Under the pieces are notes generated by a model. It was given only the letters and a program-made list of their open reading frames with translations. It was not told the origin of the DNA and searched no databases. 64,000 nt of DNA from Cordylochernes scorpioides (Eukaryota > Arthropoda > Arachnida > Pseudoscorpiones > Chernetidae). Shown in pieces: positions 1 to 64,000 of the stretch (within the stretch, counting starts at the first letter, position 1; every line of letters starts with the position of its first letter). Location: assembly GCA_030710605.1 (NCBI GenBank), contig CP092863.1, forward strand, positions 138,478,994 through 138,542,993. The letters run 5' to 3'. Made by a program: the position numbers and the translations under genes.

Positions 1-116
1 TTGGAGCGGGACGTTTCACAAGAGTGACATCCACGGCACCAATTTATAATTGTAACGAATAGTATTTGAATAAAAAAATTTAATCAGGTAAAACCTGGGC
101 GTTGCCTGGGTCATTC
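1..116 (-). mobile_element. Fragment of ACTAGCC-ended dispersed element
   Basis: The reverse complement matches 47655-47775 almost base for base, starting at ACTAGCCGAATGACCC. Longer copies lie at 36624-37330 and 56464-57171. Many invertebrate repeats have an end of the form TAGCCGnnnnACCCG followed by a small GC-rich hairpin, but I cannot assign a superfamily. The window edge truncates this copy. Confidence 0.5.
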
Positions 117-1096
117 GGCTAGTTAATTAATATATATACAACAAATCCAATTTCTGGTCATGACTGTCGGAAATCTTCAACGATTTATACCACTCTTCCC
201 CCAACACATTTTATCACAATTATCTTATCAATTAATAAAGTTGAGATACCACATTTTGAAATAAAAATTACAGCAGCTACATTACTTCATTTTGTCTCCT
301 CTCTAATTGTATATACGCTGCTGTATCACCTCATAAGCATAAATAAATGAAATAAAAATGTAAAATTTGAAGTATAAAAAGACCCAATTCAAACAGGTGA
401 ACAATGGTCATAGACATTAAGACATCAGCATTCTGCTATAAACATCTCTCTCTCTCAGATTTTAATTCTTTATCTCAAAAGATGATTTTTATTTGTTTAC
501 TATTATACAATAAATAAATAACAAACGAAAACTTGAGTTTTTATTGATATCCCATACATATATAACAATTTAATTCAAAAATCGTAAAATTTACAATTAA
601 AGATACATTTATATTATTCTACATCATTCACTTTTATTCTAGAATTTCTGTTTCCTTATAGAATTGTATTCAAAACGGCCACACATTCAATAATATTTAT
701 CTAAAGTTTAAAAAACAATAAATACACAAATTTCATATTTTGGCTAGAATAATTATATATATAGGAACTGTATCCACGAATAAAAGGAAAAAGCATTTAC
801 TCTAAACACACATACTCAATTCACATTTCAACACTGTTTTAATTTCATTGTTTTATTAACATGGCAAACTTGGTAGATTAACATGGCGGAGATGATATAA
901 TAACATCGATGGCAAGAAAATTGCAACATTGTGTAAATATACAAAGCAGTTGAACCTCACTTGTGTAAAATATTGAGTTATATATTTTTCAATTGTTCAT
1001 CTCACATCACCTGCATTTATATCCAATTATACTTACAGAGATAATATTTTCAATAGCACAGTATATTGATACTTCATCAAAACAAAATACAGTAGA
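117..1096 (+). other. Non-coding unit segment (end of intron 1), orphan copy
   Basis: This AT-rich stretch repeats at 12830-13698 and 30535-31384, and in reverse at 46690-47654. In those units it lies between E1 and exon X. Here it runs directly into the z-exon region, so X and Y are missing. No conserved open frame was seen. Confidence 0.6.
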
Positions 1097-1174
1097 ATGA
1101 GTTTCTTTTCAACGAAAAATAATCGTTATTTCTCCTTGAAATAAATTTTGATTTTTCGTTGAAAAGAAATTCAT
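1097..1174. repeat. Fold-back palindrome at a deletion junction
   Basis: The arms at 1097-1120 and 1151-1174 are inverted copies with about one mismatch; the core is TTTCTTTTCAACGAAAAAT. It follows a stub of the MITE end (ACAGTAGAA at 1090) and sits where the other units carry X and Y. Confidence 0.7.
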
Positions 1175-1406
1175 GCGGGATAATTTTCAAATGTCGTTTT
1201 ACAATCACAAGCCATATTATATTGTATTAATGCACCATGTTTAAATTACTCTATATGTTTAAAATACAACATAAACTTGCGGTAGGATATGGTATTTATG
1301 TACCAAAAGAGGCATTTCTCTCCTGTTAAAAACATCATCTCGTAGGATGTTATATAATCGAAAATTCCATTGTACCTGATGAGGGTCATAGTTCCTAACC
1401 ATGGTA

Positions 1407-1583
1407 TAGTAGAAACTCCCTGTAAAGGATATCTAATTGCAGAGCCAAAGTGTCCTTTAGGGAGAGGTGTCCTCCTACTGGAGAGTTGCTAAATAGTAAA
1501 AATAGTAATTTTGCAAATGAAAACTGTCCTTTGTGGAGAAGTGTCCTCTAGCGGGGTGTACGCTAAAGGGAGGTTTTACTCTC
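1407..1583 (-). mobile_element. pogo/Tigger-like MITE
   Basis: A short non-coding element whose ends are degenerate forms of CAGTAGAACCTCC and GGAGGTTCTACTG, next to TA. The interior carries alternating 'aaaggac' and 'gaggtgtcctc' motifs. TIRs of the form CAGTnnAACCTC with TA duplication are typical of the pogo/Tigger branch of Tc1-mariner; that assignment is from memory. Confidence 0.65.
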
Positions 1584-1783
1584 TATAGATTGGCTTTGGT
1601 TTAATTTGCATAAAATGGTGGTTTATTCTTTATCACTACCTTAACGTTCTGTACCTGGATGATGAACCAAAAGGTTTTGTTTTAATGCTTTTTTTAAATG
1701 GTATAGGTGACTCTTTTGATACATGTTTATAAGTAGTTCTTTATTTATATTTCAAGGAGCTTATGTTAGATTTTGTAATGCAG

Positions 1784-1844
1784 GAGAAGTCGTCTGGGGA
1801 GGAGCGACTTTTCTCACATTTACTGACACCAACCGCACCTTGAG
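1784..1844 (+). CDS. z-type cassette exon (61 nt), orphan unit 0
   Basis: The segment lies between TTTTGTAATGCAG and GTAAGATC, good acceptor and donor matches. In the frame set by exon Y (one base completes the split codon) it reads RSRLGRSDFSH and stops within four codons. Closely related copies occur at 17562, 33182 and 42696. Unit 0 has no X or Y, so this copy may be unused. An alternative is a structured RNA module: GTCG and CGAC flank a UGGG-containing loop. Confidence 0.45.
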
Positions 1845-2216
1845 GTAAGATCTTGGTATACAGATTGTCTTAGGGCTTAATTTGCATAAACTGGTGTTGT
1901 GGATCATTTTTTAATCATAACCTTAACGTCCTATGCTGGAGTGATGAACCAAAAAGCTTTATTTTTTTAACGTTAGAGGTGACTCTCTCTCTCTCTCTTG
2001 ATTCCTATTTGCAAACATTGTATTACGATGCACTAGCGTGCCATCTGTTATGAAAATTAGAAACAATTTTAGACGCGTAAGATTCTTTTAGAAATTAAAC
2101 AATTTCTACTGCCCTTACTGCAGTGGAAACATTTATTGATTTTGTGATATTTGAGAAAAAAAACTGAATTTTATCAATCAAACTACAAGATGTTTGAGAT
2201 AGATTATGTAATGCAG

Positions 2217-2358
2217 CAGGAGTCGTCTGGGCAGCGGCGATCCATCCACTGACATCAACCGCACCACGGGACAAGACCAGCAAAGATTGGGGGACATCCT
2301 TGTCGGCGATGTCTTTGCGGAACTGTAGCATGGCACACGCCGGGGCAAATTTCTATCT
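2217..2358 (+). CDS. W-type cassette exon (142 nt), orphan unit 0
   Basis: Bounded by TAATGCAG and GTAAGTAG. In the Y-compatible frame it reads RSRLGSGDPSTDINRTTGQ and continues DQQRLGDILVGDVFAEL to a TAG, 38 nt before the donor. All four W copies (2217, 18875, 41977 reverse, 60858 reverse) keep this frame open and stop at the same TAG despite amino-acid changes. That fits a coding last or next-to-last exon. A GACAAG/CTTGTC pair around a GATTGGGGG loop is also conserved. Confidence 0.5.
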
Positions 2359-2605
2359 GTAAGTAGAACTGAGTTGATCAACCATATTATGTTACATATG
2401 ATTACTGTGGCCAATATCAGATACCAGAGTTCTAGTCTTTTAAAAATTATTTTCGGCCTCTTTACTAAGATCAAATGGTAGCTTTGGCTTGAAGGATTGT
2501 ATTTATAATAAGCATGTTTTTTAAAATAGATTATTTTTCGAAAATTCATAATCTCTTTCATCCTATTATTTGAAGAAAAAAGCATTCAGGAATAGGTTTT
2601 TTGTA

Positions 2606-2790
2606 CAGTAGAACTTCTCAGTAAAGAACAATACCTAGTTGCAGAGATAAATTGTCATTTAGAAAGAAGTATCCTCTTACCTGAGAGTTGCTAATTAGTA
2701 AAAATGGTAATTTCGGGAATAAAAGCTGACCTTTATAGAAAGAGATGTCCTCTATCGTGAGGGTAGTGCCCTCTAATGGAGGTTCTACTG
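2606..2790 (+). mobile_element. pogo/Tigger-like MITE between exons W and V
   Basis: Runs from CAGTAGAACTTC to GAGGTTCTACTG and is flanked by TA on both sides. It occupies the same place in every unit (19263, 41540, 60429), so it was present before the unit multiplied. Confidence 0.75.
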
Positions 2791-2881
2791 TATAAATTAA
2801 CTCAAAGAAAGCCATTCTACATGAGTATTTCTGACTGAATATATGTCAAATATAGTTAGTCAAAGTATTTTGTTATTTCAG

Positions 2882-3022
2882 GAGGAGTTGGAGCCGTTTG
2901 GACAGCGGTTCTCACCATCCTACTGGCATCGCACTGTGAGATAATACTGACGTATATTGGGACGTCTTCGTCAGCGATGCCTTGAAGAACTGAGTCGTCA
3001 CTTATCGAGCATCCTACCAAAC
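2882..3022 (+). CDS. V-type cassette exon (141 nt), orphan unit 0
   Basis: Acceptor TTGTTATTTCAG, donor GTAAGAGC. It is a diverged paralogue of W. In the Y-compatible frame it gives a short tail ending at a TGA about 60 nt in; the homologous frame continues afterwards with a second stop where W has its TAG. Paired arms GAGCCG/CGGTTC and CTGACG/CGTCAG are visible. The function is unknown. Confidence 0.4.
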
Positions 3023-3312
3023 GTAAGAGCATCTTACTTGATCCCGACGTTCTGCTTATACGTCGAGACAATAGTGTCGTATATGAAGACATCTTTTCGG
3101 ATATCAAAATCTGATCATTACATATTGAAGAATTCTCAAGATATTAAAATCAAATTGAAATCAAATTAAATTTAATATGCCAAATCATTGTATTAATCAT
3201 TGTAGATGCCTTTAGCAAAAATGGGAAATTAATCTTTTGTTTCTTTCAAGAAACAGTATAATGATCTTTATATTTTGATGTATTTTTTTTATCAAAAGCG
3301 CGGACATTCAAT

Positions 3313-3597
3313 TTGCCGCACCTTTCAAGCCATCAAATATCATCGTTGATAAATCATCGATTGGAAAATATCGTTAGAAGATATTGCACATCTGTGAATC
3401 TTAATACACAAGTGAATATGTTTGCATCTAGTTGCTCACTCAAGATGATCAGTGCAACGGTGAATCTTCCAAATGAATCAAAGGATTCTTGGTTGAGAAC
3501 CAGCGATATTCGATACTTGAGTATTCTTCCTTCAACGTGGAAATCATCCAGAAATTATATCATGATGACAAAACGTGACTCAATAGCATCCCTGTAA
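3313..3597 (+). CDS. Conserved unrecognised open frame downstream of V
   Basis: A 94-codon frame (MPHLSSHQISS..., ending ...TKRDSIASL) that recurs on the gene strand about 290 nt after every V exon: 19965-20291, 40731-40949 reverse and 59594-59860 reverse. Shared blocks include YCTSVNLNTQVN and SCSLKMISATVNL. Indels shift or shorten it between units. It may be part of a 3' exon or simply a well-preserved part of the unit. No splice acceptor convinced me. Confidence 0.3.
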   Translation: MPHLSSHQISSLINHRLENIVRRYCTSVNLNTQVNMFASSCSLKMISATVNLPNESKDSWLRTSDIRYLSILPSTWKSSRNYIMMTKRDSIASL

Positions 3598-4408
3598 ACT
3601 CAATATGCTATCGATTGAAGCATTCTAGTGGATGTTTGTCAGTGACATCAAAGAATGAAATGTTCTCTATCTAAAGAAATATTATTGCAGAATATATGGA
3701 AATTGTTAACGTGGAAGACATGGAGTAAGCTCAAAATTTTTGTGTGGTTTGATATTTGCACAATAATTTCTTGGAAACCATTTCAAAAAAGAATGAACGA
3801 ATGAATTCACAACGTAGTTGAATTTTCGCCTTTAATATGTCAGAGAATCACTCAATTTCATCAAATATATCACTTTTATGATATACTAAATAATACAAAT
3901 TGGAGAAATCCCATCTTAAGCGATTAGAGCTTTAATTATGTATCTCAATAGTTGACGATGTAAAATATTGGACTTTCTCAAAAATTGCCAGAAAAATAAA
4001 CTCACGCCTCTCGTGAAAATCAACACGATCTCTCATGAAGATATTCAAGGCTTTTCAAAAGCTAAAATCCCAATTGAATGGAGGAAATTGCTAATTTGAT
4101 ATTTTTATGTTCTAAAGAAGAGATTAAACTATCCCAATATTTGATATTTGCAGCTCTTATATCTGTAAAAATGTACTGTAAAGATCGTAATCCATTAAAC
4201 TCTTTTTGACTATGAAAAGCCCCACTTCGTGGATTTTTTTAACCTTTTGGTAAAGTTTGAAATACTCGTTTGATAATCAGAAAATATTTCAAGCATCAAA
4301 ATGAGTGTAAATATCACGATATTCTGTAAAGTTCGCTATTACAAAACTTCCAATTGAATCTCATGTTAAAGAAGATTATGTAAAGGATATCGAAACTTGA
4401 CTATTCTT
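3598..4408. other. AT-rich conserved non-coding spacer
   Basis: Repeats in all units (20292-21085; reverse at 39868-40730 and 58821-59593) with scattered indels. I saw no splice-bounded exon, tRNA or element ends. Confidence 0.5.
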
Positions 4409-5085
4409 TGATTCCCCCCATCAACTGCCCACAATGCTATTGAATGCCATGTTCCCAGCATCCTTTGTTTTCCCCCAACAGCTGCCCACAATGCTATTGA
4501 ATGCCATGTTCCCAACCACCTTTAATTCCCCCCATCAACTGCCCACAATGCTTTTGAATGCCATTTTCCCAGCATCCTTTAATTTCCCCCTTCAACTGCC
4601 CACAATGCTATTGAATGCCATGTTCCCAGCATCCTTTAATTCCCCCCATTATATGCCCACAATTCTATTGAATGCCATGTCCCCAGCATCCTTTGATTCC
4701 TCCATCAGTTGCCCATAATGCTATTGAATGCCATTCTCCCAGCATCCTCTGATTCTCCCCACCAGCTGCCCAGAAAGCTATTGAATGCCATGTCCCCAGC
4801 ATCCTTTAATTCCCCCCATCAGCTGCCCACAATGCTATTGAGTGCCATATTCCCAGCATCCTTTGATTCCCCCCATCAGCTGCCCAAAATGCTATTGAAT
4901 GCCATGTTCCCAGCATCCTTTAATTCTCCCCATCAGCTGCCCACAATTCTATTGAATGCCATGTTCCCAGCATCCTTTGATTCCTTCCATCAGTTGCTCA
5001 CAATGCTATTGAATGCCATGTTCCCAGCATCCTTTAATTCTCCACATCAGCTGCCCACAATGTTATTGAATACCATGTTCCAATA
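4409..5085 (+). repeat. 57-bp minisatellite, about 12 units
   Basis: Tandem units containing CCCATCAGCTGCCCACAATG and GCCATGTTCCCAGCATCC. The 57-bp period is 19 codons, so in-frame arrays appear as long ORFs with an MLLNAMFPASFDSPHQLPT-like repeat. The same array occurs at this position in every unit with different lengths. Confidence 0.9.
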
Positions 5086-5280
5086 TACTTGAATGCAACC
5101 CATCCTCTCATTTCTAGGAATGCCATGTTTCAATATTTTTTTATATTCTCCATCGCCTACCGAATCCTCATATTGCTATGAATGCCATATTCTAATAATT
5201 CGCTACCAAATATTAAGCCCAATCTTTAAAGAATAATTTTGCATTTCTCTTTAATGAATGCTCGCATCAGTTTAATCTGT

Positions 5281-5490
5281 AATACTTGCTCACATACCAA
5301 CCTATCAATGGCTGTCAAGATTGTAACGCTTGCTCACATACCAACCTATCAATGGCTGTCAAGATTGTAACGCTTGCTCACATACCAACCTATCAATGGC
5401 TGTCATGATTGTAACGCTTGCTCGCATACCAACCTATCAATGGCTGTCATGATTGTAACGCTTGCTCACATACCAACCTGTCAACGGCTG
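5281..5490 (+). repeat. 44-bp minisatellite (variant of the 35-bp array)
   Basis: About five units with core GTAACGCTTGCTCACATACC. The other units carry a 35-bp version of the same core (22325, 37845 reverse, 57690 reverse); here nine extra bases (GGCTGTCAA-like) lengthen the period. Confidence 0.85.
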
Positions 5491-6065
5491 TAACGATTGT
5501 AATTTTCCTATCCCCACATTTCCATGAATATCGCATCCTCAGCATTATTCAATGCCTGCCATTAGCTGCCCATTCCCAACAATTGCTATTGAGTGCAATC
5601 CTCTCTGTATTCCTAACAGCAGCTTCACATTATGATCTCGAAAATCCATTCTATTAGTTGGGATAATCTCTATTGATTGCTACATATTCCAGGCAAGAAA
5701 AAGCCACTAGAACTGCTTCATTTCCAGTATAGGATTGTTGGAATTATCCTGGAAACCCTGTCATCACCTCTCCTGGATACCACAGGAATTCAAGCAAACA
5801 TCTACAAAAATAAAACTTCATTTTTTGTAAATGAAAATAATAAAAATATTTGGGGATATATGCTTTTGTAATTATTTTAACAGACCATCACATTGTCTTT
5901 TATATACACCTACCCAGCCTTGTAGATCTCTGGCAGTCATCTCTTACACAAGAGACAACCTCTTATTAATGATAAGGTACAATTTGGATTATAGATTTTA
6001 AACACAGGGTAATAATCTGGTCTTATTACCTTGTGTTTATAACCTCTTATTAACTTCTTGCAAAA
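5491..6065. other. Non-coding spacer with a small palindrome
   Basis: Contains an inverted repeat AAACACAGGGTAATAA / TTATTACCTTGTGTTT at about 5998-6040. In the two downstream reverse units this spot is interrupted by the ACTAGCC element. ORFs here shift frame between units, so I call none. Confidence 0.5.
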
Positions 6066-6235
6066 GTCCAACCACAACAGTGAGTGCAAGTAACCAAACA
6101 GGGCTATTTAGCACATTTGTAAACGAAAAATTGCTTTCTAAATATGTAGACATGTGGTATACTCACAGTAAAAGCAGTCGCCAACTTCTACCCACCATGA
6201 TTATCATGGCCTGTACCATATAAAAACTTGGGATA
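6066..6235 (+). mobile_element. SINE body fragment
   Basis: Matches the body of the tRNA-headed SINE at 8335-8640 (GCAAAAGTCCAAC, GAGTGCAAGTAACCAAA, AAAAGCAGTCGCCAACTTCT, ATCATGGCCTGTACCAT) but has no tRNA-like head. Confidence 0.5.
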
Positions 6236-6328
6236 AGTTAAAAGGAAAAATAGGAGGAGGGAACTGCTTAGGAATCATCTTGTAACTTGTCAAGTTCAAT
6301 TAAAGCGAGAGAAACCTAAAACATTATA

Positions 6329-6598
6329 CAGTAGAACCTCCATGAGAGGACACTCACTCTAGAGGACATATCTCGATAAAGTAAAGTTTTCATTCTCAAA
6401 ATGATCATTTTTACTATTTAGCAACTCTCTGGTAAGAGAACACCTCTCCCTGAAGGACACTTCGACTCTGCAACTAGATATTTACCTTTAGAGAGAGGTA
6501 GTTCTACTGTAGCAACTCTCATAGAAAGAGGACATCTCTCTCTAAAGGACACTTTGACTCTGCAACTAGATGTCCGTTAAAAGGAGGTAGTTCTACTG
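6329..6598 (+). mobile_element. pogo/Tigger-like MITE with duplicated right half
   Basis: Starts CAGTAGAACCTCCATGAGAG. A first right end (TTCTACTG, 6509) is followed by TA and a repeat of the right half ending at 6598. The reverse units show this duplication at 55825-56094 and, hugely expanded, at 34892-36255. Confidence 0.75.
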
Positions 6599-7107
6599 TA
6601 TATCCAATTTTAAAAAATTACCATTAATGCTAAGAATACTTTAAAAATTTGTAGAGAAATGTTAGGGCAATAATATTCATAGAGCAAGATGTTTGTATTG
6701 TACAATTTGTACGAAATGTTCAAAAAAGGCAGAGATTTCATATAAACATTGATCATCTCAGAGAAACCTCAATAAACGAACAATCTAACTGGCCTTGTAC
6801 TTATTGTTTACGGAAGAGCATTGCTTGATGCAAATATTAAATGTAATTCTACTGTGTCCCAAAAGCTTATGTCCATAGTTTTCTTGAATACCATTTCTAA
6901 GATTCTACTCTTTGGTGCAGCATATATAGCAGAATTATCCAATACAGTATTAGAGCTCTAAACAAACTGTCTGGTAGATTAAATTGGTGAAACAGCTGGG
7001 AGAGTTCACCAATGATGAGCCAGGCCCTTTCAGTATTTTTTCATCGCAGTGGTGACAGGGGAGGTTTGATTTGTTTGTGAAAGAAACTCGGTGTTTTCAT
7101 TTGTTAT
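6599..7107. other. Non-coding spacer
   Basis: Conserved at 24146-24651 and in reverse at 34392-34891 and 55315-55824. No open frame shared by all copies. Confidence 0.4.
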
Positions 7108-7282
7108 ACATCCTCTCTATAAAGGACAGAACCTAATTGAAGAGCAAAAGTGTCCTTTATGAAGAGGTGTACTCTTAACAGAGAGTTGCTAAATAGTAAA
7201 AATGATAATTTTGACAATGAAAACTGTCCTTTGTAGAGAGGTGTCCTCTATGCGGAGTGTCCTCTCATGGAGGTTCTACTGT
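7108..7282 (+). mobile_element. MITE lacking its left end
   Basis: Interior motifs and the right end CATGGAGGTTCTACTG are present; the left CAGTAGAAC end is gone. It lies just upstream of the LINE insertion site in each unit. Confidence 0.6.
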
Positions 7283-7312
7283 TTATAGATTTAGCGTTAT
7301 TGTGGTGTATAA

Positions 7313-7839
7313 TTGCAATACTGATTGAAATCCCTGCTATTATTCGAATAGCAACCGAACAAAGCATCCAAAACGACATGGCGAAAATCCTAAATACTTC
7401 ACATTACAGTCACTTCAAATACCAAAAAAATTCAATAACAGCAGAACGATATTAATTCACAACTATTCCTCTAGCAATTAAAAGATTTTTTGCACAACTG
7501 AGACTCCTATGGACGATCTTCCCAGAAAATCGTTCAAAGCGCTGGAAGATTGATTTGACTCTAACTTGCGATCTGTGTAAAAACAGAATCCAAGACGAAA
7601 TTATGCATATAATATTTGGATGCTCTTGCTTAGAGAAACAGAGGAAAGAAATTTTGGGTGACTTACCCTGGTCTCAACCTGACTGCCAACAAATTTGCAG
7701 CTGGATGAACACACTGATGGTTGATCAGGGTCTCTCCCTCGGTTTATATAAATTCTACATGGCAGCAGTCAATGTCCGTTGGAGAATAATGGATTCGCCG
7801 AATGTCGTGGTTTGCTTGGAGGAAGAAGGCGAAGATTGA
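7313..7839 (+). pseudogene. LINE reverse transcriptase C-terminal remnant, broken
   Basis: The frame ends ...TLTCDLCKNRIQDEIMHIIF and continues GCSCLEKQRKEIL. The spacing C-x2-C-x9-H-x4-C is the C-terminal cysteine/histidine motif typical of I/Jockey-type LINE ORF2 proteins, and the preceding R-F-F-A-Q-L-R-L segment also fits those tails. The catalytic polymerase domain is absent through 5' truncation. This copy has a TAA at about 7453 where the copy at 54582-55108 reads on. It cannot be active. Confidence 0.7.
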
Positions 7840-8125
7840 ACGCGGCTGATTCCACACTGGCCCTCTCAATGATATCCTAACCTTGACATATCCTAAACAT
7901 TGGTACTTTAATTTAAATATTTAATCATGTATGGTTCCTTTTGCTCTGTATGTTTATTTTTGTATATATGGTTATATTCCTTTTTGTTTTTTTTTCTTTC
8001 TTCTCTCTTTTCTTTTTCCTTATTACCTCTTGTATTTTAGTTTTTACTTTTGAAATATCTTCCTTTGCTAAATCCTGTAGAGGGGGATCGTGTATAGGGC
8101 TGGATGCCCCAATAAAAAGGCTTGT
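7313..8125 (+). mobile_element. 5'-truncated LINE with 17-bp target duplication
   Basis: Flanked by identical 17-bp repeats GTTATTGTGGTGTATAA (7296-7312 and 8126-8142). The 3' end carries AATAAAAAGGCTT, a polyadenylation-type signal at the insert's end. It codes at 7313-7839 for the tail of a non-LTR retrotransposon protein and is followed by a pyrimidine-rich 3' UTR. The matching site at 34186-34202 is empty, which shows the insert's exact limits. Confidence 0.85.
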
Positions 8126-8334
8126 GTTATTGTGGTGTATAAATGAACAACATCTTAGAAATCAATGGCTGAATAACAGAGATATCAAGCTTATGCAAAT
8201 TTCAGATTAATCATTTAATTTGGAAGATTTATCAAAGTTTATTAAGAATTCTCTATTAACCAAAATATTCAATCTATAAAAATTACCTAAGAACACAATC
8301 TCTGCCATTTTTACATGGAAGGATTAGGGTTAGA

Positions 8335-8640
8335 GCGGGGTCGGTGGAAGGATGGTCTAAACTGTTGGTTTTCAGCCGCTACAACCCTGGATTGATTCCC
8401 GCATTAGGCATTTTTTTCTGATTAAAAAAAAATATGCTCCAATGGCCCCCCGATTCTTGCAAAAGTCCAACCCCACCAGCGAGTGCAAGTAACCAAATGG
8501 AGCTCTGGCACACTTGTGAGTGCAAAAGTCGAACTGCTTTTAACATATGTAGACATTTGGTGCACTTATAGTAAAAGCAGTCGCCAACTTCTACCCACCA
8601 AGATTATCATGGCCTGTACCATGTGTACTAGGAATAAGTA
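8335..8640 (+). mobile_element. tRNA-headed SINE
   Basis: The first 75 bases resemble a degenerate tRNA: an A-box-like GGATGGTCTAAAC, an anticodon-arm-like TTTTCAGCC and a B-box-like GGATTGATTCCCGC. A body follows, then an A-rich tail (AATAAGTAAAAAAAAA). A direct repeat of about 55 bp (TTCAATCTATAAAAA...) flanks the element at 8267 and 8649. Confidence 0.55.
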
Positions 8641-8944
8641 AAAAAAAATTCAATCTATAAAAAATACCTTTGAACACCATCTATGCCATTTTTACATAGA
8701 AGGGTTCTAAATGAGACATTTACCGAGTTATTTTTGTAGGAGAAATAAAATAGTTGAAAAAATGAGACATTTTCATTAAGATTTATTAAACATCAACAAA
8801 TATAGTCATTTATATCTGGTTCAAAAAAATACAATTATTTTGCTGATAAATCCAACAGGAGGTGAAAGTTACACACATTTTATATATAAGGTGTTGTTTT
8901 TCTTTAATCTCAATTCAAAATGATTTACTAAAAATATATAACAG
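8641..8944. other. AT-rich spacer, nothing recognised
   Basis: Includes the downstream copy of the 55-bp flanking repeat and then plain AT-rich sequence shared by all units. Confidence 0.4.
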
Positions 8945-9262
8945 ATTTATAACACATATATATAATTAAAAATAAAAAGGCATCTCCTGACCACGAACAC
9001 ATGTGCTTTTTAGATGGCAGAGCGCCATCTAGTGAGGAAAAATAAACTAAACGCTTATTTAGCTTGCTCCGTGATATTTGGCCATCCCCAATTTCTTGAT
9101 AAATCAAGAAAAGCCATCCACGAACGCGTTTCGCACTTTTGGCGCTCGTCAGCGTAGAGTAGGCTGTAATCACTGCGACCAAAATGATTTTTGGTCCCAA
9201 TGGCTGAAATATTTTATTTTTTCTATTGTTTTTTTCATATATATAATTGTACCACATATATA
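8945..9262 (-). mobile_element. Element E: mariner-derived non-autonomous piece
   Basis: Read in reverse, it contains CCAAAAATCATTTTGGTCGC and TACTCTACGCTGACGAGCGCC, which match the mariner transposase region ahead of its first catalytic block, then TAGATGGCGCTC and CACATGTG motifs also found upstream of the mariner. Copies at 26490-26788, 52287-52670 and 53160-53462. It appears to be a chimeric or deleted relative of the adjacent mariner. Confidence 0.5.
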
Positions 9263-9266
9263 TATA

Positions 9267-10108
9267 TGAGGGCCATCCAATAAATAAGTTTCCTTATTTT
9301 TTAACAAATAAACCACATTATTTACAATTATGCAGTTATTTTATTTTCATTATACAACTCATAGACTACTTCTCTACATAATCACCATTACTGTCCAAAC
9401 ATTTTTAGTACCGTTGTAGCAATTTTTTTATACCACTGTTGTACCAAGCCGTGTCCTGTCTTCGTAGCAAGTGGTTCGCCTCCGCCTGCACTTCGTTATG
9501 TTTCGCAAAGTGCTTGCCTCCAAGGTGCAACTTGAGTGCTGGAAAAAGATGGAATCGCCAGGGGCAAATCCGGAGAATAAGGTGGATGTGTAAAAATTTC
9601 CCATTTGAAGATTTCCAGCAACTTTTGGGTCATTCGAGCTGCATGAGGGCGAGCATTGTCATGGACAAATAACACTTTCCGAGACAAAAGTTCAGGACGT
9701 TTCCGTTTTATTGCAGCTCTGAGTTTAGTGAGGACTTCGCAGTACCTCGCAGCCTTAACCGTAGTGTTTGGGGGCAGGTAGTCAACAAATAATTGTGACC
9801 TTGGACTTTTTTGGTCCACTTTCCTCAGGCTTCTTCCACGCCATTCTTTGTCATTTTGTTTCTGGAGTTGAATGATGCACCCAGCTTTCATCTCCGGTGA
9901 CAATACAGGAAAACAGTTGATCTCCATCGCTTCGATGCATTTCTAGGAAAGCTCGGTCTGCCTCCGCGCTGTTGGTGTTCGTCAGCGTGGAGTAGGCTGT
10001 ACCACTGCGGCCAAAAAGAATTTTGGTCCCAGAGGCCTCTTGAGAAACCAAGAAATGGGTATTTAAGGCGAAATTTGCATAAATACGCTTAACACATGCA
10101 TAAAACAA
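9267..10108 (-). pseudogene. mariner transposase relic, copy A
   Basis: The 3' end GAGGGCCATCCAATAAATAA lies next to TA, as for mariner TIRs. Coding pieces read in reverse: IVTGDESWVHHSTPETK (first Asp), VLFVHDNARPHAA (second Asp) and HPPYSPDL (just before the third Asp). A frame change follows SPDL. About 19 codons expected between the SRSQ-like residues and LLVDYLPPNTT are missing in every copy. The DNA-binding N-terminal half and left TIR are absent. Confidence 0.8.
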
Positions 10109-10199
10109 CAGAAAAAAATTAAAAATGTGAGTCCGGTGTTGATATTAAAAATAAAGAAAGCATATCCTGACCACAAGCACATGTGTTTTTTAGATGGCA

Positions 10200-10306
10200 G
10201 AGCACCATCTAGTGGAGCAAAAATAAACTAACGTTTATCGGTTCGCCAAATATCACGGAGCAAGTTGAATGAACGTTAATTTATTTTGCTCCACTAGATG
10301 GCGCTC
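10200..10306. repeat. Large imperfect palindrome (TAGATGGCGCTC arms)
   Basis: Arms of about 38 nt (core CCATCTAGTGGAGCAAAA) surround a spacer containing AAATATCACGGAGCAAG. Recurs at 27720-27829 and 50421-50527, about 380-490 bp upstream of E1 in each unit. It can form a cruciform or hairpin. It could be a fold-back MITE or a joined pair of element E ends. Confidence 0.75.
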
Positions 10307-10682
10307 TAGACTGCTTTACTATTGTATTGGGTTGGTTTGGGATATACCCTGTATTTTCTATGGAAGACAGCTAAAGGGTTTTTATTGAAACTACGAACAT
10401 AAGCTTATAGTTATATATAATTTCAAGGTATTGCATCGAGTAAAGCTCTTCCGCAAATATGGTTTAAAATAGATCAGGCTTCTAGGGATAAATTCCTTTT
10501 TAATATATTTTAAATAAAAAGATACTTATTCGTGGAATTCTGATGTTTTTATCTTAAAAATAGTTATGTCAGGACTTGATTGTCACCAGGATATCACAAT
10601 AATCGAACAAGCGAGCGAGCAAGCATCTTCCAAGCGAGCAAGCAAACTAACGATCAAAGCGAACATACCAAGCGAATACAAA
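10307..10682 (+). promoter_or_regulatory. Putative promoter and 5' leader of gene copy A
   Basis: The interval upstream of the E1 ATG is conserved at 27830-28220 and, in reverse, 50044-50420. The last 80 bases are purine-rich with repeated GCGAGCGAGCAAGC and GCGAACATACC motifs. The ATG context AAAATGG has A at -3 and G at +4. No TATA box position could be fixed, so the transcription start is unknown. Confidence 0.3.
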
Positions 10683-10723
10683 ATGGGCTGTTTCAGCTTC
10701 TGTAAGATTTTTAGACGCAAGAA
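10683..10723 (+). CDS. Exon E1, gene copy A: acylation-type N-terminus
   Basis: Encodes MGCFSFCKIFRRK plus two bases of the next Lys codon, then the strong donor GTAAGTG. Gly2-Cys3 at the start with Cys7 nearby and a basic cluster matches proteins anchored to the inner membrane face by myristate and palmitate, though Ser is at position 5 rather than 6. Copies at 28221 and 50003-50043 encode the same peptide with only a synonymous Arg codon change. The split codon (AA) is completed by the first G of exon X, and that frame stays open. No family recognised. Confidence 0.6.
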
Positions 10724-13698
10724 GTAAGTGAAACATTGCCTATCCTCAGCTTTGAGCAAACTTAATTCAACAACGAAGATAGAAAAATTCAAAGAAATTT
10801 TTATAAATATTTTAAAAAATAAAAAAATACAAATTCAACATTTATACATGATTCTGATTCGAATATAAAAGCACAGGTTTTTGTTTGTTTTCAAGAATTA
10901 TTTTCCACGATATTTGTTTCTAAAATTATTACAAATTGATTCACACCCTAAAAGAAATATAATAAAGATAAAAATAAGAAAATAATAATCCTTTGGGGGC
11001 ATACGCAAATATTTTTTATAATTTTTCACCAACTATTTAGGATGATTTATTCTATATTTTTTATATCTAAACCATAATGTTTGAAAGAACTCAAAGTTGA
11101 AAAATTAATGCTTTGATTAAATTTTTAATATTAGTGATGACTGATTAAAAATTACAAAAAAGTTATAAAAATAAAGTTTCATATAAAAATTTATACATAT
11201 ATACGTTACCCTACAAATTTGAAGAAATAATTTTTAAAATATTACAAAACCTTTATTGACAAAAATAAACAAAAATATAAATTGACAAACGATTAATTAA
11301 AGGGATAATTTATAAATACACTATAGAAAACAAAATAAATTCAAAATAATTATATTTACATTGGGATGTCTTCTTATGTGAATGGTACACATGTTACTTC
11401 TTCAATTATTTCCTAAATTATTATTAAGAAAATATAGAAACGCGATTAAATGTTTTGCATTAGAATAATTATTTACATTTGGTTATAGGATAGTCATTAT
11501 TGTCTTTTACTGCCTCGAATATTATTCATAAATATAATCATAAGTTTAATATCCAGTTAAAAAAATATTATTTCTATTCACACAGGGTATAACAGACATT
11601 AAAATTTCAACTCTAATATATATTTTATTTATTTAATATTATTTAACACAAAACACACACAGAAGCCATTATTAAAACATATAGTCCTATACATGTATTT
11701 TTACTTCGGAGTCTGAAAATGAAAAGAATAAAAAAGTAAAAGCTAATCATAAATAAAAAGACAGGCATTTTTACATATGATACATGCATACATAAGCCTT
11801 TATTGAGATATTTTATTTTATGCAAAATTTCTCAGCTGAAGAACGGAGGTTATAAAAATTTGAACTTGTTTACTGTATTTTTACATTGAAGAGAAATACA
11901 AAAGAAAATAAAGGCATGTAAAGGAGAAATATATATTTTTAAAATCATGTTAGGTATAGCTTTATTATTTTGCTAACTACTCTTTGAAAATCGATATTAC
12001 AACAACAAAAAAAGCTTTATTAAGACCTTTTAGTCTTATACAGATTTTCCAAGCAGAAAATTAGGATACATGCAGGAAAAACAGTTATAGTACCTTAATG
12101 GTAATATGTAATTAATATACAAGAACAATTATATAAAGACAATCAAGATAATAAATAGATTAGTGTGGGTGAATTGGAGGAAAAGAAATGTATTATACAT
12201 GGATTTACCACGGATTCTCTGCAAATGGAATATTGATATTTAACACAAAATGCGATATCACCTATAGGGAAATTCGTGTCGAAATATTTACACATTTACA
12301 AATATTTACATACCTCTAAATTTTCTAAATATTAGAAGGTATTGTAAAAGAAAAATCATAAAGATATTTACACATTGAATTTTAGATACATTTTATTAAC
12401 AATAAAGCATGCACAATTTGTTATTACCTTCTTGTTGTCTGTAATCTTGGAATATTAAAGCAGCAGATGTCTTGCACAGTGCGAATTATAACCACAGTAT
12501 TATAACTGGATCTTATACTGATACTATTTTAGGTAATAAAAAGACATTATAAAATAAATAAAAATACATATATTGGATTGAATAAAAAATCGAGAGGCAG
12601 TTGAGCAATTTTTTATTCAGCAAAAAAAGTGCCCAATGCTGAATTCTGTTGACTTTGCTTAGATTTTTAATGAAACTGATTCCAAGAAATATTAATTAAA
12701 CATTATATCTATTGATTTACAAAAGAGAAACAAAATATAAAAGGGAAACAATATTGAGCAAAGGAACTTTTTTTCTTTCAGTTAGCGCCTATTTACCTGC
12801 GAGCTTACACACACTCTGTGGTAACAATTAATTAATTATATACAACAAATCCAATCCCTGGTCATGGCTGTCGAAAATCTTCAACGATTTATTTCACTCT
12901 TCCACCAACACATTTTATCACAATTATCTTATTTTATCAATTAATAAAGTTGAGATACCACATTTTGAAATGGAAATGTAAAATTTGAAGTATAAAAAGA
13001 CCCAATTCAAACAGGTGAACAATGGTCATAGACATTAAGACATCAGCATTCTGCTATAAACATCTCTCTCTCTCAGATTTTAATTCTTTATCTCAAAAGC
13101 TGATTTTTATTTGTTTACTATTATACAATAAATAAATAACAAACGAAAACTTGAGTTTTTATTGATATCCTTACATATATAACAATTTAATTCAAAAATC
13201 GTAAAATTTACAATTAAAGAGACATTTATATTATTCTACATCATTCATTTTATTCTAGAATTTCTGTTTCCTTATAGAATTGTAATCAAAACGGCCACAC
13301 ATTCAATAATATTTATCTAAAGTTTAAAGAACAATAAATACACAAATTTCATATTTTGGCTAGATAATTATATATATAGGATACTGTATCCACGAATAAA
13401 AGGAAAAAGCATTTGCTCTAAACCCACATACTCACTTCACATTTCAACACTGTTTTAATTTTATTTTTTATTAACATGGCACATGGTAGATTAATATGGC
13501 GGAGATATAATAACATGGATGACAAGAAAATTGCAACATTGTGTAAATATACAAAGCAGTTGAACCTCACTTGTGTAAAATACTGAGTTAGATTTTTGCA
13601 ATTGTCCATTTCACATCGCCTTCATTTATATTCAATAAATACTACAGAGATAATATTTTCAATAACACAGTATATTGCTACATCATCATAACAAGATA
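10724..13698 (+). other. Intron 1 of gene copy A
   Basis: AT-rich and without a conserved open frame. Short ORFs at 11643-11825 and 13418-13609 are not kept in all units. It corresponds to 28262-31384 and, in reverse, to 46690-50002. The last 870 bases equal 117-1096. Confidence 0.5.
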
Positions 13699-13857
13699 CA
13701 GTAGAACCTCCCTTTAGCGGACACCTCTCTACAAAGGACAGTTTTCATTTGCAAAATTACCATTTTTACAATTTAGCAACTCATAGTAAGAGGACACCTC
13801 TCTCTAAAGTAACTTTGGATCTGCAATTAGATGTCCTATACAAGGGGTTCAACTCTA
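13699..13857 (+). mobile_element. pogo/Tigger-like MITE just before exon X
   Basis: Begins CAGTAGAACCTCCCTTTAG after TA and ends in a degraded GGGGTTCAACTCTA. The equivalents at 31385-31542 and 46527-46689 have intact TTCTACTG ends. Confidence 0.75.
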
Positions 13858-13982
13858 CCAACAGAAAACATTGAAAGAGAGTGAATGCTCTATTAAAGTT
13901 TACCAAAGTGGGTGGAATATATGATAGGAATATATTGATAATTTACAGTACTGGACTGACAGTATTCTTCCTGTGGTTACAG

Positions 13983-14438
13983 GACTAAGGGGAGAGGACG
14001 CAAACAGGGCATACACACCCCACCTGCCACACCTCCACCCACACCCCTCACCCCCGGCTCCCCATTTCCATACTTTAACGCCATCGACACTAAGTTTGAT
14101 GAGCCGGGGTTCCTCCATTGTAGGGTATACATCCCAGAACCCATTTGGGGGGGCTCACTTGACAACATCCTGTACCCTGACATGCGCCGTCCAACATTTT
14201 CTAGGCACACGTCAGAACATTTCTGGGTTGAGACAGAAGTCCGCTGGCCCTTGCTCAACAGAGATGTTGAGTTTGGGTCATCGGGCTCTGTCCCTTCCCT
14301 TCTGTAGGGCCTCACTATCACAGCGTTAGGTCCAACAGCACAGTACAACATTCGCTCACATAACATGCGCGGGACTTCCATTTACCGCACATCAACACAC
14401 CCTAGTCTTCATGGAGCACCACCACGTCCTTTGGGCAG
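13983..14438 (+). CDS. Exon X, gene copy A
   Basis: Acceptor ATTCTTCCTGTGGTTACAG, donor GTAAGCTA, and clearly GC-richer than its surroundings. The first G completes the E1 Lys codon; the frame then reads TKGRGRKQG (basic), a TPPATPPPTPLTPGSP proline/threonine stretch, KFDEPGFLHCRVYIPEPIWG, SLDNILYPDMRRPTF and EHFWVETEVRWPLLNRD. After 107 codons comes a TAG (14305), also present in copy C. The frame continues after the stop but loses two bases near 14385 compared with copy C. The TP sites suggest possible phosphorylation or SH3 binding. I recognise no homologue. Confidence 0.55.
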
Positions 14439-14882
14439 GTAAGCTATATCCTTTATTTTTCTCTCTTAATAATAATCTTAATTATAATTTTAATTGTCAA
14501 ATCAATTAAACCAATTAAAAGAACGATTCTGAATAGGCCTTAAATTTTACCGATAATTAAGATAGAACTTGTATTCTGTTGAAGAGAAGAGCTAAATCTG
14601 GATCTCTCCTTATTTTGATATTAAAAATTATTTTAATTTCTTAAATAATAGAAAATTTGAAGTATTCGTATTTAAATTTAATATTAATCTTCAAAAACTA
14701 TTACAAACTTTAAAATATTCTGTTATAGTTACCCATAATGTGATTATTTTTAATAAAAGTTTAATCTGTAATATTTTACAAGATAATGTTATGTTTAAAT
14801 GTATCAAAAGTATAAATAAATAATATTAATTTAAAGAAAAATTCACAGAAAAATTAGTGTTAAGATGGATTTTGTAATGCAG
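14439..14882 (+). other. Intron between X and Y, copy A
   Basis: AT-rich with GTAAG at the left and TTTTGTAATGCAG at the right. The matching introns are 32123-32570 and 45502-45944 (reverse). Confidence 0.5.
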
Positions 14883-15039
14883 CTGGGGGAGTGAGCGAGT
14901 GTCGTCTGGGCAACGACCTAACCTATTACCATCCAAGTGGCGCCACAACGTGGGGTCTGCAGACGAAGATTTGGGGGGGGTCTTCGTCTGCACTACCTGA
15001 CGGACTTGTGAGCCCACACGCGGAGGCATATTTCAATGT
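14883..15039 (+). CDS. Exon Y, gene copy A
   Basis: Acceptor TTTTGTAATGCAG, donor GTAAGTAC. Two bases complete the codon begun in X; the frame reads GGVSECRLGNDLTYYHPSGA then TTWGLQTKIWGG and ends EAYFNV with two bases left over. This copy has eight Gs in the central G run instead of seven and one G fewer further on, so the middle of the peptide differs from copy C but the frame is restored. It contains a perfect 12-bp hairpin, TGCAGACGAAGA / TCTTCGTCTGCA. It is an older paralogue of W and V. Confidence 0.55.
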
Positions 15040-16140
15040 GTAAGTACATCTACATTGCTGAATTACACTTTGTTATCTCTGTCATAGCAATTATTTAGAT
15101 CAATCAGACACCAAGATCTAAAAAACTCTCATAGGCCAACAGAGCATGGAAACAGGTCATAAATCTAATTTAGAAGAATTAAAATGTCATTATAGAAACA
15201 TTGTATCAAAACCAGAACGGCTTTACTTAGAAACTTATATATCATCTAAATTCAATAGTATAAATGAAAAAATTATCTGCTACTACAATTTGTAAATATA
15301 ATAAAATGAAAGCAGTTTTTAAACAAGATTTTCCCTAGTCTTGCAAAGATTGTATCACGGTCTAGTCTAGTTTTAGCTATCTCTCTCCTACACTGTTATT
15401 TCTTTAAATAGGAACGTAGAGAATGTTCTCTAAATATCCAAAGGCTTTATTTTATTTAAAGACAATATAAAATTTGAGATATGTGTTTCACCAAGTTCTA
15501 CACTAAACTTATCTAGACTCAAATCTCGCTATTGTTGTATTTTCACTAGTCTTGCAATGATTTTATCATGGGTCTAGTCTAGTTTCTAGCTATCTCTTTC
15601 CTTACATTATTTGTCTTTAAATGGGAACGTAGAGGAATTCTTAATAATCAAAGGATTTGTTTATTTTATTTATTTTATTCGAAGACAATTAGAAAATTTA
15701 AGAGATTGTGCTCCATCGAATTACTACATATATTTTTAAGTTTTAATTTGTTTGTTGTTTTGTTTGTTTCCATTGTTTTAGGCGCAAATATTTCAATATC
15801 AGTTGTGTGATTAATAAATTTTAAAAAGTACTAGACAAATCTCATCTGTACTCAAAATCTTGTCATTGTTGTATTTTGTAAAGTGATAAAGATACCTTAT
15901 TACAAAGTAATGTGATATTTTATTAAGATAAAACGTCCATAAATTCGAGAAAATTCATAAATACAGTTATTTATCTCACTATTCTGTTATTTCATTTTCC
16001 CTATATTGCTTCATTTCTTTACTAAACGTTTGCTAGCATCGTCTTAGAATGTGCTTAGCCCCATATTTAATATTATAAATGTTTTAGAAAGGTGAACTAT
16101 TGGCAGTGGTTTCAGGGTTTGGCCTTCATCATTATAGGCA
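15040..16140 (+). other. Intron after Y with degenerate 219-bp repeat units
   Basis: Two related blocks around 15340-15480 and 15540-15720 share ATCTCTCTCCTA-, TAGTCTTGCAATGATT- and AATATCCAAAGG-like motifs. Clean tandem copies of this unit occur in the reverse gene copy at 44190-44980. No exon seen. Confidence 0.5.
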
Positions 16141-16149
16141 TATATATAC

Positions 16150-16735
16150 TCATGGACAAAACTTAAGGAAGTTGTATCTTTCAGCATGTATATCGGGATT
16201 CAGACAATAACTCTGAAAGATATTACAGTGACCTTTATTGAAGACATACGAGATAACCAAGTGTGAACTAAACTTAAGGAAGTTGTACCTCTTAGCATGT
16301 ATATCGGGATTCAGACAATAACTCTGAAATAATTAATTGTAACCTTTATTGGAGGCACACGAGATAACCAAGTGTGAACAAAACTTAAGGAAGTTGTACC
16401 TTTCAGCATGTATATCGGGATTCAGACAATAACTCTGAAAGATATTACAGTGACCTTTATTGAAGACACACGAGATAACCAAGTGTGAACTAGAATTAAG
16501 GAAGTTGTACCTTTCAGCATGTATATCGGGATTCAGACAATAACTCTGAAATATATTACAGTGACCTTTATTGGAGGCACACGAGATAACCAAGTGTGAA
16601 CAAAACTTAAGGAAGTTGTACCTTTCAGCATGTATATCGGGATTCAGACAATAACTCTGAAATATATTACAGTGACCTTTATTGAAGACACACGAGATAA
16701 CCAAGTGTGGACAAAATTGCCTCTGCCTCCACAAA
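16150..16735 (-). repeat. 111-bp tandem array, five units
   Basis: Successive TTAAGGAAGTTGTA landmarks at 16163, 16274, 16385, 16496 and 16607 are exactly 111 bp apart. The period is 37 codons, so a reverse open frame (FCSHLVISC, GHCNIFQSYCLNPDIHAER repeats) spans much of the array. Reverse units hold only one copy (about 43680-43800 and 63080-63190), so the ORF is a by-product of the repeat. Confidence 0.9.
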
Positions 16736-17182
16736 AAGTAGACGACCAGCAACTAAAAGACTTCCACTTTCTTAAGTTTTATTCATGAGTACATATGAGA
16801 CACGAACAGAATTTTAAATTGTAACGTTTTTGGGTGTTTCCTCCGAAAATACTAAACTTTATGTGTATACCAAAAGTTTCCGTTTTTAAGATATAATCAA
16901 TGATGATATAATTATTATCAAGCTTATAAACCTTTTTTAATAGAGCATAAATATAGTTTATACTTTCTTGTTCTTTCGTTTAATGAACGAATAACTAGTT
17001 TTTTATTAATGCACCATGTTAAATGACTATATATGTTTAAAATACAACATAAACTTGCGGTAGGATATGGTATTTATGTACCAAAAGAGGCATTTTCTCC
17101 TGTTAAAAAAATCCTCTCGTAGGATGTCAAGGAATCGAAACTTTCATTGTACTGATGAGGGTCATAGTTCTAAACCATGGTA
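16736..17182. other. Intron segment, nothing coding
   Basis: Contains the GGGTGTTTCCTCCGAAAATACT block that is rearranged into an interleaved fold-back in copy C (43444-43558). Confidence 0.4.
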
Positions 17183-17356
17183 CAGTAAACCTTCCTGTGA
17201 AGGACATCTAATTGCAGAGCCAAAGTGTCCTTTAGAGAGAGGTGTCCTCTTATCGGAGAGTTGATCAATAGTAAAAATGGTAATTTCGCAAATGAAAACT
17301 GTCCTTTGTAGAGAGGAGTCTGCATACGAGGTGTCCGCTAAAGAGAAGTTCTACTG
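17183..17356 (+). mobile_element. pogo/Tigger-like MITE
   Basis: CAGTAAACCTTCC to GAAGTTCTACTG with TA on both sides. Equivalents at 1407-1583, 42967-43141 and 62284-62461. Confidence 0.7.
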
Positions 17357-17561
17357 TATATAGATTGCCTTTTGGTTTAATTTGCATAAACTGGTGTTGT
17401 GGTTTATTCTTTATCACCACTTTAACGTTCTGTACCTGGATGATGACCCAAAAGACTTAGTTTTTAATGTTTTTTAACGGGCATGGGGATTATTTTGTAC
17501 ATGTTTATAAGTAGTTCTTTATTTATATTTTAAGAAGATTATGTTAGATTTTGTAATGCAG

Positions 17562-17622
17562 GAGAAGTCGTCTGGGGAGGAGCGACTTTTCTCACATTTA
17601 CTGACACCAACCGCACCTTGAG
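17562..17622 (+). CDS. z cassette exon 1, gene copy A
   Basis: TTTTGTAATGCAG before, GTAAGACC after. In the Y frame it reads RSRLGRSDFSHIY then a stop. It shares its downstream flank with the other z exons, including ATTTGCAT about 40 nt after the donor. Confidence 0.45.
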
Positions 17623-17868
17623 GTAAGACCTTGGTATACAGATTGTCTTAGGGCTTAATTTGCATAAATTGGTATTTTGGATGATTTTTATTACTACATT
17701 AACGTCTTATGCTGGGGGGATAAACAAAAAGCTTTTTTTTTAATTACGTCGTTTTTTAATGGAAGAGGTGACTCTTTTGTAACATGTTTATAAACATTTA
17801 TTGATATTTGAAAAACTGAATTTTATAATTCAAACCACAAGACGTTTAAGTCATATTTTTTAATGCAG

Positions 17869-17929
17869 GAGGGGCAAGGAGTCGTCTGGGGAGCGGCGAC
17901 TTTTCTACTGACACCAACCGCACTATGAG
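17869..17929 (+). CDS. z cassette exon 2, gene copy A
   Basis: TTTTTAATGCAG before, GTAAGACC after. A 7-nt insertion (GGGCAAG) near its start changes the peptide to RGKESSGERRLFY before a stop; the shifted frame reads RSRLGSGDFSTDTNRTMR, matching the start of W. It may be reached by another acceptor phase or be non-coding. Confidence 0.4.
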
Positions 17930-18188
17930 GTAAGACCGAAAACCATGAAATACAGCTTTGCGCTTAATTTGCATAAACTGGCCTTTTGCAACATTTTTTT
18001 TATCACTATCTTAACGTCCTATGCTAGAGTGATGAACCAAAATGTATTGTTTTTACTTTTTTTTTTAAACGGGAGAGGTGCCTCTTTTTGGTATATGTGT
18101 ATAAGTATTTATTGAATTAGTAATAGTTTGAGAAACTGAATTTTCTAATTCAAATCTCAATAAACTTAAGTTATATTTTATATTGCAG

Positions 18189-18250
18189 GAGGAGTCGTCT
18201 GGGGAGGAGCGACCTTTCTCATTGTCTACTGACATCAACCGCACCATGAG
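18189..18250 (+). CDS. z cassette exon 3, gene copy A
   Basis: TATTGCAG before, GTAAGACC after. The Y-compatible frame gives RSRLGRSDLSHCLLTSTAP with the stop overlapping the exon end. Confidence 0.45.
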
Positions 18251-18443
18251 GTAAGACCTTTGTATACAGCTTGGCTTTTGTCTTAATTTGCATCTAATGC
18301 TAGAGTGATGAACCAAAATGATTTGTTTTTAATGTTCTTAATGGTTTAGAACATGTTTAGAAACATTGCTTTATTTAGTGATATTTGAAAAACAGAATTT
18401 TAATTTAAATCTCGAAAAACTTAAGTTAGATTTTGTAGTGCAG

Positions 18444-18505
18444 GAGAAGTCGTCTGGGGAGGAGCGACTTTTCTCACAATCTACTCACATCAACCGCTCC
18501 ATGAG
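18444..18505 (+). CDS. z cassette exon 4, gene copy A
   Basis: TTTTGTAGTGCAG before, GTAAGACC after. The frame gives RSRLGRSDFSHNLLTSTAP and a stop at the exon end, nearly the same tail as cassette 3. Confidence 0.45.
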
Positions 18506-18874
18506 GTAAGACCTTGGTATAAAGATTGTCTTAGGGCTTGAATTGCATAAACTGGTGTTGTGGACCATTTTTTAATCATAACTTTAACGTCCTATGCTGT
18601 AGTGATGAACCAAAATGCATTGTTAATTTTTTATGCTAGAGGTGACTCTCTTTTGATTCCTATTTATAAACATTTATTGTATTACGATGCACTAGCGCGC
18701 CATCTGTTATAAAAATTAGAAACAATTTTAGACGCGTAAGATTCTTTTAGAAATTAAACAATTTCTACTGCCCTTACTGCAATGGAAACATTTATTGATT
18801 TTGTGATATTTGAGAAAAAAACTGAATTTTATCAATCAAACTACAAGATGTCTAAGATATATTATATAATGTAG

Positions 18875-19013
18875 GAGTCGTCTGAGCAGCGGCGACCCAT
18901 CCACTGATATCAACTGCACTACTGGACAAGACCGGCAAAGATTGGGAGACATCCTTGTCGGAAATGTCTTTACGGAACTGTAGCATGGCAGACGCCGGGG
19001 CATATTTCTATCT
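18875..19013 (+). CDS. W cassette exon, gene copy A
   Basis: Acceptor TATAATGTAG (weaker, the CAG has become TAG) and donor GTAAGTAG. One base completes the Y codon; the frame reads SRLSSGDPSTDINCTTGQ then DRQRLGDILVGNVFTEL and the conserved TAG. It starts three bases later than the other W copies but keeps phase. The GACAAG/CTTGTC pairing is intact. Confidence 0.5.
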
Positions 19014-19262
19014 GTAAGTAGAACTGAGTTTATCAACCATACTATATTACATATTTACTGTGGCCAATATCAGATACCAGAGTTCTAGTCTTATAAAAAT
19101 TGCTTTTCGAACTTTTGACTAAGATCAAAGTGTAGCTTGGACTTGAAGGATTGTATTAAAATAAGCATATGTTTTTAATGGATTCTTTCTCGAATAATTA
19201 TAATCCCTTTTATCATATAATTTGAGCCAAAAAATCATCCGAGAATAAGTTTTTTTTTTCTT

Positions 19263-19447
19263 CAGTAGAACTTTTCAGTAAAGAACAATAACTATTTTCA
19301 GAGCTAAATTGTCCTTTAGAAAGAAGTATCCTCTTACCTTAGAGTTGCTAATTAGTAAAATTCATAATTTCGGGAATGAAAGCTGTCCTTTATAGAAAGA
19401 GGAGTCCTCTATCGTGAGGGGAGTGTCCTCTCATGGAGGTTCTACTG
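19263..19447 (+). mobile_element. pogo/Tigger-like MITE between W and V
   Basis: Same position as 2606-2790 in unit 0. Ends CAGTAGAACTTT and GAGGTTCTACTG. Confidence 0.7.
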
Positions 19448-19538
19448 TATAAATTAACTCAAAGAGAGCCATTCTACATGAGTATTTCTGACTAAATATA
19501 TGTTAAATATAATTAGCCAATGTATTTTGTTATTTCAG

Positions 19539-19679
19539 GAGGAATTGGAGTCGTTTGGGCAGCGGCTCTCACCATCCTACTAGCATCGTACTGTGAGACA
19601 AGACTGACGGGGATTGGAGCATCTTCGTCAGCGATGCCTTGAAGAACGGAGTCGTCACTTATCGAGCATCTTACCAAAC
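19539..19679 (+). CDS. V cassette exon, gene copy A
   Basis: Acceptor TTGTTATTTCAG, donor GTAAGATC. The Y-compatible frame reads RNWSRLGSGSHHPTSIVL and stops. The first stem GAGTCG/CGGCTC and second stem CTGACG/CGTCAG are kept while single bases differ from the 2882 copy. Confidence 0.42.
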
Positions 19680-19964
19680 GTAAGATCATCTTACTTGATC
19701 CAGACGTTCTGTTTATACGTCGAGACAATGGTATCATATATGAAGACATCTTATCAGATATCAAAATCTGAGTATTACATATTGAAGCATCTTCAAGATA
19801 TTAAAATCAAATTGAACTCAAATGAAATTTAATATGCCAAATCAATGTATTAATCATTGTAGATGTCTTTAGAAAAAAAAATTGGAAATGATCTTTTGCT
19901 TCTTTGAAGAAGCAATATATTGATCTTTATATTTTGATGTACTCTTCTACCGCGAGTATTCAAT

Positions 19965-20291
19965 TTGCCGCACCTTTCAAAGCCATCAAGTATGATCATT
20001 GCTAAATCATTGATTGGAAAATTTCGTGAGCAGATATTTCATATCTGTGCGTTTTTGTCTACACAAGTGAATGTGTTTGCATCTAGTTGTTCACTCAAGA
20101 TTATCAGTGCAACAGTGAATCTTCAAAATGTCTCCAATGATTCTTTATCGAGATCCAGCGATATTCTGTTGATCAATATTATAAAAATGTTGGATCATCC
20201 ATATTCAATACTTGGGTATTCTTCTCTCAACGTGGAAAACATCCAGAAATATATCATGATGACAAAACGTGGCTCAATAGCTTCCCTGTGA
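19965..20291 (+). CDS. Conserved unrecognised open frame, copy A unit
   Basis: 108-codon version of the frame at 3313-3597, with a 12-codon insertion (ILLINIIKMLDH region) that the reverse copy at 40731-40949 also has. Role unknown. Confidence 0.28.
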   Translation: MPHLSKPSSMIIAKSLIGKFREQIFHICAFLSTQVNVFASSCSLKIISATVNLQNVSNDSLSRSSDILLINIIKMLDHPYSILGYSSLNVENIQKYIMMTKRGSIASL

Positions 20292-21085
20292 ACTCAATTT
20301 GCTATCGATTGAAGCATTTTAGTGCAAATTTGTAATTGACATCAAAAAATGAAATGTTCTCTATCTATAGAATATTATTGCAGAATATATAGAAAAGTTA
20401 ACGTGGAATATACGAAGAAGCTCAGAATTGTGGCGTGCTTTGATATTTTCAATAATTTCTTTGAAACCATTTCGAAAAAGAATGAACGTGTGAAATTCAC
20501 AACGAAGTTGAATTTTCGGCTTCTTTAATATGTCAAAGAATCACTCAATATATAATCAAATATATCACTTTTATCAAATACTAAATAATTCAAATTGTAG
20601 AATTCCCTTCTTAAGCGATTAATGCTTTAATTATGTATTTCAAAAGTTGAAAGATGTAAAATATCGGACTTTCTCAAAAATTGCCAGAAAAAATAAACTC
20701 ACGCGTTTCGTGAAAATCAACACGATCTCTCATGAAGATATTCAAGGCTTTTCAAAAGCTAAAAACCTCAATTGAATGGAGTAAATTTCTAATTTGAACA
20801 CTATCCCAATATTTGATATTTGCAGCTTCTATATCTCTAAAGATGTACTGTAAAGATCATGATCCATTAAACTCTTTTTGACTATGAAAATCCCCACTTT
20901 ATGGATTTTTCAAAACCTTTTGGAACAGTTTGAAACACTCGTTTGATAATCAGAAAATAATTCAAGCATCAAAATAAGTGAAAAAATCACGATATTCTGT
21001 AAAGTTCGCTATCACAAATCTTTCCATTGAATCTCTTGTTCAAGAAGATTATGTAAAGGATATATCAAAACTTGGCTATTCTTTA
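20292..21085. other. AT-rich conserved non-coding spacer
   Basis: Counterpart of 3598-4408. No coding or element signature. Confidence 0.45.
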
Positions 21086-22160
21086 ATTCCCCCCCCCCAT
21101 CAGCTGGCTACAATGCTATAGAATGCGATGTTCCCAGCATCCTTTGATTCCCCCATCAGTTGCCCACAAAGCTATTGAATGCCATGTTCCCAGCATCTTT
21201 TGATCCCACCATCAGCTGCCCACAATGCTATTGAACGCCATGTTCCCAGCATCCTTTGATCCCCCCATCAGCTGCCCACAATCCTATTGAACGCCATGTT
21301 CCCAGCATCCTTTGATCCCCCATTAGTTGCCCACAAAGCTATTGAATGCCATGTTCCCAGCATCCTTTGATCCCCCCCATCAGCTGCCCACAATGCTATT
21401 GAACGCCATGTTCCCAGCATCCTTTGATCCCCCCCCATCAGATGCCCACAATGCTTTTGAACGCCATGTTCCCAGCATCCTTTGATCCCCCCCCCCCCCA
21501 TCAGTTGCCCACAAAGCTATTGAATGCCATGTTCCCAGCATCTTTTGATCCCCCCATCAGTTGCCCACAAAGCTATTGAATGCATGTTCCCAGCATCTTT
21601 TGATCCCCCCATCAGCTGCCCACAATGCTATTGAACGCCATGTTCCCAGCATCCTTTGATCCCCCCATCAGCTGCCCACAATCCTATTGAACGCCATGTT
21701 CTCATAATCCTTTGATCCCCCATTAGTTGCCCACAAAGCTATTGAATGCCATGTTCCCAGCATCCTTTGATCCCCCCATCAGCTGCCCACAATGCTATTG
21801 AACGCCATGTTCCCAGCATCCTTTAATTCCCCCATCATCTGCCCACAATGCTATTGAATGCCATGTTCCTAGCATCCTTTAATTTCTCCCATCGGCTGCC
21901 CACAATGCTATTGAATGCCATGTTCCCAGCATCCTTTAATTCCCCCCATCATCTGCCCACAATACTATTGAATGCCATGTTCCCAGCATCCTTTAATTTC
22001 TCCCATCGGCTGCCCACAATGCTATTGAATGCCATGTTCCCAGAATCCTTTGATTCGCCCCCATCATCTGCCCACAATGCTATTGAATGCCGTGTTCCCA
22101 GCATCCTTTGATTCTCCCCATCAACTTCTCACAATGCTATTGAATACCATGTTCCCAAAA
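21086..22160 (+). repeat. 57-bp minisatellite, about 19 units
   Basis: Same unit as at 4409. G/C run length varies between units (the C runs after GATC reach ten or more), which breaks the frame repeatedly; the longest open stretches are only about 90 codons. Confidence 0.9.
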
Positions 22161-22324
22161 TAATTGAAGGCAAACCATCATCACATTCCTATGAATGCTA
22201 TGTTTCAAATATTTTTTTGTATTACCTATCGCTTACCAAATTTTCATATATAACCAAATATTGAGCCCGATCTATAAAGAAGAATTCTGCACATATATTT
22301 AATAAACTCTCTGATCAGTTTGAT

Positions 22325-23035
22325 TTGTAACGCTTTCTCGCATACCAAACTATCAACAATTGTAACGCTTGTTCGCATACCAAACTATCAACGATTGTGA
22401 TGCTTGCTCGCATACCAAACTAACAACGATTGTAATACTTGCTCGCATACCAAACTATCAACGATTGTAACGCTTGTTCGCATACCAAACTATCAACGAT
22501 TGTAACGCTTGTTCGCATACCAAACTATCAACGATTGTAACGCTTGTTCGCATACCAAACTATCAACGATTGTGATGCTTGCTCGCATACCAAACTATCA
22601 ACGATTGTAACGCTTGTTCGCATACCAAACTATCAACGATTGTAACACTTGTTCGCATACCAATCTATCAACGATTGTAATGCTTGCTCGCATACCAAAC
22701 TATCACGATTGTAACGCTTGTTATCATACCAGACTATCAATTATTGTAACGCTTGCTCGCATACGAAACTATCAATGATTGTAACGCTTGCTCGCATAAC
22801 AAACTATCAACGATTGTAACGCTTGTTATCATACCAAACTACAATTATTGTAACGCTTGCTCGCATACCAAACTATAAACGATTGTAACGCTTGCTCGCA
22901 TACCAAACTATCAACGCTGTAACGCTTGTTCGCATACCAAACTATCAAAGATTGTAACGCTTGCTCGCATGCCAAACTATCAACGATTGTAACGCTTGTT
23001 CGCATACCAAACTATCAACGGCTGTCACGATTGTA
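22325..23035 (+). repeat. 35-bp minisatellite, about 20 units
   Basis: Unit core CGATTGTAACGCTTGCTCGC plus ATACCAAACTATCAA. Occasional variants read TTATCATACC. It follows the 57-bp array in every unit. Confidence 0.9.
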
Positions 23036-23605
23036 ATTTTCCTATCCCCACATTACTCTGAATATCATATTCCCAGAATTCTTAAATGCCTGCCATTAGA
23101 TGACCATTCCCAACAATTACTATTGAATGCAATCCTCTCTGTATTCCTTACAGCAGCTTCACATTGCTATTAAATCTTATGATCCCAACAATCCATTCTA
23201 TTAGTTGGGATAATCTCTATTGATTGCTACATATTCCAGGCAAGAAACAGCCACTAGAACTGCCCATTTCATGTATAGGATTGTTGGAATGATTCTGGAA
23301 AACCTGTCATCACCTCTCTCGGATACCACAGGAATTCAAGCAAACATCTTCAAAAATAAAACTCCATTTTTTTGTAAATGAGAATAATAAAAAATTTTGG
23401 GAATATATGCTTTTGTAATTATTTTAACAAACCATCACATCGTCTTTTATATAAACCTACCCAGTCTTGTAGATCTCTGGCAGTCAGCTCTTACACAAGA
23501 GACAACCTCTTATTAATGATAAGGTACAATTTGGATTATAGATTTTAAACACAGGGTAATAATCTGGTCTTATTACCTTGTGTTTATAACCTCTTATTAA
23601 CTTCT
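23036..23605. other. Non-coding spacer
   Basis: Counterpart of 5491-6065, with the same GGTAATAA/TTATTACC palindrome and no ACTAGCC insertion. Confidence 0.45.
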
Positions 23606-23775
23606 TGCAAAAGTCCAACCACAACAATGAGTGCAAGTAACCAAACAGGGCTATTTAGCACATTTGTAAACGAAAAAATGCTTTCTACATATGTAGACAT
23701 GTGGTATACTCACAGTAAAAGCAGTCGCCAACTTCTAACCACCATATTTATCATGGCCTGTACCATATAAAAACT
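23606..23775 (+). mobile_element. SINE body fragment
   Basis: Counterpart of 6066-6235. Confidence 0.5.
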
Positions 23776-23876
23776 TGGGGTAAGTTAAAAGGAAAAATAG
23801 GAGGAGGGAACTGCTTAGGAATCATCTTGTAACTTGTCAAGTTCAATTAAAGCGAGAGAGAACCTAAAACATTGCA

Positions 23877-24145
23877 CAGTAGAACCTCCATGAGAGGACA
23901 CTCACGCTAGAGGAAACCTTTACAAAGGACAGTTTTTAATTTGAAAAATTACCATTTTTACTATTTAACAACTCTCTGGTAAGAGGACACTTCTCCCTAA
24001 AGAACACTTTGGCCCTGTAACTAGGTGTTGTCTTTTACAGAGAGGTAGTTCTACTGTAGCAACTCTCATAGAAAGAGGACATCTCTCTCTAAAGGACACT
24101 TTGACTCTGCAACTAGATGTCCGTTAAAAGGAGGTAGTTCTACTG
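23877..24145 (+). mobile_element. pogo/Tigger-like MITE with duplicated right half
   Basis: Counterpart of 6329-6598. Ends CAGTAGAACCTCC and GTAGTTCTACTG. Confidence 0.75.
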
Positions 24146-24651
24146 TATATCCAATTTTAAAAAATTACCATTAATGCTAAGAATACTTTAAAAATTTGTA
24201 GAGAAATGTTAGGGCAATAATATTCATAGAGCAAGATGTTTGTATTGTACAATTTGTACGAAATGTTCAAAAAAGGCAGAGATGTCATTTAAACATTGAT
24301 CATCTCAGAGAAACCTCAATAAACGAACAATCTAACTGGCCTTGTACTTATTGTTTACGGAAGAGCATTGCTTGATGCAAATATTAAATGTAATTCTACT
24401 GTCCCAAAAGCTTATGTCCATAGTTTTCTTGAATACCATTTCTAAGATTCTACTCTTTGGTGCAGCATATATAGCAGAATTATCCAATACAGTATTAGAG
24501 CTCTAAACAAACTGTCTGGTAGATTAAATTGGTGAAACAGCTGGGAGAGTTCACCAATGATGAGCCAGGCCCTTTCAGTATTTTTTCATCGCAGTGGTGA
24601 CAGGGGAGGTTTGATTTGTTTGTGAAAGAAACTCGGTGTTTTCATTTGTTA
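24146..24651. other. Non-coding spacer
   Basis: Counterpart of 6599-7107. Nothing coding seen. Confidence 0.4.
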
Positions 24652-24823
24652 TACATCCTCTCTATAAAGGACAGAACCTAATTAAAGAGCAAAAGTGTCC
24701 TTTATGAAGAGGTGTACTCTTAACAGAGAGTTGCTAAATAGTAAAATTAATTTTGACAATGAAAACTGTCCTTTGTAGAGAGGTGTCCTCTATGCGGAGT
24801 GTCCTCTCATGGAGGTTCTACTG
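24652..24823 (+). mobile_element. MITE lacking its left end
   Basis: Counterpart of 7108-7282. Confidence 0.6.
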
Positions 24824-24854
24824 TTTATAGATTTAGCGTTATTGTGGTGTATAA

Positions 24855-25663
24855 TTGCAATACTGACTGAAATCCCTGCTATTATTCGAATAGCAACCGA
24901 ACAAAGCATCCAAAGCGACATGACGAAAATCCTAAATACTTCACATTACAGTCACTTCAAATACCTAAAAAATTCAATAACAGCAGAACGATATTTATTC
25001 ACAACTATTCCTCTAGCAATTAAAAGATTTTTTGCACAACTGAGACTCCTATGGACGATCTTCCCAGAAAATCGTTCAAAGCGCTGGAAGATTGATTTGA
25101 CTCTAACTTGCGATCTGTGTAAAAACAGAATCCAAGACGAAATTATGCATATAATATTTGGATGCTCTTGCTTAGAGAAACAGAGGAAAGAAATTTTGGG
25201 TGACTTACCCTGGTCTCAACCTGACTGCCAACAAATTTGCAGCTGGATGAACACACTGATGGTTGATCAGGGTCTCTCCTCGGTTTATATAAATTCTACA
25301 TGGCAGCAGTCAATGTCCGTTGGAGAATAATGGATCGCCGTATGTCGTGTTTGCTTGGAGGAAGAAGGCGAAGATTGAACGCGGCTGATTCCACACTTGC
25401 CCAATGATATCCTAACCTTGACATATCCTAAACATTGGTACTTTAATTTAAATATTTAATCATGTATGGTTCCTTTTGCTCTGTATGTTTATTTTTTGTA
25501 TATATGGTTATATTCCTTTTTGTTTGTTTTTTTTTCTTTCTCTCTCTTTCTTTTTCCTTATTACCTCTTGTATTTTAGTTTTTACTTTTGAAATATCTTC
25601 CTTTGCTAAATCCTGTAGAGGGGAATCATGTATAGGGCTGGATGCCCCAATAAAAAGGCTTGT
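24855..25663 (+). mobile_element. 5'-truncated LINE, copy A unit
   Basis: 17-bp duplications at 24838-24854 and 25664-25680. The coding part (24855-25330) holds the C-x2-C-x9-H-x4-C motif uninterrupted but loses a base near 25278 (CTCTCCTCGG for CTCTCCCTCGG), so its last 20 codons are out of frame. Confidence 0.85.
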
Positions 25664-25867
25664 GTTATTGTGGTGTATAAATGAACAACATCTTAGAAAT
25701 CAATGGCTGAATAACAGAGATATCAAGCTTATGCAAATTTCAGATTAATCATTTAATTTGGAAGATTTATCAAAGTTTATTAAGAATTCTCTATTAACCA
25801 AAATATTCAATCTATAAAAATTACCTAAGAACACAATCTCTGCCATTTTTACATGGAAGGATTAGGG

Positions 25868-26175
25868 TTAGAGCGGGGTCGGTGGAAGGATGGTCTAAAC
25901 TGTTGGTTTTCAGCCGCTACAACCCTGGATTGATTCCCGCATTAGGCATTTTTTCTGATTAAAAAAAAATATGCTCCAATGGCCCCCGATTCTTGCAAAA
26001 GTCCAACCCCACCAGCGAGTGCAAGTAACCAAATGGAGCTCTGGCACACTTGTGAGTGCAAAAGTCGAACTGCTTTTAACATATGTAGACATTTGGTGCA
26101 CTTATAGTAAAAGCAGTCGCCAACTTCTACCCACCAAGATTATCATGGCCTGTACCATGTGTACTAGGAATAAGT
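25868..26175 (+). mobile_element. tRNA-headed SINE
   Basis: Counterpart of 8335-8640 with the same A-box- and B-box-like segments and A-rich tail. Confidence 0.55.
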
Positions 26176-26489
26176 AAAAAAAAATTCAATCTATAAAAAA
26201 TACCTTTGAACACCATCTATGCCATTTTTACATAGAAGGGTTCTAAATGAGGCATTTACCGAGTTATTTTTGTAGGAGAAATAAAATAGTTGAAAAAATG
26301 AGACATTTTCATTAAGATTTATTAAAATCAACAAATATAGTCATTTATATCTGGTTCAAAAAAATACAATTATTTTGCTGATAAATCCAACAGGAGGTGA
26401 AAGTTACACACATTTTATATATAAGGTGTTGTTTTTCTTTAATCTCAATTCAAAATGATTTACTAAAAATATATAACAGATTTATAGCA
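26176..26489. other. AT-rich spacer, nothing recognised
   Basis: Counterpart of 8641-8944. Confidence 0.4.
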
Positions 26490-26788
26490 CATATATATAA
26501 TTAAAATAAAAAGGCATCTCCTGACCACGAACACATGTGCTTTTTAGATGGCAGAGCGCCATCTAGTGAGAAAAATAAACTAAACGTGATATTTGGCTCC
26601 GTGATATTTGGCCATCCCAATTTCTTGATAAATCAAGAAAAGCCATCCACGAACGCGTTTCGCACTTTTGGCGCTCGTCAGCGTAGAGTAGGCTGTAATC
26701 ACTGCGACCAAAATGATTTTTGGTCCCAATGGCTAAAAATTTTATTTTTTTATTGTTTTTTCATATATATAATTGTACCACATATATA
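26490..26788 (-). mobile_element. Element E, copy A unit
   Basis: Counterpart of 8945-9262. A short internal change (GATATTTGGCTCCGTGATATTTGG) duplicates the GTGATATTTGG motif. Confidence 0.5.
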
Positions 26789-26790
26789 TA

Positions 26791-27629
26791 CGAGGGCCAT
26801 CCAATAAATAAGTTTCCCTATTTTTAACAAATAAACAACATTATTTACAATTATGCAGTTATTTTATTTTCATTATACAACTCATAGACTACTTCTATAC
26901 ATAATCACCATTACTGTCCAAACATTTTTGGTACAGTTGTAGCAATTTTTTGATACCACTGTTGTACCAAGCCGTGTCCTGTCTTCGTATCAAGTGGTTC
27001 GCCTCCGCCTGCACTTCGTTATGATTCGCAAAGTGCTTGCCTCCAAGGTGCAACTTGAGTGCTGGAAAAGATGGAATCGCTTGGGGCAAATCCGGAGAAT
27101 AAGGTGGATGTGTAAAAATTTCCCATTTGAAGATTTCCAGCAACTTTTGGGTCGTTCGAGCTGCATGAGGGCAAGCATTGTCATGGACGAATAACACTTT
27201 CCGAGACAAAAGTCCAGGACGTTTCCGTTTTATTGCATCTCTGAGTTTAGTGAGGACTTCGCAGTACCTCGCAGCCTTAACCGTAGTGTTTGGGGGCAGG
27301 TAGTCAACCAATAATTGTGACCTTGACTTTTTTGGTCCACTTTCCTCAGGCTTCTTCCACACCATGCTTTGTCATTTTGTTTCTGGAGTTGAATGATGCA
27401 CCCAGCTTTCATCTCCAGTGACAATACAGGAAAACAGTTGATCTCCATCGCTTCGATGCATTTTCAGGAAAGCTCGGGCTGCCTCCGCGCTGTTGGTGCT
27501 CGTCAGCGTGGAGTAGGCTGTACCACTGCGACCAAAAAGATTTTTGGTCCCAGAGGCCTCTTGAGAAACCAAGAAATGGGTATTTAAGGCGAAATTTGCA
27601 TAAATACGCTTAACACATGAATAAAACAA
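26791..27629 (-). pseudogene. mariner transposase relic, copy B
   Basis: The 3' TIR CGAGGGCCATCCAATAAATA lies directly after TA. The longest open piece (reverse 27365 to 26895) runs from MVWKKPEESGPKK through LLVDYLPPNTT, VLFVHDNACPHAA and HPPYSPDLP to the C-terminal NSGIKKLLQLYQKC block. The third-Asp segment is blurred by the change after SPDL. Like copies A and C it lacks the segment ahead of LLVDY and the N-terminal half, so it cannot encode an active enzyme. Confidence 0.8.
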
Positions 27630-27719
27630 CAGAAAAAAATAAAAATGAGTGGGTCAGGTGTTGATATTAAAAATAAAGAAAGCATATCCTGACCACAAGC
27701 ACATGTGCTTTTCAGATGG

Positions 27720-27829
27720 CAGAACGCCATCTAGTGGAGCAAAAATAAACTAACGTTTATGGGTTGGCCAAATATCACGGAGAAATTTAAATAAACGTTA
27801 GTTTATTTTTGCTCTACTAGATGGCGCTC
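27720..27829. repeat. Large imperfect palindrome upstream of E1
   Basis: Counterpart of 10200-10306. Confidence 0.75.
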
Positions 27830-28220
27830 TAGACTTCTTTACTAATGTATTGGGTTGGTTTGGGATATATCCTACATTTAATATGGAAGACAGCTAAAGG
27901 TTGTTTAGTGAACCTGTGGTAATAAGCTTATAGGTCTGTAGTGGTACATACATATAATTTCAAGGTAATGCATCGAGCAAAGCTCTTCCGCAAATATGGT
28001 TTAAAATATATCAGGCTTCTAGGGATAAGTTCCTTTATATATATATATTGAATAAAATGATTTTATTCGTGGAACTCTGATGTTTTCACCTTAAAAGAGA
28101 GTTATGTCAGGACTTAATTGTCACCAGGAGATCACAATAATAGAACAAGCGAGCGAGCAAGCATCTTCCAAGCGAGCAAGCAAACTAACGATCTAAGCGA
28201 ACATACCAAGAGAATTCAAA

Positions 28221-28261
28221 ATGGGCTGTTTCAGCTTCTGTAAGATTTTTAGACGGAAGAA
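28221..28261 (+). CDS. Exon E1, gene copy B
   Basis: Same peptide as copy A (MGCFSFCKIFRRK + AA) with CGG for CGC at Arg12 and donor GTAAGTG. The leader with GCGAGCGAGCAAGC motifs is also conserved. The exon is intact although exon X of this copy is damaged. Confidence 0.55.
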
Positions 28262-31200
28262 GTAAGTGGAACATTGACTATTCTCAGCTTGAGAGCAAGC
28301 ATACTCCATCAAAGAAGATAGAAAAATTTATAGAAATTTTTATAAATTTTTCAAAAAATACAAATTCAACATTTATACATGATTCTGATTCGAATATAAA
28401 ATCACACATTTTTGATTGTTTTTCAAGAATTATTTTCCCAAGATATTCGATTCTAAAATTATTACAAATTGATTCACACCCTAAAAGAAATATAATAAAG
28501 ATAAAATAAGAAAATAATAATATTTTGGAGGCATACTTTTTAAATATTTTCCACTAACTATTTAGGATGATCAATTCCATATTTTTCTATTTCATATTCA
28601 TATTTAAACCATAATGTCTTAGAGAATTCAAAGTTGGAAAATAATGCATTGATTACACTTCTAATACTAGTGATGACTGATTAAAAATTACAAATAAAAT
28701 AATAAAAATAAAGTTTCATATAAAAATAAAAACATACATATATACGTTGCCTTACAAATTTGAAGATATTTTTTAAATATTACAAAAAAAATTATGACAA
28801 AATATATATTGACAAACGATATATTCAAGTAAATAGATAATTTATATATACATTATAGAAAACAAAATAAATTCAACATAATTAGCACTTATATTTACAT
28901 TGGGATGTTTTCTTATGTGAATGGTACACACATTACTTCTAATTATTTTTAAAATTATTATTAAGAAAATATAGAAACGCGATTACATGTTTTGCATTAG
29001 AATAATTATTTACATTTGGTTATAGGATAGTTATTATTGTCTTTTACTGCCTCGAATATTATTCATAAATATAATCATAACAAGTTTAATATCCAGTGAA
29101 AAAAATATTTCTATTAACACAGGGTATAACAGACATTAAAATTCCAACACTAATATATATTTTATTTATTTAATATTATTTAACACAAAACACACAGAAG
29201 CCATTATTAAGACATATAGTCCTATACATGTATTTTTACTACGGAGTCTGCAAATGAAAAAAATAAATAAGTAAAAGCTAATTATAAATAAAACACGGGT
29301 ATTTTTACATATGATACATGCATACATAACTCTTTATTAAGATATTTTATATTGTGCAAAAAATCCTGGACAGAAAAACGAGGTTATAAAAATTTGAACT
29401 TGTTTACTGAATTTACATTGGGAGGAAGAGAAATACAAAAGAAAATAAAGGGAAGGAAAGGAGAAATATATATTTTAAAAAATCATGTTAGGTATTGTTT
29501 TATTATTTTGCTAACTACTCTTTGAAAATCGATATTACAACAACAACAAAAAGCTTTATTAAGACCTTTTAGTCTTAATACAGATTTCCAAGCAGAAATG
29601 TAGGATACATGCAGGAAAAACAGTAATAGTACCTTAATGGTAATATGAAATTAATATACAATAAAAATTATATAAAGAAAATCAAGCTAATAAATAGAAT
29701 AGTTTGGGTATATTGGATGAAAAAAAAAATTATTGTACATGGATTTACCACAGATTCTCTGCAAATGGGAAATCGATATTTAACACAAAATGCGACATTC
29801 ACCTATAAGGATATTCGTAGAAAGAAGTTTGAAAATTATACCGCAAATGTTTCTTTTAAACGAAACATCGAAATTTATTTTAAGGGGGGGGGGGGGGTAA
29901 TAACAATTATTTCTAACCTTAGGGATGAAGTATGATGGATGATTGTGAAGAGTAATGATATTCATGTCGAAATATTTACACATTTACAAATATTTATATA
30001 CCTCTAAATTTTCTAAATATTAGAAGGTGTTGTAAAGAAAAATCATAAATATAATTAAACATATTATTAAATTTTAGATACATTTTGTTTACAATAAAGC
30101 ATTTACAATTTTTATTACCTTCTTGTTGTCTGTAATCTTGGAATATTAAAGCAGCAGATGTCTTGCACAGTGCGAATTGTAACCACAGTATTACAACTGG
30201 ATCATATACTGATACTATTTTTAGGTAATAAAAATTCATTATAAAATAAATAAAAAGACATATATTGGATTGAATTAAAAAAGATTGCAAATATCGAGAG
30301 GCAGTAGAGCAATTTTTTATTCAGCAAAAAAAGTGCCCAATGCGGAATTCTATTGACTTTGCTTAGAATTTTTAATGAAACTGATTCCAAGAAATATTAA
30401 TTAAACATTATATCTTTTGATTTACAAGAGAGATAACAAAATATAAAAGGGAAACTAATATTGAACAAAGGAACTTTTTTCTTTCAGTTAGCGCCTATTT
30501 ACCTGTGAGCTTACACACACTCTGTGGTAACAATTAATTAATATATATACAACAAATCCAATCCCTGGTCTTGGCTGTCGAAATCTTCAACGATTTATAC
30601 CACTCTTCCACCAACACATTTTATCACAATTATCTTATTTTATCAATTAATAAAGTTGAGATACCACATTTTGAAATGGAAATAGAATTTGAAGTATAAA
30701 AAGACCAATTCAAACAGGTGAACAATGGTTATAGACATTAAGACATCAGCATTCTGCTACAAACATCTCTCTCAGATTTTTATTCTTTATCTCAAAATGA
30801 TTTTTATTTGTTTACTATTATATAATAAAAAATAATAAACAAACACTCAATTTTTTATTGATATCCCAAATATATAACAATTTAAATAAAAATCGTAAGG
30901 TTACAATTAAAGAGCATTTATATTATGCTACACTCACATTTATTCTATAATTTCTGTTCCCTTATAGAATTGTATTCAAAGCGCCACACATTCAATAATA
31001 TTTATCTAAAGTTTATAAAAGAATAAATAAGAAAATTTCATATTTTGGCTAGAATAATTATATATATAGGAACTGTATCCCAAATAAAAGGAAAACACAT
31101 TTACTCTAAACACACATACACACTTCACTTTTCAACACTGCTTTAATTTCATTTTTTATTAACATGGCAAACATGGTAGATTAACATGGCGGAGCTGATA

Positions 31201-31384
31201 TAATAACATGGATGACAATAAAATCACAACATTGTGTAAATATACAAAGCAGCTTAACCTCACTTGTGTAAAATACTGAGTTATATTTTGTAATTGTCCA
31301 TTTCACTACCTACATTTATATTCAATGAACTACAGAGATTCTTTTTAATAGCACAGTATATTGCTGCATCATCATAACAAGATA
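28262..31384 (+). other. Intron 1 of gene copy B
   Basis: More diverged than the corresponding introns of copies A and C. It contains a 14-G run at 29884-29897. The ORFs here (29645-29935, 29994-30290) are not kept in the other units. Confidence 0.5.
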
Positions 31385-31542
31385 CAGTAGAACCTCCCTT
31401 TAGCGGACACCTCTCTACAAAGGACAGTTTTCATTTACAAAATTACCATTTTTACAATTTAGCAACTTATGGTAAGAGGACACCTCTCTCTAAAGGACAC
31501 TTTGATCTGCAATTAGATGTCCTTTATAGGGAGGTTCTACTG
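31385..31542 (+). mobile_element. pogo/Tigger-like MITE before exon X
   Basis: Intact ends CAGTAGAACCTCC and GGAGGTTCTACTG, TA on both sides. Confidence 0.8.
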
Positions 31543-31668
31543 TACCAACAGAAAACATTGAAAGAGAGTGAATGCTCTATTAAAGTTTACCAAAGTGGAG
31601 GAATTACTGATAGGAATATATTGATAATTTACAGTAATGGACTGACAGTATTCTTCCTGTGGTTACAG

Positions 31669-32122
31669 GACTAAGGGAGAGGACGCAAACAGGGCATACA
31701 CACCCCACCTGCCACACCTCCACCCACACCCCTCACCCCCGGCTCCCCATTTCCATATTTTAACGCCATCGACACTAAGTTTGATGAGCCGGGGTTCCTC
31801 CATTGTAGGGTATACATCCCAGAACCCATTTGGGGGGCTCACTTGACAACATCCTGTACCCTGACATGCGCCGTCCAACATTTTCTAGGCACACGTCAGA
31901 ACATTTCTGGGTTGAGACAGAAGTCCGCTGGCCCTTGCTCAACAGAGATGTTGAGTTTGGGTCATCGGGCTCTGTCCCTTCCCTTCTAGGGCCTCACTAT
32001 CACAGCGTTAGGTCCAACAGCACAGTACAACATTCGCTCACATAACATGCGCGGGACTTCCATCTTACCCGCACATCAACACACCCTAGTCTTCATGGAG
32101 CACCACCACGTCCTTTGGGCAG
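31669..32122 (+). pseudogene. Exon X, gene copy B (frameshifted)
   Basis: Acceptor and donor are intact and the DNA is almost the same as copies A and C, but one G is missing near the start (CTAAGGGAG for CTAAGGGGAG), one in the TTTGGGGGG run (six for seven), and two bases at the stop site (CTTCTAGGG). Translation from E1 would leave the ancestral frame within five codons. This copy is probably inactive unless these are assembly errors in homopolymers. Confidence 0.6.
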
Positions 32123-32570
32123 GTAAGCTATATCCTTTATTTTTCTCTTTTAATAATAATCTTTATTATAATATAATTGTATAATCAATTAAGAACCAAT
32201 TAAAAGAACGATTTCTGAATAAGCCTAAATTTTACTGATATTTACCATAGAACTTGTATTCTGTTGAGAGAAGAGCTAAATCCGATCTCTCCTTATTTTC
32301 GTATTTAAATTAATTTAGTTTCTTAAATAATAGAAAATTTGAGAGTATTCATATTAAAATTTAATATTACTCTTTAAAAACTATTACAAACTTTTAAAAG
32401 ATTCTGTTATATTTACCCATAATGTGATTATTTTTAATGAAAAGTTTAATCTGTACTATTTTACAAGATAATGTTACGTTTTAAATGTATCAAAAAAGTA
32501 TAAATAAATAATATTAATTTAAATGAAAAATCACAGAAAAACTAGTGTTAAGATGGATTTTGTAATGCAG

Positions 32571-32726
32571 CTGGGGGAGTGAGCAAGTGTCGTCTGGGCA
32601 ACGACCTAACCTATTACCATCCAATTGGCGCCATAACGTGGAGAGGCAGACGAAGATTTGGGGGGGTCTTCGTCTGCACTACCTGACGGGACTTGTGAGC
32701 CCACACGCGGAGACATATGTCAATGT
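32571..32726 (+). pseudogene. Exon Y, gene copy B
   Basis: Splice borders kept (GTAATGCAG / GTAAGTAC). One base is lost in the GTGGAGAGGCAGACG region relative to copies A and C, which shifts the frame in the middle. The TCTTCGTCTGC hairpin arm and its partner GCAGACGAAGA remain paired. Confidence 0.5.
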
Positions 32727-33181
32727 GTAAGTACATCTACATTGTTGAATGAGACTTTGTTTCTCTGCCTTAGCAATTATTTAGACCGATGTCACACCAA
32801 AGATCTCTAAGAAACCTTCATAGGCCAACACAACATGGAAACAGGTCATAAGTCCAATTTAAAAGAATTAAAATGTCATTATAGAGAAATATAGTATCAA
32901 AACCAGAAAGGCTATACTTAGAAACTTATACATCATCTAAATTCTAAAGTATAAATATAAAAATTGATCATCCCCCTACAATTTGTAAATATAATAAAAT
33001 AATTGCAACTTTAAGACAAGATTTTCCCTAGCCCTGCAATGATTGTATCACGGTCTGGCCTAGTGTATAGCTATATCTCTCCTAAAGTGTTTTTCTTTAA
33101 ATAGGACCGTAGAAGAGTGTTCTCTAAATATCCAAAGGCTTTATTTATTTTATTCAAAGGCAATTATATTTTGTAATGCAG
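32727..33181 (+). other. Shortened intron after Y, copy B
   Basis: Only about 455 bp separate Y from the first z exon here, against about 2.5 kb in copies A and C. The 219-bp and 111-bp repeat regions and the MITE are missing, so copy B has a deletion. Confidence 0.6.
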
Positions 33182-33242
33182 GAGAAGTCGTCTGGGGAGG
33201 AGCGACTTTTCTCACATTTACTGACACCAACCGCACCTCGAG
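33182..33242 (+). CDS. z cassette exon, gene copy B
   Basis: ATTTTGTAATGCAG before and a weakened donor GTAAAGAC after. Peptide in the Y frame as at 17562. Confidence 0.4.
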
Positions 33243-33495
33243 GTAAAGACCTTGTTATACAGATTGTCTTAGGGCTTAATTTGCATAAATTGGTATCTTG
33301 AATCATTATTATCACTACAGTAACGTCTTATGCTGGGTGATAAACCAAAATGATTTATTTTAAATGCATTTTTAACGAGAGGCGTGTCATTTTTGGTACA
33401 TGTTTATAAACATTTATCGTTTTGTGATATTTGAAAAACTGAAACAAATTTAATAATTCAAATCCTAATAGGTTTAAGATAGATTTGTAATGCAG

Positions 33496-33563
33496 GAGGG
33501 CGAGGAGTCGTCTGGGCAGCGGCGACCTTTCTATACATCTACTAAGACCAACCGCACAATGAG
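33496..33563 (+). CDS. z cassette exon, gene copy B
   Basis: TTTGTAATGCAG before, GTAAGACC after. At 68 nt it is the longest z exon and carries the GGGCGAG insertion seen at 17869. Confidence 0.4.
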
Positions 33564-33820
33564 GTAAGACCGAAAACCATGGTATGCAGTTTAGTTTTTG
33601 GCTTAATCTGCATAAACGTGTATATTTTGGAACACTTTTATCACTATCTTAACGTCCTATGCTAGAGTGATGAACCAAAAATTCTTGTTTTTAATGTTTT
33701 TTAACGGAAGAGATGACGCTTTTTGGTATATGTTTAAGATTTATTGAATCAGTAATAGTTTGAGAAACTGAATTTTCTAATTCAAATATCAAGAAGTTTA
33801 AGTTAGATTTTGTAATGCAG

Positions 33821-33843
33821 GAAGAGTCGTCTGGGAGGAACGA
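33821..33843 (+). CDS. z cassette exon, cut by assembly gap
   Basis: TTTTGTAATGCAG followed by GAAGAGTCGTCTGGGAGGAA, then Ns. The best match is the exon at 61370-61431. Confidence 0.4.
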
Positions 33844-33943
33844 NNNNNNNNNNNNNNNNNNNNNNNNNNNNNNNNNNNNNNNNNNNNNNNNNNNNNNNNN
33901 NNNNNNNNNNNNNNNNNNNNNNNNNNNNNNNNNNNNNNNNNNN
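33844..33943. other. 100-N assembly gap
   Basis: Exactly 100 Ns, a usual placeholder for a gap of unknown size. The left side is a forward z exon, the right side a reverse SINE head; these are not neighbours in any unit. Confidence 0.95.
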
Positions 33944-34000
33944 AGCGGCTGAAAACCAACAGTTTAGACCATCCTTCCACAGACCCCCCTCTAACCCTAA
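33944..34000 (-). mobile_element. tRNA-headed SINE, head only
   Basis: AGCGGCTGAAAACCAACAG is the reverse complement of the SINE head at about 8380. The rest is lost in the gap. Confidence 0.5.
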
Positions 34001-34185
34001 TCCTTCCATGTAAATATGGCAGATATTGTGTTCTTAGGTAATTTTTATAGATTGAATATTTTGGCTAATAGAGAATTCTAAATAAAATTTGATAAATCTT
34101 CCAAATTGTATGTGAAATTTGCATAAGCTTGATATATCTGTTATTCTGCCATTATGCAGTCATTGATTTCTAAGATGTTGTTCAT

Positions 34186-34202
34186 TTATACACCACAATA
34201 AC
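34186..34202 (-). other. Empty LINE insertion site
   Basis: In reverse this reads GTTATTGTGGTGTATAA once, with GATTTAGC before it and ATGAACAAC after it, the exact outer flanks of the LINE insertion at 7296-8142. This unit never received the LINE or lost it precisely. Confidence 0.85.
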
Positions 34203-34216
34203 GCTAAATCTATAAA

Positions 34217-34391
34217 CAGGAGCACCTCCATGAGAGGACACCCCGGCTAGAGGACACCTCTCTACATTGGACAGTTTTCATTGTCAAAATTACCATTTTT
34301 ACTATTTAGCAACTCTCCGGTAAGAGGACACCTCTTCATAAAGGACACTTTTGCTCTTCAATTAGGAGTTGTCCTTTACAGGGAGGATGTA
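34217..34391 (-). mobile_element. MITE, degraded
   Basis: Counterpart of 7108-7282; starts CAGGAGCACCTCC. Confidence 0.55.
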
Positions 34392-34891
34392 TAACAAATG
34401 AAAACACCGAGTTTCTTTCACAAACAAATCAAACCTCTACTGTCCTTACTGGGTTGAAAAAATACTGAAAGGGCCTGGCTCATCAATGGTGAACTCTCCC
34501 AGAGGTTTCGCCAATTTAATCTACCAGAGAGCTTGTTTAGAGCTCTAATACTGTATTGGATCATTCTGCTTATATAAGCTACACTGAAGGGTGGAATCTT
34601 AGAAATGTTATTTAAGTAAACTATGGACATAACCTTTTAGGACAGTTGAATTAAATATCTATATTTGCATCAAGCAATGCTCTTCCACAAACAATAAGGA
34701 CATGGCCAGTTAGGTTGTTCATTTATTGAGGTTTCTCTGAGATGAACAAGGTTTTAAATGACATCTCTGCCTTTTTTGAACATTTAGTATTTTGAATAAT
34801 ATTGCTCTATGAATATTATTGCCCTAACATTTCTCTCCAAATTTTTAAAGTAATCTTAACATTAATGGCCATTCTTTTTAAATTGGATATA
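34392..34891. other. Non-coding spacer
   Basis: Counterpart of 6599-7107. The reverse ORF at 34418-34630 is not kept elsewhere. Confidence 0.4.
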
Positions 34892-36255
34892 CAGTAGAAC
34901 TACCTCTCTGTAAAGGACAACACCTAATTATAGAGCCAAAGTGTCCTTTAGGGAGAGGTGTCCTCTTACTGGAGAGCAGCTACAGTAGAACTACCTCTCT
35001 GTAAAGGACAACACCTAATTACAGAGCCAAAGTATCCTTTAGGGAGAGGTGTCCTCTTACCAGAGAGTTGCTACAGTAGAACTACCTCTCTGTAAAGGAC
35101 AACACCTAATTACAGAGCCAAAGTATCCTTTAGGGAGAGGTGTCCTCTTACCAGAGAGTTGCTACAGTAGAACTACCTCTCTGTAAAGGACAACACCTAG
35201 TTACAGAGCCAAAGGGTCCTTTAGGGAGAGGTGTCCTCTTACCAGAGAGTTGCTACAGTAGAACTACCTCTCTGTAAAGGACAACACCTAGTTACAGAGC
35301 CAAAGTATCCTTTAGGGAGAGGTGTCCTCTTACCAGAGAGTTGCTACAGTAGAACTACCTCTCTGTAAAGGACAACACCTAATTACAGAGCCAAAGTATC
35401 CTTTAGGGAGAGGTGTCCTCTTACCAGAGAGTTGCTACAGTAGAACTACCTCTCTGTAAAGGACAACACCTAGTTACAGAGCCAAAGGGTCCTTTAGGGA
35501 GAGGTGTCCTCTTACCAGAGAGTTGCTACAGTAGAACTACCTCTCTGTAAAGGACAACACCTAGTTACAGAGCCAAAGGGTCCTTTAGGGAGAGGTGTCC
35601 TCTTACCAGAGAGTTGCTACAGTAGAACTACCTCTCTGTAAAGGACAACACCTAGTTACAGAGCCAAAGGGTCCTTTAGGGAGAGGTGTCCTCTTACCAG
35701 AGAGTTGCTACAGTAGAACTACCTCTCTGTAAAGGACAACACCTAGTTACAGAGCCAAAGGGTCCTTTAGGAGAGGTGTCCTCTTACCAGAGATTTGCTA
35801 CAGTAGAACTACCTCTCTGTAAAGGACAACACCTAGTTACAGAGCCAAAGGGTCCTTTAGGGAGAGGTGTCCTCTTACCAGAGAGTTGCTACAGTAGAAC
35901 TACCTCTCTGTAAAGGACAACACCTAGTTACAGAGCCAAAATGTCCTTTAGGGAGAAGTATCCTCTTACCAGAGATTTGCTACAGTAGAACTACCTCTCT
36001 GTAAAGGACAACACCTAGTTACAGAGCCAAAATGTCCTTTAGGGAGAAGTATCCTCTTACCAGAGATTTGCTACAGTAGAACTACCTCTCTGTAAAGGAC
36101 AACACCTAGTTACAGAGCCAAAATGTTCTTTAGGGAGAGGTGTCCTCTTACCAGAGAGTTAATAAATAGTGAAAATGGTAATTTTTCAAATTAAAAACTG
36201 TCCTTTATAGAATGGTGTCCTCTAGCGTGAGTGTCCTCTCATGGAGGTTCTACTG
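34892..36255. repeat. MITE half expanded into a 91-bp tandem array
   Basis: The 91-bp unit runs from CAGTAGAACTACCTC to GAGAGTTGCTA. Starts at 34892, 34983 and 35074 show the exact period, and about 13 more or less identical units precede one full MITE (36074-36255) ending GGAGGTTCTACTG. Other units have a single extra half (6329-6598, 55825-56094). Confidence 0.9.
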
Positions 36256-36357
36256 TGTAATGTTTTAGGTTTTCTCTCGCTTTAATTGGACTTGACAAGT
36301 TACAAGATGATTCCTTAGCAGTTTCCCCCCTCCTATTTTTCCTTTTAACTTATCCCA

Positions 36358-36535
36358 AGTTTTTATATGGTGCAGGCCATGATAATCATGGTGTTTAGAA
36401 TTTGGCGACTGCTCTTACTGTAAGTATACCACATGTCTACATATGTAGAAAGCATTTTTTCACTTACAAATGTGCCAGATAGCCCTGTTTGGTTACTTGC
36501 ATTTACTGGTGGGGTTGGACTTTTGCAAGAAGTTA
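36358..36535 (-). mobile_element. SINE body fragment
   Basis: Counterpart of 6066-6235. Confidence 0.5.
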
Positions 36536-36623
36536 ATAAGAGATTATAAACACAAGGTAATAAGACCAAATCCAAATAAATTAATAAGTTGTGACGTTTC
36601 GGTAACAGCATTGTTTATAATCT

Positions 36624-37330
36624 ACTAGCCGAATGACCCGGGCAACGCCCAGGTTTTACCCGATTAAATGTTTTTATTCAAATACTATTCGTTACAATTA
36701 TAAATTGGCGCCGTGGATGTCACTCTTGTGAAACGTCCCGCTCCAAACTTTGTGTCAGAGAAGCGATATTTTTATAAAGAGATGATCTGGCTTTGTGTCT
36801 TCTGCTCGAATGAATGTTTTTCTGTTAGAATTTTGTTCCTGCACACTAAAAATGAACTGGCTTCACCCGTGGTCTCAGCTATTTGTAATTTTTCCCGATA
36901 TAATTTAGTAACTGATAATCAAACATGATACAGCAATATTGTCATCATCATTTTCTGAATAAAAATAACTATTTTTGCTCAGAACCTGTCAATTTAATTT
37001 TTTATTGGCTAAAAATCCGATAAATATCTTTTCCAGATTTTTCTCTATGTCCTGTCAAAACACGTTTTACATGTACATTAGGTCAGCTGATATTACCTCC
37101 CATCTTCACCGCTAGAGGCGCTGCTTGCGAGCGAAAAGACAAATTTGCAACGCAATTTGCAAATAACTCGAAGAATATTCGGGATAGAGACCTGATATTT
37201 TCACTATAAGTTTTTCCAGATTCTACTCTATATACTGTTAAAAATTCAGTAAGATTAGTTACGTATTGTGGACGTGTATAGCCGACATAGATACCCACAT
37301 ACATACATACACTGATTTTTATATATATAG
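36624..37330 (+). mobile_element. ACTAGCC-ended dispersed element, long copy
   Basis: Starts ACTAGCCGAATGACCCGGGC, with a GGGC/GCCC mini-hairpin, and ends in ATATATATAG. The interior frame (MDVTLVKRPAPNFVSEK...) is shared by the copies but is short and unrecognised. Absent from the same position in forward units (around 6040). Confidence 0.6.
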
Positions 37331-37844
37331 GGATTCTCCAAATTATACCTTATCATTAATAAGAGGTTGTCTCTTGTGTAAGAGATGACAGCCAGAGATC
37401 TACAAGACTGGGTAGGTGTATATAAAAGACGATGTGATGGTTTGTTAGAATAATTACTAAAGCATATATCTCCAAATATTTTATAAATTCTCATTTACAA
37501 AAAAATGAAGTTTTATTTACAAAGATGTTTGCTTGAATTCCAGTGGTATCCAAGATAGGTGATGACAGGTTTTCCAGATCATTCAAACAATCCTATACTG
37601 GAAATGAAGCAGTTCTAGTGGCTTTTTCTTGCCTGGAATATGTAGCAATCAATAGAGATTATCCCAACCATTAGAATGGATTGTTGGGATCACATAAGAA
37701 TTAATAGCAATGTGAAGTAAGGAATACAGAGAGGATTAAATCCAATAGCAATTGTTGGGAATGGGCAGCTGATGGCAGGCATTGTATAATGCTGGGAATA
37801 TGGCAATCATAGTAATGTGGGGATAGGAAAATTCCAATCGTGAC
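37331..37844. other. Non-coding spacer
   Basis: Counterpart of 5491-5995 in reverse. No conserved frame. Confidence 0.4.
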
Positions 37845-38338
37845 AGCCGTTGATAGTTTGGTATGAGAGCAAGCATTACAATCGTCGATAGTTTGGTATG
37901 CGAGCAAGCGTTAAAAGATAGTTTGGTATGCGAGCAAGCGTTACAATCGTTGATATTTTGGTATGAGAGCAAGCGTTACAATCGTTGATAGTTTGGTATG
38001 CGAGCAAGCGTTACAATCGTTGATAGTTTGGTATGAGAGCAAGCATTACAATCGTTGATAGTTTGGTATGCGAGCAAGCGTTACAATCGTTGATATTTTG
38101 GTATGAGAGCAAGCGTTACAATCGTTGATAGTTTGGTATGCGAGCAAGCGTTACAATCGCTGATAGTTTGGTATGAGATCAAGCGTTACAATCGTTGATT
38201 GTTTGGTATGCGAGCAAGCGTTACAATCGTTGATAGTTTGGTATGCGAGCAAGCGTTACAATCATTGATAGTTTGGTATGCGAACAAGCATTACAATCGT
38301 TGATAGTTTGGTATGCGAACAAGTGTTACAAATCAAAC
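37845..38338 (-). repeat. 35-bp minisatellite, about 14 units
   Basis: Unit GTTGATAGTTTGGTATGCGA plus GCAAGCGTTACAATC. Confidence 0.9.
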
Positions 38339-38489
38339 TGATCAGAGAGGTTATTAAATATATGCTCAGAATTCCTCTTATAGATCGGGCTTAATATTTG
38401 ATTATATATGAAGATTCGGTAAGCGATGGGAAATATAAAAAATATTTGAAACATAGCATTCATAGTAATGTGAGGATGGTTTGCATTCA

Positions 38490-39866
38490 ATTATATTGGG
38501 AACATGGTATTCAATAGCATTTAGGGAAGTTGATGGGGAGAATCAAAGGATGCTGGGAACATGGCATTCAATAGTATTGTGGGCAGCTGATGGGGGAAAC
38601 AAAAGATGCTGAGAACATGGCATTCAAAAACATTGTGGGCAGCTGATGGGGGGAATCAAAGAAGGCTGGGAACATGGCATTTAATAACATTGTGGGCAGC
38701 TGATGGGGCGAATTACAGGATGCTGAAAACATGGCATTCAATAGCTTTGTGGACAGCTGATGGGGGGAATCAAAGGATGCTGGGAACATGGCATTCAATA
38801 GCATTGTGGGCAGTTGATGGGGAGAATCAAAGGATGCTGGGAACATGGCATTCAATACCATTGTGGGCAGCTGATGGGGGGAATTAAAGGATGCTGGGAA
38901 CATGGCATTCAATAGCATTGTGGGCAGCTGATGGGGAGAATCAAAGGATACTGGGAACATGGCATTCAATAGCATTGTGGGCAGCTGATGGGGGGAATTA
39001 AAGGATGCTGGGAACATGGCATTCAATAGCATTGTGGGCAGCTGATGGGGAGAATCAAAGGATACTGGGAACATGGCATTCAATAGCATTGTGGGCAGCT
39101 GATGGGGGGAATTAAAGGATGCTGGGAACATGGCATTCAATAGCATTGTGGGCAGCTGATGGGGAGAATCAAAGGATACTGGGAACATGGCATTCAATAG
39201 CATTGTGGGCAGCTGATGGGGAGAATCAAAGGATGCTGGGAACATGGCATTCAATACCATTGTGGGCAGCTGATGGGGGGAATTAAAGGATGCTGGGAAC
39301 ATGGCATTCAATAGCATTGTGGGCAGTTGATGGGGAGAATCAAAGGATGCTGGGAACATGGCATTCAATACCATTGTGGGCAGCTGATGGGGGGAATCAA
39401 AGGATGCTGGGAACATGGCATTCAATAGCATTGTGGGCAGCTGATGGGGAGAATCAAAGGATACTGGGAACATGGCATTCAATAGCATTGTGGGCAGCTG
39501 ATGGGGAGAATCAAAGGATGCTGGGAACATGGCATTCAATAGCATTGTGGGCAGCTGATGGGGAGAATCAAAGGATGCTTGGAACATGGAATTCAATAGC
39601 ATTGTGGGCAGTTGATGGGGAGAATCAAAGGATGCTGTGAACATGGTATTCAATAGGATTATGGGCAGTTGATGGGGAGAATCAAAGGATGTTGGGAACA
39701 TGGCATTCAATAACATTGTGGGTAGCTGATGGGGGGAATCAAAGGATGCTGGGAACATGGCATTCAATAGCATTGTGGGCAGTTGATGGGGAATATTAAA
39801 GGATGCTGGGAGCATGGCATTCAAAAGCATTGTGGGCAGCTGATGGGGGAATTAAAGGATAGCCAA
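38490..39866 (-). repeat. 57-bp minisatellite, about 24 units, 420-codon frame
   Basis: The longest and most regular array. Because the unit is 57 bp with few indels, a 420-codon reverse frame (39830 to 38568) stays open with the 19-residue MLLNAMFPASFDSPHQLPT-like repeat, and the forward strand is open in parts too. No splice site or start context links it to the gene, and the other units break the frame, so I treat it as non-coding. Confidence 0.9.
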
Positions 39867-40730
39867 GTTTCTATATCCTTTCCTCAATTTTCTTGAATAG
39901 GAGATTCAATTGGAAGTTTCGTGATAGCGAACTTTACAGAATATCGTTAATTTGAATTTAATTTGAGCTTGAAATTTTTTCTGATTATTAAACGAGTCTT
40001 TCAAAACGTTCCAAAAGGTTTTTTAAAAATCCATAATTTGGGGCTTTTCATAGTCAAAAAGAGTTTAATGGATTATGATCTTCACAGTACATCTTTACAG
40101 ATATAGGAGCAGCAAATTTCAAATATTGGGATAGTTAAAATCTCTTCTTTAGAACATAAAAATATCAAATTAGGAATTTCACCTATTCAATTGAGATTTT
40201 AGCTTATGTAAAGCCTTGAATATCTTCATGAGAGATCGTGTTGATTTTCACGAGACGCGTGAGTTTATTTTTTCTGGCAATTTTTGAGAAAGTCCGATAT
40301 TTTACATCGTTCAACTATTGAAATACATAATTAAAGCTCTAATCGCTTAAGATGATATTTCTCCAATTTGAATTATTTAGTATATGATAAAAGTGATATA
40401 TTTGATGAAATTGAGTGATTCTTTGACATATTGAAGAAGGTGAAAATTCAACTACGTTATGAATTTCACACGTTAATTCCATTTTTGAAATGGTTTCAAA
40501 GAAATTATTGTGCAAATATCAAACCACACCACAATTTTGAGTTTACTCTGTGTCTTCCACGTAAACATTTTCTATATATTCTGCAATTATATTTCTTTAG
40601 ATAGAGGACATTTCATTTTTTGATGTCACGGACAAGCTTCTACTAGATTGCCTCAATTGATAGTATATTGAGTTTACAGGGAAGCTATTGAGCCACGTTT
40701 TGTCATCATGATATCATTTCTGGATGATAT
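39867..40730. other. AT-rich conserved non-coding spacer
   Basis: Reverse counterpart of 3598-4408. Confidence 0.45.
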
Positions 40731-40949
40731 TCACGTTGAGAGAAGAATACTCAAGTATTGAATATGGTGATCCAACATTTTTATTCTATTGATCAACAGA
40801 ATATTGTTGGTTCTCAACCAAGAATCCTTGGAGACATTTGAAAGATTCACCGTTGCACTGATCATCTTGAATGAGCAACTAGATTCAAACATATTCACTT
40901 GTGTGTTAAGACTCAAAGATGTGCAATATCTACTGACGAAATTTTCCAA
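40731..40949 (-). CDS. Conserved unrecognised open frame, copy C unit
   Basis: Reverse counterpart of 19965-20291, shortened by an indel. Shares SRYCTSLSLNTQVNMFESSC-like and MISATVNLSNVSKDSWL-like blocks. Confidence 0.28.
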   Translation of the reverse strand: MENFVSRYCTSLSLNTQVNMFESSCSFKMISATVNLSNVSKDSWLRTNNILLINRIKMLDHHIQYLSILLST

Positions 40950-41307
40950 TCGAAGATTTAGAAATGATCATACTTGATGGCTTTGAAAGGTGCGGCAAAT
41001 TTAATGTCCGCGCTCTTGATGAAAGAATACATCAAAATATAAAGATCATGATCTTCGATACATCATAAATGATCATTATATTGTTTCTTGAAAGAACCAA
41101 ACGATTCATTCCAATTCTCTAAAGATGTCTACAATGATTTGTACTATTGATTTGGTATATTAAAAGTCATTTGAGTTCAATTTGTCATGGTATCTTGATG
41201 ATGCTTCATTATGCAATACTCAGATTTTGATATCCGAAAAGATGTCTTCGCGATACTATTGTCTTGACGTATAAATAAAACGTCGGGATCAAGTAAGATG
41301 ATCTTAC

Positions 41308-41448
41308 ATTTGGTAGGATGCTCGATAAGTGACGACTCAGTTCTTCAAGGCATCGCTGACGATGACGTCCCAATACACGTCAGTCTTGTCTCACAGAACG
41401 ATGCCAGTAGGATGGTGAGAGCCGCTGTCCAAACGACTCCAATTCTTC
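41308..41448 (-). CDS. V cassette exon, gene copy C
   Basis: Acceptor TTGTTATTTCAG, donor GTAAGATC (reverse strand). The Y-compatible frame stops early as in the other V copies. The second hairpin arms CTGACG and CGTCAG are intact, with an additional inner GACGT/ACGTC pair. Confidence 0.42.
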
Positions 41449-41539
41449 CTGAAATAACAAAATACTTTGACTAACTATATTTCACATATATTCAGTCAGA
41501 AATACTCATGTAGAATGGCTTTCTATGAGTTAATTCATA

Positions 41540-41724
41540 CAGTAGAACCTCCATGAGAGGGCACTACCCTCACGCTAAAGGACACCTCTTTCTATAAAGG
41601 ACAGCTTTCATTCCCGAAATTATCATTTTTACTAATTAGAAACTCTAAGGTAAGAGGATACTTCTTTCTATAGGACAATTTCTCTCTGCAACTAGGTATT
41701 GTTCTTTACTGAAAAGTTCTACTG
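41540..41724 (-). mobile_element. pogo/Tigger-like MITE between W and V
   Basis: CAGTAGAACCTCC at the left edge, AAGTTCTACTG at the right. Confidence 0.7.
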
Positions 41725-41976
41725 AACAAAAAAAAAAACTATTCTCGGATGATTTTTTACCTCAAATAATATGATGAAAGGGATTATAATTTTTCGAAAA
41801 AGAATCCATTAAAAAAACAAGCTTATTATAAATGCTATCCTTCAAGTCCAAGCTATACTTTGATCTTAGTCAAAAGGCCAAAAAGCAATTTTTAAAAGAC
41901 TAGAACTCTGGTATCTGATATTGGCCACAGTAATCATATGTAACATAGTGTGGTTGATCAACTCAGTTCTACTTAC

Positions 41977-42118
41977 AGATAGAAATTTGCCCTGGCGTGT
42001 GCCATGCTACGGTTCCGCAAATACATCGCCGACAAGGATGTCCCCCAATCTTTGCCGGTCTTGTCCCGTGGTGCGGTTGATGTCAGTAGACGTGTCGCCG
42101 CTGCTCAGACGACTCCTC
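41977..42118 (-). CDS. W cassette exon, gene copy C (predicted C-terminus)
   Basis: Acceptor ATGTAATACAG, donor GTAAGTAG. One base completes the Y codon GT|G; the frame reads RSRLSSGDTSTDINRTTGQ, DRQRLGDILVGDVFAEP, then TAG, 37 codons in all. The stop lies about 40 nt before the donor, close enough that a further downstream exon need not trigger decay. It would complete a roughly 256-residue product with E1, X and Y of copy C if the TAG in X is read through. GACAAG/CTTGTC arms are present. Confidence 0.5.
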
Positions 42119-42371
42119 CTGTATTACATAATCTATCTTAAACTTATTGAGATTTGAATGATAAATTTCAGGGTTTTTTTTTCAAATATCACTAAATCAA
42201 TAAATATTTACAAATAGGAATCAAAAGAGAGAGAGTCACCTCTAACCTTAAAAAAAATAAAGCTTTTTGGTTCCACACTCCAGCATAGGACGTTAAGGTA
42301 GTGAGAAAAATGATCCATAACGCAGTTTATGCGATTTAAGCCCTAAGACAATCTGTATACCACGGTGTTAC

Positions 42372-42432
42372 CTCATGGTGCGGTTGGTGTCAGTAGAAAA
42401 GTCGCCGCTGCCCAGACGACTCCTTGCCCCTC
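42372..42432 (-). CDS. z cassette exon, gene copy C
   Basis: Acceptor TTTTGTAATGCAG and an altered donor GTAACACC. Carries the GGGCAAG insertion, as at 17869. Confidence 0.4.
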
Positions 42433-42695
42433 CTGCATTACAAAATATAGCTTAGGCTTATTGGGATTTGAATTATAAAATTCAGTTTTTCAAATATCAC
42501 TAAATCAATAAATGTATCTAAACATCTACCAAAAGAGTCCCCTCTTCCGTTAAAAACGAAATTAATATTTTTAAAAAAGCTTTTTGGTTCACACACATCA
42601 CCCCAGCATAAGACATTAATATAGTGATAAAAATGATCCAAAATACCAATTTATGCAAATTAAGCCCTAAAACAATCTGTATACCAAGGTCTTAC

Positions 42696-42756
42696 CTCAA
42701 GGTGCGGTTGGTGTCAGTAAATGTGAGAAAAGTCGCTCCTCCCCAGACGACTTCTC
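42696..42756 (-). CDS. z cassette exon, gene copy C
   Basis: Acceptor TGTTGTAATGCAG, donor GTAAGACC. Same sequence class as 1784 and 17562. Confidence 0.42.
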
Positions 42757-42966
42757 CTGCATTACAACATCTAACATAAGCTTCTTGAAATATAAGAAAA
42801 GAACTACTTATAAACATGTTCCAAAATTATCACCTCGCTCATTAAAAAAAAACTATTGAAAACAAAGCCTTTCGGATCATCATCCAGGTACAGAACGTTA
42901 AAGTGGCGATAAAGATTAAACCACAACACCAGTTTATGCAAATTAAACCAAAAGGCAATCTATATA

Positions 42967-43141
42967 CAGTAAAACCTCCCTTTAGCGGACACCCCGCTAG
43001 AGGACACCTCTCCACAACAGAGAGTTTTCATTTGCAAAATTACTATTTTTACTATTTGGCAACTCTCTGGTAAGAGGACACCTCCCCCTAAAGGACACTT
43101 TGGCTCTGCATTTAGATATCCTTAACAGGGAGGTTCTACTG
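42967..43141 (-). mobile_element. pogo/Tigger-like MITE
   Basis: CAGTAAAACCTCCC to GGAGGTTCTACTG, TA on both sides. Confidence 0.75.
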
Positions 43142-43443
43142 TACCATGGTTTAGAACTATGACCCTCATCAGTACAATCAAAGTTTCTATTCCATAACCT
43201 CCCAAAAAAAGGATGTTTTAAACAGGAGAGAAATGCCTCTTTTGGTACATGAATACCATATCCTACCGCAAGTTTATGTTGTATTTTAAACATATAGAGT
43301 AATTTAAACTTGGTGCATTAATGAAAAAACTAGTTATTTGTTCATTAAAGGAAAGAACAAGAAATTATAAACCAGATTTACGCTCTATTAAATTTTATAA
43401 GCTTGATAATAATTTTATTATCATTGATAATATTTTAAACAGA

Positions 43444-43558
43444 AACTTTTGGTATTTAGACTGGTACATAAAGTACCAGTGGGTGTTTCCTCCGAAAATA
43501 CTAAACTTTATGTACCAGTCTAGATACCAAAAGTTAAGTATTTTCGGAGGAAGCACCC
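43444..43558. repeat. Two interleaved inverted repeats
   Basis: Arm A 43444-43474 pairs with A' 43505-43535, and arm B 43481-43502 pairs with B' 43537-43558, one mismatch each, in the order A-B-A'-B'. Forward units have only one B-A' block (about 16828-16880), so a second, inverted block was inserted here. Confidence 0.75.
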
Positions 43559-44189
43559 AAAAACGTTTCAATTTAAAATTCTGTTCATGTCTCATATATA
43601 CTCATGAATAAAACTTAAGAAAGTGGATAGTCTTTGATGTTGCTGGTCGTCTACTTTTTGTGGAGGCAGAGACAATTTTGTTCACACTTGGTTATCTCGT
43701 GTGTCTTCAATAAAGGTCACTGTAATATCTTTCAGAGTTATTGTCTAAATCCCGATATACATGCTAAAAGGTACAACTTCCTTAAGTTTTGTTCATGAGT
43801 GTATGTATATGCATATATTGATGAAGACCAAAGCCTGAAACCACTGTCAATAGTTCACCTTTCCAAAATATTTTGAATATTAAATATGGGGGCTAAGCAC
43901 ATTCTAAGACGATGGCAACAAACATTTAGTAAATAAATGAAGCACTATAATAAAAATCCCATATAACAAAATAGTGAGAAATGCATGTATTTTTTAAATT
44001 TCGAATTTTATAGACTTTATATCTTAATAAAATATTACATTATTTCGCAATATAGTTTCTTTATCACATTACAAAATACAATAATAGCAAGATTTTCAGT
44101 CCAGGTGAGATTTGTCTAGTACTTTATTAATCAACCAGAGGTGATATTGAAATATTTGCGCCTATTACAGAGGAAATAAACAAAACAAC
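43559..44189. other. Intron segment with one 111-bp unit
   Basis: Contains a single copy (about 43680-43800) of the unit that is five-fold tandem at 16150-16735. Otherwise AT-rich. Confidence 0.5.
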
Positions 44190-44985
44190 AAACAAATTAA
44201 AACTTAAAAATTTGTGTAGTAATTCGATGGAGCCCAAATATCTTAAATTTTCTAATTGTCTTTGAATAAAATAAACAAATCCTTTGAGAATTGAGAATTC
44301 CTCTAGGGTCATATTTAGAGATAAAACAGTGTAAAGTGAGAGATAGCTAGAAACTAGACTAGACCCATGATAAAATCATTGCAAGACTAGTGAATATACA
44401 ACATAGCAAGATTTTGAGTCTAGATGAGTTTAGTGTAGAACTTCGGTGGAGCACAATTATCTTATATTTTCTAATTGTCTTTGAGAAAAATAAACAAATC
44501 CTTTGAGAATTGAGAATTCCTCTAGGGTCATATTTAGAGAAAAAACAGTGTAAAGTGAGAGATAGCTAGAAACTAGACTAGACCCATGATAAAATCATTG
44601 CAAGACTAGTGAATATACAACATAGCAAGATTTTGAGTCTAGATGAGTTTAGTGTAGAACTTCGGTGGAGCACAATTATCTTATATTTTCTAATTGTCTT
44701 TGAGAAAAATAAACAAATCCTTTGAGAATTGAGAATTCCTCTAGGGTCATATTTAGAGAAAAAACAGTGTAAAGTGAGAGATAGCTAGAAACTAGACTAG
44801 ACCCATGATAAAATCATTGCAAGACTAGTGAATATACAACAATAACAAGATTTTGAGTTTAGATGAGATAAATGTCAAACTTCGGTGGAGCACAGATCTC
44901 TTAAATTTTCTAATTGCCTTTGAATAAAATAAATAGAGCCTTTGGATATTTAGAGAACACTCTACGGTCCTATTTAAAGAAAAAA
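44190..44985. repeat. 219-bp tandem repeat in the Y-z intron
   Basis: ATTTTGAGTCTAGATGAG recurs at 44411 and 44630, and in changed form at 44850, a period of about 219-220 bp. Units one and two are nearly identical, showing a recent duplication. Confidence 0.85.
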
Positions 44986-45344
44986 CACTTTGGGAGAGAT
45001 ATAGCTATAGACTAGGCCAGACCCGTGATACAATCTATGCAAGGCTAGGGAAAATCTTGTCTTAAAGCTCCAATTATTTTATTATATTTACAAATTGTGG
45101 GGGATGATCAATTTTTATTTATACTTTGGAATTTAGATGATGTATAAGTTTCTAAGTATAGCCTTTCTGCTTTTAATACAATGTTTCTGTAATGACATTT
45201 TAATTCTTTTAAATTGGACTTATGACCTGTTTCCATGTTGTGTTTGCCTATGAGAGTTTCTTATATCTTTGGTGTCTGACATGGGTCTAAATAATTGCTA
45301 TGACAGAGAAACAAGGTGTCATTCAACAATGTAGATGTACTTAC
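44986..45344 (-). other. Intron segment next to exon Y
   Basis: Reverse counterpart of 15040-15380. No features seen. Confidence 0.4.
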
Positions 45345-45501
45345 ACATTGAAATATGCCTCAGCAAGTGGGCTCACAAGTCCCGTCAGGTAGTGCAGACG
45401 AAGACCCCCCCAAATCTTCGTCTGCAGACCCCACGTTGTGGCGCCACTTGGATGGTAATAGGTTAGGTCGTTGCCCAGACGACACTCGCTCACTCCCCCA
45501 G
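45345..45501 (-). CDS. Exon Y, gene copy C (fully open)
   Basis: Acceptor TTTTGTAATGCAG, donor GTAAGTAC on the reverse strand. Two bases complete the Ala codon from X; 51 codons follow without a stop: GGVSECRLGNDLTYYHPSGA, TTWGLQTKIWGGLRLHYLTG, LVSPLAEAYFNV, with GT left over for the next exon. This is the reference copy of Y. The central TGCAGACGAAGA/TCTTCGTCTGCA hairpin is perfect. No domain recognised. Confidence 0.58.
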
Positions 45502-45944
45502 CTGCATTACAAAATCTATCTTAACACTAGTTTTACTGTGAATTTTTCTTTAAATTAATATTATTTATTTATACTTTTTTGATACATTTAAAACGTAACA
45601 TTATCTTGTAAAATAGTACAGATTAAACTGTAAATAATCTTATTATGAGTAACTATAACAGAATCTTTTAAAAAGTTTGTAATAGTTTTTAAGAGTAATA
45701 TTAAATTTAAATATGAATTCTTTCAAATTTTCTATTATTTAAGAAAAAAAAATTTATAATCAAAATAAGGAGAGATCCAGATTTAGCTCTTCTCTCAATA
45801 GAATACAAGTTTTATCGTAAATAACATAACGGTAAACTTTAGGGCCTATTCAGAAATCGTACTTCCGATTGGTTCTTAATTTATTTGACAATTATAATTA
45901 TAATAGAGATTATTGTTAAGAGAGAAAAAAAGAAGATAGCTTAC

Positions 45945-46402
45945 CTGCCCAAAGGACGTGGTGGTGCTCCATGAAGACTAGGGTATGTTGATGTGCGGGT
46001 AAGATGGAAGTCCCGCGCATGTTATGTGAGCGAATGTTGTACTGTGCTGTTGGACCTAACGCTGTGATAGTGGGGCCCTAGAGAAGGGAAGGGACAGAGC
46101 CCGATGACCCAAACTCAACATCTCTGTTGAGCAAGGGCCAGCGGACTTCTGTCTCAACCCAGAAATGTTCTGACGTGTGCCTAGAAAATGTTGGACGGCG
46201 CATGTCAGGGTACAGGATGTTGTCAAGTGAGCCCCCCCAAATGGGTTCTGGGATGTATACCCTACAATGGAGGAACCCCGGCTCATCAAACTTAGTGTCG
46301 ATGGCGTTAAAATATGGAAATGGGGAGCCGGGGGTGAGGGGTGTGGGTGGAGGTGTGGCAGGTGGGGTGTGTATGCCCTGTTTGCGTCCTCTCCCCTTAG
46401 TC
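45945..46402 (-). CDS. Exon X, gene copy C (best preserved)
   Basis: At 458 nt it is the only copy whose length carries one frame from E1 to Y. 107 codons run from TKGRGRKQG through the TP-rich stretch and EHFWVETEVRWPLLNRD to GSVPSLL; then comes TAG (46078-46080, reverse), then 44 open codons: GPTITALGPTAQYNIRSHNM, RGTSILPAHQHTLVFMEHHH, VLWA, plus one base. Acceptor TGTGGTTACAG, donor GTAAGCTA. Either the protein ends at TAG (121 residues with E1), or the stop is read through, edited or a recent mutation. Confidence 0.6.
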
Positions 46403-46526
46403 CTGTAACCACAGGAAGAATACTGTCAGTCCAGTACTGTAAATTATCAATATATTCCTATCAGTATATTTCCCCCACTTTGGTAAACTTTAATAGAGCA
46501 TTCACTCTCTTTCAATATTTTTTCTT

Positions 46527-46689
46527 TTTCCTTTAAGGACATCTAATTGCAGATCCAAAGTTTCCTTTAGAGAGAGGTGTCCTCTTACTATGAGTTGCTA
46601 AATTGTAAAAATTGGATTATGCAAATGAAAATTGTCCTTTGTAGAGAGGTGTCAGCTAGCGGGGTGTCCGCTAAAGGGAGGTTCTACTG
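46527..46689 (-). mobile_element. pogo/Tigger-like MITE before exon X
   Basis: Right end GGAGGTTCTACTG followed by TA; the other end is eroded. Confidence 0.65.
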
Positions 46690-47654
46690 TATCTTGTTTT
46701 GATGAAGTATCAATATACTGTGCTATTGAAAATATTATCTCTGTAAGTATAATTGGATATAAATGCAGGTGATGTGAGATGAACAATTGAAAAATATAAC
46801 TCAATATTTTACACAAGTGAGGTTCAACTGCTTTGTATATTTACACAATGTTGCAATTTTCTTGCCATCGATGTTATTATATCATCTCCGCCATGTTAAT
46901 CTACCAAGTTTGCCATGTTAATAAAAAATAAAATTAAAACAGTGTTGAAATGTGAAGTGAGTATGTGGGTTTAGAGCAAATGCTTTTTCCTTTTATTCGT
47001 GGATACAGTTCCTATATATATATAATTATTCTAGCCAAAATATGAAATTTGTGTATTTATTGTTTTTTAAACTTTAGATAAATATTATTGAATGTGTGGC
47101 CGTTTTGAATACAATTCTATAAGGAAACAGAAATTCTAGAATAAAAGTGAATGATGTAGAATAATATAAATGTCTCTTTAATTGTAAATTTTACGATTTT
47201 TGAATTAAATTGTTATATATGTATGGGATATCAATAAAAACTCAAGTTTTCGTTTGTTATTTATTTATTGTATAATAGTAAACAAATAAAAATCATCTTT
47301 TGAGATAAAGAATTAAAATCTGAGAGAGAGAGATGTTTATAGCAGAATGCTGATGTCTTAATGTCTATGACCATTGTTCACCTGTTTGAATTGGGTCTTT
47401 TTATACTTCAAATTTTACATTTTTATTTCATTCATTTATGCTTATGAGGTGATACAGCAGCGTATATACAATTAGAGAGGAGACAAAATGAAGTAATGTA
47501 GCTGCTGTAATTTTTATTTTAAAATGTGGTATCTCAACTTTATTAATTGATAAGATAATTGTGATAAAATGTGTTGGGGGAAGAGTGGTATAAATCGTTG
47601 AAGATTTCCGACAGTCATGACCAGAAATTGGATTTGTTGTATATATATTAATTA
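46690..47654 (-). other. Intron 1 of gene copy C, X-proximal part
   Basis: Near-identical reverse complement of 117-1096. Confidence 0.6.
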
Positions 47655-48074
47655 ACTAGCCGAATGACCCAGGCACGCCCAGGTTTTACCTGATTAAATT
47701 TATTTATTTAAATACTATTCGTTACAATTATAAATTGGTGCCGTGGATGTCACTCTTGTGAAACGTCCCGCTCCAAACTTTGTGTCAGAGAAGCGATATT
47801 TTTATAAAGAGATGATCTGGCTTTGTGTCTTCTGCTCGAATGAATGTTTTTCTGTTAGAATTTTGTTCCTGCACACTAAAAATGAACTGGCTTCACCCGT
47901 GGTCTCAGCTTTTAGGAATTTTTCCAGATATAATTTTGTATCTGATAATCAAACATGATACAGCAATATTGTCATAATCACTTTCTGACTAAAAAAACAA
48001 CTATTTTTGCCCAGAACCTGTCATTTTTATTTTTTATTGGCTAAAAATCCGATAAATATCTTTTCCAGATTTTT
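47655..48074 (+). mobile_element. ACTAGCC-ended dispersed element, short copy inside intron 1
   Basis: Same left end as 36624. It replaces about 190 bp present in the forward introns (12645-12830) and stops within TTTTCCAGATTTTT. Confidence 0.55.
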
Positions 48075-50002
48075 CAGCATTGGGCACTTTTTTGCTGAAT
48101 AAAAAATTGCTCAACTGCCTCTTGATTTTTTATTCAATCCAATATATGTATTTTTATTTATTTTATAATGTCTTTTTATTACCTAAAATAGTATCAGTAT
48201 AAGATCCAGTTATAATACTGTGGTTATAATTCGCACTGTGCAAGACATCTGCTGCTTTAATATTCCAAGATTACAGACAACAAGAAGGTAATAACAAATT
48301 GTGCATGCTTTATTGTAAATAAAATGTATCTAAAATTCAATGTGTAAATATCTTTATGATTTTTCTTTTACAATACCTTCTAATATTTAGAAAATTTAGA
48401 GGTATGTAAATATTTGTAAATGTGTAAATATTTCGACACGAATTTCCCTATAGGTGATATCGCATTTTGTGTTAAATATCAATATTCCATTTGCAGAGAA
48501 TCCGTGGTAAATCCATGTATAATACATTTCTTTTCCTCCAATTCACCCACACTAATCTATTTATTATCTTGATTGTCTTTATATAATTGTTCTTGTATAT
48601 TAATTACATATTACCATTAAGGTACTATAACTGTTTTTCCTGCATGTATCCTAATTTTCTGCTTGGAAAATCTGTATAAGACTAAAAGGTCTTAATAAAG
48701 CTTTTTTTGTTGTTGTAATATCGATTTTCAAAGAGTAGTTAGCAAAATAATAAAGCTATACCTAACATGATTTTAAAAATATATATTTCTCCTTTACATG
48801 CCTTTATTTTCTTTTGTATTTCTCTTCAATGTAAATACAGTAAACAAGTTCAAATTTTTATAACCTCCATTCTTCAGCTGAGAAATTTTTGCATAAAATA
48901 AAATATCTCAATAAAGGCTTATGTATGCATGTATCATATGTAAAAATGCCTGTCTTTTTATTTATGATTAGCTTTTACTTTTTTATTCTTTTCATTTTCA
49001 GACTCCGAAGTAAAAATACATGTATAGGACTATATGTTTTAATAATGGCTTCTGTGTGTGTTTTGTGTCAAATAATATTAAATAAATAAAATATATATTA
49101 GAGTTGAAATTTTAATGTCTGTTATACCCTGTGTGAATAGAAATAATATTTTTTAACTGGATATTAAACTTGTTATGATTATATTTATGAATAATATTTG
49201 AGGCAGTAAAAGACAATAATAACTATCCTATAACCAAATGTATTTAATTATTCTAATGTAAGACATTTAATCGCGTTTCTATATTTTATTAATAATAATT
49301 TAGAAAATAATTAGAGAAGTAACGTGTGTACCATTCACATAAGAAAACATCCCAATGTAAATATAATTGCTAATTATGTTGAATTTATTTTGTTTTCTAT
49401 AGTGTATTTATAAATTATCCCTTTAATTAATCGTTTGTCAATTTATATTTTTGTTTATTTTTGTCAATAAAGGTTTTGTAATATTTTAAAAATTATTTCT
49501 TCAAATTTGTAGGGTAACGTATATATGTATAATTTTTATATGAAACTTTATTTTTATAACTTTTTTGTAATTTTTAATCAGTCATCACTAATATTAAAAA
49601 TGTAATCAATGCATTAATTTTTCAACTTTGAGTTCTTTCAAACATTATGGTTTAGATATAAAAATATAGAATAAATCATCCTAAATAGTTGGTGAAAAAT
49701 TATAAAAAATATTTGCGTATGCCCCCAAAGGATTATTATTTTCTTATTTTTATCTTTATTATATTTCTTTTAGGGTGTGAATCAATTTGTAATAATTTTA
49801 GAAACAAATATCGTGGAAAATAATTCTTGAAAAACAAACAAAAACCTGTGATTTTTTTTATATTTGAATCAGAATCACGTATAAATGTTGAATTTGTATT
49901 TTTTGATTTTTTGAAATATTTATAAAAAATTATTTGAATTTTTCTATCTTCGTTGATGGAGTATGTTTGCTCAAAGCTGAGGATAGGCAATGTTTCACTT
50001 AC
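48075..50002 (-). other. Intron 1 of gene copy C, E1-proximal part
   Basis: Very close reverse complement of 10724-12645, closer than either is to copy B. No conserved coding. Confidence 0.5.
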
Positions 50003-50043
50003 TTCTTCCGTCTAAAAATCTTACAGAAGCTGAAACAGCCCAT
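50003..50043 (-). CDS. Exon E1, gene copy C
   Basis: Reverse-strand ATG at 50043; encodes MGCFSFCKIFRRK plus AA, donor GTAAGTG. Joined to X at 46402 the split codon becomes AAG (Lys) and the frame stays open. The purine-rich leader (GCGAGCGAGCAAGC) lies at 50044-50130. Confidence 0.6.
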
Positions 50044-50420
50044 TTTGAATTCGCTTGGTATGTTCGCTTTGATCGTTAGTTTGCTTGCTCGCTTGTTAGA
50101 TGCTTGCTCGCTCGCTTATTCGATTATTGTGATCTCCTGGTGACAATCAAGTCCTGACATAACTATTTTTTAAGATAAAAACATCAGAATTCCACGAATA
50201 AGTATCTTTTTATTTAAAATATATTAAAAAGGAATTTATCCTTAGAAGCCTGATCTATTTTAAACCATATTTGCGGAAGAGCTTTGCTCGATGCAATACC
50301 TTGAAATTATATAACTATAAGCTTATGTTTTCCTAGTTTCAATAAAAACCCTTTAGCTGTCTTCCATAGAAAATACAGGGTATATCCCAAACCAACCTAA
50401 TACAATAGTAAAGCAGTCTA
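50044..50420 (-). promoter_or_regulatory. Putative promoter and leader of gene copy C
   Basis: Reverse counterpart of 10307-10682. No core promoter motif could be fixed. Confidence 0.3.
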
Positions 50421-50527
50421 GAGCGCCATCTAATGGAGCAAAATAAATTAACGTTCATTCAACTTGCTCCGTGATATTTGGCCAACCCATAAACGTTAGT
50501 TTATTTTTGCTCCACTAGATGGCGCTC
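50421..50527. repeat. Large imperfect palindrome upstream of E1
   Basis: Reverse counterpart of 10200-10306. Confidence 0.75.
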
Positions 50528-50618
50528 TGCATCTAAAAAACACATGTGCTTGTGGTCAGGATATGCTTTCTTTATTTTTAATATCAACACCTGACCCACT
50601 TATTTATTATTTTTTCTG

Positions 50619-51459
50619 TTGTTTAATTCATGTGTTAAGCGTATTTATGCAAATTTCGCCTTAAATACCCATTTCTTGGTTTCTCAAGAGGCCTCTGAGA
50701 CCAAAAATCTTTTTGGTCGCAGTGGTACAGCCTATTCCACTCTGACGAGCACCAACAGCGCGGAGGCAGCCCGAGCTTTCCTGGAAATGCATCGAAGCGA
50801 TGGAGATCAACTGTTTTCCTGTATTGTCACTGGAGATGAAAGCTGGGTGCAACATTCAACTCCAGAAACAAAATGACAAAGCATGGTGTGGAAGAAGCCT
50901 GAGGAAAGTGGACCAAAAAAGTCCAAGTTCACAATTATTGGTTGACTACCTGCCCCCAAACACTACGGTTAAGGCTGCGAGGTACTGCGAAGTCCTCACT
51001 AAACTCAGAGCTGCAATAAAACGGAAACGTCCTGGACTTTTGTCTCGGAAAGTGTTATTCGTCCATGACAATGCTCGCCCTCATGCAGCTCGAACGACCC
51101 AAAAGTTGCTGGATATCTTCAAATGGGAAATTTTTACACATCCACCTTATTCTCCGGATTTGCCCCAAGCGATTCCATCTTTTTCCAGCACTCAAGTTGC
51201 ACCTTGGAGGCAAGCACTTTGCGAATCATAACGAAGTGCAGGCGGAGGCGAACCACTTGCTACGAAGACAGGACACAACTTGGTACAACAGTGGTATCAA
51301 AAAATTGCTACAACGGTACCAAAAATGTTCGGACAGTAATGGTGATTATGTAGAGAAGTAGGCTATGAGTTGTATAATGAAAATAAAATAACTGCATAAT
51401 TGTAAATAATGTTGTTTATTTGTTAAAAATAGGGAAACTTATTTATTGGATGGCCCTCA
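50619..51459 (+). pseudogene. mariner transposase relic, copy C
   Basis: Forward pieces: IVTGDESWVQHSTPETK, LLVDYLPPNTTVKAARYC, VLFVHDNARPHAA, HPPYSPDLP, and in a shifted frame GFAPSDSIFF, which supplies the expected third Asp (APSD), then NSGIKKLLQRYQKCSDSNGD. A one-base shift just after SPDL separates the second and third acidic residues. It ends in TTATTTATTGGATGGCCCTC. The same internal deletion as in copies A and B. Confidence 0.8.
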
Positions 51460-51465
51460 TATATA

Positions 51466-52280
51466 TGTGATGATTTAAGACCATGGAATTGTTGTAAATA
51501 GTCTAGATATCTACTACCACATGTTCCACCCCTTAACTGTATATAACTTCTTATGTACTGCACATAGAAAGCCTCAACTAACATCAATCTGTACCGCGTA
51601 AGAATCTAATAAAGTATAGCAACTGCACAGATAGAAGGAATGGAGACTAACAGGAGAAGATTAAGGTTAAAACTAATCAGGCTTAGGTGAGAGTAGAAGT
51701 CAAACCTAAGAAGTAGGCCTAGAAGAGAGCCCGACTATTAATAAAGTCACAGCTAACCTTCTGACCCCGGAAACCCTGCGAGCTAAGTTTAAGCCAATAT
51801 TTCCTGGCAAGACAGGACGTATCTTGTGACCGCGGAAACCGTAAAAGTCGAGTAACGCCCCGTATTTCCGGAACAAGACCGGACGTATCTTCCGTCAAAG
51901 GCAGTAGCAAAGAACAATCAGAAGACATCACCTAAATAGGTCAACCAATAGAAAAAGGCCACGTGGCATGGTCTCGCCAATTGGGAAAGAATCACCTAAA
52001 TAGGTCAGCCAATTAGAAAGAAGCAAGGTCGTGGTGTTAAATCGAGGACCTAGAATTGTTAGTCTTCGCTTGGAGCCCAACGGTAACACTTGCTTTAAAG
52101 ATCTCTCTCTCTCCTCATCCCATTCCTTCTTGACGTCAGACGCTTTTAGTGGAATCTCTGTTTGTTTATTTCACCTTTGGCCCAGCTGTGTCGCCTTCCA
52201 CCACGACTGCACGGGAGAGTTGACATCGAGGTTCGTCGAGCATCAGGTAACACTGGTCCCAGAGGTCCCAAGATATCACA
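51466..52280 (+). mobile_element. Probable solo LTR
   Basis: Begins TGTGATGATT and ends GATATCACA (5'-TG...CA-3' with short inverted ends), about 815 bp, set in a TATA-rich target. It contains a TATATAA box, AATAAAG, two CACCTAAATAGGTCA/CCAAT direct repeats and two GGACGTATCTT repeats. It is GC-richer than its surroundings and absent from the same place in forward units. No internal retrotransposon genes are present. The family is not identified. Confidence 0.55.
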
Positions 52281-52286
52281 TATATA

Positions 52287-52670
52287 TGTGGTACAATTAT
52301 ATATATCGTCCCTACAACTGCAAACTATCGAATGTGAAATTTTTAAATTTCACATTCGATAGTTTGCAGTTGTAGGGACGATATGAAAAAACAATAGAAA
52401 AAATAAAAGATTTTAGCCATTGGGATCAAAAATCATTTTGGTCGCAGTGGTTACAGCCTACTCTACGCTGACGAGCGCCAACAGTGCGAAACGCGTTCGT
52501 GGATGGCTTTTCTTGATTTATCAAGAAATTGGGATGGCCAAATATCACGGAGCAAGCTATATAAGCGTTTAGTTTATTTTTTCTCCACTAGATGGCGCTC
52601 TTCCATCTAAAAAGCACATGTGTTCGTGGTCAGGAGATGCCTTTTTATTTTTAATTATATATATGTCATA
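52287..52670 (+). mobile_element. Element E, duplicated copy with palindrome insertion
   Basis: Matches 53160-53462 except for the 76-bp insert at 52306-52381. Confidence 0.55.
52306..52381. mobile_element. 76-bp perfect palindrome inserted at TA
   Basis: TCGTCCCTACAACTGCAAAC and its reverse complement enclose a central AAATTTTTAAATTT; all arm bases pair except the two at the centre. TA flanks both sides, and the uninterrupted target TATATA is visible at 53180, so this looks like a minimal Tc1/mariner-type MITE that left a TA duplication. Confidence 0.7.
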
Positions 52671-52673
52671 ATT

Positions 52674-52887
52674 TGTACATAACTGGATGCAAACCCGACC
52701 CAATATGTATGCAATGTATGTTTTAAAAGATTTAATAAAGAACAAGGCTTAACAAAATCTGGGAGAGAAGGCCTACAAGAGGAAACAATCATTAGCAGGG
52801 TGTATTATCCCGGAACTCATGAAACTGAGTTCAAGAACCTAGCACTTCCTGGTCAAGTTAGAACAAGTCCGAAAGGACAAAGACAGT
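52674..52887 (+). other. Unplaced block, possible retroelement fragment
   Basis: Starts TGTCATAATTTG and ends AAAGACA. Not found elsewhere in the window. It contains TTTAATAAAG. Too little evidence to classify. Confidence 0.25.
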
Positions 52888-53157
52888 GCTCAAGTTGCAC
52901 CTTGGAGGCAAGCACTTTGCGAATCATAACGAAGTGCAGGCTGAGGCGAACCACTTGCTACGAAGACAGGACACAACTTGGTACAACAGTGGTATCAAAA
53001 AATTGCTACAACGGTACCAAAAATGTTTGGACAGTAATGGTGATTATGTAGAGAAGTAGGCTATGAGTTGTATAATGAAAATAAAATAACTGCATAATTG
53101 TAAATAATGTTGTTTATTTGTTAAAAATAGGGAAATTTATTTATTGGATGGCCCTCA
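52888..53157 (+). pseudogene. mariner 3' tail, duplicated
   Basis: Repeats the last 270 bp of copy C from the CTCAAGTTGCACC segment to the TIR GGATGGCCCTC. The deduced C-terminal block ends QKC, then a frame change. Confidence 0.75.
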
Positions 53158-53159
53158 TA

Positions 53160-53462
53160 TATATATGTGGTACAATTATATATATGAAAAAACAATAGAA
53201 AAAATAAAAGATTTTAGCCATTGGGACCAAAAATCATTTTGGTCGCAGTGATTACAGCCTACTCTACGCTGACGAGCGCCAAAAGTGCGAAACGCGTTCG
53301 TGGATGGCTTTTCTTGATTTATCAAGAAATTGGGATGGCAAAATATCACGGAGCAAGCTAAATAAGCGTTTAGTTTATTTTTCCTCACTAGATGGCGCTC
53401 TGCCATCTAAAAAGCACATGTGTTCGTGGTCAGGAGATGCCTTTTTATTTTTAATTATATAT
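53160..53462 (+). mobile_element. Element E, copy C unit
   Basis: Reverse counterpart of 8945-9262. Confidence 0.5.
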
Positions 53463-53771
53463 GTGCTATAAATCTGTTATATATTTTTAGTAAATCATTT
53501 TGAATTGAGATTAAAGAAAAACAACACCTTATATATAAAATGTGTGTAACTTTCACCTCCTGTTGGATTTATCAGCAAAATAATTGTATTTTTTTGAACC
53601 AGATATAAATGACTATATTTGTTGATGTTTAATAAATCTTAATGAAAATGTCTCATTTTTTCAACTATTTTATTTCTCCTACAAAAATAACTCGGTAAAT
53701 GCCTCATTTAGAACCCTTCTATGTAAAAATGGCATAGATGGTGTTCAAAGGTATTTTTTATAGATTGATTT
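53463..53771. other. AT-rich spacer, nothing recognised
   Basis: Reverse counterpart of 8641-8944. Confidence 0.4.
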
Positions 53772-54085
53772 TTTTTTACTTATTCCTAGTACACATGGTA
53801 CAGGCCATGATAATATTGGTGGGTAGAAGTTGGCGACTGCTTTTACTATAAGTGCACCAAATGTCTACATATGTTAAAAGCAGTTCGACTTTTGCACTCA
53901 CAAGTGTGCCAGAGCTCCATTTGGTTACTTGCACTCGCTGGTGGGGTTGGACTTTTGCAAGAATCGGGGGGCCATTGGAGCATTTTTTTTTTAATCAGAA
54001 AAAAATGCCTAATGCGGGAATCAATCCAGGGTTGTAGCGGCTGAAAACCAACAGTTTAGACCATCCTTCCACCGACCCCGCTCTA
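53772..54085 (-). mobile_element. tRNA-headed SINE
   Basis: Reverse counterpart of 8335-8640, complete. Confidence 0.55.
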
Positions 54086-54290
54086 ACCCTAATCCTTCCA
54101 TGTAAAAATGGCAGAGATTGTGTTCTTAGGTAATTTTTATAGATTGAATATTTTGGTTAATAGAGAATTCTTAATAAACTTTGATAAATCTTCCAAATTA
54201 AATGATTAATCTGAAATTTGCATAAGCTTGATATCTCTGTTATTCAGCCATTGATATCTAAGATGTTGTTCATTTATACACCACAATAAC

Positions 54291-55108
54291 ACAAGCCTTT
54301 TTATTGGGGCATCCAGCCCTATACATGATTCCCCTCTACAGGATTTAGCAAAGGAAGATATTTCAAAAGTAAAAACTAAAATACAAGAGTTAATAAGGAA
54401 AAAGAAAAGAGAGAAGAAAGAAAAAAAAACAAACAAAAAGGAATATAACCATATATACAAAAAATAAACATACAGAGCAAAAGGAACCATACATGATTAA
54501 ATATTTAAATTAAAGTACCAATGTTTAGGATATGTCAAGGTTAGGATATCATTGAGAGGGCCAGTGTGGAATCAGCCGCGTTCAATCTTCGCCTTCTTCC
54601 TCCAAGCAAACCACGACATTCGGCGAATCCATTATTCTCCAAAGGACATTGACTGCTGCCATGTAGAATTTATATAAACCGAGGGAGAGACCCTGATCAA
54701 CCATCAGTGTGTTCATCCAGCTGCAAATTTGTTGGCAGTCAGGTTGAGACCAGGGTAAGCCACCCAAAATTTCTTTCCTCTGTTTCTCTAAGCAAGAGCA
54801 TCCAAATATTATATGCATAATTTCGTCTTGGATTCTGTTTTTACACAGATCGCAAGTTAGAGTCAAATCAATCTTCCAGCGCTTTGAACGATTTTCTGGG
54901 AAGATCGTCCATAGGAGTCTCAGTTGTGCAAAAAATCTTTTAATTGCTAGAGGAATAGTTGTGAATAAATATCGTTCTGCTGTTATTGAATTTTTTAGGT
55001 ATTTGAAGTGACTGTAATGTGAAGTATTTAGGATTTTCGCCATGTCGCTTTGGATGCTTTGTTCGGTTGCTATTCGAATAATAGCAGGGATTCCAGTCAG
55101 TATTGCAA
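54291..55108 (-). mobile_element. 5'-truncated LINE, best-preserved copy
   Basis: 17-bp duplications at 54274-54290 and 55109-55125. The reverse frame from 55108 to 54582 is open throughout, including the C-x2-C-x9-H-x4-C motif, and lacks the stop and frameshift of the forward copies. The reverse transcriptase core is still missing. Confidence 0.85.
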
Positions 55109-55139
55109 TTATACACCACAATAACGCTAAATCTATAAA

Positions 55140-55314
55140 CAGTAGAACCTCCATGAGAGGACACTCCGCATAGAGGACACCTCTCTACAAAGGACAGTTT
55201 TCATTGTCAAAATTATCATTTTTACTATTTAGCAACTCTCTGTTAAGAGTACACCTCTTCATAAAGGACACTTTTGCTCTTCAATTAGGTTCTGTCCTTT
55301 ATAGAGAGGATGTA
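55140..55314 (-). mobile_element. MITE next to the LINE
   Basis: CAGTAGAACCTCCATGAGAGG at the edge; the other end is lost, as at 7108. Confidence 0.65.
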
Positions 55315-55824
55315 TAACAAATGAAAACACCGAGTTTCTTTCACAAACAAATCAAACCTCCCCTGTCACCACTGCGATGAAAAAATACTGAAAGGGCCTG
55401 GCTCATCATTGGTGAACTCTCCCAGCTGTTTCACCAATTTAATCTACCAGACAGTTTGTTTAGAACTCTAATACTGTATTGGATAATTCTGCTATATATG
55501 CTGCACCAAAGAGTAGAATCTTAGAAATGGTATTCAAGAAAACTATGGACATAAGCTTTTGGGACACAGTAGAATTACATTTAATATTTGCATCAAGCAA
55601 TGCTCTTCCGTAAACAATAAGTACAAGGCCAGTTAGATTGTTCGTTTATTGAGGTTTCTCTGAGATGATCAATGTTTAAATGACATCTCTGCCTTTTTTG
55701 AACATTTTGTACAAATTGTACAATACAAACATCTTGCTCTATGAATATTATTGCCCTAACATTTCTCTACAAATTTTTAAAGTATTCTTAGCATTAATGG
55801 CATTTTTTTAAAAAACTGGATATA
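55315..55824. other. Non-coding spacer
   Basis: Reverse counterpart of 6599-7107. Confidence 0.4.
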
Positions 55825-56094
55825 CAGTAGAACTACCTCCTTTTAACGGACATCTAATTGCAGAGTCAAAGTGTCCTTTAGAGAAGGGTGTCCTCTTTCT
55901 ATGAGAGTTGCTACAGTAGAACTACCTCTCTCTAAAGGTAAATATCTAGTTGCAGAGTCGAAGTGTCCTTTAGGGAGAGGTGTTCTCTTACCAGAGAGTT
56001 GCTAAATAGTAAAAATGATCATTTTGAAAATGAAAACTGTCCTTTGTAGAAAGGTGTCTTCTAGCGTGGGTGTCCTCTCATGGAGGTTCTACTG
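55825..56094 (-). mobile_element. pogo/Tigger-like MITE with duplicated half
   Basis: CAGTAGAACTACCTCC, a second CAGTAGAACTACC about 90 bp on, then GGAGGTTCTACTG. This is the two-unit state from which the 34892-36255 array could have expanded. Confidence 0.75.
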
Positions 56095-56197
56095 TATAAT
56101 GTTTTTAGGTTCTCTCTCGCTTTAATTAAACTTGACAAGTTACAAGATGATTCCTTAGCAGTTTCCCCCCTTCTATTTTTCCTTTTAACTTACCCCA

Positions 56198-56375
56198 AGT
56201 TTTTATATGGTACAGAACATGATAATCATGGTGTTTAGAATTTGGCGACTGCTCTTACTGTAAGTATACCACATGTCTACATATGTAGAAAGCATTTTTT
56301 CACTTACAAATGTGCCAGATAGCCCTGTTTGGTTACTTGCATTTACTGGTGGGGTTGGACTTTTGCAAGAAGTTA
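56198..56375 (-). mobile_element. SINE body fragment
   Basis: Counterpart of 36358-36535. Confidence 0.5.
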
Positions 56376-56463
56376 ATAAGAGATTATAAACACAAGGTAA
56401 TAAGACCAAATCCAAATAAATTAATAAGTTGTGACGTTTCGGTAACAGCATTGTTTATAATCT

Positions 56464-57171
56464 ACTAGCCGAATGACCCGGGCAACGCCCAGGTTTTACC
56501 CGATTAAATGTTTTTATTCAAATACTATTCGTTTTAATTATAAATTGGCGACGTGGATGTCACTCTTGTGAAACGTCCCGCTCCAAACTTTGTGTCAGAG
56601 AAGCCATATTTTTATAAAGAGATGATCTGGCTTTGTGTCTTCTGCTCGAATGAATGTTTTTCTTTTAGAATTTTGTTCCTGCACACTAAAAATGAACTGG
56701 CTTCACCCGTGGTCTCAGCTATTTGTAATTTTCCCGATATAATTTAGTAACTGATAATCAAACATGATACAGCAATATTGTCATCATCATTTTCTGAATA
56801 AAAATAACTATTTTTGCTCAGAACCTGTCAATTTAATTTTTTATCGGCTAAAAATCTGATAAATATCTTTTCCAGATTTTTCTCTATGTCCTGTCAAAAC
56901 ACGTTTTACATGTACATTAGGTCAGCTGATATTACCTCCCATCTTCACCGCTAGAGGCGCTGCTTGCGAGCGAAAAGACAAATTTGCAACGCAATTTGCA
57001 AATAACTCGAAGAATATTCTGGATAGAGACCTGAAATTTTCACTCTAAGTTTTTCCAGATTCTACTCTATATACTGTTAAAATTTCAGTAAGATTAGTTA
57101 GGTATTATGGACGTGTATTTGCTGACATAGATACCCACATACATACATACACTGACTTATATATATATAGG
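56464..57171 (+). mobile_element. ACTAGCC-ended dispersed element, long copy
   Basis: Same insertion point and length as 36624-37330, so both reverse units inherited one insertion. Confidence 0.6.
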
Positions 57172-57689
57172 GATTCTTCAAATTGTACCTTATCATTAAT
57201 AAGAGGTTGTCTCGTGTAAGAGATGACTGCCAGAGATCTACAAGACTGGGTAGGTGTATATAAAAGACGAAGTGATGATTTGTTAAAATAATTAAAAAAT
57301 CATATATCCCCAAATATTTTATTATTCTCATTTACAAAAAAATGAAGTTTTATTTACAAAGATGTTTGCTTGAATTCCTGAGGCATCCAGGAGAGGTGAT
57401 GACAGGTTTTCCAGGATCATTCAAACAATCCTATACTGGAAATGAGGCAGTTCTAGTGGCTGTTTCTTGCCTGGAATATGTAGCAATCAATAGAGATTAT
57501 CCCAACTAATAGAATGGATTGTTGGGATTACATAAGAATTGATAGCAATGTGAAGTAAGGAATACAGAGAGGATTGCATTCAATAGTAATTGTTGGAAAT
57601 GGGCAGCTAATGGCAGGCATTGTTATATTGTTGGGAATATGGCAATCATAGTAATATGGGGATAGGAAAATTCCAATCGTGACAGCCGG
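57172..57689. other. Non-coding spacer
   Basis: Counterpart of 37331-37844. Confidence 0.4.
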
Positions 57690-58212
57690 TGATAGTTTGG
57701 TATGCGAGCAAGCGTTACAATCGTTGATAGTTTGGAATGCGAGCAAGCATTACAATCGTTGATAGTTTGGTATGTGAGCAAGCGTTACAATCGTTGATAG
57801 TTTGGTATGCGGGCAAGAGTTACAATCGTTGATAGTTTGGTATGCGAGCAAGAGTTACAATCGTTGATAGTTTGGTATGCGAGCAAGCGTTACAATCGTT
57901 GATAGTTTGGTATGCGAGCAAGCGTTACAATCGTTGATAGTTTGGTATGAGAGAAAGCGTTCCATCATTGATAGTTTAGTATGCGAGCAAGCGTTACAAT
58001 CGTTGATAGTTTGGTATGCGAGCAAGCGTTACAATCGTTGATAGTTTGGTATGCGAGCAAGCGTTACAATCGTTGATAGTTTGGTATGAGAGAAAGCGTT
58101 CCATCATTGATAGTTTAGTATGCGAGCAAGCGTTACAATCGTTGATAGTTTGGTATGCGAGCAAGCGTTACAATCTTTGATAGTTTGGTATGCGAGTAAG
58201 CGTTACAAATCA
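57690..58212 (-). repeat. 35-bp minisatellite, about 15 units
   Basis: Same unit as 37845-38338. A GAGAAAGCGTTCCATCATTG variant occurs twice about 140 bp apart, showing a four-unit higher-order duplication. Confidence 0.9.
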
Positions 58213-58389
58213 AACTGATCAGAGAGTTTATTAAATATATGTGCAGAATTTCTCTTTATAGATCGGGCTTAATATTTGGTTATATATGAAGATTCGGTAA
58301 TCGATGGGAAATATAAAAAATATTTGAAACATAGCATTCATAGTAATGTGAGGATGGTTTGCATTCAATTATTTTGGGAACATGGTATT

Positions 58390-58820
58390 CAATAGCATTT
58401 AGGGAAGTTGATGGGGAGAATCAAAGGATGCTGGGTACATGGCATTCAATAGTATTGTGGGCAGCTGATGGGGGAAACAAAGGATGCTGAGAACATGGCA
58501 TTCAAAAACATTGTGGGCAGCTGATGGGGAGAATCAAAGGATGCTGGGAACATGGCATTCAATAGCATTGTGGGCAGTTGATGGGGAGAATCAAAGGATG
58601 CTGTGAACATTATATTCAATAGGATTATGGGCAGTTGATGGGGAGAATCAAAGGATGTTGGGAACATGGCATTTAATAACATTGTGGGCAGCTGATGGGG
58701 GGAATCAAAGGATGCTGGGAACAAGGAATTCAATAGCATTGTGGGCAGTTGATGGGGAATATTAAATGATGCTGGGAGCATGGCATTCAATGAAATTGTG
58801 GGCAGCTGATGGGGGAATTA
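58390..58820 (-). repeat. 57-bp minisatellite, about 7-8 units
   Basis: The shortest array. Its edge units match the edge units of 38490-39866, so the length difference lies in the middle. Confidence 0.9.
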
Positions 58821-59593
58821 AAGGATAGCCAAGTTTCTATATCCTTTCCTCAATTTTCTTGAATATGAGATTCAATTGGAAGTTTCGTGATAGCGAACTT
58901 TACAGAATATCGTTAATTTGCATTTAATTTGAGCTTGAAATATTTATGATTATCAAACGAGTCTTTCAAAACGTTCCAAAAGGTTTTTAAAAAATCCATA
59001 ATTTGGGGCTTTTCATAGTTAAAAATAGTTTGATGGATTATGATCTTCACAGTATATCTACAGATATAGGAGCAGCAAATTTCAAATATTGGGATAGTTT
59101 AATCTCTTCTTTGGGACATAAAAATATCAAATTAGGAATTTCACCTATTCAATTGAGATTTTAGCTTTTGTAAAGCCTTGAATATCTTCATGAGAGATCG
59201 TGTCGATTTTCACGAGACGCGTGAGTTTATTTTTTCTGGCAATTTTTGAGAAAGTCCGATATTTTACATCGTTCAACTATTGAAATACATAATAAAAGCT
59301 CTAATCGCTTAATATGCTCCAATTTGAATTATTTAGTATTTGATAAAAGTGATATATTTGATGAAATTGAGTGATTCTTTGACATATTAAAGAAGGCGAA
59401 AATTCACCTACGTTGTGAATTCATACGTTCATTCTTTTTTAAAATGGTTTCAGAGAAAATATTGCAAATATCAAACCACGCCACAATTTTGAGCTACTCC
59501 GTGTCTTTCACGTTAACAATTTCTATATATTCTGCAATAATATTTCTTTAGATAGAGAATATTTCATTCTTTGATGTTACTGACAAACTTTCA
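58821..59593. other. AT-rich conserved non-coding spacer
   Basis: Reverse counterpart of 3598-4408. Confidence 0.45.
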
Positions 59594-59860
59594 CTAGAAT
59601 GCCTCATTCGATAACATATTGAGTTTAAAGAGATGTTTTGAGCCACGTTTTATCATTATGATATCATTTCTGGATGTTTTCCGCGTTGAAGGAAGAATAC
59701 TCAAGTATTGAATATCGCTGGGTCTCGACAAAGAATCCTTGGAGACATTTGAAAGATTCGCTGTTGCACTGATCATCTTGAGTGAGCAACTAGATACAAA
59801 CACATTCACTTGTATATTAAGATTCACAGATGTGCAATATCTGCTGACGACATTTTCCAA
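59594..59860 (-). CDS. Conserved unrecognised open frame, fourth copy
   Basis: Reverse, 88 codons; shares SRYCTSVNLN and SCSLKMISATANLSNVSKD with the others. Function unknown. Confidence 0.28.
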   Translation of the reverse strand: MENVVSRYCTSVNLNIQVNVFVSSCSLKMISATANLSNVSKDSLSRPSDIQYLSILPSTRKTSRNDIIMIKRGSKHLFKLNMLSNEAF

Positions 59861-60196
59861 TCAATGATTTAGCAACGATCATACTTGATGGCTTGAAAGG
59901 TGCGGCAAAATGAATGTCCACGCTCTTGATGAATAAATACATCAAAATATAAAGATCATTATATTGTTTCTTGAAGAAGCAAAAGACTCATTTCCCATTT
60001 TTTCTTAAGGGCATCTAAAATGATTAATACATTGTTTGGCATATTAAATTTCATTTGAGTTCAATTTGATTTTAATATTTTGAAGATGCTTCAATATGCA
60101 ATAATCAGATTTTGATATCCGAAAAGATGTCTTCATATATGATACCATTGTCTCGACGTATAAACAGAACTTCGGGATCAAGTAAGATGCTCTTAT

Positions 60197-60337
60197 GTTT
60201 GGTAAGATGCTCGATAAGTGACGACTCAGTTCTTCAAGGCATCGCTGACGATGACGTCCCAATACACGTCAGTCTTGTCTCAGAGTGCGATGCCAGTAGG
60301 ATGGTAAGAGCCGCTGTCCAAACGACTCCAATTCCTC
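60197..60337 (-). CDS. V cassette exon with lost donor
   Basis: The acceptor TTGTTATTTCAG is intact, but the donor GTAAGAG reads ATAAGAG, so it could only act as a terminal exon or is dead. Hairpin arms are still present. Confidence 0.4.
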
Positions 60338-60428
60338 CTGAAATAACAAAATACTTTGGCTAACTATATTTAACATATATTTAGTCAGAAATACTCATGT
60401 AGAATGACTTTCTTTGAGTTAATTTATA

Positions 60429-60612
60429 CAGTAGAACCTCCATGAGAGGACACTACCCTCACGATAGAGGACATCTCTTTCTATAAAGGTCAGCTTTCAT
60501 TCCCGAAATTACCATTTTTACTAATTAGCAACTCTCAGGTAAGAGGATACTTCTTTCTAAATGACAATTTATCTCTGCCACTAGGTGTTGCTCTTTACTG
60601 GGAAGTTCTACT
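60429..60612 (-). mobile_element. pogo/Tigger-like MITE between W and V
   Basis: CAGTAGAACCTCC to AAGTTCTACTA. Confidence 0.7.
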
Positions 60613-60857
60613 ATACAAAAAATAATTCCTGAATGTTTTTTCTTGAAATAGTAGGATGAAAGAGAGTATGAATATTCGAAAAATAAACCATTAAAAAACA
60701 TGCTTGTTATAAATGCTATCTTTCAAGTCCAAGCTACACTTTGATCCTAACCAAAAGGCCGAAAAGCAATTTTTACAAGATTAAAACTTAGGTATCTGAT
60801 ATTGGCCACAGTAATCACATGTAACATAATATGGTTGATCAACTCAGTTCTACTTAC

Positions 60858-60999
60858 AGATAGAAATTTGCCCCGGCGTCTGCCATGCTACAGTTCCGTA
60901 AAGACATTGCCGACAAGGATGTCCCCCAATCTTTGCCGATCTTGTCCCATTTTGCGGTTGATGTTAGTGGTTGGGTCGCCGCTGCCCAGACCACTCCTC
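60858..60999 (-). CDS. W cassette exon, fourth copy
   Basis: Acceptor TTATGTAATGCAG, donor GTAAGTAG. The frame reads RSGLGSGDPTTNINRKMGQ, DRQRLGDILVGNVFTEL, TAG. Six or so residue changes from copy C but no frame damage. Confidence 0.48.
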
Positions 61000-61369
61000 C
61001 TGCATTACATAATCTATTTTAAACTTCTTGAGATTTGAATGATAAAATTATTTTTTTTCTCAAATATCACAAAATCAATAAATGCTTCCATTGCAGTAAG
61101 AGCAGTAGAAATTGTTTAATTTCAAAAATAATCTTACGCATCTATAATAGTTTTAAATTTTCATAACAGATGGCGCGCTAGTGCTTCGTAATACAATAAA
61201 TGTTTACAAATAGGAATCAAAAGAGAAAGAGTCACCTCTACCTTTAAAAAACATTAAATCAAAGCATTTTGGTTCATCACTCCAGCATAAGCCGTTAAAG
61301 TTATGATTAAAAAATAGTCCACAACACCAGTTTATGCAAATTAAGACAATCTGTATACCAAGGTCTTAC

Positions 61370-61431
61370 CTCATGGTTCGGTTGGTGTCAGTAGATAGTG
61401 AGGAAGGTCGCTCCTCCCCAGACGACTCTTC
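61370..61431 (-). CDS. z cassette exon, fourth unit
   Basis: Acceptor TTTTGTAATGCAG, donor GTAAGACC; 62 nt. Confidence 0.42.
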
Positions 61432-61689
61432 CTGCATTACAAAATCAAACTTTTGCTTCTTTAGATTTGAATTAGAAAATTCAGTATGCTTCTCTCAAGC
61501 TATTACTAATTCAATAAATACTTATAAACATGTGCCAAAAGAGGCACCTCTCTTGTTAAAAATGCATTAAAAACAAAGCGTTTTGGTTCATCACCCCAGC
61601 ATAGGACGTTAAGGTAGTGATATAAAATGATACAAAACATCAGTTTATGCAAATTAAGCCCTAAGCCAATCTATATACCAAGGTCTTAC

Positions 61690-61751
61690 CTCATGGTGCG
61701 GTTGGTGTCAGTTAATAATGAGAAGGGTCGCTCCTCCCCAGACGACTCCTC
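61690..61751 (-). CDS. z cassette exon, fourth unit
   Basis: Acceptor TTTTGTATTGCAG, donor GTAAGACC. The Y-compatible frame gives RSRLGRSDPSHY and a stop. Confidence 0.42.
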
Positions 61752-62011
61752 CTGCAATACAAAATCTAACTTAAACTTCTTGAGATTTGAATTAGAAAAT
61801 TCAGTTTCTCAAACTATTACTAATTCAATAAATTCTTATTAACAGGTACCAAAAGAGCCACCTCTCCCGTTGAAAATACATCAAATAAATACATTTTGGT
61901 TCATCACTCCAGCTTAGGACGTTAAGATAGTGATGAAAATGTTTCAAAATATACAAGTTTATGCAAATTAAGCCAAAAGTTGAAACTGTATATCATAGGT
62001 TTCGGTCTTAC

Positions 62012-62072
62012 CTCATTGTGCGGTTGGTGTCAGTAGAAAGGTCGCCGCTGCCCAGACGACTCCTTGCCCCTC
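62012..62072 (-). CDS. z cassette exon, fourth unit
   Basis: Acceptor TTTTGTAATGCAG, donor GTAAGACC; insertion class as at 17869. Its Y, X and E1 exons would lie beyond the right edge. Confidence 0.42.
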
Positions 62073-62283
62073 CTGCATTACAAAATATAACTTAAACTTC
62101 TTGAAATTTAAATAAAGAACTACTTATAAAAATGTACCAAAAAGTCACCTCTACCGTTTAAAAAAAAAAACATTAAAAACAAAGCCTTCTGGTTCATCAC
62201 CCAGGTACAGAACGTTAAAGTGGTGATAAAGAATAAACCACAACACCAGTTTATGCAAATTAAACCAAAAGCTAATATATATA

Positions 62284-62461
62284 CAGTAAAACTTTACTTT
62301 AGCAGACCCCTGCTAGAGGACACCTCTCCACAAAGGACAGTTTTTATTTGCAATATTACTATTTTTTACTATTTAGCAACTCTCCAGTAAGAGGACACCT
62401 CTCCCTAAAGGACACTTTGGCTCTGCAATTAGGTGTTGTCCTTTACAGGGAGTTTCTACTG
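62284..62461 (-). mobile_element. pogo/Tigger-like MITE
   Basis: CAGTAAAACTTTAC to GAGTTTCTACTG. Confidence 0.65.
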
Positions 62462-62673
62462 TACCATGGTTTCGAACTATGACCCTCATCAGTACAATCA
62501 AAGTTTTGATTCCTTGACATCCTACGAGAGGATGTTTTTAACAGGAGAGAAATGCCTCTTTTAGTACATAAATACCATATCCTACAGCAGGTTTATGTTG
62601 TATTTTAAACATATAGAGTAATTTAAACATGGTGCTTTAATTTAAAAAAAAACTAGTTAATAGTCCATTAAGC

Positions 62674-62681
<8 letters not shown>

Positions 62682-62732
<51 letters not shown>
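62682..62732. repeat. (GA)n microsatellite
   Basis: About 25 uninterrupted GA units, with a shorter run at 62828-62843. The roughly 100 bp between them are absent from other units. Confidence 0.95.
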
Positions 62733-62734
<2 letters not shown>

Positions 62735-62843
62735 GGTTAAACATTCTTTATTGACTACAAGTCAATTATGGATGAAAAAATGATAAAATACAGTGAAATT
62801 ATGATTGAGGAAGGCTCCACCAACTTCGAGAGAGAGAGAGAGA

Positions 62844-63478
62844 AATCTATAAATTATTTTTAAATTTTATTAAAATTTTATCTTGATAATAATTTTTATT
62901 ATAATTGGTAATATTTTAAACGGAAACTTTTGATATCTAGACAGGTACATAAAGTTTAGTATTTTCGGAGGAAACATCTAAAACATTACAATTTAAAACT
63001 CTGTTTGCGTCATAATACTCATGAGAAAAACTTAAGGAAGTGGAGAGACTTTGTTGTCGCCGGTCGTTTGTTATTTGGAAGTAGACAGAGGTTGTTCACA
63101 CTTGGTTACTCGTATGTCTTCAATAAAGGTCACTGTAATATCTTTCAGAGTTATTGTCTGAATCCCGATATACATCCCGATATCCATGAGTATATATATG
63201 CATATATATTGATGAAGGCCAAAGTTTGAAACCACTGTGAATAGTTTACATTTCTAAAACATTTAGAATATTAAATATGGGGGCTAAGCACATTCTAAGA
63301 CAAAACGCTAGCAAACATTTAATAAAGAAATGAAGCAATATAAAAAAATGCGATAACAAAATAGTGAGAGAAATAACTATTTATGAATTTTCTCGAATTT
63401 TCTCGAATTTAGACTTTTTATCTTTATAAAATATTACATTAGTTTCTCCATAGTTTCGTTATTACATTACAAAATACA
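62844..63478. other. Intron segment with one 111-bp unit
   Basis: Counterpart of 43559-44189. One copy of the 111-bp unit lies at about 63080-63190. Confidence 0.45.
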
Positions 63479-64000
63479 ACAATAGCAAGATTTTGAGTCT
63501 AGCTGAGATTTGTCTAGTACTTTTTACATTTAATAATCAACCGATATTGAAATATTTGCGCCTATTACAGAGGAAACAAACAAAACAACAAACAAATTGA
63601 AACTTAGAAATTTGTGTAGTACTTCGATGGAGCAAAAATCTCTTAAATTTTCTAATTGCCTTTGAATAAAATAAATAAAATAAACAAATCCTTTGAGTAT
63701 TGAGAATTCCTCTATGGTCATATTTAAAGGAAAAATAGTTTAAAGAGAAAGATAACTAGATATTAGACTAGACCCATGATAAAATCATTGCAAGACTAGT
63801 GAAAATACAACAATAGCAAGATTTGGAGTCTAGATGAGATTTGTATAGTACTTTGGTGGAGCACAAATCTCTTAAATTTTCAAATTGCTTTCAAATAAAA
63901 TAAATAAAGCCTTTGGATATTCATAGAACATTCCTCTACCTTCCTATTTAAAGAAAAATTAATGTAGAAGAGAGATAGCTAAAAACTAGACTAGACCCGT
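63479..64000. repeat. 219-bp-type intronic repeats, degenerate
   Basis: ATTTTGAGTCTAGCTGAG at about 63490 and ATTTGGAGTCTAGATGAG at about 63820 mark two or more diverged units running to the window edge. Confidence 0.6.

What the first reader, a model, noticed from the sequence alone, without database searches (positions are those of the whole stretch)
41308..50043. Undescribed-looking gene: E1, X, Y and W join in one reading frame
On the reverse strand, E1 (MGCFSFCKIFRRK + AA) joins X (first G), X joins Y (G|CT) and Y joins W (GT|G), all phase-compatible and all with acceptor and GTAAG donor matches. Spliced, copy C has 14 + 107 codons, one TAG, then 44 + 51 + 37 open codons plus the two split codons, ending at a stop kept in four W copies. 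Four exons agreeing in phase is hard to get by chance. Product: an acylation-type start, a basic patch, a TP-rich linker and unrecognised folded-looking segments.
Basis: partly seen in the sequence, partly recalled or inferred. Interest (0 to 1): 0.9.

Follow-up and report, generated by a model that had tools for sequence, protein, structure and literature searches.

The report
Amplified two-exon gene, hairpin-rich RNA tail
The reported gene is real but shorter than claimed: two exons encode a small protein of about 121 amino acids that has close to three hundred relatives in the same genome, the single stop codon is its true end, and the later exons look like untranslated RNA carrying repeated hairpins.

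Summary
The window lies in a 2.62 Gb eukaryotic genome, in an array of about 30 gene copies. Relatives fill arrays on several chromosomes (about 290 places by hand count, each scoring only part of its candidates). E1 precedes X in five other groups. The X protein is under selection: Ka/Ks 0.21-0.26 for copy C against four C11/C6-type copies (other pairs 0.68-1.01); 20 C16 copies with one protein have 19 DNA sequences.

The 'one TAG' is the real stop: 80 of 81 copies readable there carry a stop (73 TAG, 7 TAA; one TTG). The frame is not kept beyond it: it shifts right after the stop in three C12 and two C16 copies, and Y has a stop in 10 of 22 copies. Y and W share a hairpin with a near-constant loop and co-varying stems, so I read them as untranslated 3' exons.

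No relative found in Pfam, PDB, PHROGs, NCBIfam, viral or prokaryote collections. Function is unknown; no transcript data were available.

The parts
50003..50043 (-). E1 of copy C: coding start MGCFSFCKIFRRKK (41 nt, then donor GTAAGT)
   Evidence: 12 fetched E1 loci of other groups encode MGC[FY][GD]F[FL]K[FC]CR[RS]KK, 11 of 12 with the first GTAAG at base 41
46078..46402 (-). X of copy C, coding part: 107 codons and the true stop TAG (46080-46078)
   Evidence: Ka/Ks 0.21-0.26 against four C11- and C6-type copies; stop kept in 80 of 81 readable copies
45945..46077 (-). X of copy C after the stop: start of the 3' UTR, conserved at DNA level, then donor GCAG|GTAAG
   Evidence: frame not kept
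45345..45501 (-). Y exon of copy C: read here as an untranslated 3' exon with hairpins
42696..42756 (-). W1 exon-like repeat of copy C
42372..42432 (-). W2 exon-like repeat of copy C (followed by GTAAC)
41977..42118 (-). W3 exon-like repeat of copy C
41308..41448 (-). W4 exon-like repeat of copy C
10683..10723 (+). E1 of copy A
13983..14438 (+). X of copy A; 107 codons intact, stop TAG 14305-14307
14883..15039 (+). Y of copy A
17558..19686 (+). W repeats of copy A (six)
28221..28261 (+). E1 of copy B
31669..32122 (+). X of copy B; frame broken by three small length differences (decay or assembly error)
32571..32726 (+). Y of copy B; stop in the claimed frame
33178..33564 (+). W1 and W2 repeats of copy B, before an assembly gap
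1780..3028 (+). W repeats of a fourth copy: its E1 lies left of the window, and X and Y appear deleted (1-1097 matches the intron of C down to 46682, 1226 onward matches C from 43322)
   Evidence: no X or Y listed there
60191..62080 (-). W repeats of a fifth copy whose Y, X and E1 lie right of the window

Best explanation
A protein-coding gene amplified in tandem. Exon 1 gives 13 codons plus two bases; exon X gives the rest and a TAG or TAA stop, making a 121-residue protein (shown by conservation across arrays; no transcript seen). The protein has a Cys- and Phe-rich start followed by basic residues, a Pro/Thr-rich linker and a short domain with invariant EPGF, GGSL and RDV motifs; from this I infer a cytoplasmic protein held at membranes by its N terminus. 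Each array carries its own, largely uniform protein version, which suggests homogenisation within arrays plus purifying selection, with copy number supplying dose (inferred). Downstream exons Y and W are untranslated; they carry a hairpin with a near-constant loop and co-varying stems, multiplied by exon duplication, and probably act as a repeated protein- or RNA-binding site in the 3' UTR (inferred).
For: E1-X linkage: both in one locus in L009 and the C1 copies, and E1 upstream of X by position in C3, C6, C8 and C18 (sequences). Coding of X: 83% aa identity and no frame break over 107 codons against L009; Ka/Ks 0.21-0.26 in four C1 v C11/C6-type pairs with 46-51 changes each, 26-29 of them at position 3 (p 0.009 and 0.002 for two pairs); 39 listed C16 copies identical in protein over 109 aa, and 20 fetched ones of these have 19 DNA sequences; 7 C16 copies not chosen for identity have 11 silent to 9 replacement alleles; no indel in 327 bases in all 27. 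Real stop: 73 TAG + 7 TAA + 1 TTG of 81 readable copies, 85 loci examined. Not coding after the stop. Hairpin: summed stem score 86 against 66.7 +/- 4.1 for reassorted arms, 0 of 20000.
Against: No transcript data. Some comparisons show weak constraint: C11 v C6 pairs give Ka/Ks 0.68-0.74 and three C16 pairs 0.69-1.01. Within the C1 array X has 12 silent and 13 replacement alleles, not significantly different from Y (11 and 29; Fisher p 0.11; against Y plus post-stop 0.08). X is frame-broken or interrupted in 6 of 22 C1 copies. 20 of the 27 C16 copies were picked because their protein was identical, so its 6/3/28 pattern and 31:9 ratio are biased; the 7 others give 5/3/11 and 11:9. E1 was not found within 8.95 kb before one C16 copy or 3.05 kb before one C12 copy. 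The 72 nt after the stop differ less than the coding part between C1 and C11/C6, a constraint I cannot explain. The arm-reassortment test does not correct for relatedness, and I chose the 17 hairpins by eye.
Confidence: 0.87

Rival explanations
1. One reading: one long protein from E1, X, Y and W, with the TAG in copy C a defect, read through, or recoded (for example edited to TGG).
For: In copy C the frame after TAG is open to the end of Y, and a single-sequence fold of X read through TAG places strands on both sides of it (mean pLDDT 41, too poor to count). One C16 copy has TTG there (L045). 12 of 22 Y copies are open, though 3 of those are frame-shifted (L016, L023 and copy A).
Against: Stop in 80 of 81 readable copies; TAA in 7 copies from three groups, which one A-to-I edit cannot turn into a sense codon. 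Frame shifted right after the stop in three C12 copies and in L088, L089; a second stop after 25 more codons in L009; a stop in Y in 10 of 22 copies; replacement-heavy variation after the stop and in Y (3:9 and 11:29).
Confidence: 0.04
2. The whole unit is a non-coding RNA gene; the E1+X frame is accidental.
For: No codon periodicity in X alone; conserved DNA beyond the stop; structured Y and W exons.
Against: Codon-position pattern and Ka/Ks between arrays, identical proteins from different DNA, TAG/TAA interchange at one place.
Confidence: 0.04
3. The arrays are selfish or conflict-driven amplicons (for instance sex-chromosome or meiotic-drive genes), so that copy number, not the protein's cellular task, is what is selected. 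This can hold together with the best explanation.
For: About 290 places in many arrays, each with its own version; high divergence between versions (44-47% identity to the C1 version).
Against: Nothing here tests tissue, sex linkage or transmission.
Confidence: 0.25
4. The protein was taken from a virus or mobile element long ago and then amplified.
For: Orphan sequence; basic, proline-rich small protein (impression only).
Against: No relative in viral contigs or phages; best PHROGs hit E 0.18, best Pfam hit E 0.14; the copies keep their introns and lie mostly in arrays, unlike dispersed elements.
Confidence: 0.1

Closest known systems
Tandemly amplified, homogenised multi-copy gene families (general class; recalled, no specific relative found)
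   Same: Many copies with shared exon-intron layout, near-uniform protein within an array, different versions between arrays.
   Different: No match for the protein in Pfam, PDB, PHROGs or NCBIfam; 3' part built from duplicated hairpin exons.
Structured 3' UTR hairpin elements with a constant loop and variable stem (class, recalled)
   Same: Loop near TYTGGGCAG nearly constant while stems co-vary.
   Different: Here each hairpin sits near the start of its own exon-like repeat; Rfam has no match at gathering score in the window and none overlapping Y or W1-W4 with E up to 5 in 41200-46500.

Membership tests
Protein-coding gene E1+X | Frame kept and silent changes in excess across diverged copies | tested here: met
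   weaker or absent excess in some pairs
Protein-coding gene E1+X | Spliced transcript joining E1 and X | not testable with these tools
   no RNA data; splice sites and order conserved in other groups
N-myristoylated (MGxxxS-type) proteins | Gly2 followed by a small residue at position 6 | tested here: not met
   Phe at position 6 in E1 of copy C and of the fetched loci; pattern recalled
Known protein family of Pfam, PDB, PHROGs or NCBIfam | Profile match | tested here: not met
   (best E 0.14, one member)
Structured RNA element | Stems conserved by changes on both sides | tested here: met
   17 hairpins chosen by eye, relatedness not corrected
Tandem amplified gene family | Many copies in arrays with shared exon-intron layout | tested here: met

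The most novel reading that the evidence does not exclude
A new family of array-borne genes in which a small orphan membrane-tethered protein is made from hundreds of copies, and whose messages carry a 3' tail assembled from duplicated hairpin exons that a dedicated factor reads, coupling the dose of a conflict- or immunity-type protein to RNA control.
Probability: 0.2. Interest if true: 0.75.

Novelty: new variant of a known kind. Interest (0 to 1): 0.55.

Why it matters
It turns a doubtful four-exon prediction into a defined small protein family with about 290 genomic places, shows where the coding part truly ends, and offers a natural set of co-varying hairpin exons to test whether exon duplication can build a regulatory 3' UTR. 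Whether the family is already deposited as uncharacterised proteins in eukaryotic databases could not be checked here.

Tried and rejected
Rejected: TAG as a copy-specific defect, as an editing site or as read-through. TAG as a hidden splice acceptor (CTTCTNTAG|GGC looks like one): in copies with TAA the AG would move by one base and shift the frame, yet the stop stays, and the sequence before it evolves as coding. Opposite-strand gene: X has an open antisense frame in copy A, but the silent-site excess lies in the sense frame. Open-frame and periodicity statistics on X and Y alone: not significant. A first hairpin test mis-anchored several stems (63.5 v 48.6) and was replaced. A folding z-score script timed out without output. 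Rfam in permissive mode gave only hits below gathering score. A text search for five peptides found 0 papers; a second paper search failed on syntax and was not repeated, so I claim nothing about print beyond. Species not identified.
Full report
What is there. The minus strand of 41308-50043 holds E1, X, Y and four W segments as described, except that W2 is followed by GTAAC, not GTAAG. The window holds three copies with E1, X and Y (A and B on +, C on -). A fourth, at its left edge, has W repeats but no X or Y: 1-1097 matches the intron of C down to 46682 and 1226 onward matches C from 43322. A fifth shows only W repeats at the right edge. X is 98.7% identical in A and B against C, while intron blocks of 60 bases between B and C are mostly 80-98%. 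A and C also share long intron stretches at or near 100%, so high identity alone is no proof of selection. X in copy B carries three small length differences that break the frame.

Test on the sequence alone. Shuffles that keep dinucleotides leave X with one stop or none in 12% and Y with none in 14% of cases; neither exon has codon periodicity. From one copy the four-exon gene cannot be told from chance.

Copies in the genome. After several busy replies genome search placed the window at C1:138478994-138542993 of a 2.62 Gb genome in 24 contigs. Of 40 scored Y matches 36 are 91% or more identical, 30 of them in C1:138.43-139.04 Mb. Of 40 scored X matches 28 lie in that stretch. A protein search finds further arrays on C1 (about 152 Mb), C6, C11, C16 and single or few copies elsewhere (150 of 475 candidates scored). 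Searches with the C16 and C12 versions list about 116 places on C16 (150 of 478 scored) and about 56 in C12:0.13-1.03 Mb (150 of 393 scored). My hand count over the three lists, partial matches included, is about 290 places; the lists are capped, so more may exist.

E1 and X belong together. E1 and X lie in one fetched locus in L009 (C11) and in the C1 copies; by position E1 also lies upstream of X in C3, C6, C8 and C18. All 12 E1 loci fetched encode MGC[FY][GD]F[FL]K[FC]CR[RS]KK; in 11 the first GTAAG is at base 41, in L086 one occurs at base 34. E1 was not found in 8.95 kb before one C16 copy or 3.05 kb before one C12 copy, so the first exon of those groups is unknown.

X is coding. Copy C against L009, L030, L035 and L039 gives Ka/Ks 0.24, 0.22, 0.26 and 0.21. 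Changes by codon position are 11/11/26 (L009) and 10/12/29 (L030), p 0.009 and 0.002. Results that fit less well: L009 against L030 and L035 give 0.74 and 0.68, and three C16 comparisons 0.69 to 1.01, so divergence between versions is loosely constrained or partly adaptive. Within the C1 array X has 12 silent and 13 replacement alleles in 21 copies (L006 left out because its X is interrupted). In C16, 39 listed copies have an identical 109-aa protein. I fetched 20 of these: one protein, 19 DNA sequences, 26 silent alleles. Seven C16 copies not chosen for identity have 11 silent and 9 replacement alleles, positions 5/3/11. None of the 27 has an indel in 327 bases, against 26 of 75 intron columns with a gap. 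The 107-codon frame is intact in 16 of 22 C1 copies.

The TAG is the stop. Of 85 loci examined 81 could be read at that codon (two of the others do not reach it): 73 TAG, 7 TAA, 1 TTG. TAA occurs in the C6/C8, C11 and C3 groups. A codon that changes between TAG and TAA but stays a stop is what selection for termination predicts; one A-to-I edit could not recode TAA, and a splice acceptor at TAG would be moved by one base.

After the stop nothing is kept as protein. Three of three fetched C12 copies and two C16 copies shift frame right after the stop; L009 has a second stop after 25 more codons. Variation after the stop in the C1 array is 3 silent to 9 replacement, and in Y 11 to 29; against X these ratios are not significantly different (Fisher p 0.11 for Y, 0.08 for both together). 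Y has a stop in the claimed frame in 10 of 22 copies; of the 12 open ones three are frame-shifted; lengths run from 153 to 162. Yet the 72 bases after the stop differ less between C1 and C11/C6 types (6 to 8 changes) than the coding part, so some non-codon constraint acts there, unexplained.

Y and W are exon-like repeats with a hairpin. The W segments align with Y. Y- and W-like segments lie downstream of X in C1, C6, C8, C11 and C16 loci (the C16 ones seen by eye); L051 lies elsewhere on C1. Seventeen of them form a hairpin of 3-6 pairs around a loop such as TCTGGGCAA, TTTGGGCAG or TTTGGGGCG; stems differ (GTCG/CGAC, AGCCG/CGGCT, TTGCCG/CGGCAA, GTTGC/GCAAC). Pairing arms at random never reached the observed score in 20000 trials (86 v 66.7 +/- 4.1). 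Relatedness is not removed and I chose the set by eye. A second inverted repeat, GCAGACGAAGA...TCTTCGTCTGC in Y, is visible in printed sequence but was not tested.

What it may do. No profile or structure match: Pfam, PDB, PHROGs and NCBIfam, phages, viral contigs, prokaryote genomes. The single-sequence fold is poor. I commit to a small membrane-tethered cytoplasmic protein supplied by many copies, with a 3' UTR regulated through repeated hairpins; the coding structure is well supported, the function is inference.

Noticed in passing
window 4406-5081, 21093-22157, 38497-39860, 58375-58826: A 57-base minisatellite at four places, with long open frames (427 aa at 38568-39851 minus); repetitive, probably not a gene.
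   Followed up: no
window 22325-23020, 37848-38331, 57690-58208: A 35-base minisatellite contains GCGAGCAAGC, a motif also seen in the sequence just before E1, in the opposite orientation to the nearby gene.
   Followed up: no
window 33844-33943: An assembly gap of 100 N lies in the W region of copy B, before the array changes orientation from + to -.
   Followed up: no
window 9496-9942, 26895-27371, 50746-51231: Mariner-type transposase fragments (Pfam Transposase_1, E 1.7e-6 to 3.7e-7) sit at matching places in the units.
   Followed up: partly
window 54582-55184: Weak match to the zinc-binding domain of reverse transcriptases (zf-RVT, E 1.7e-4, below its cut-off); similar frames at 7456-7839 and 24779-25330.
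   Followed up: partly
window 43480-43559: Inverted repeat that scores below threshold against miRNA families; may be a small transposable element.
   Followed up: no
L045 (C16:40154850-40155750): The one readable copy with TTG in place of the stop; its open frame is 212 aa.
   Followed up: partly
window 45429-45446, minus strand (Y): TGGCGCCACAACGTGGGG in Y resembles a retroviral-type primer binding site (recalled); also present in L049 and L051. Not tested.
   Followed up: no
window 1097-1226: The fourth copy appears to have lost X and Y by a deletion joining intron 1 to the region before the W repeats.
   Followed up: no
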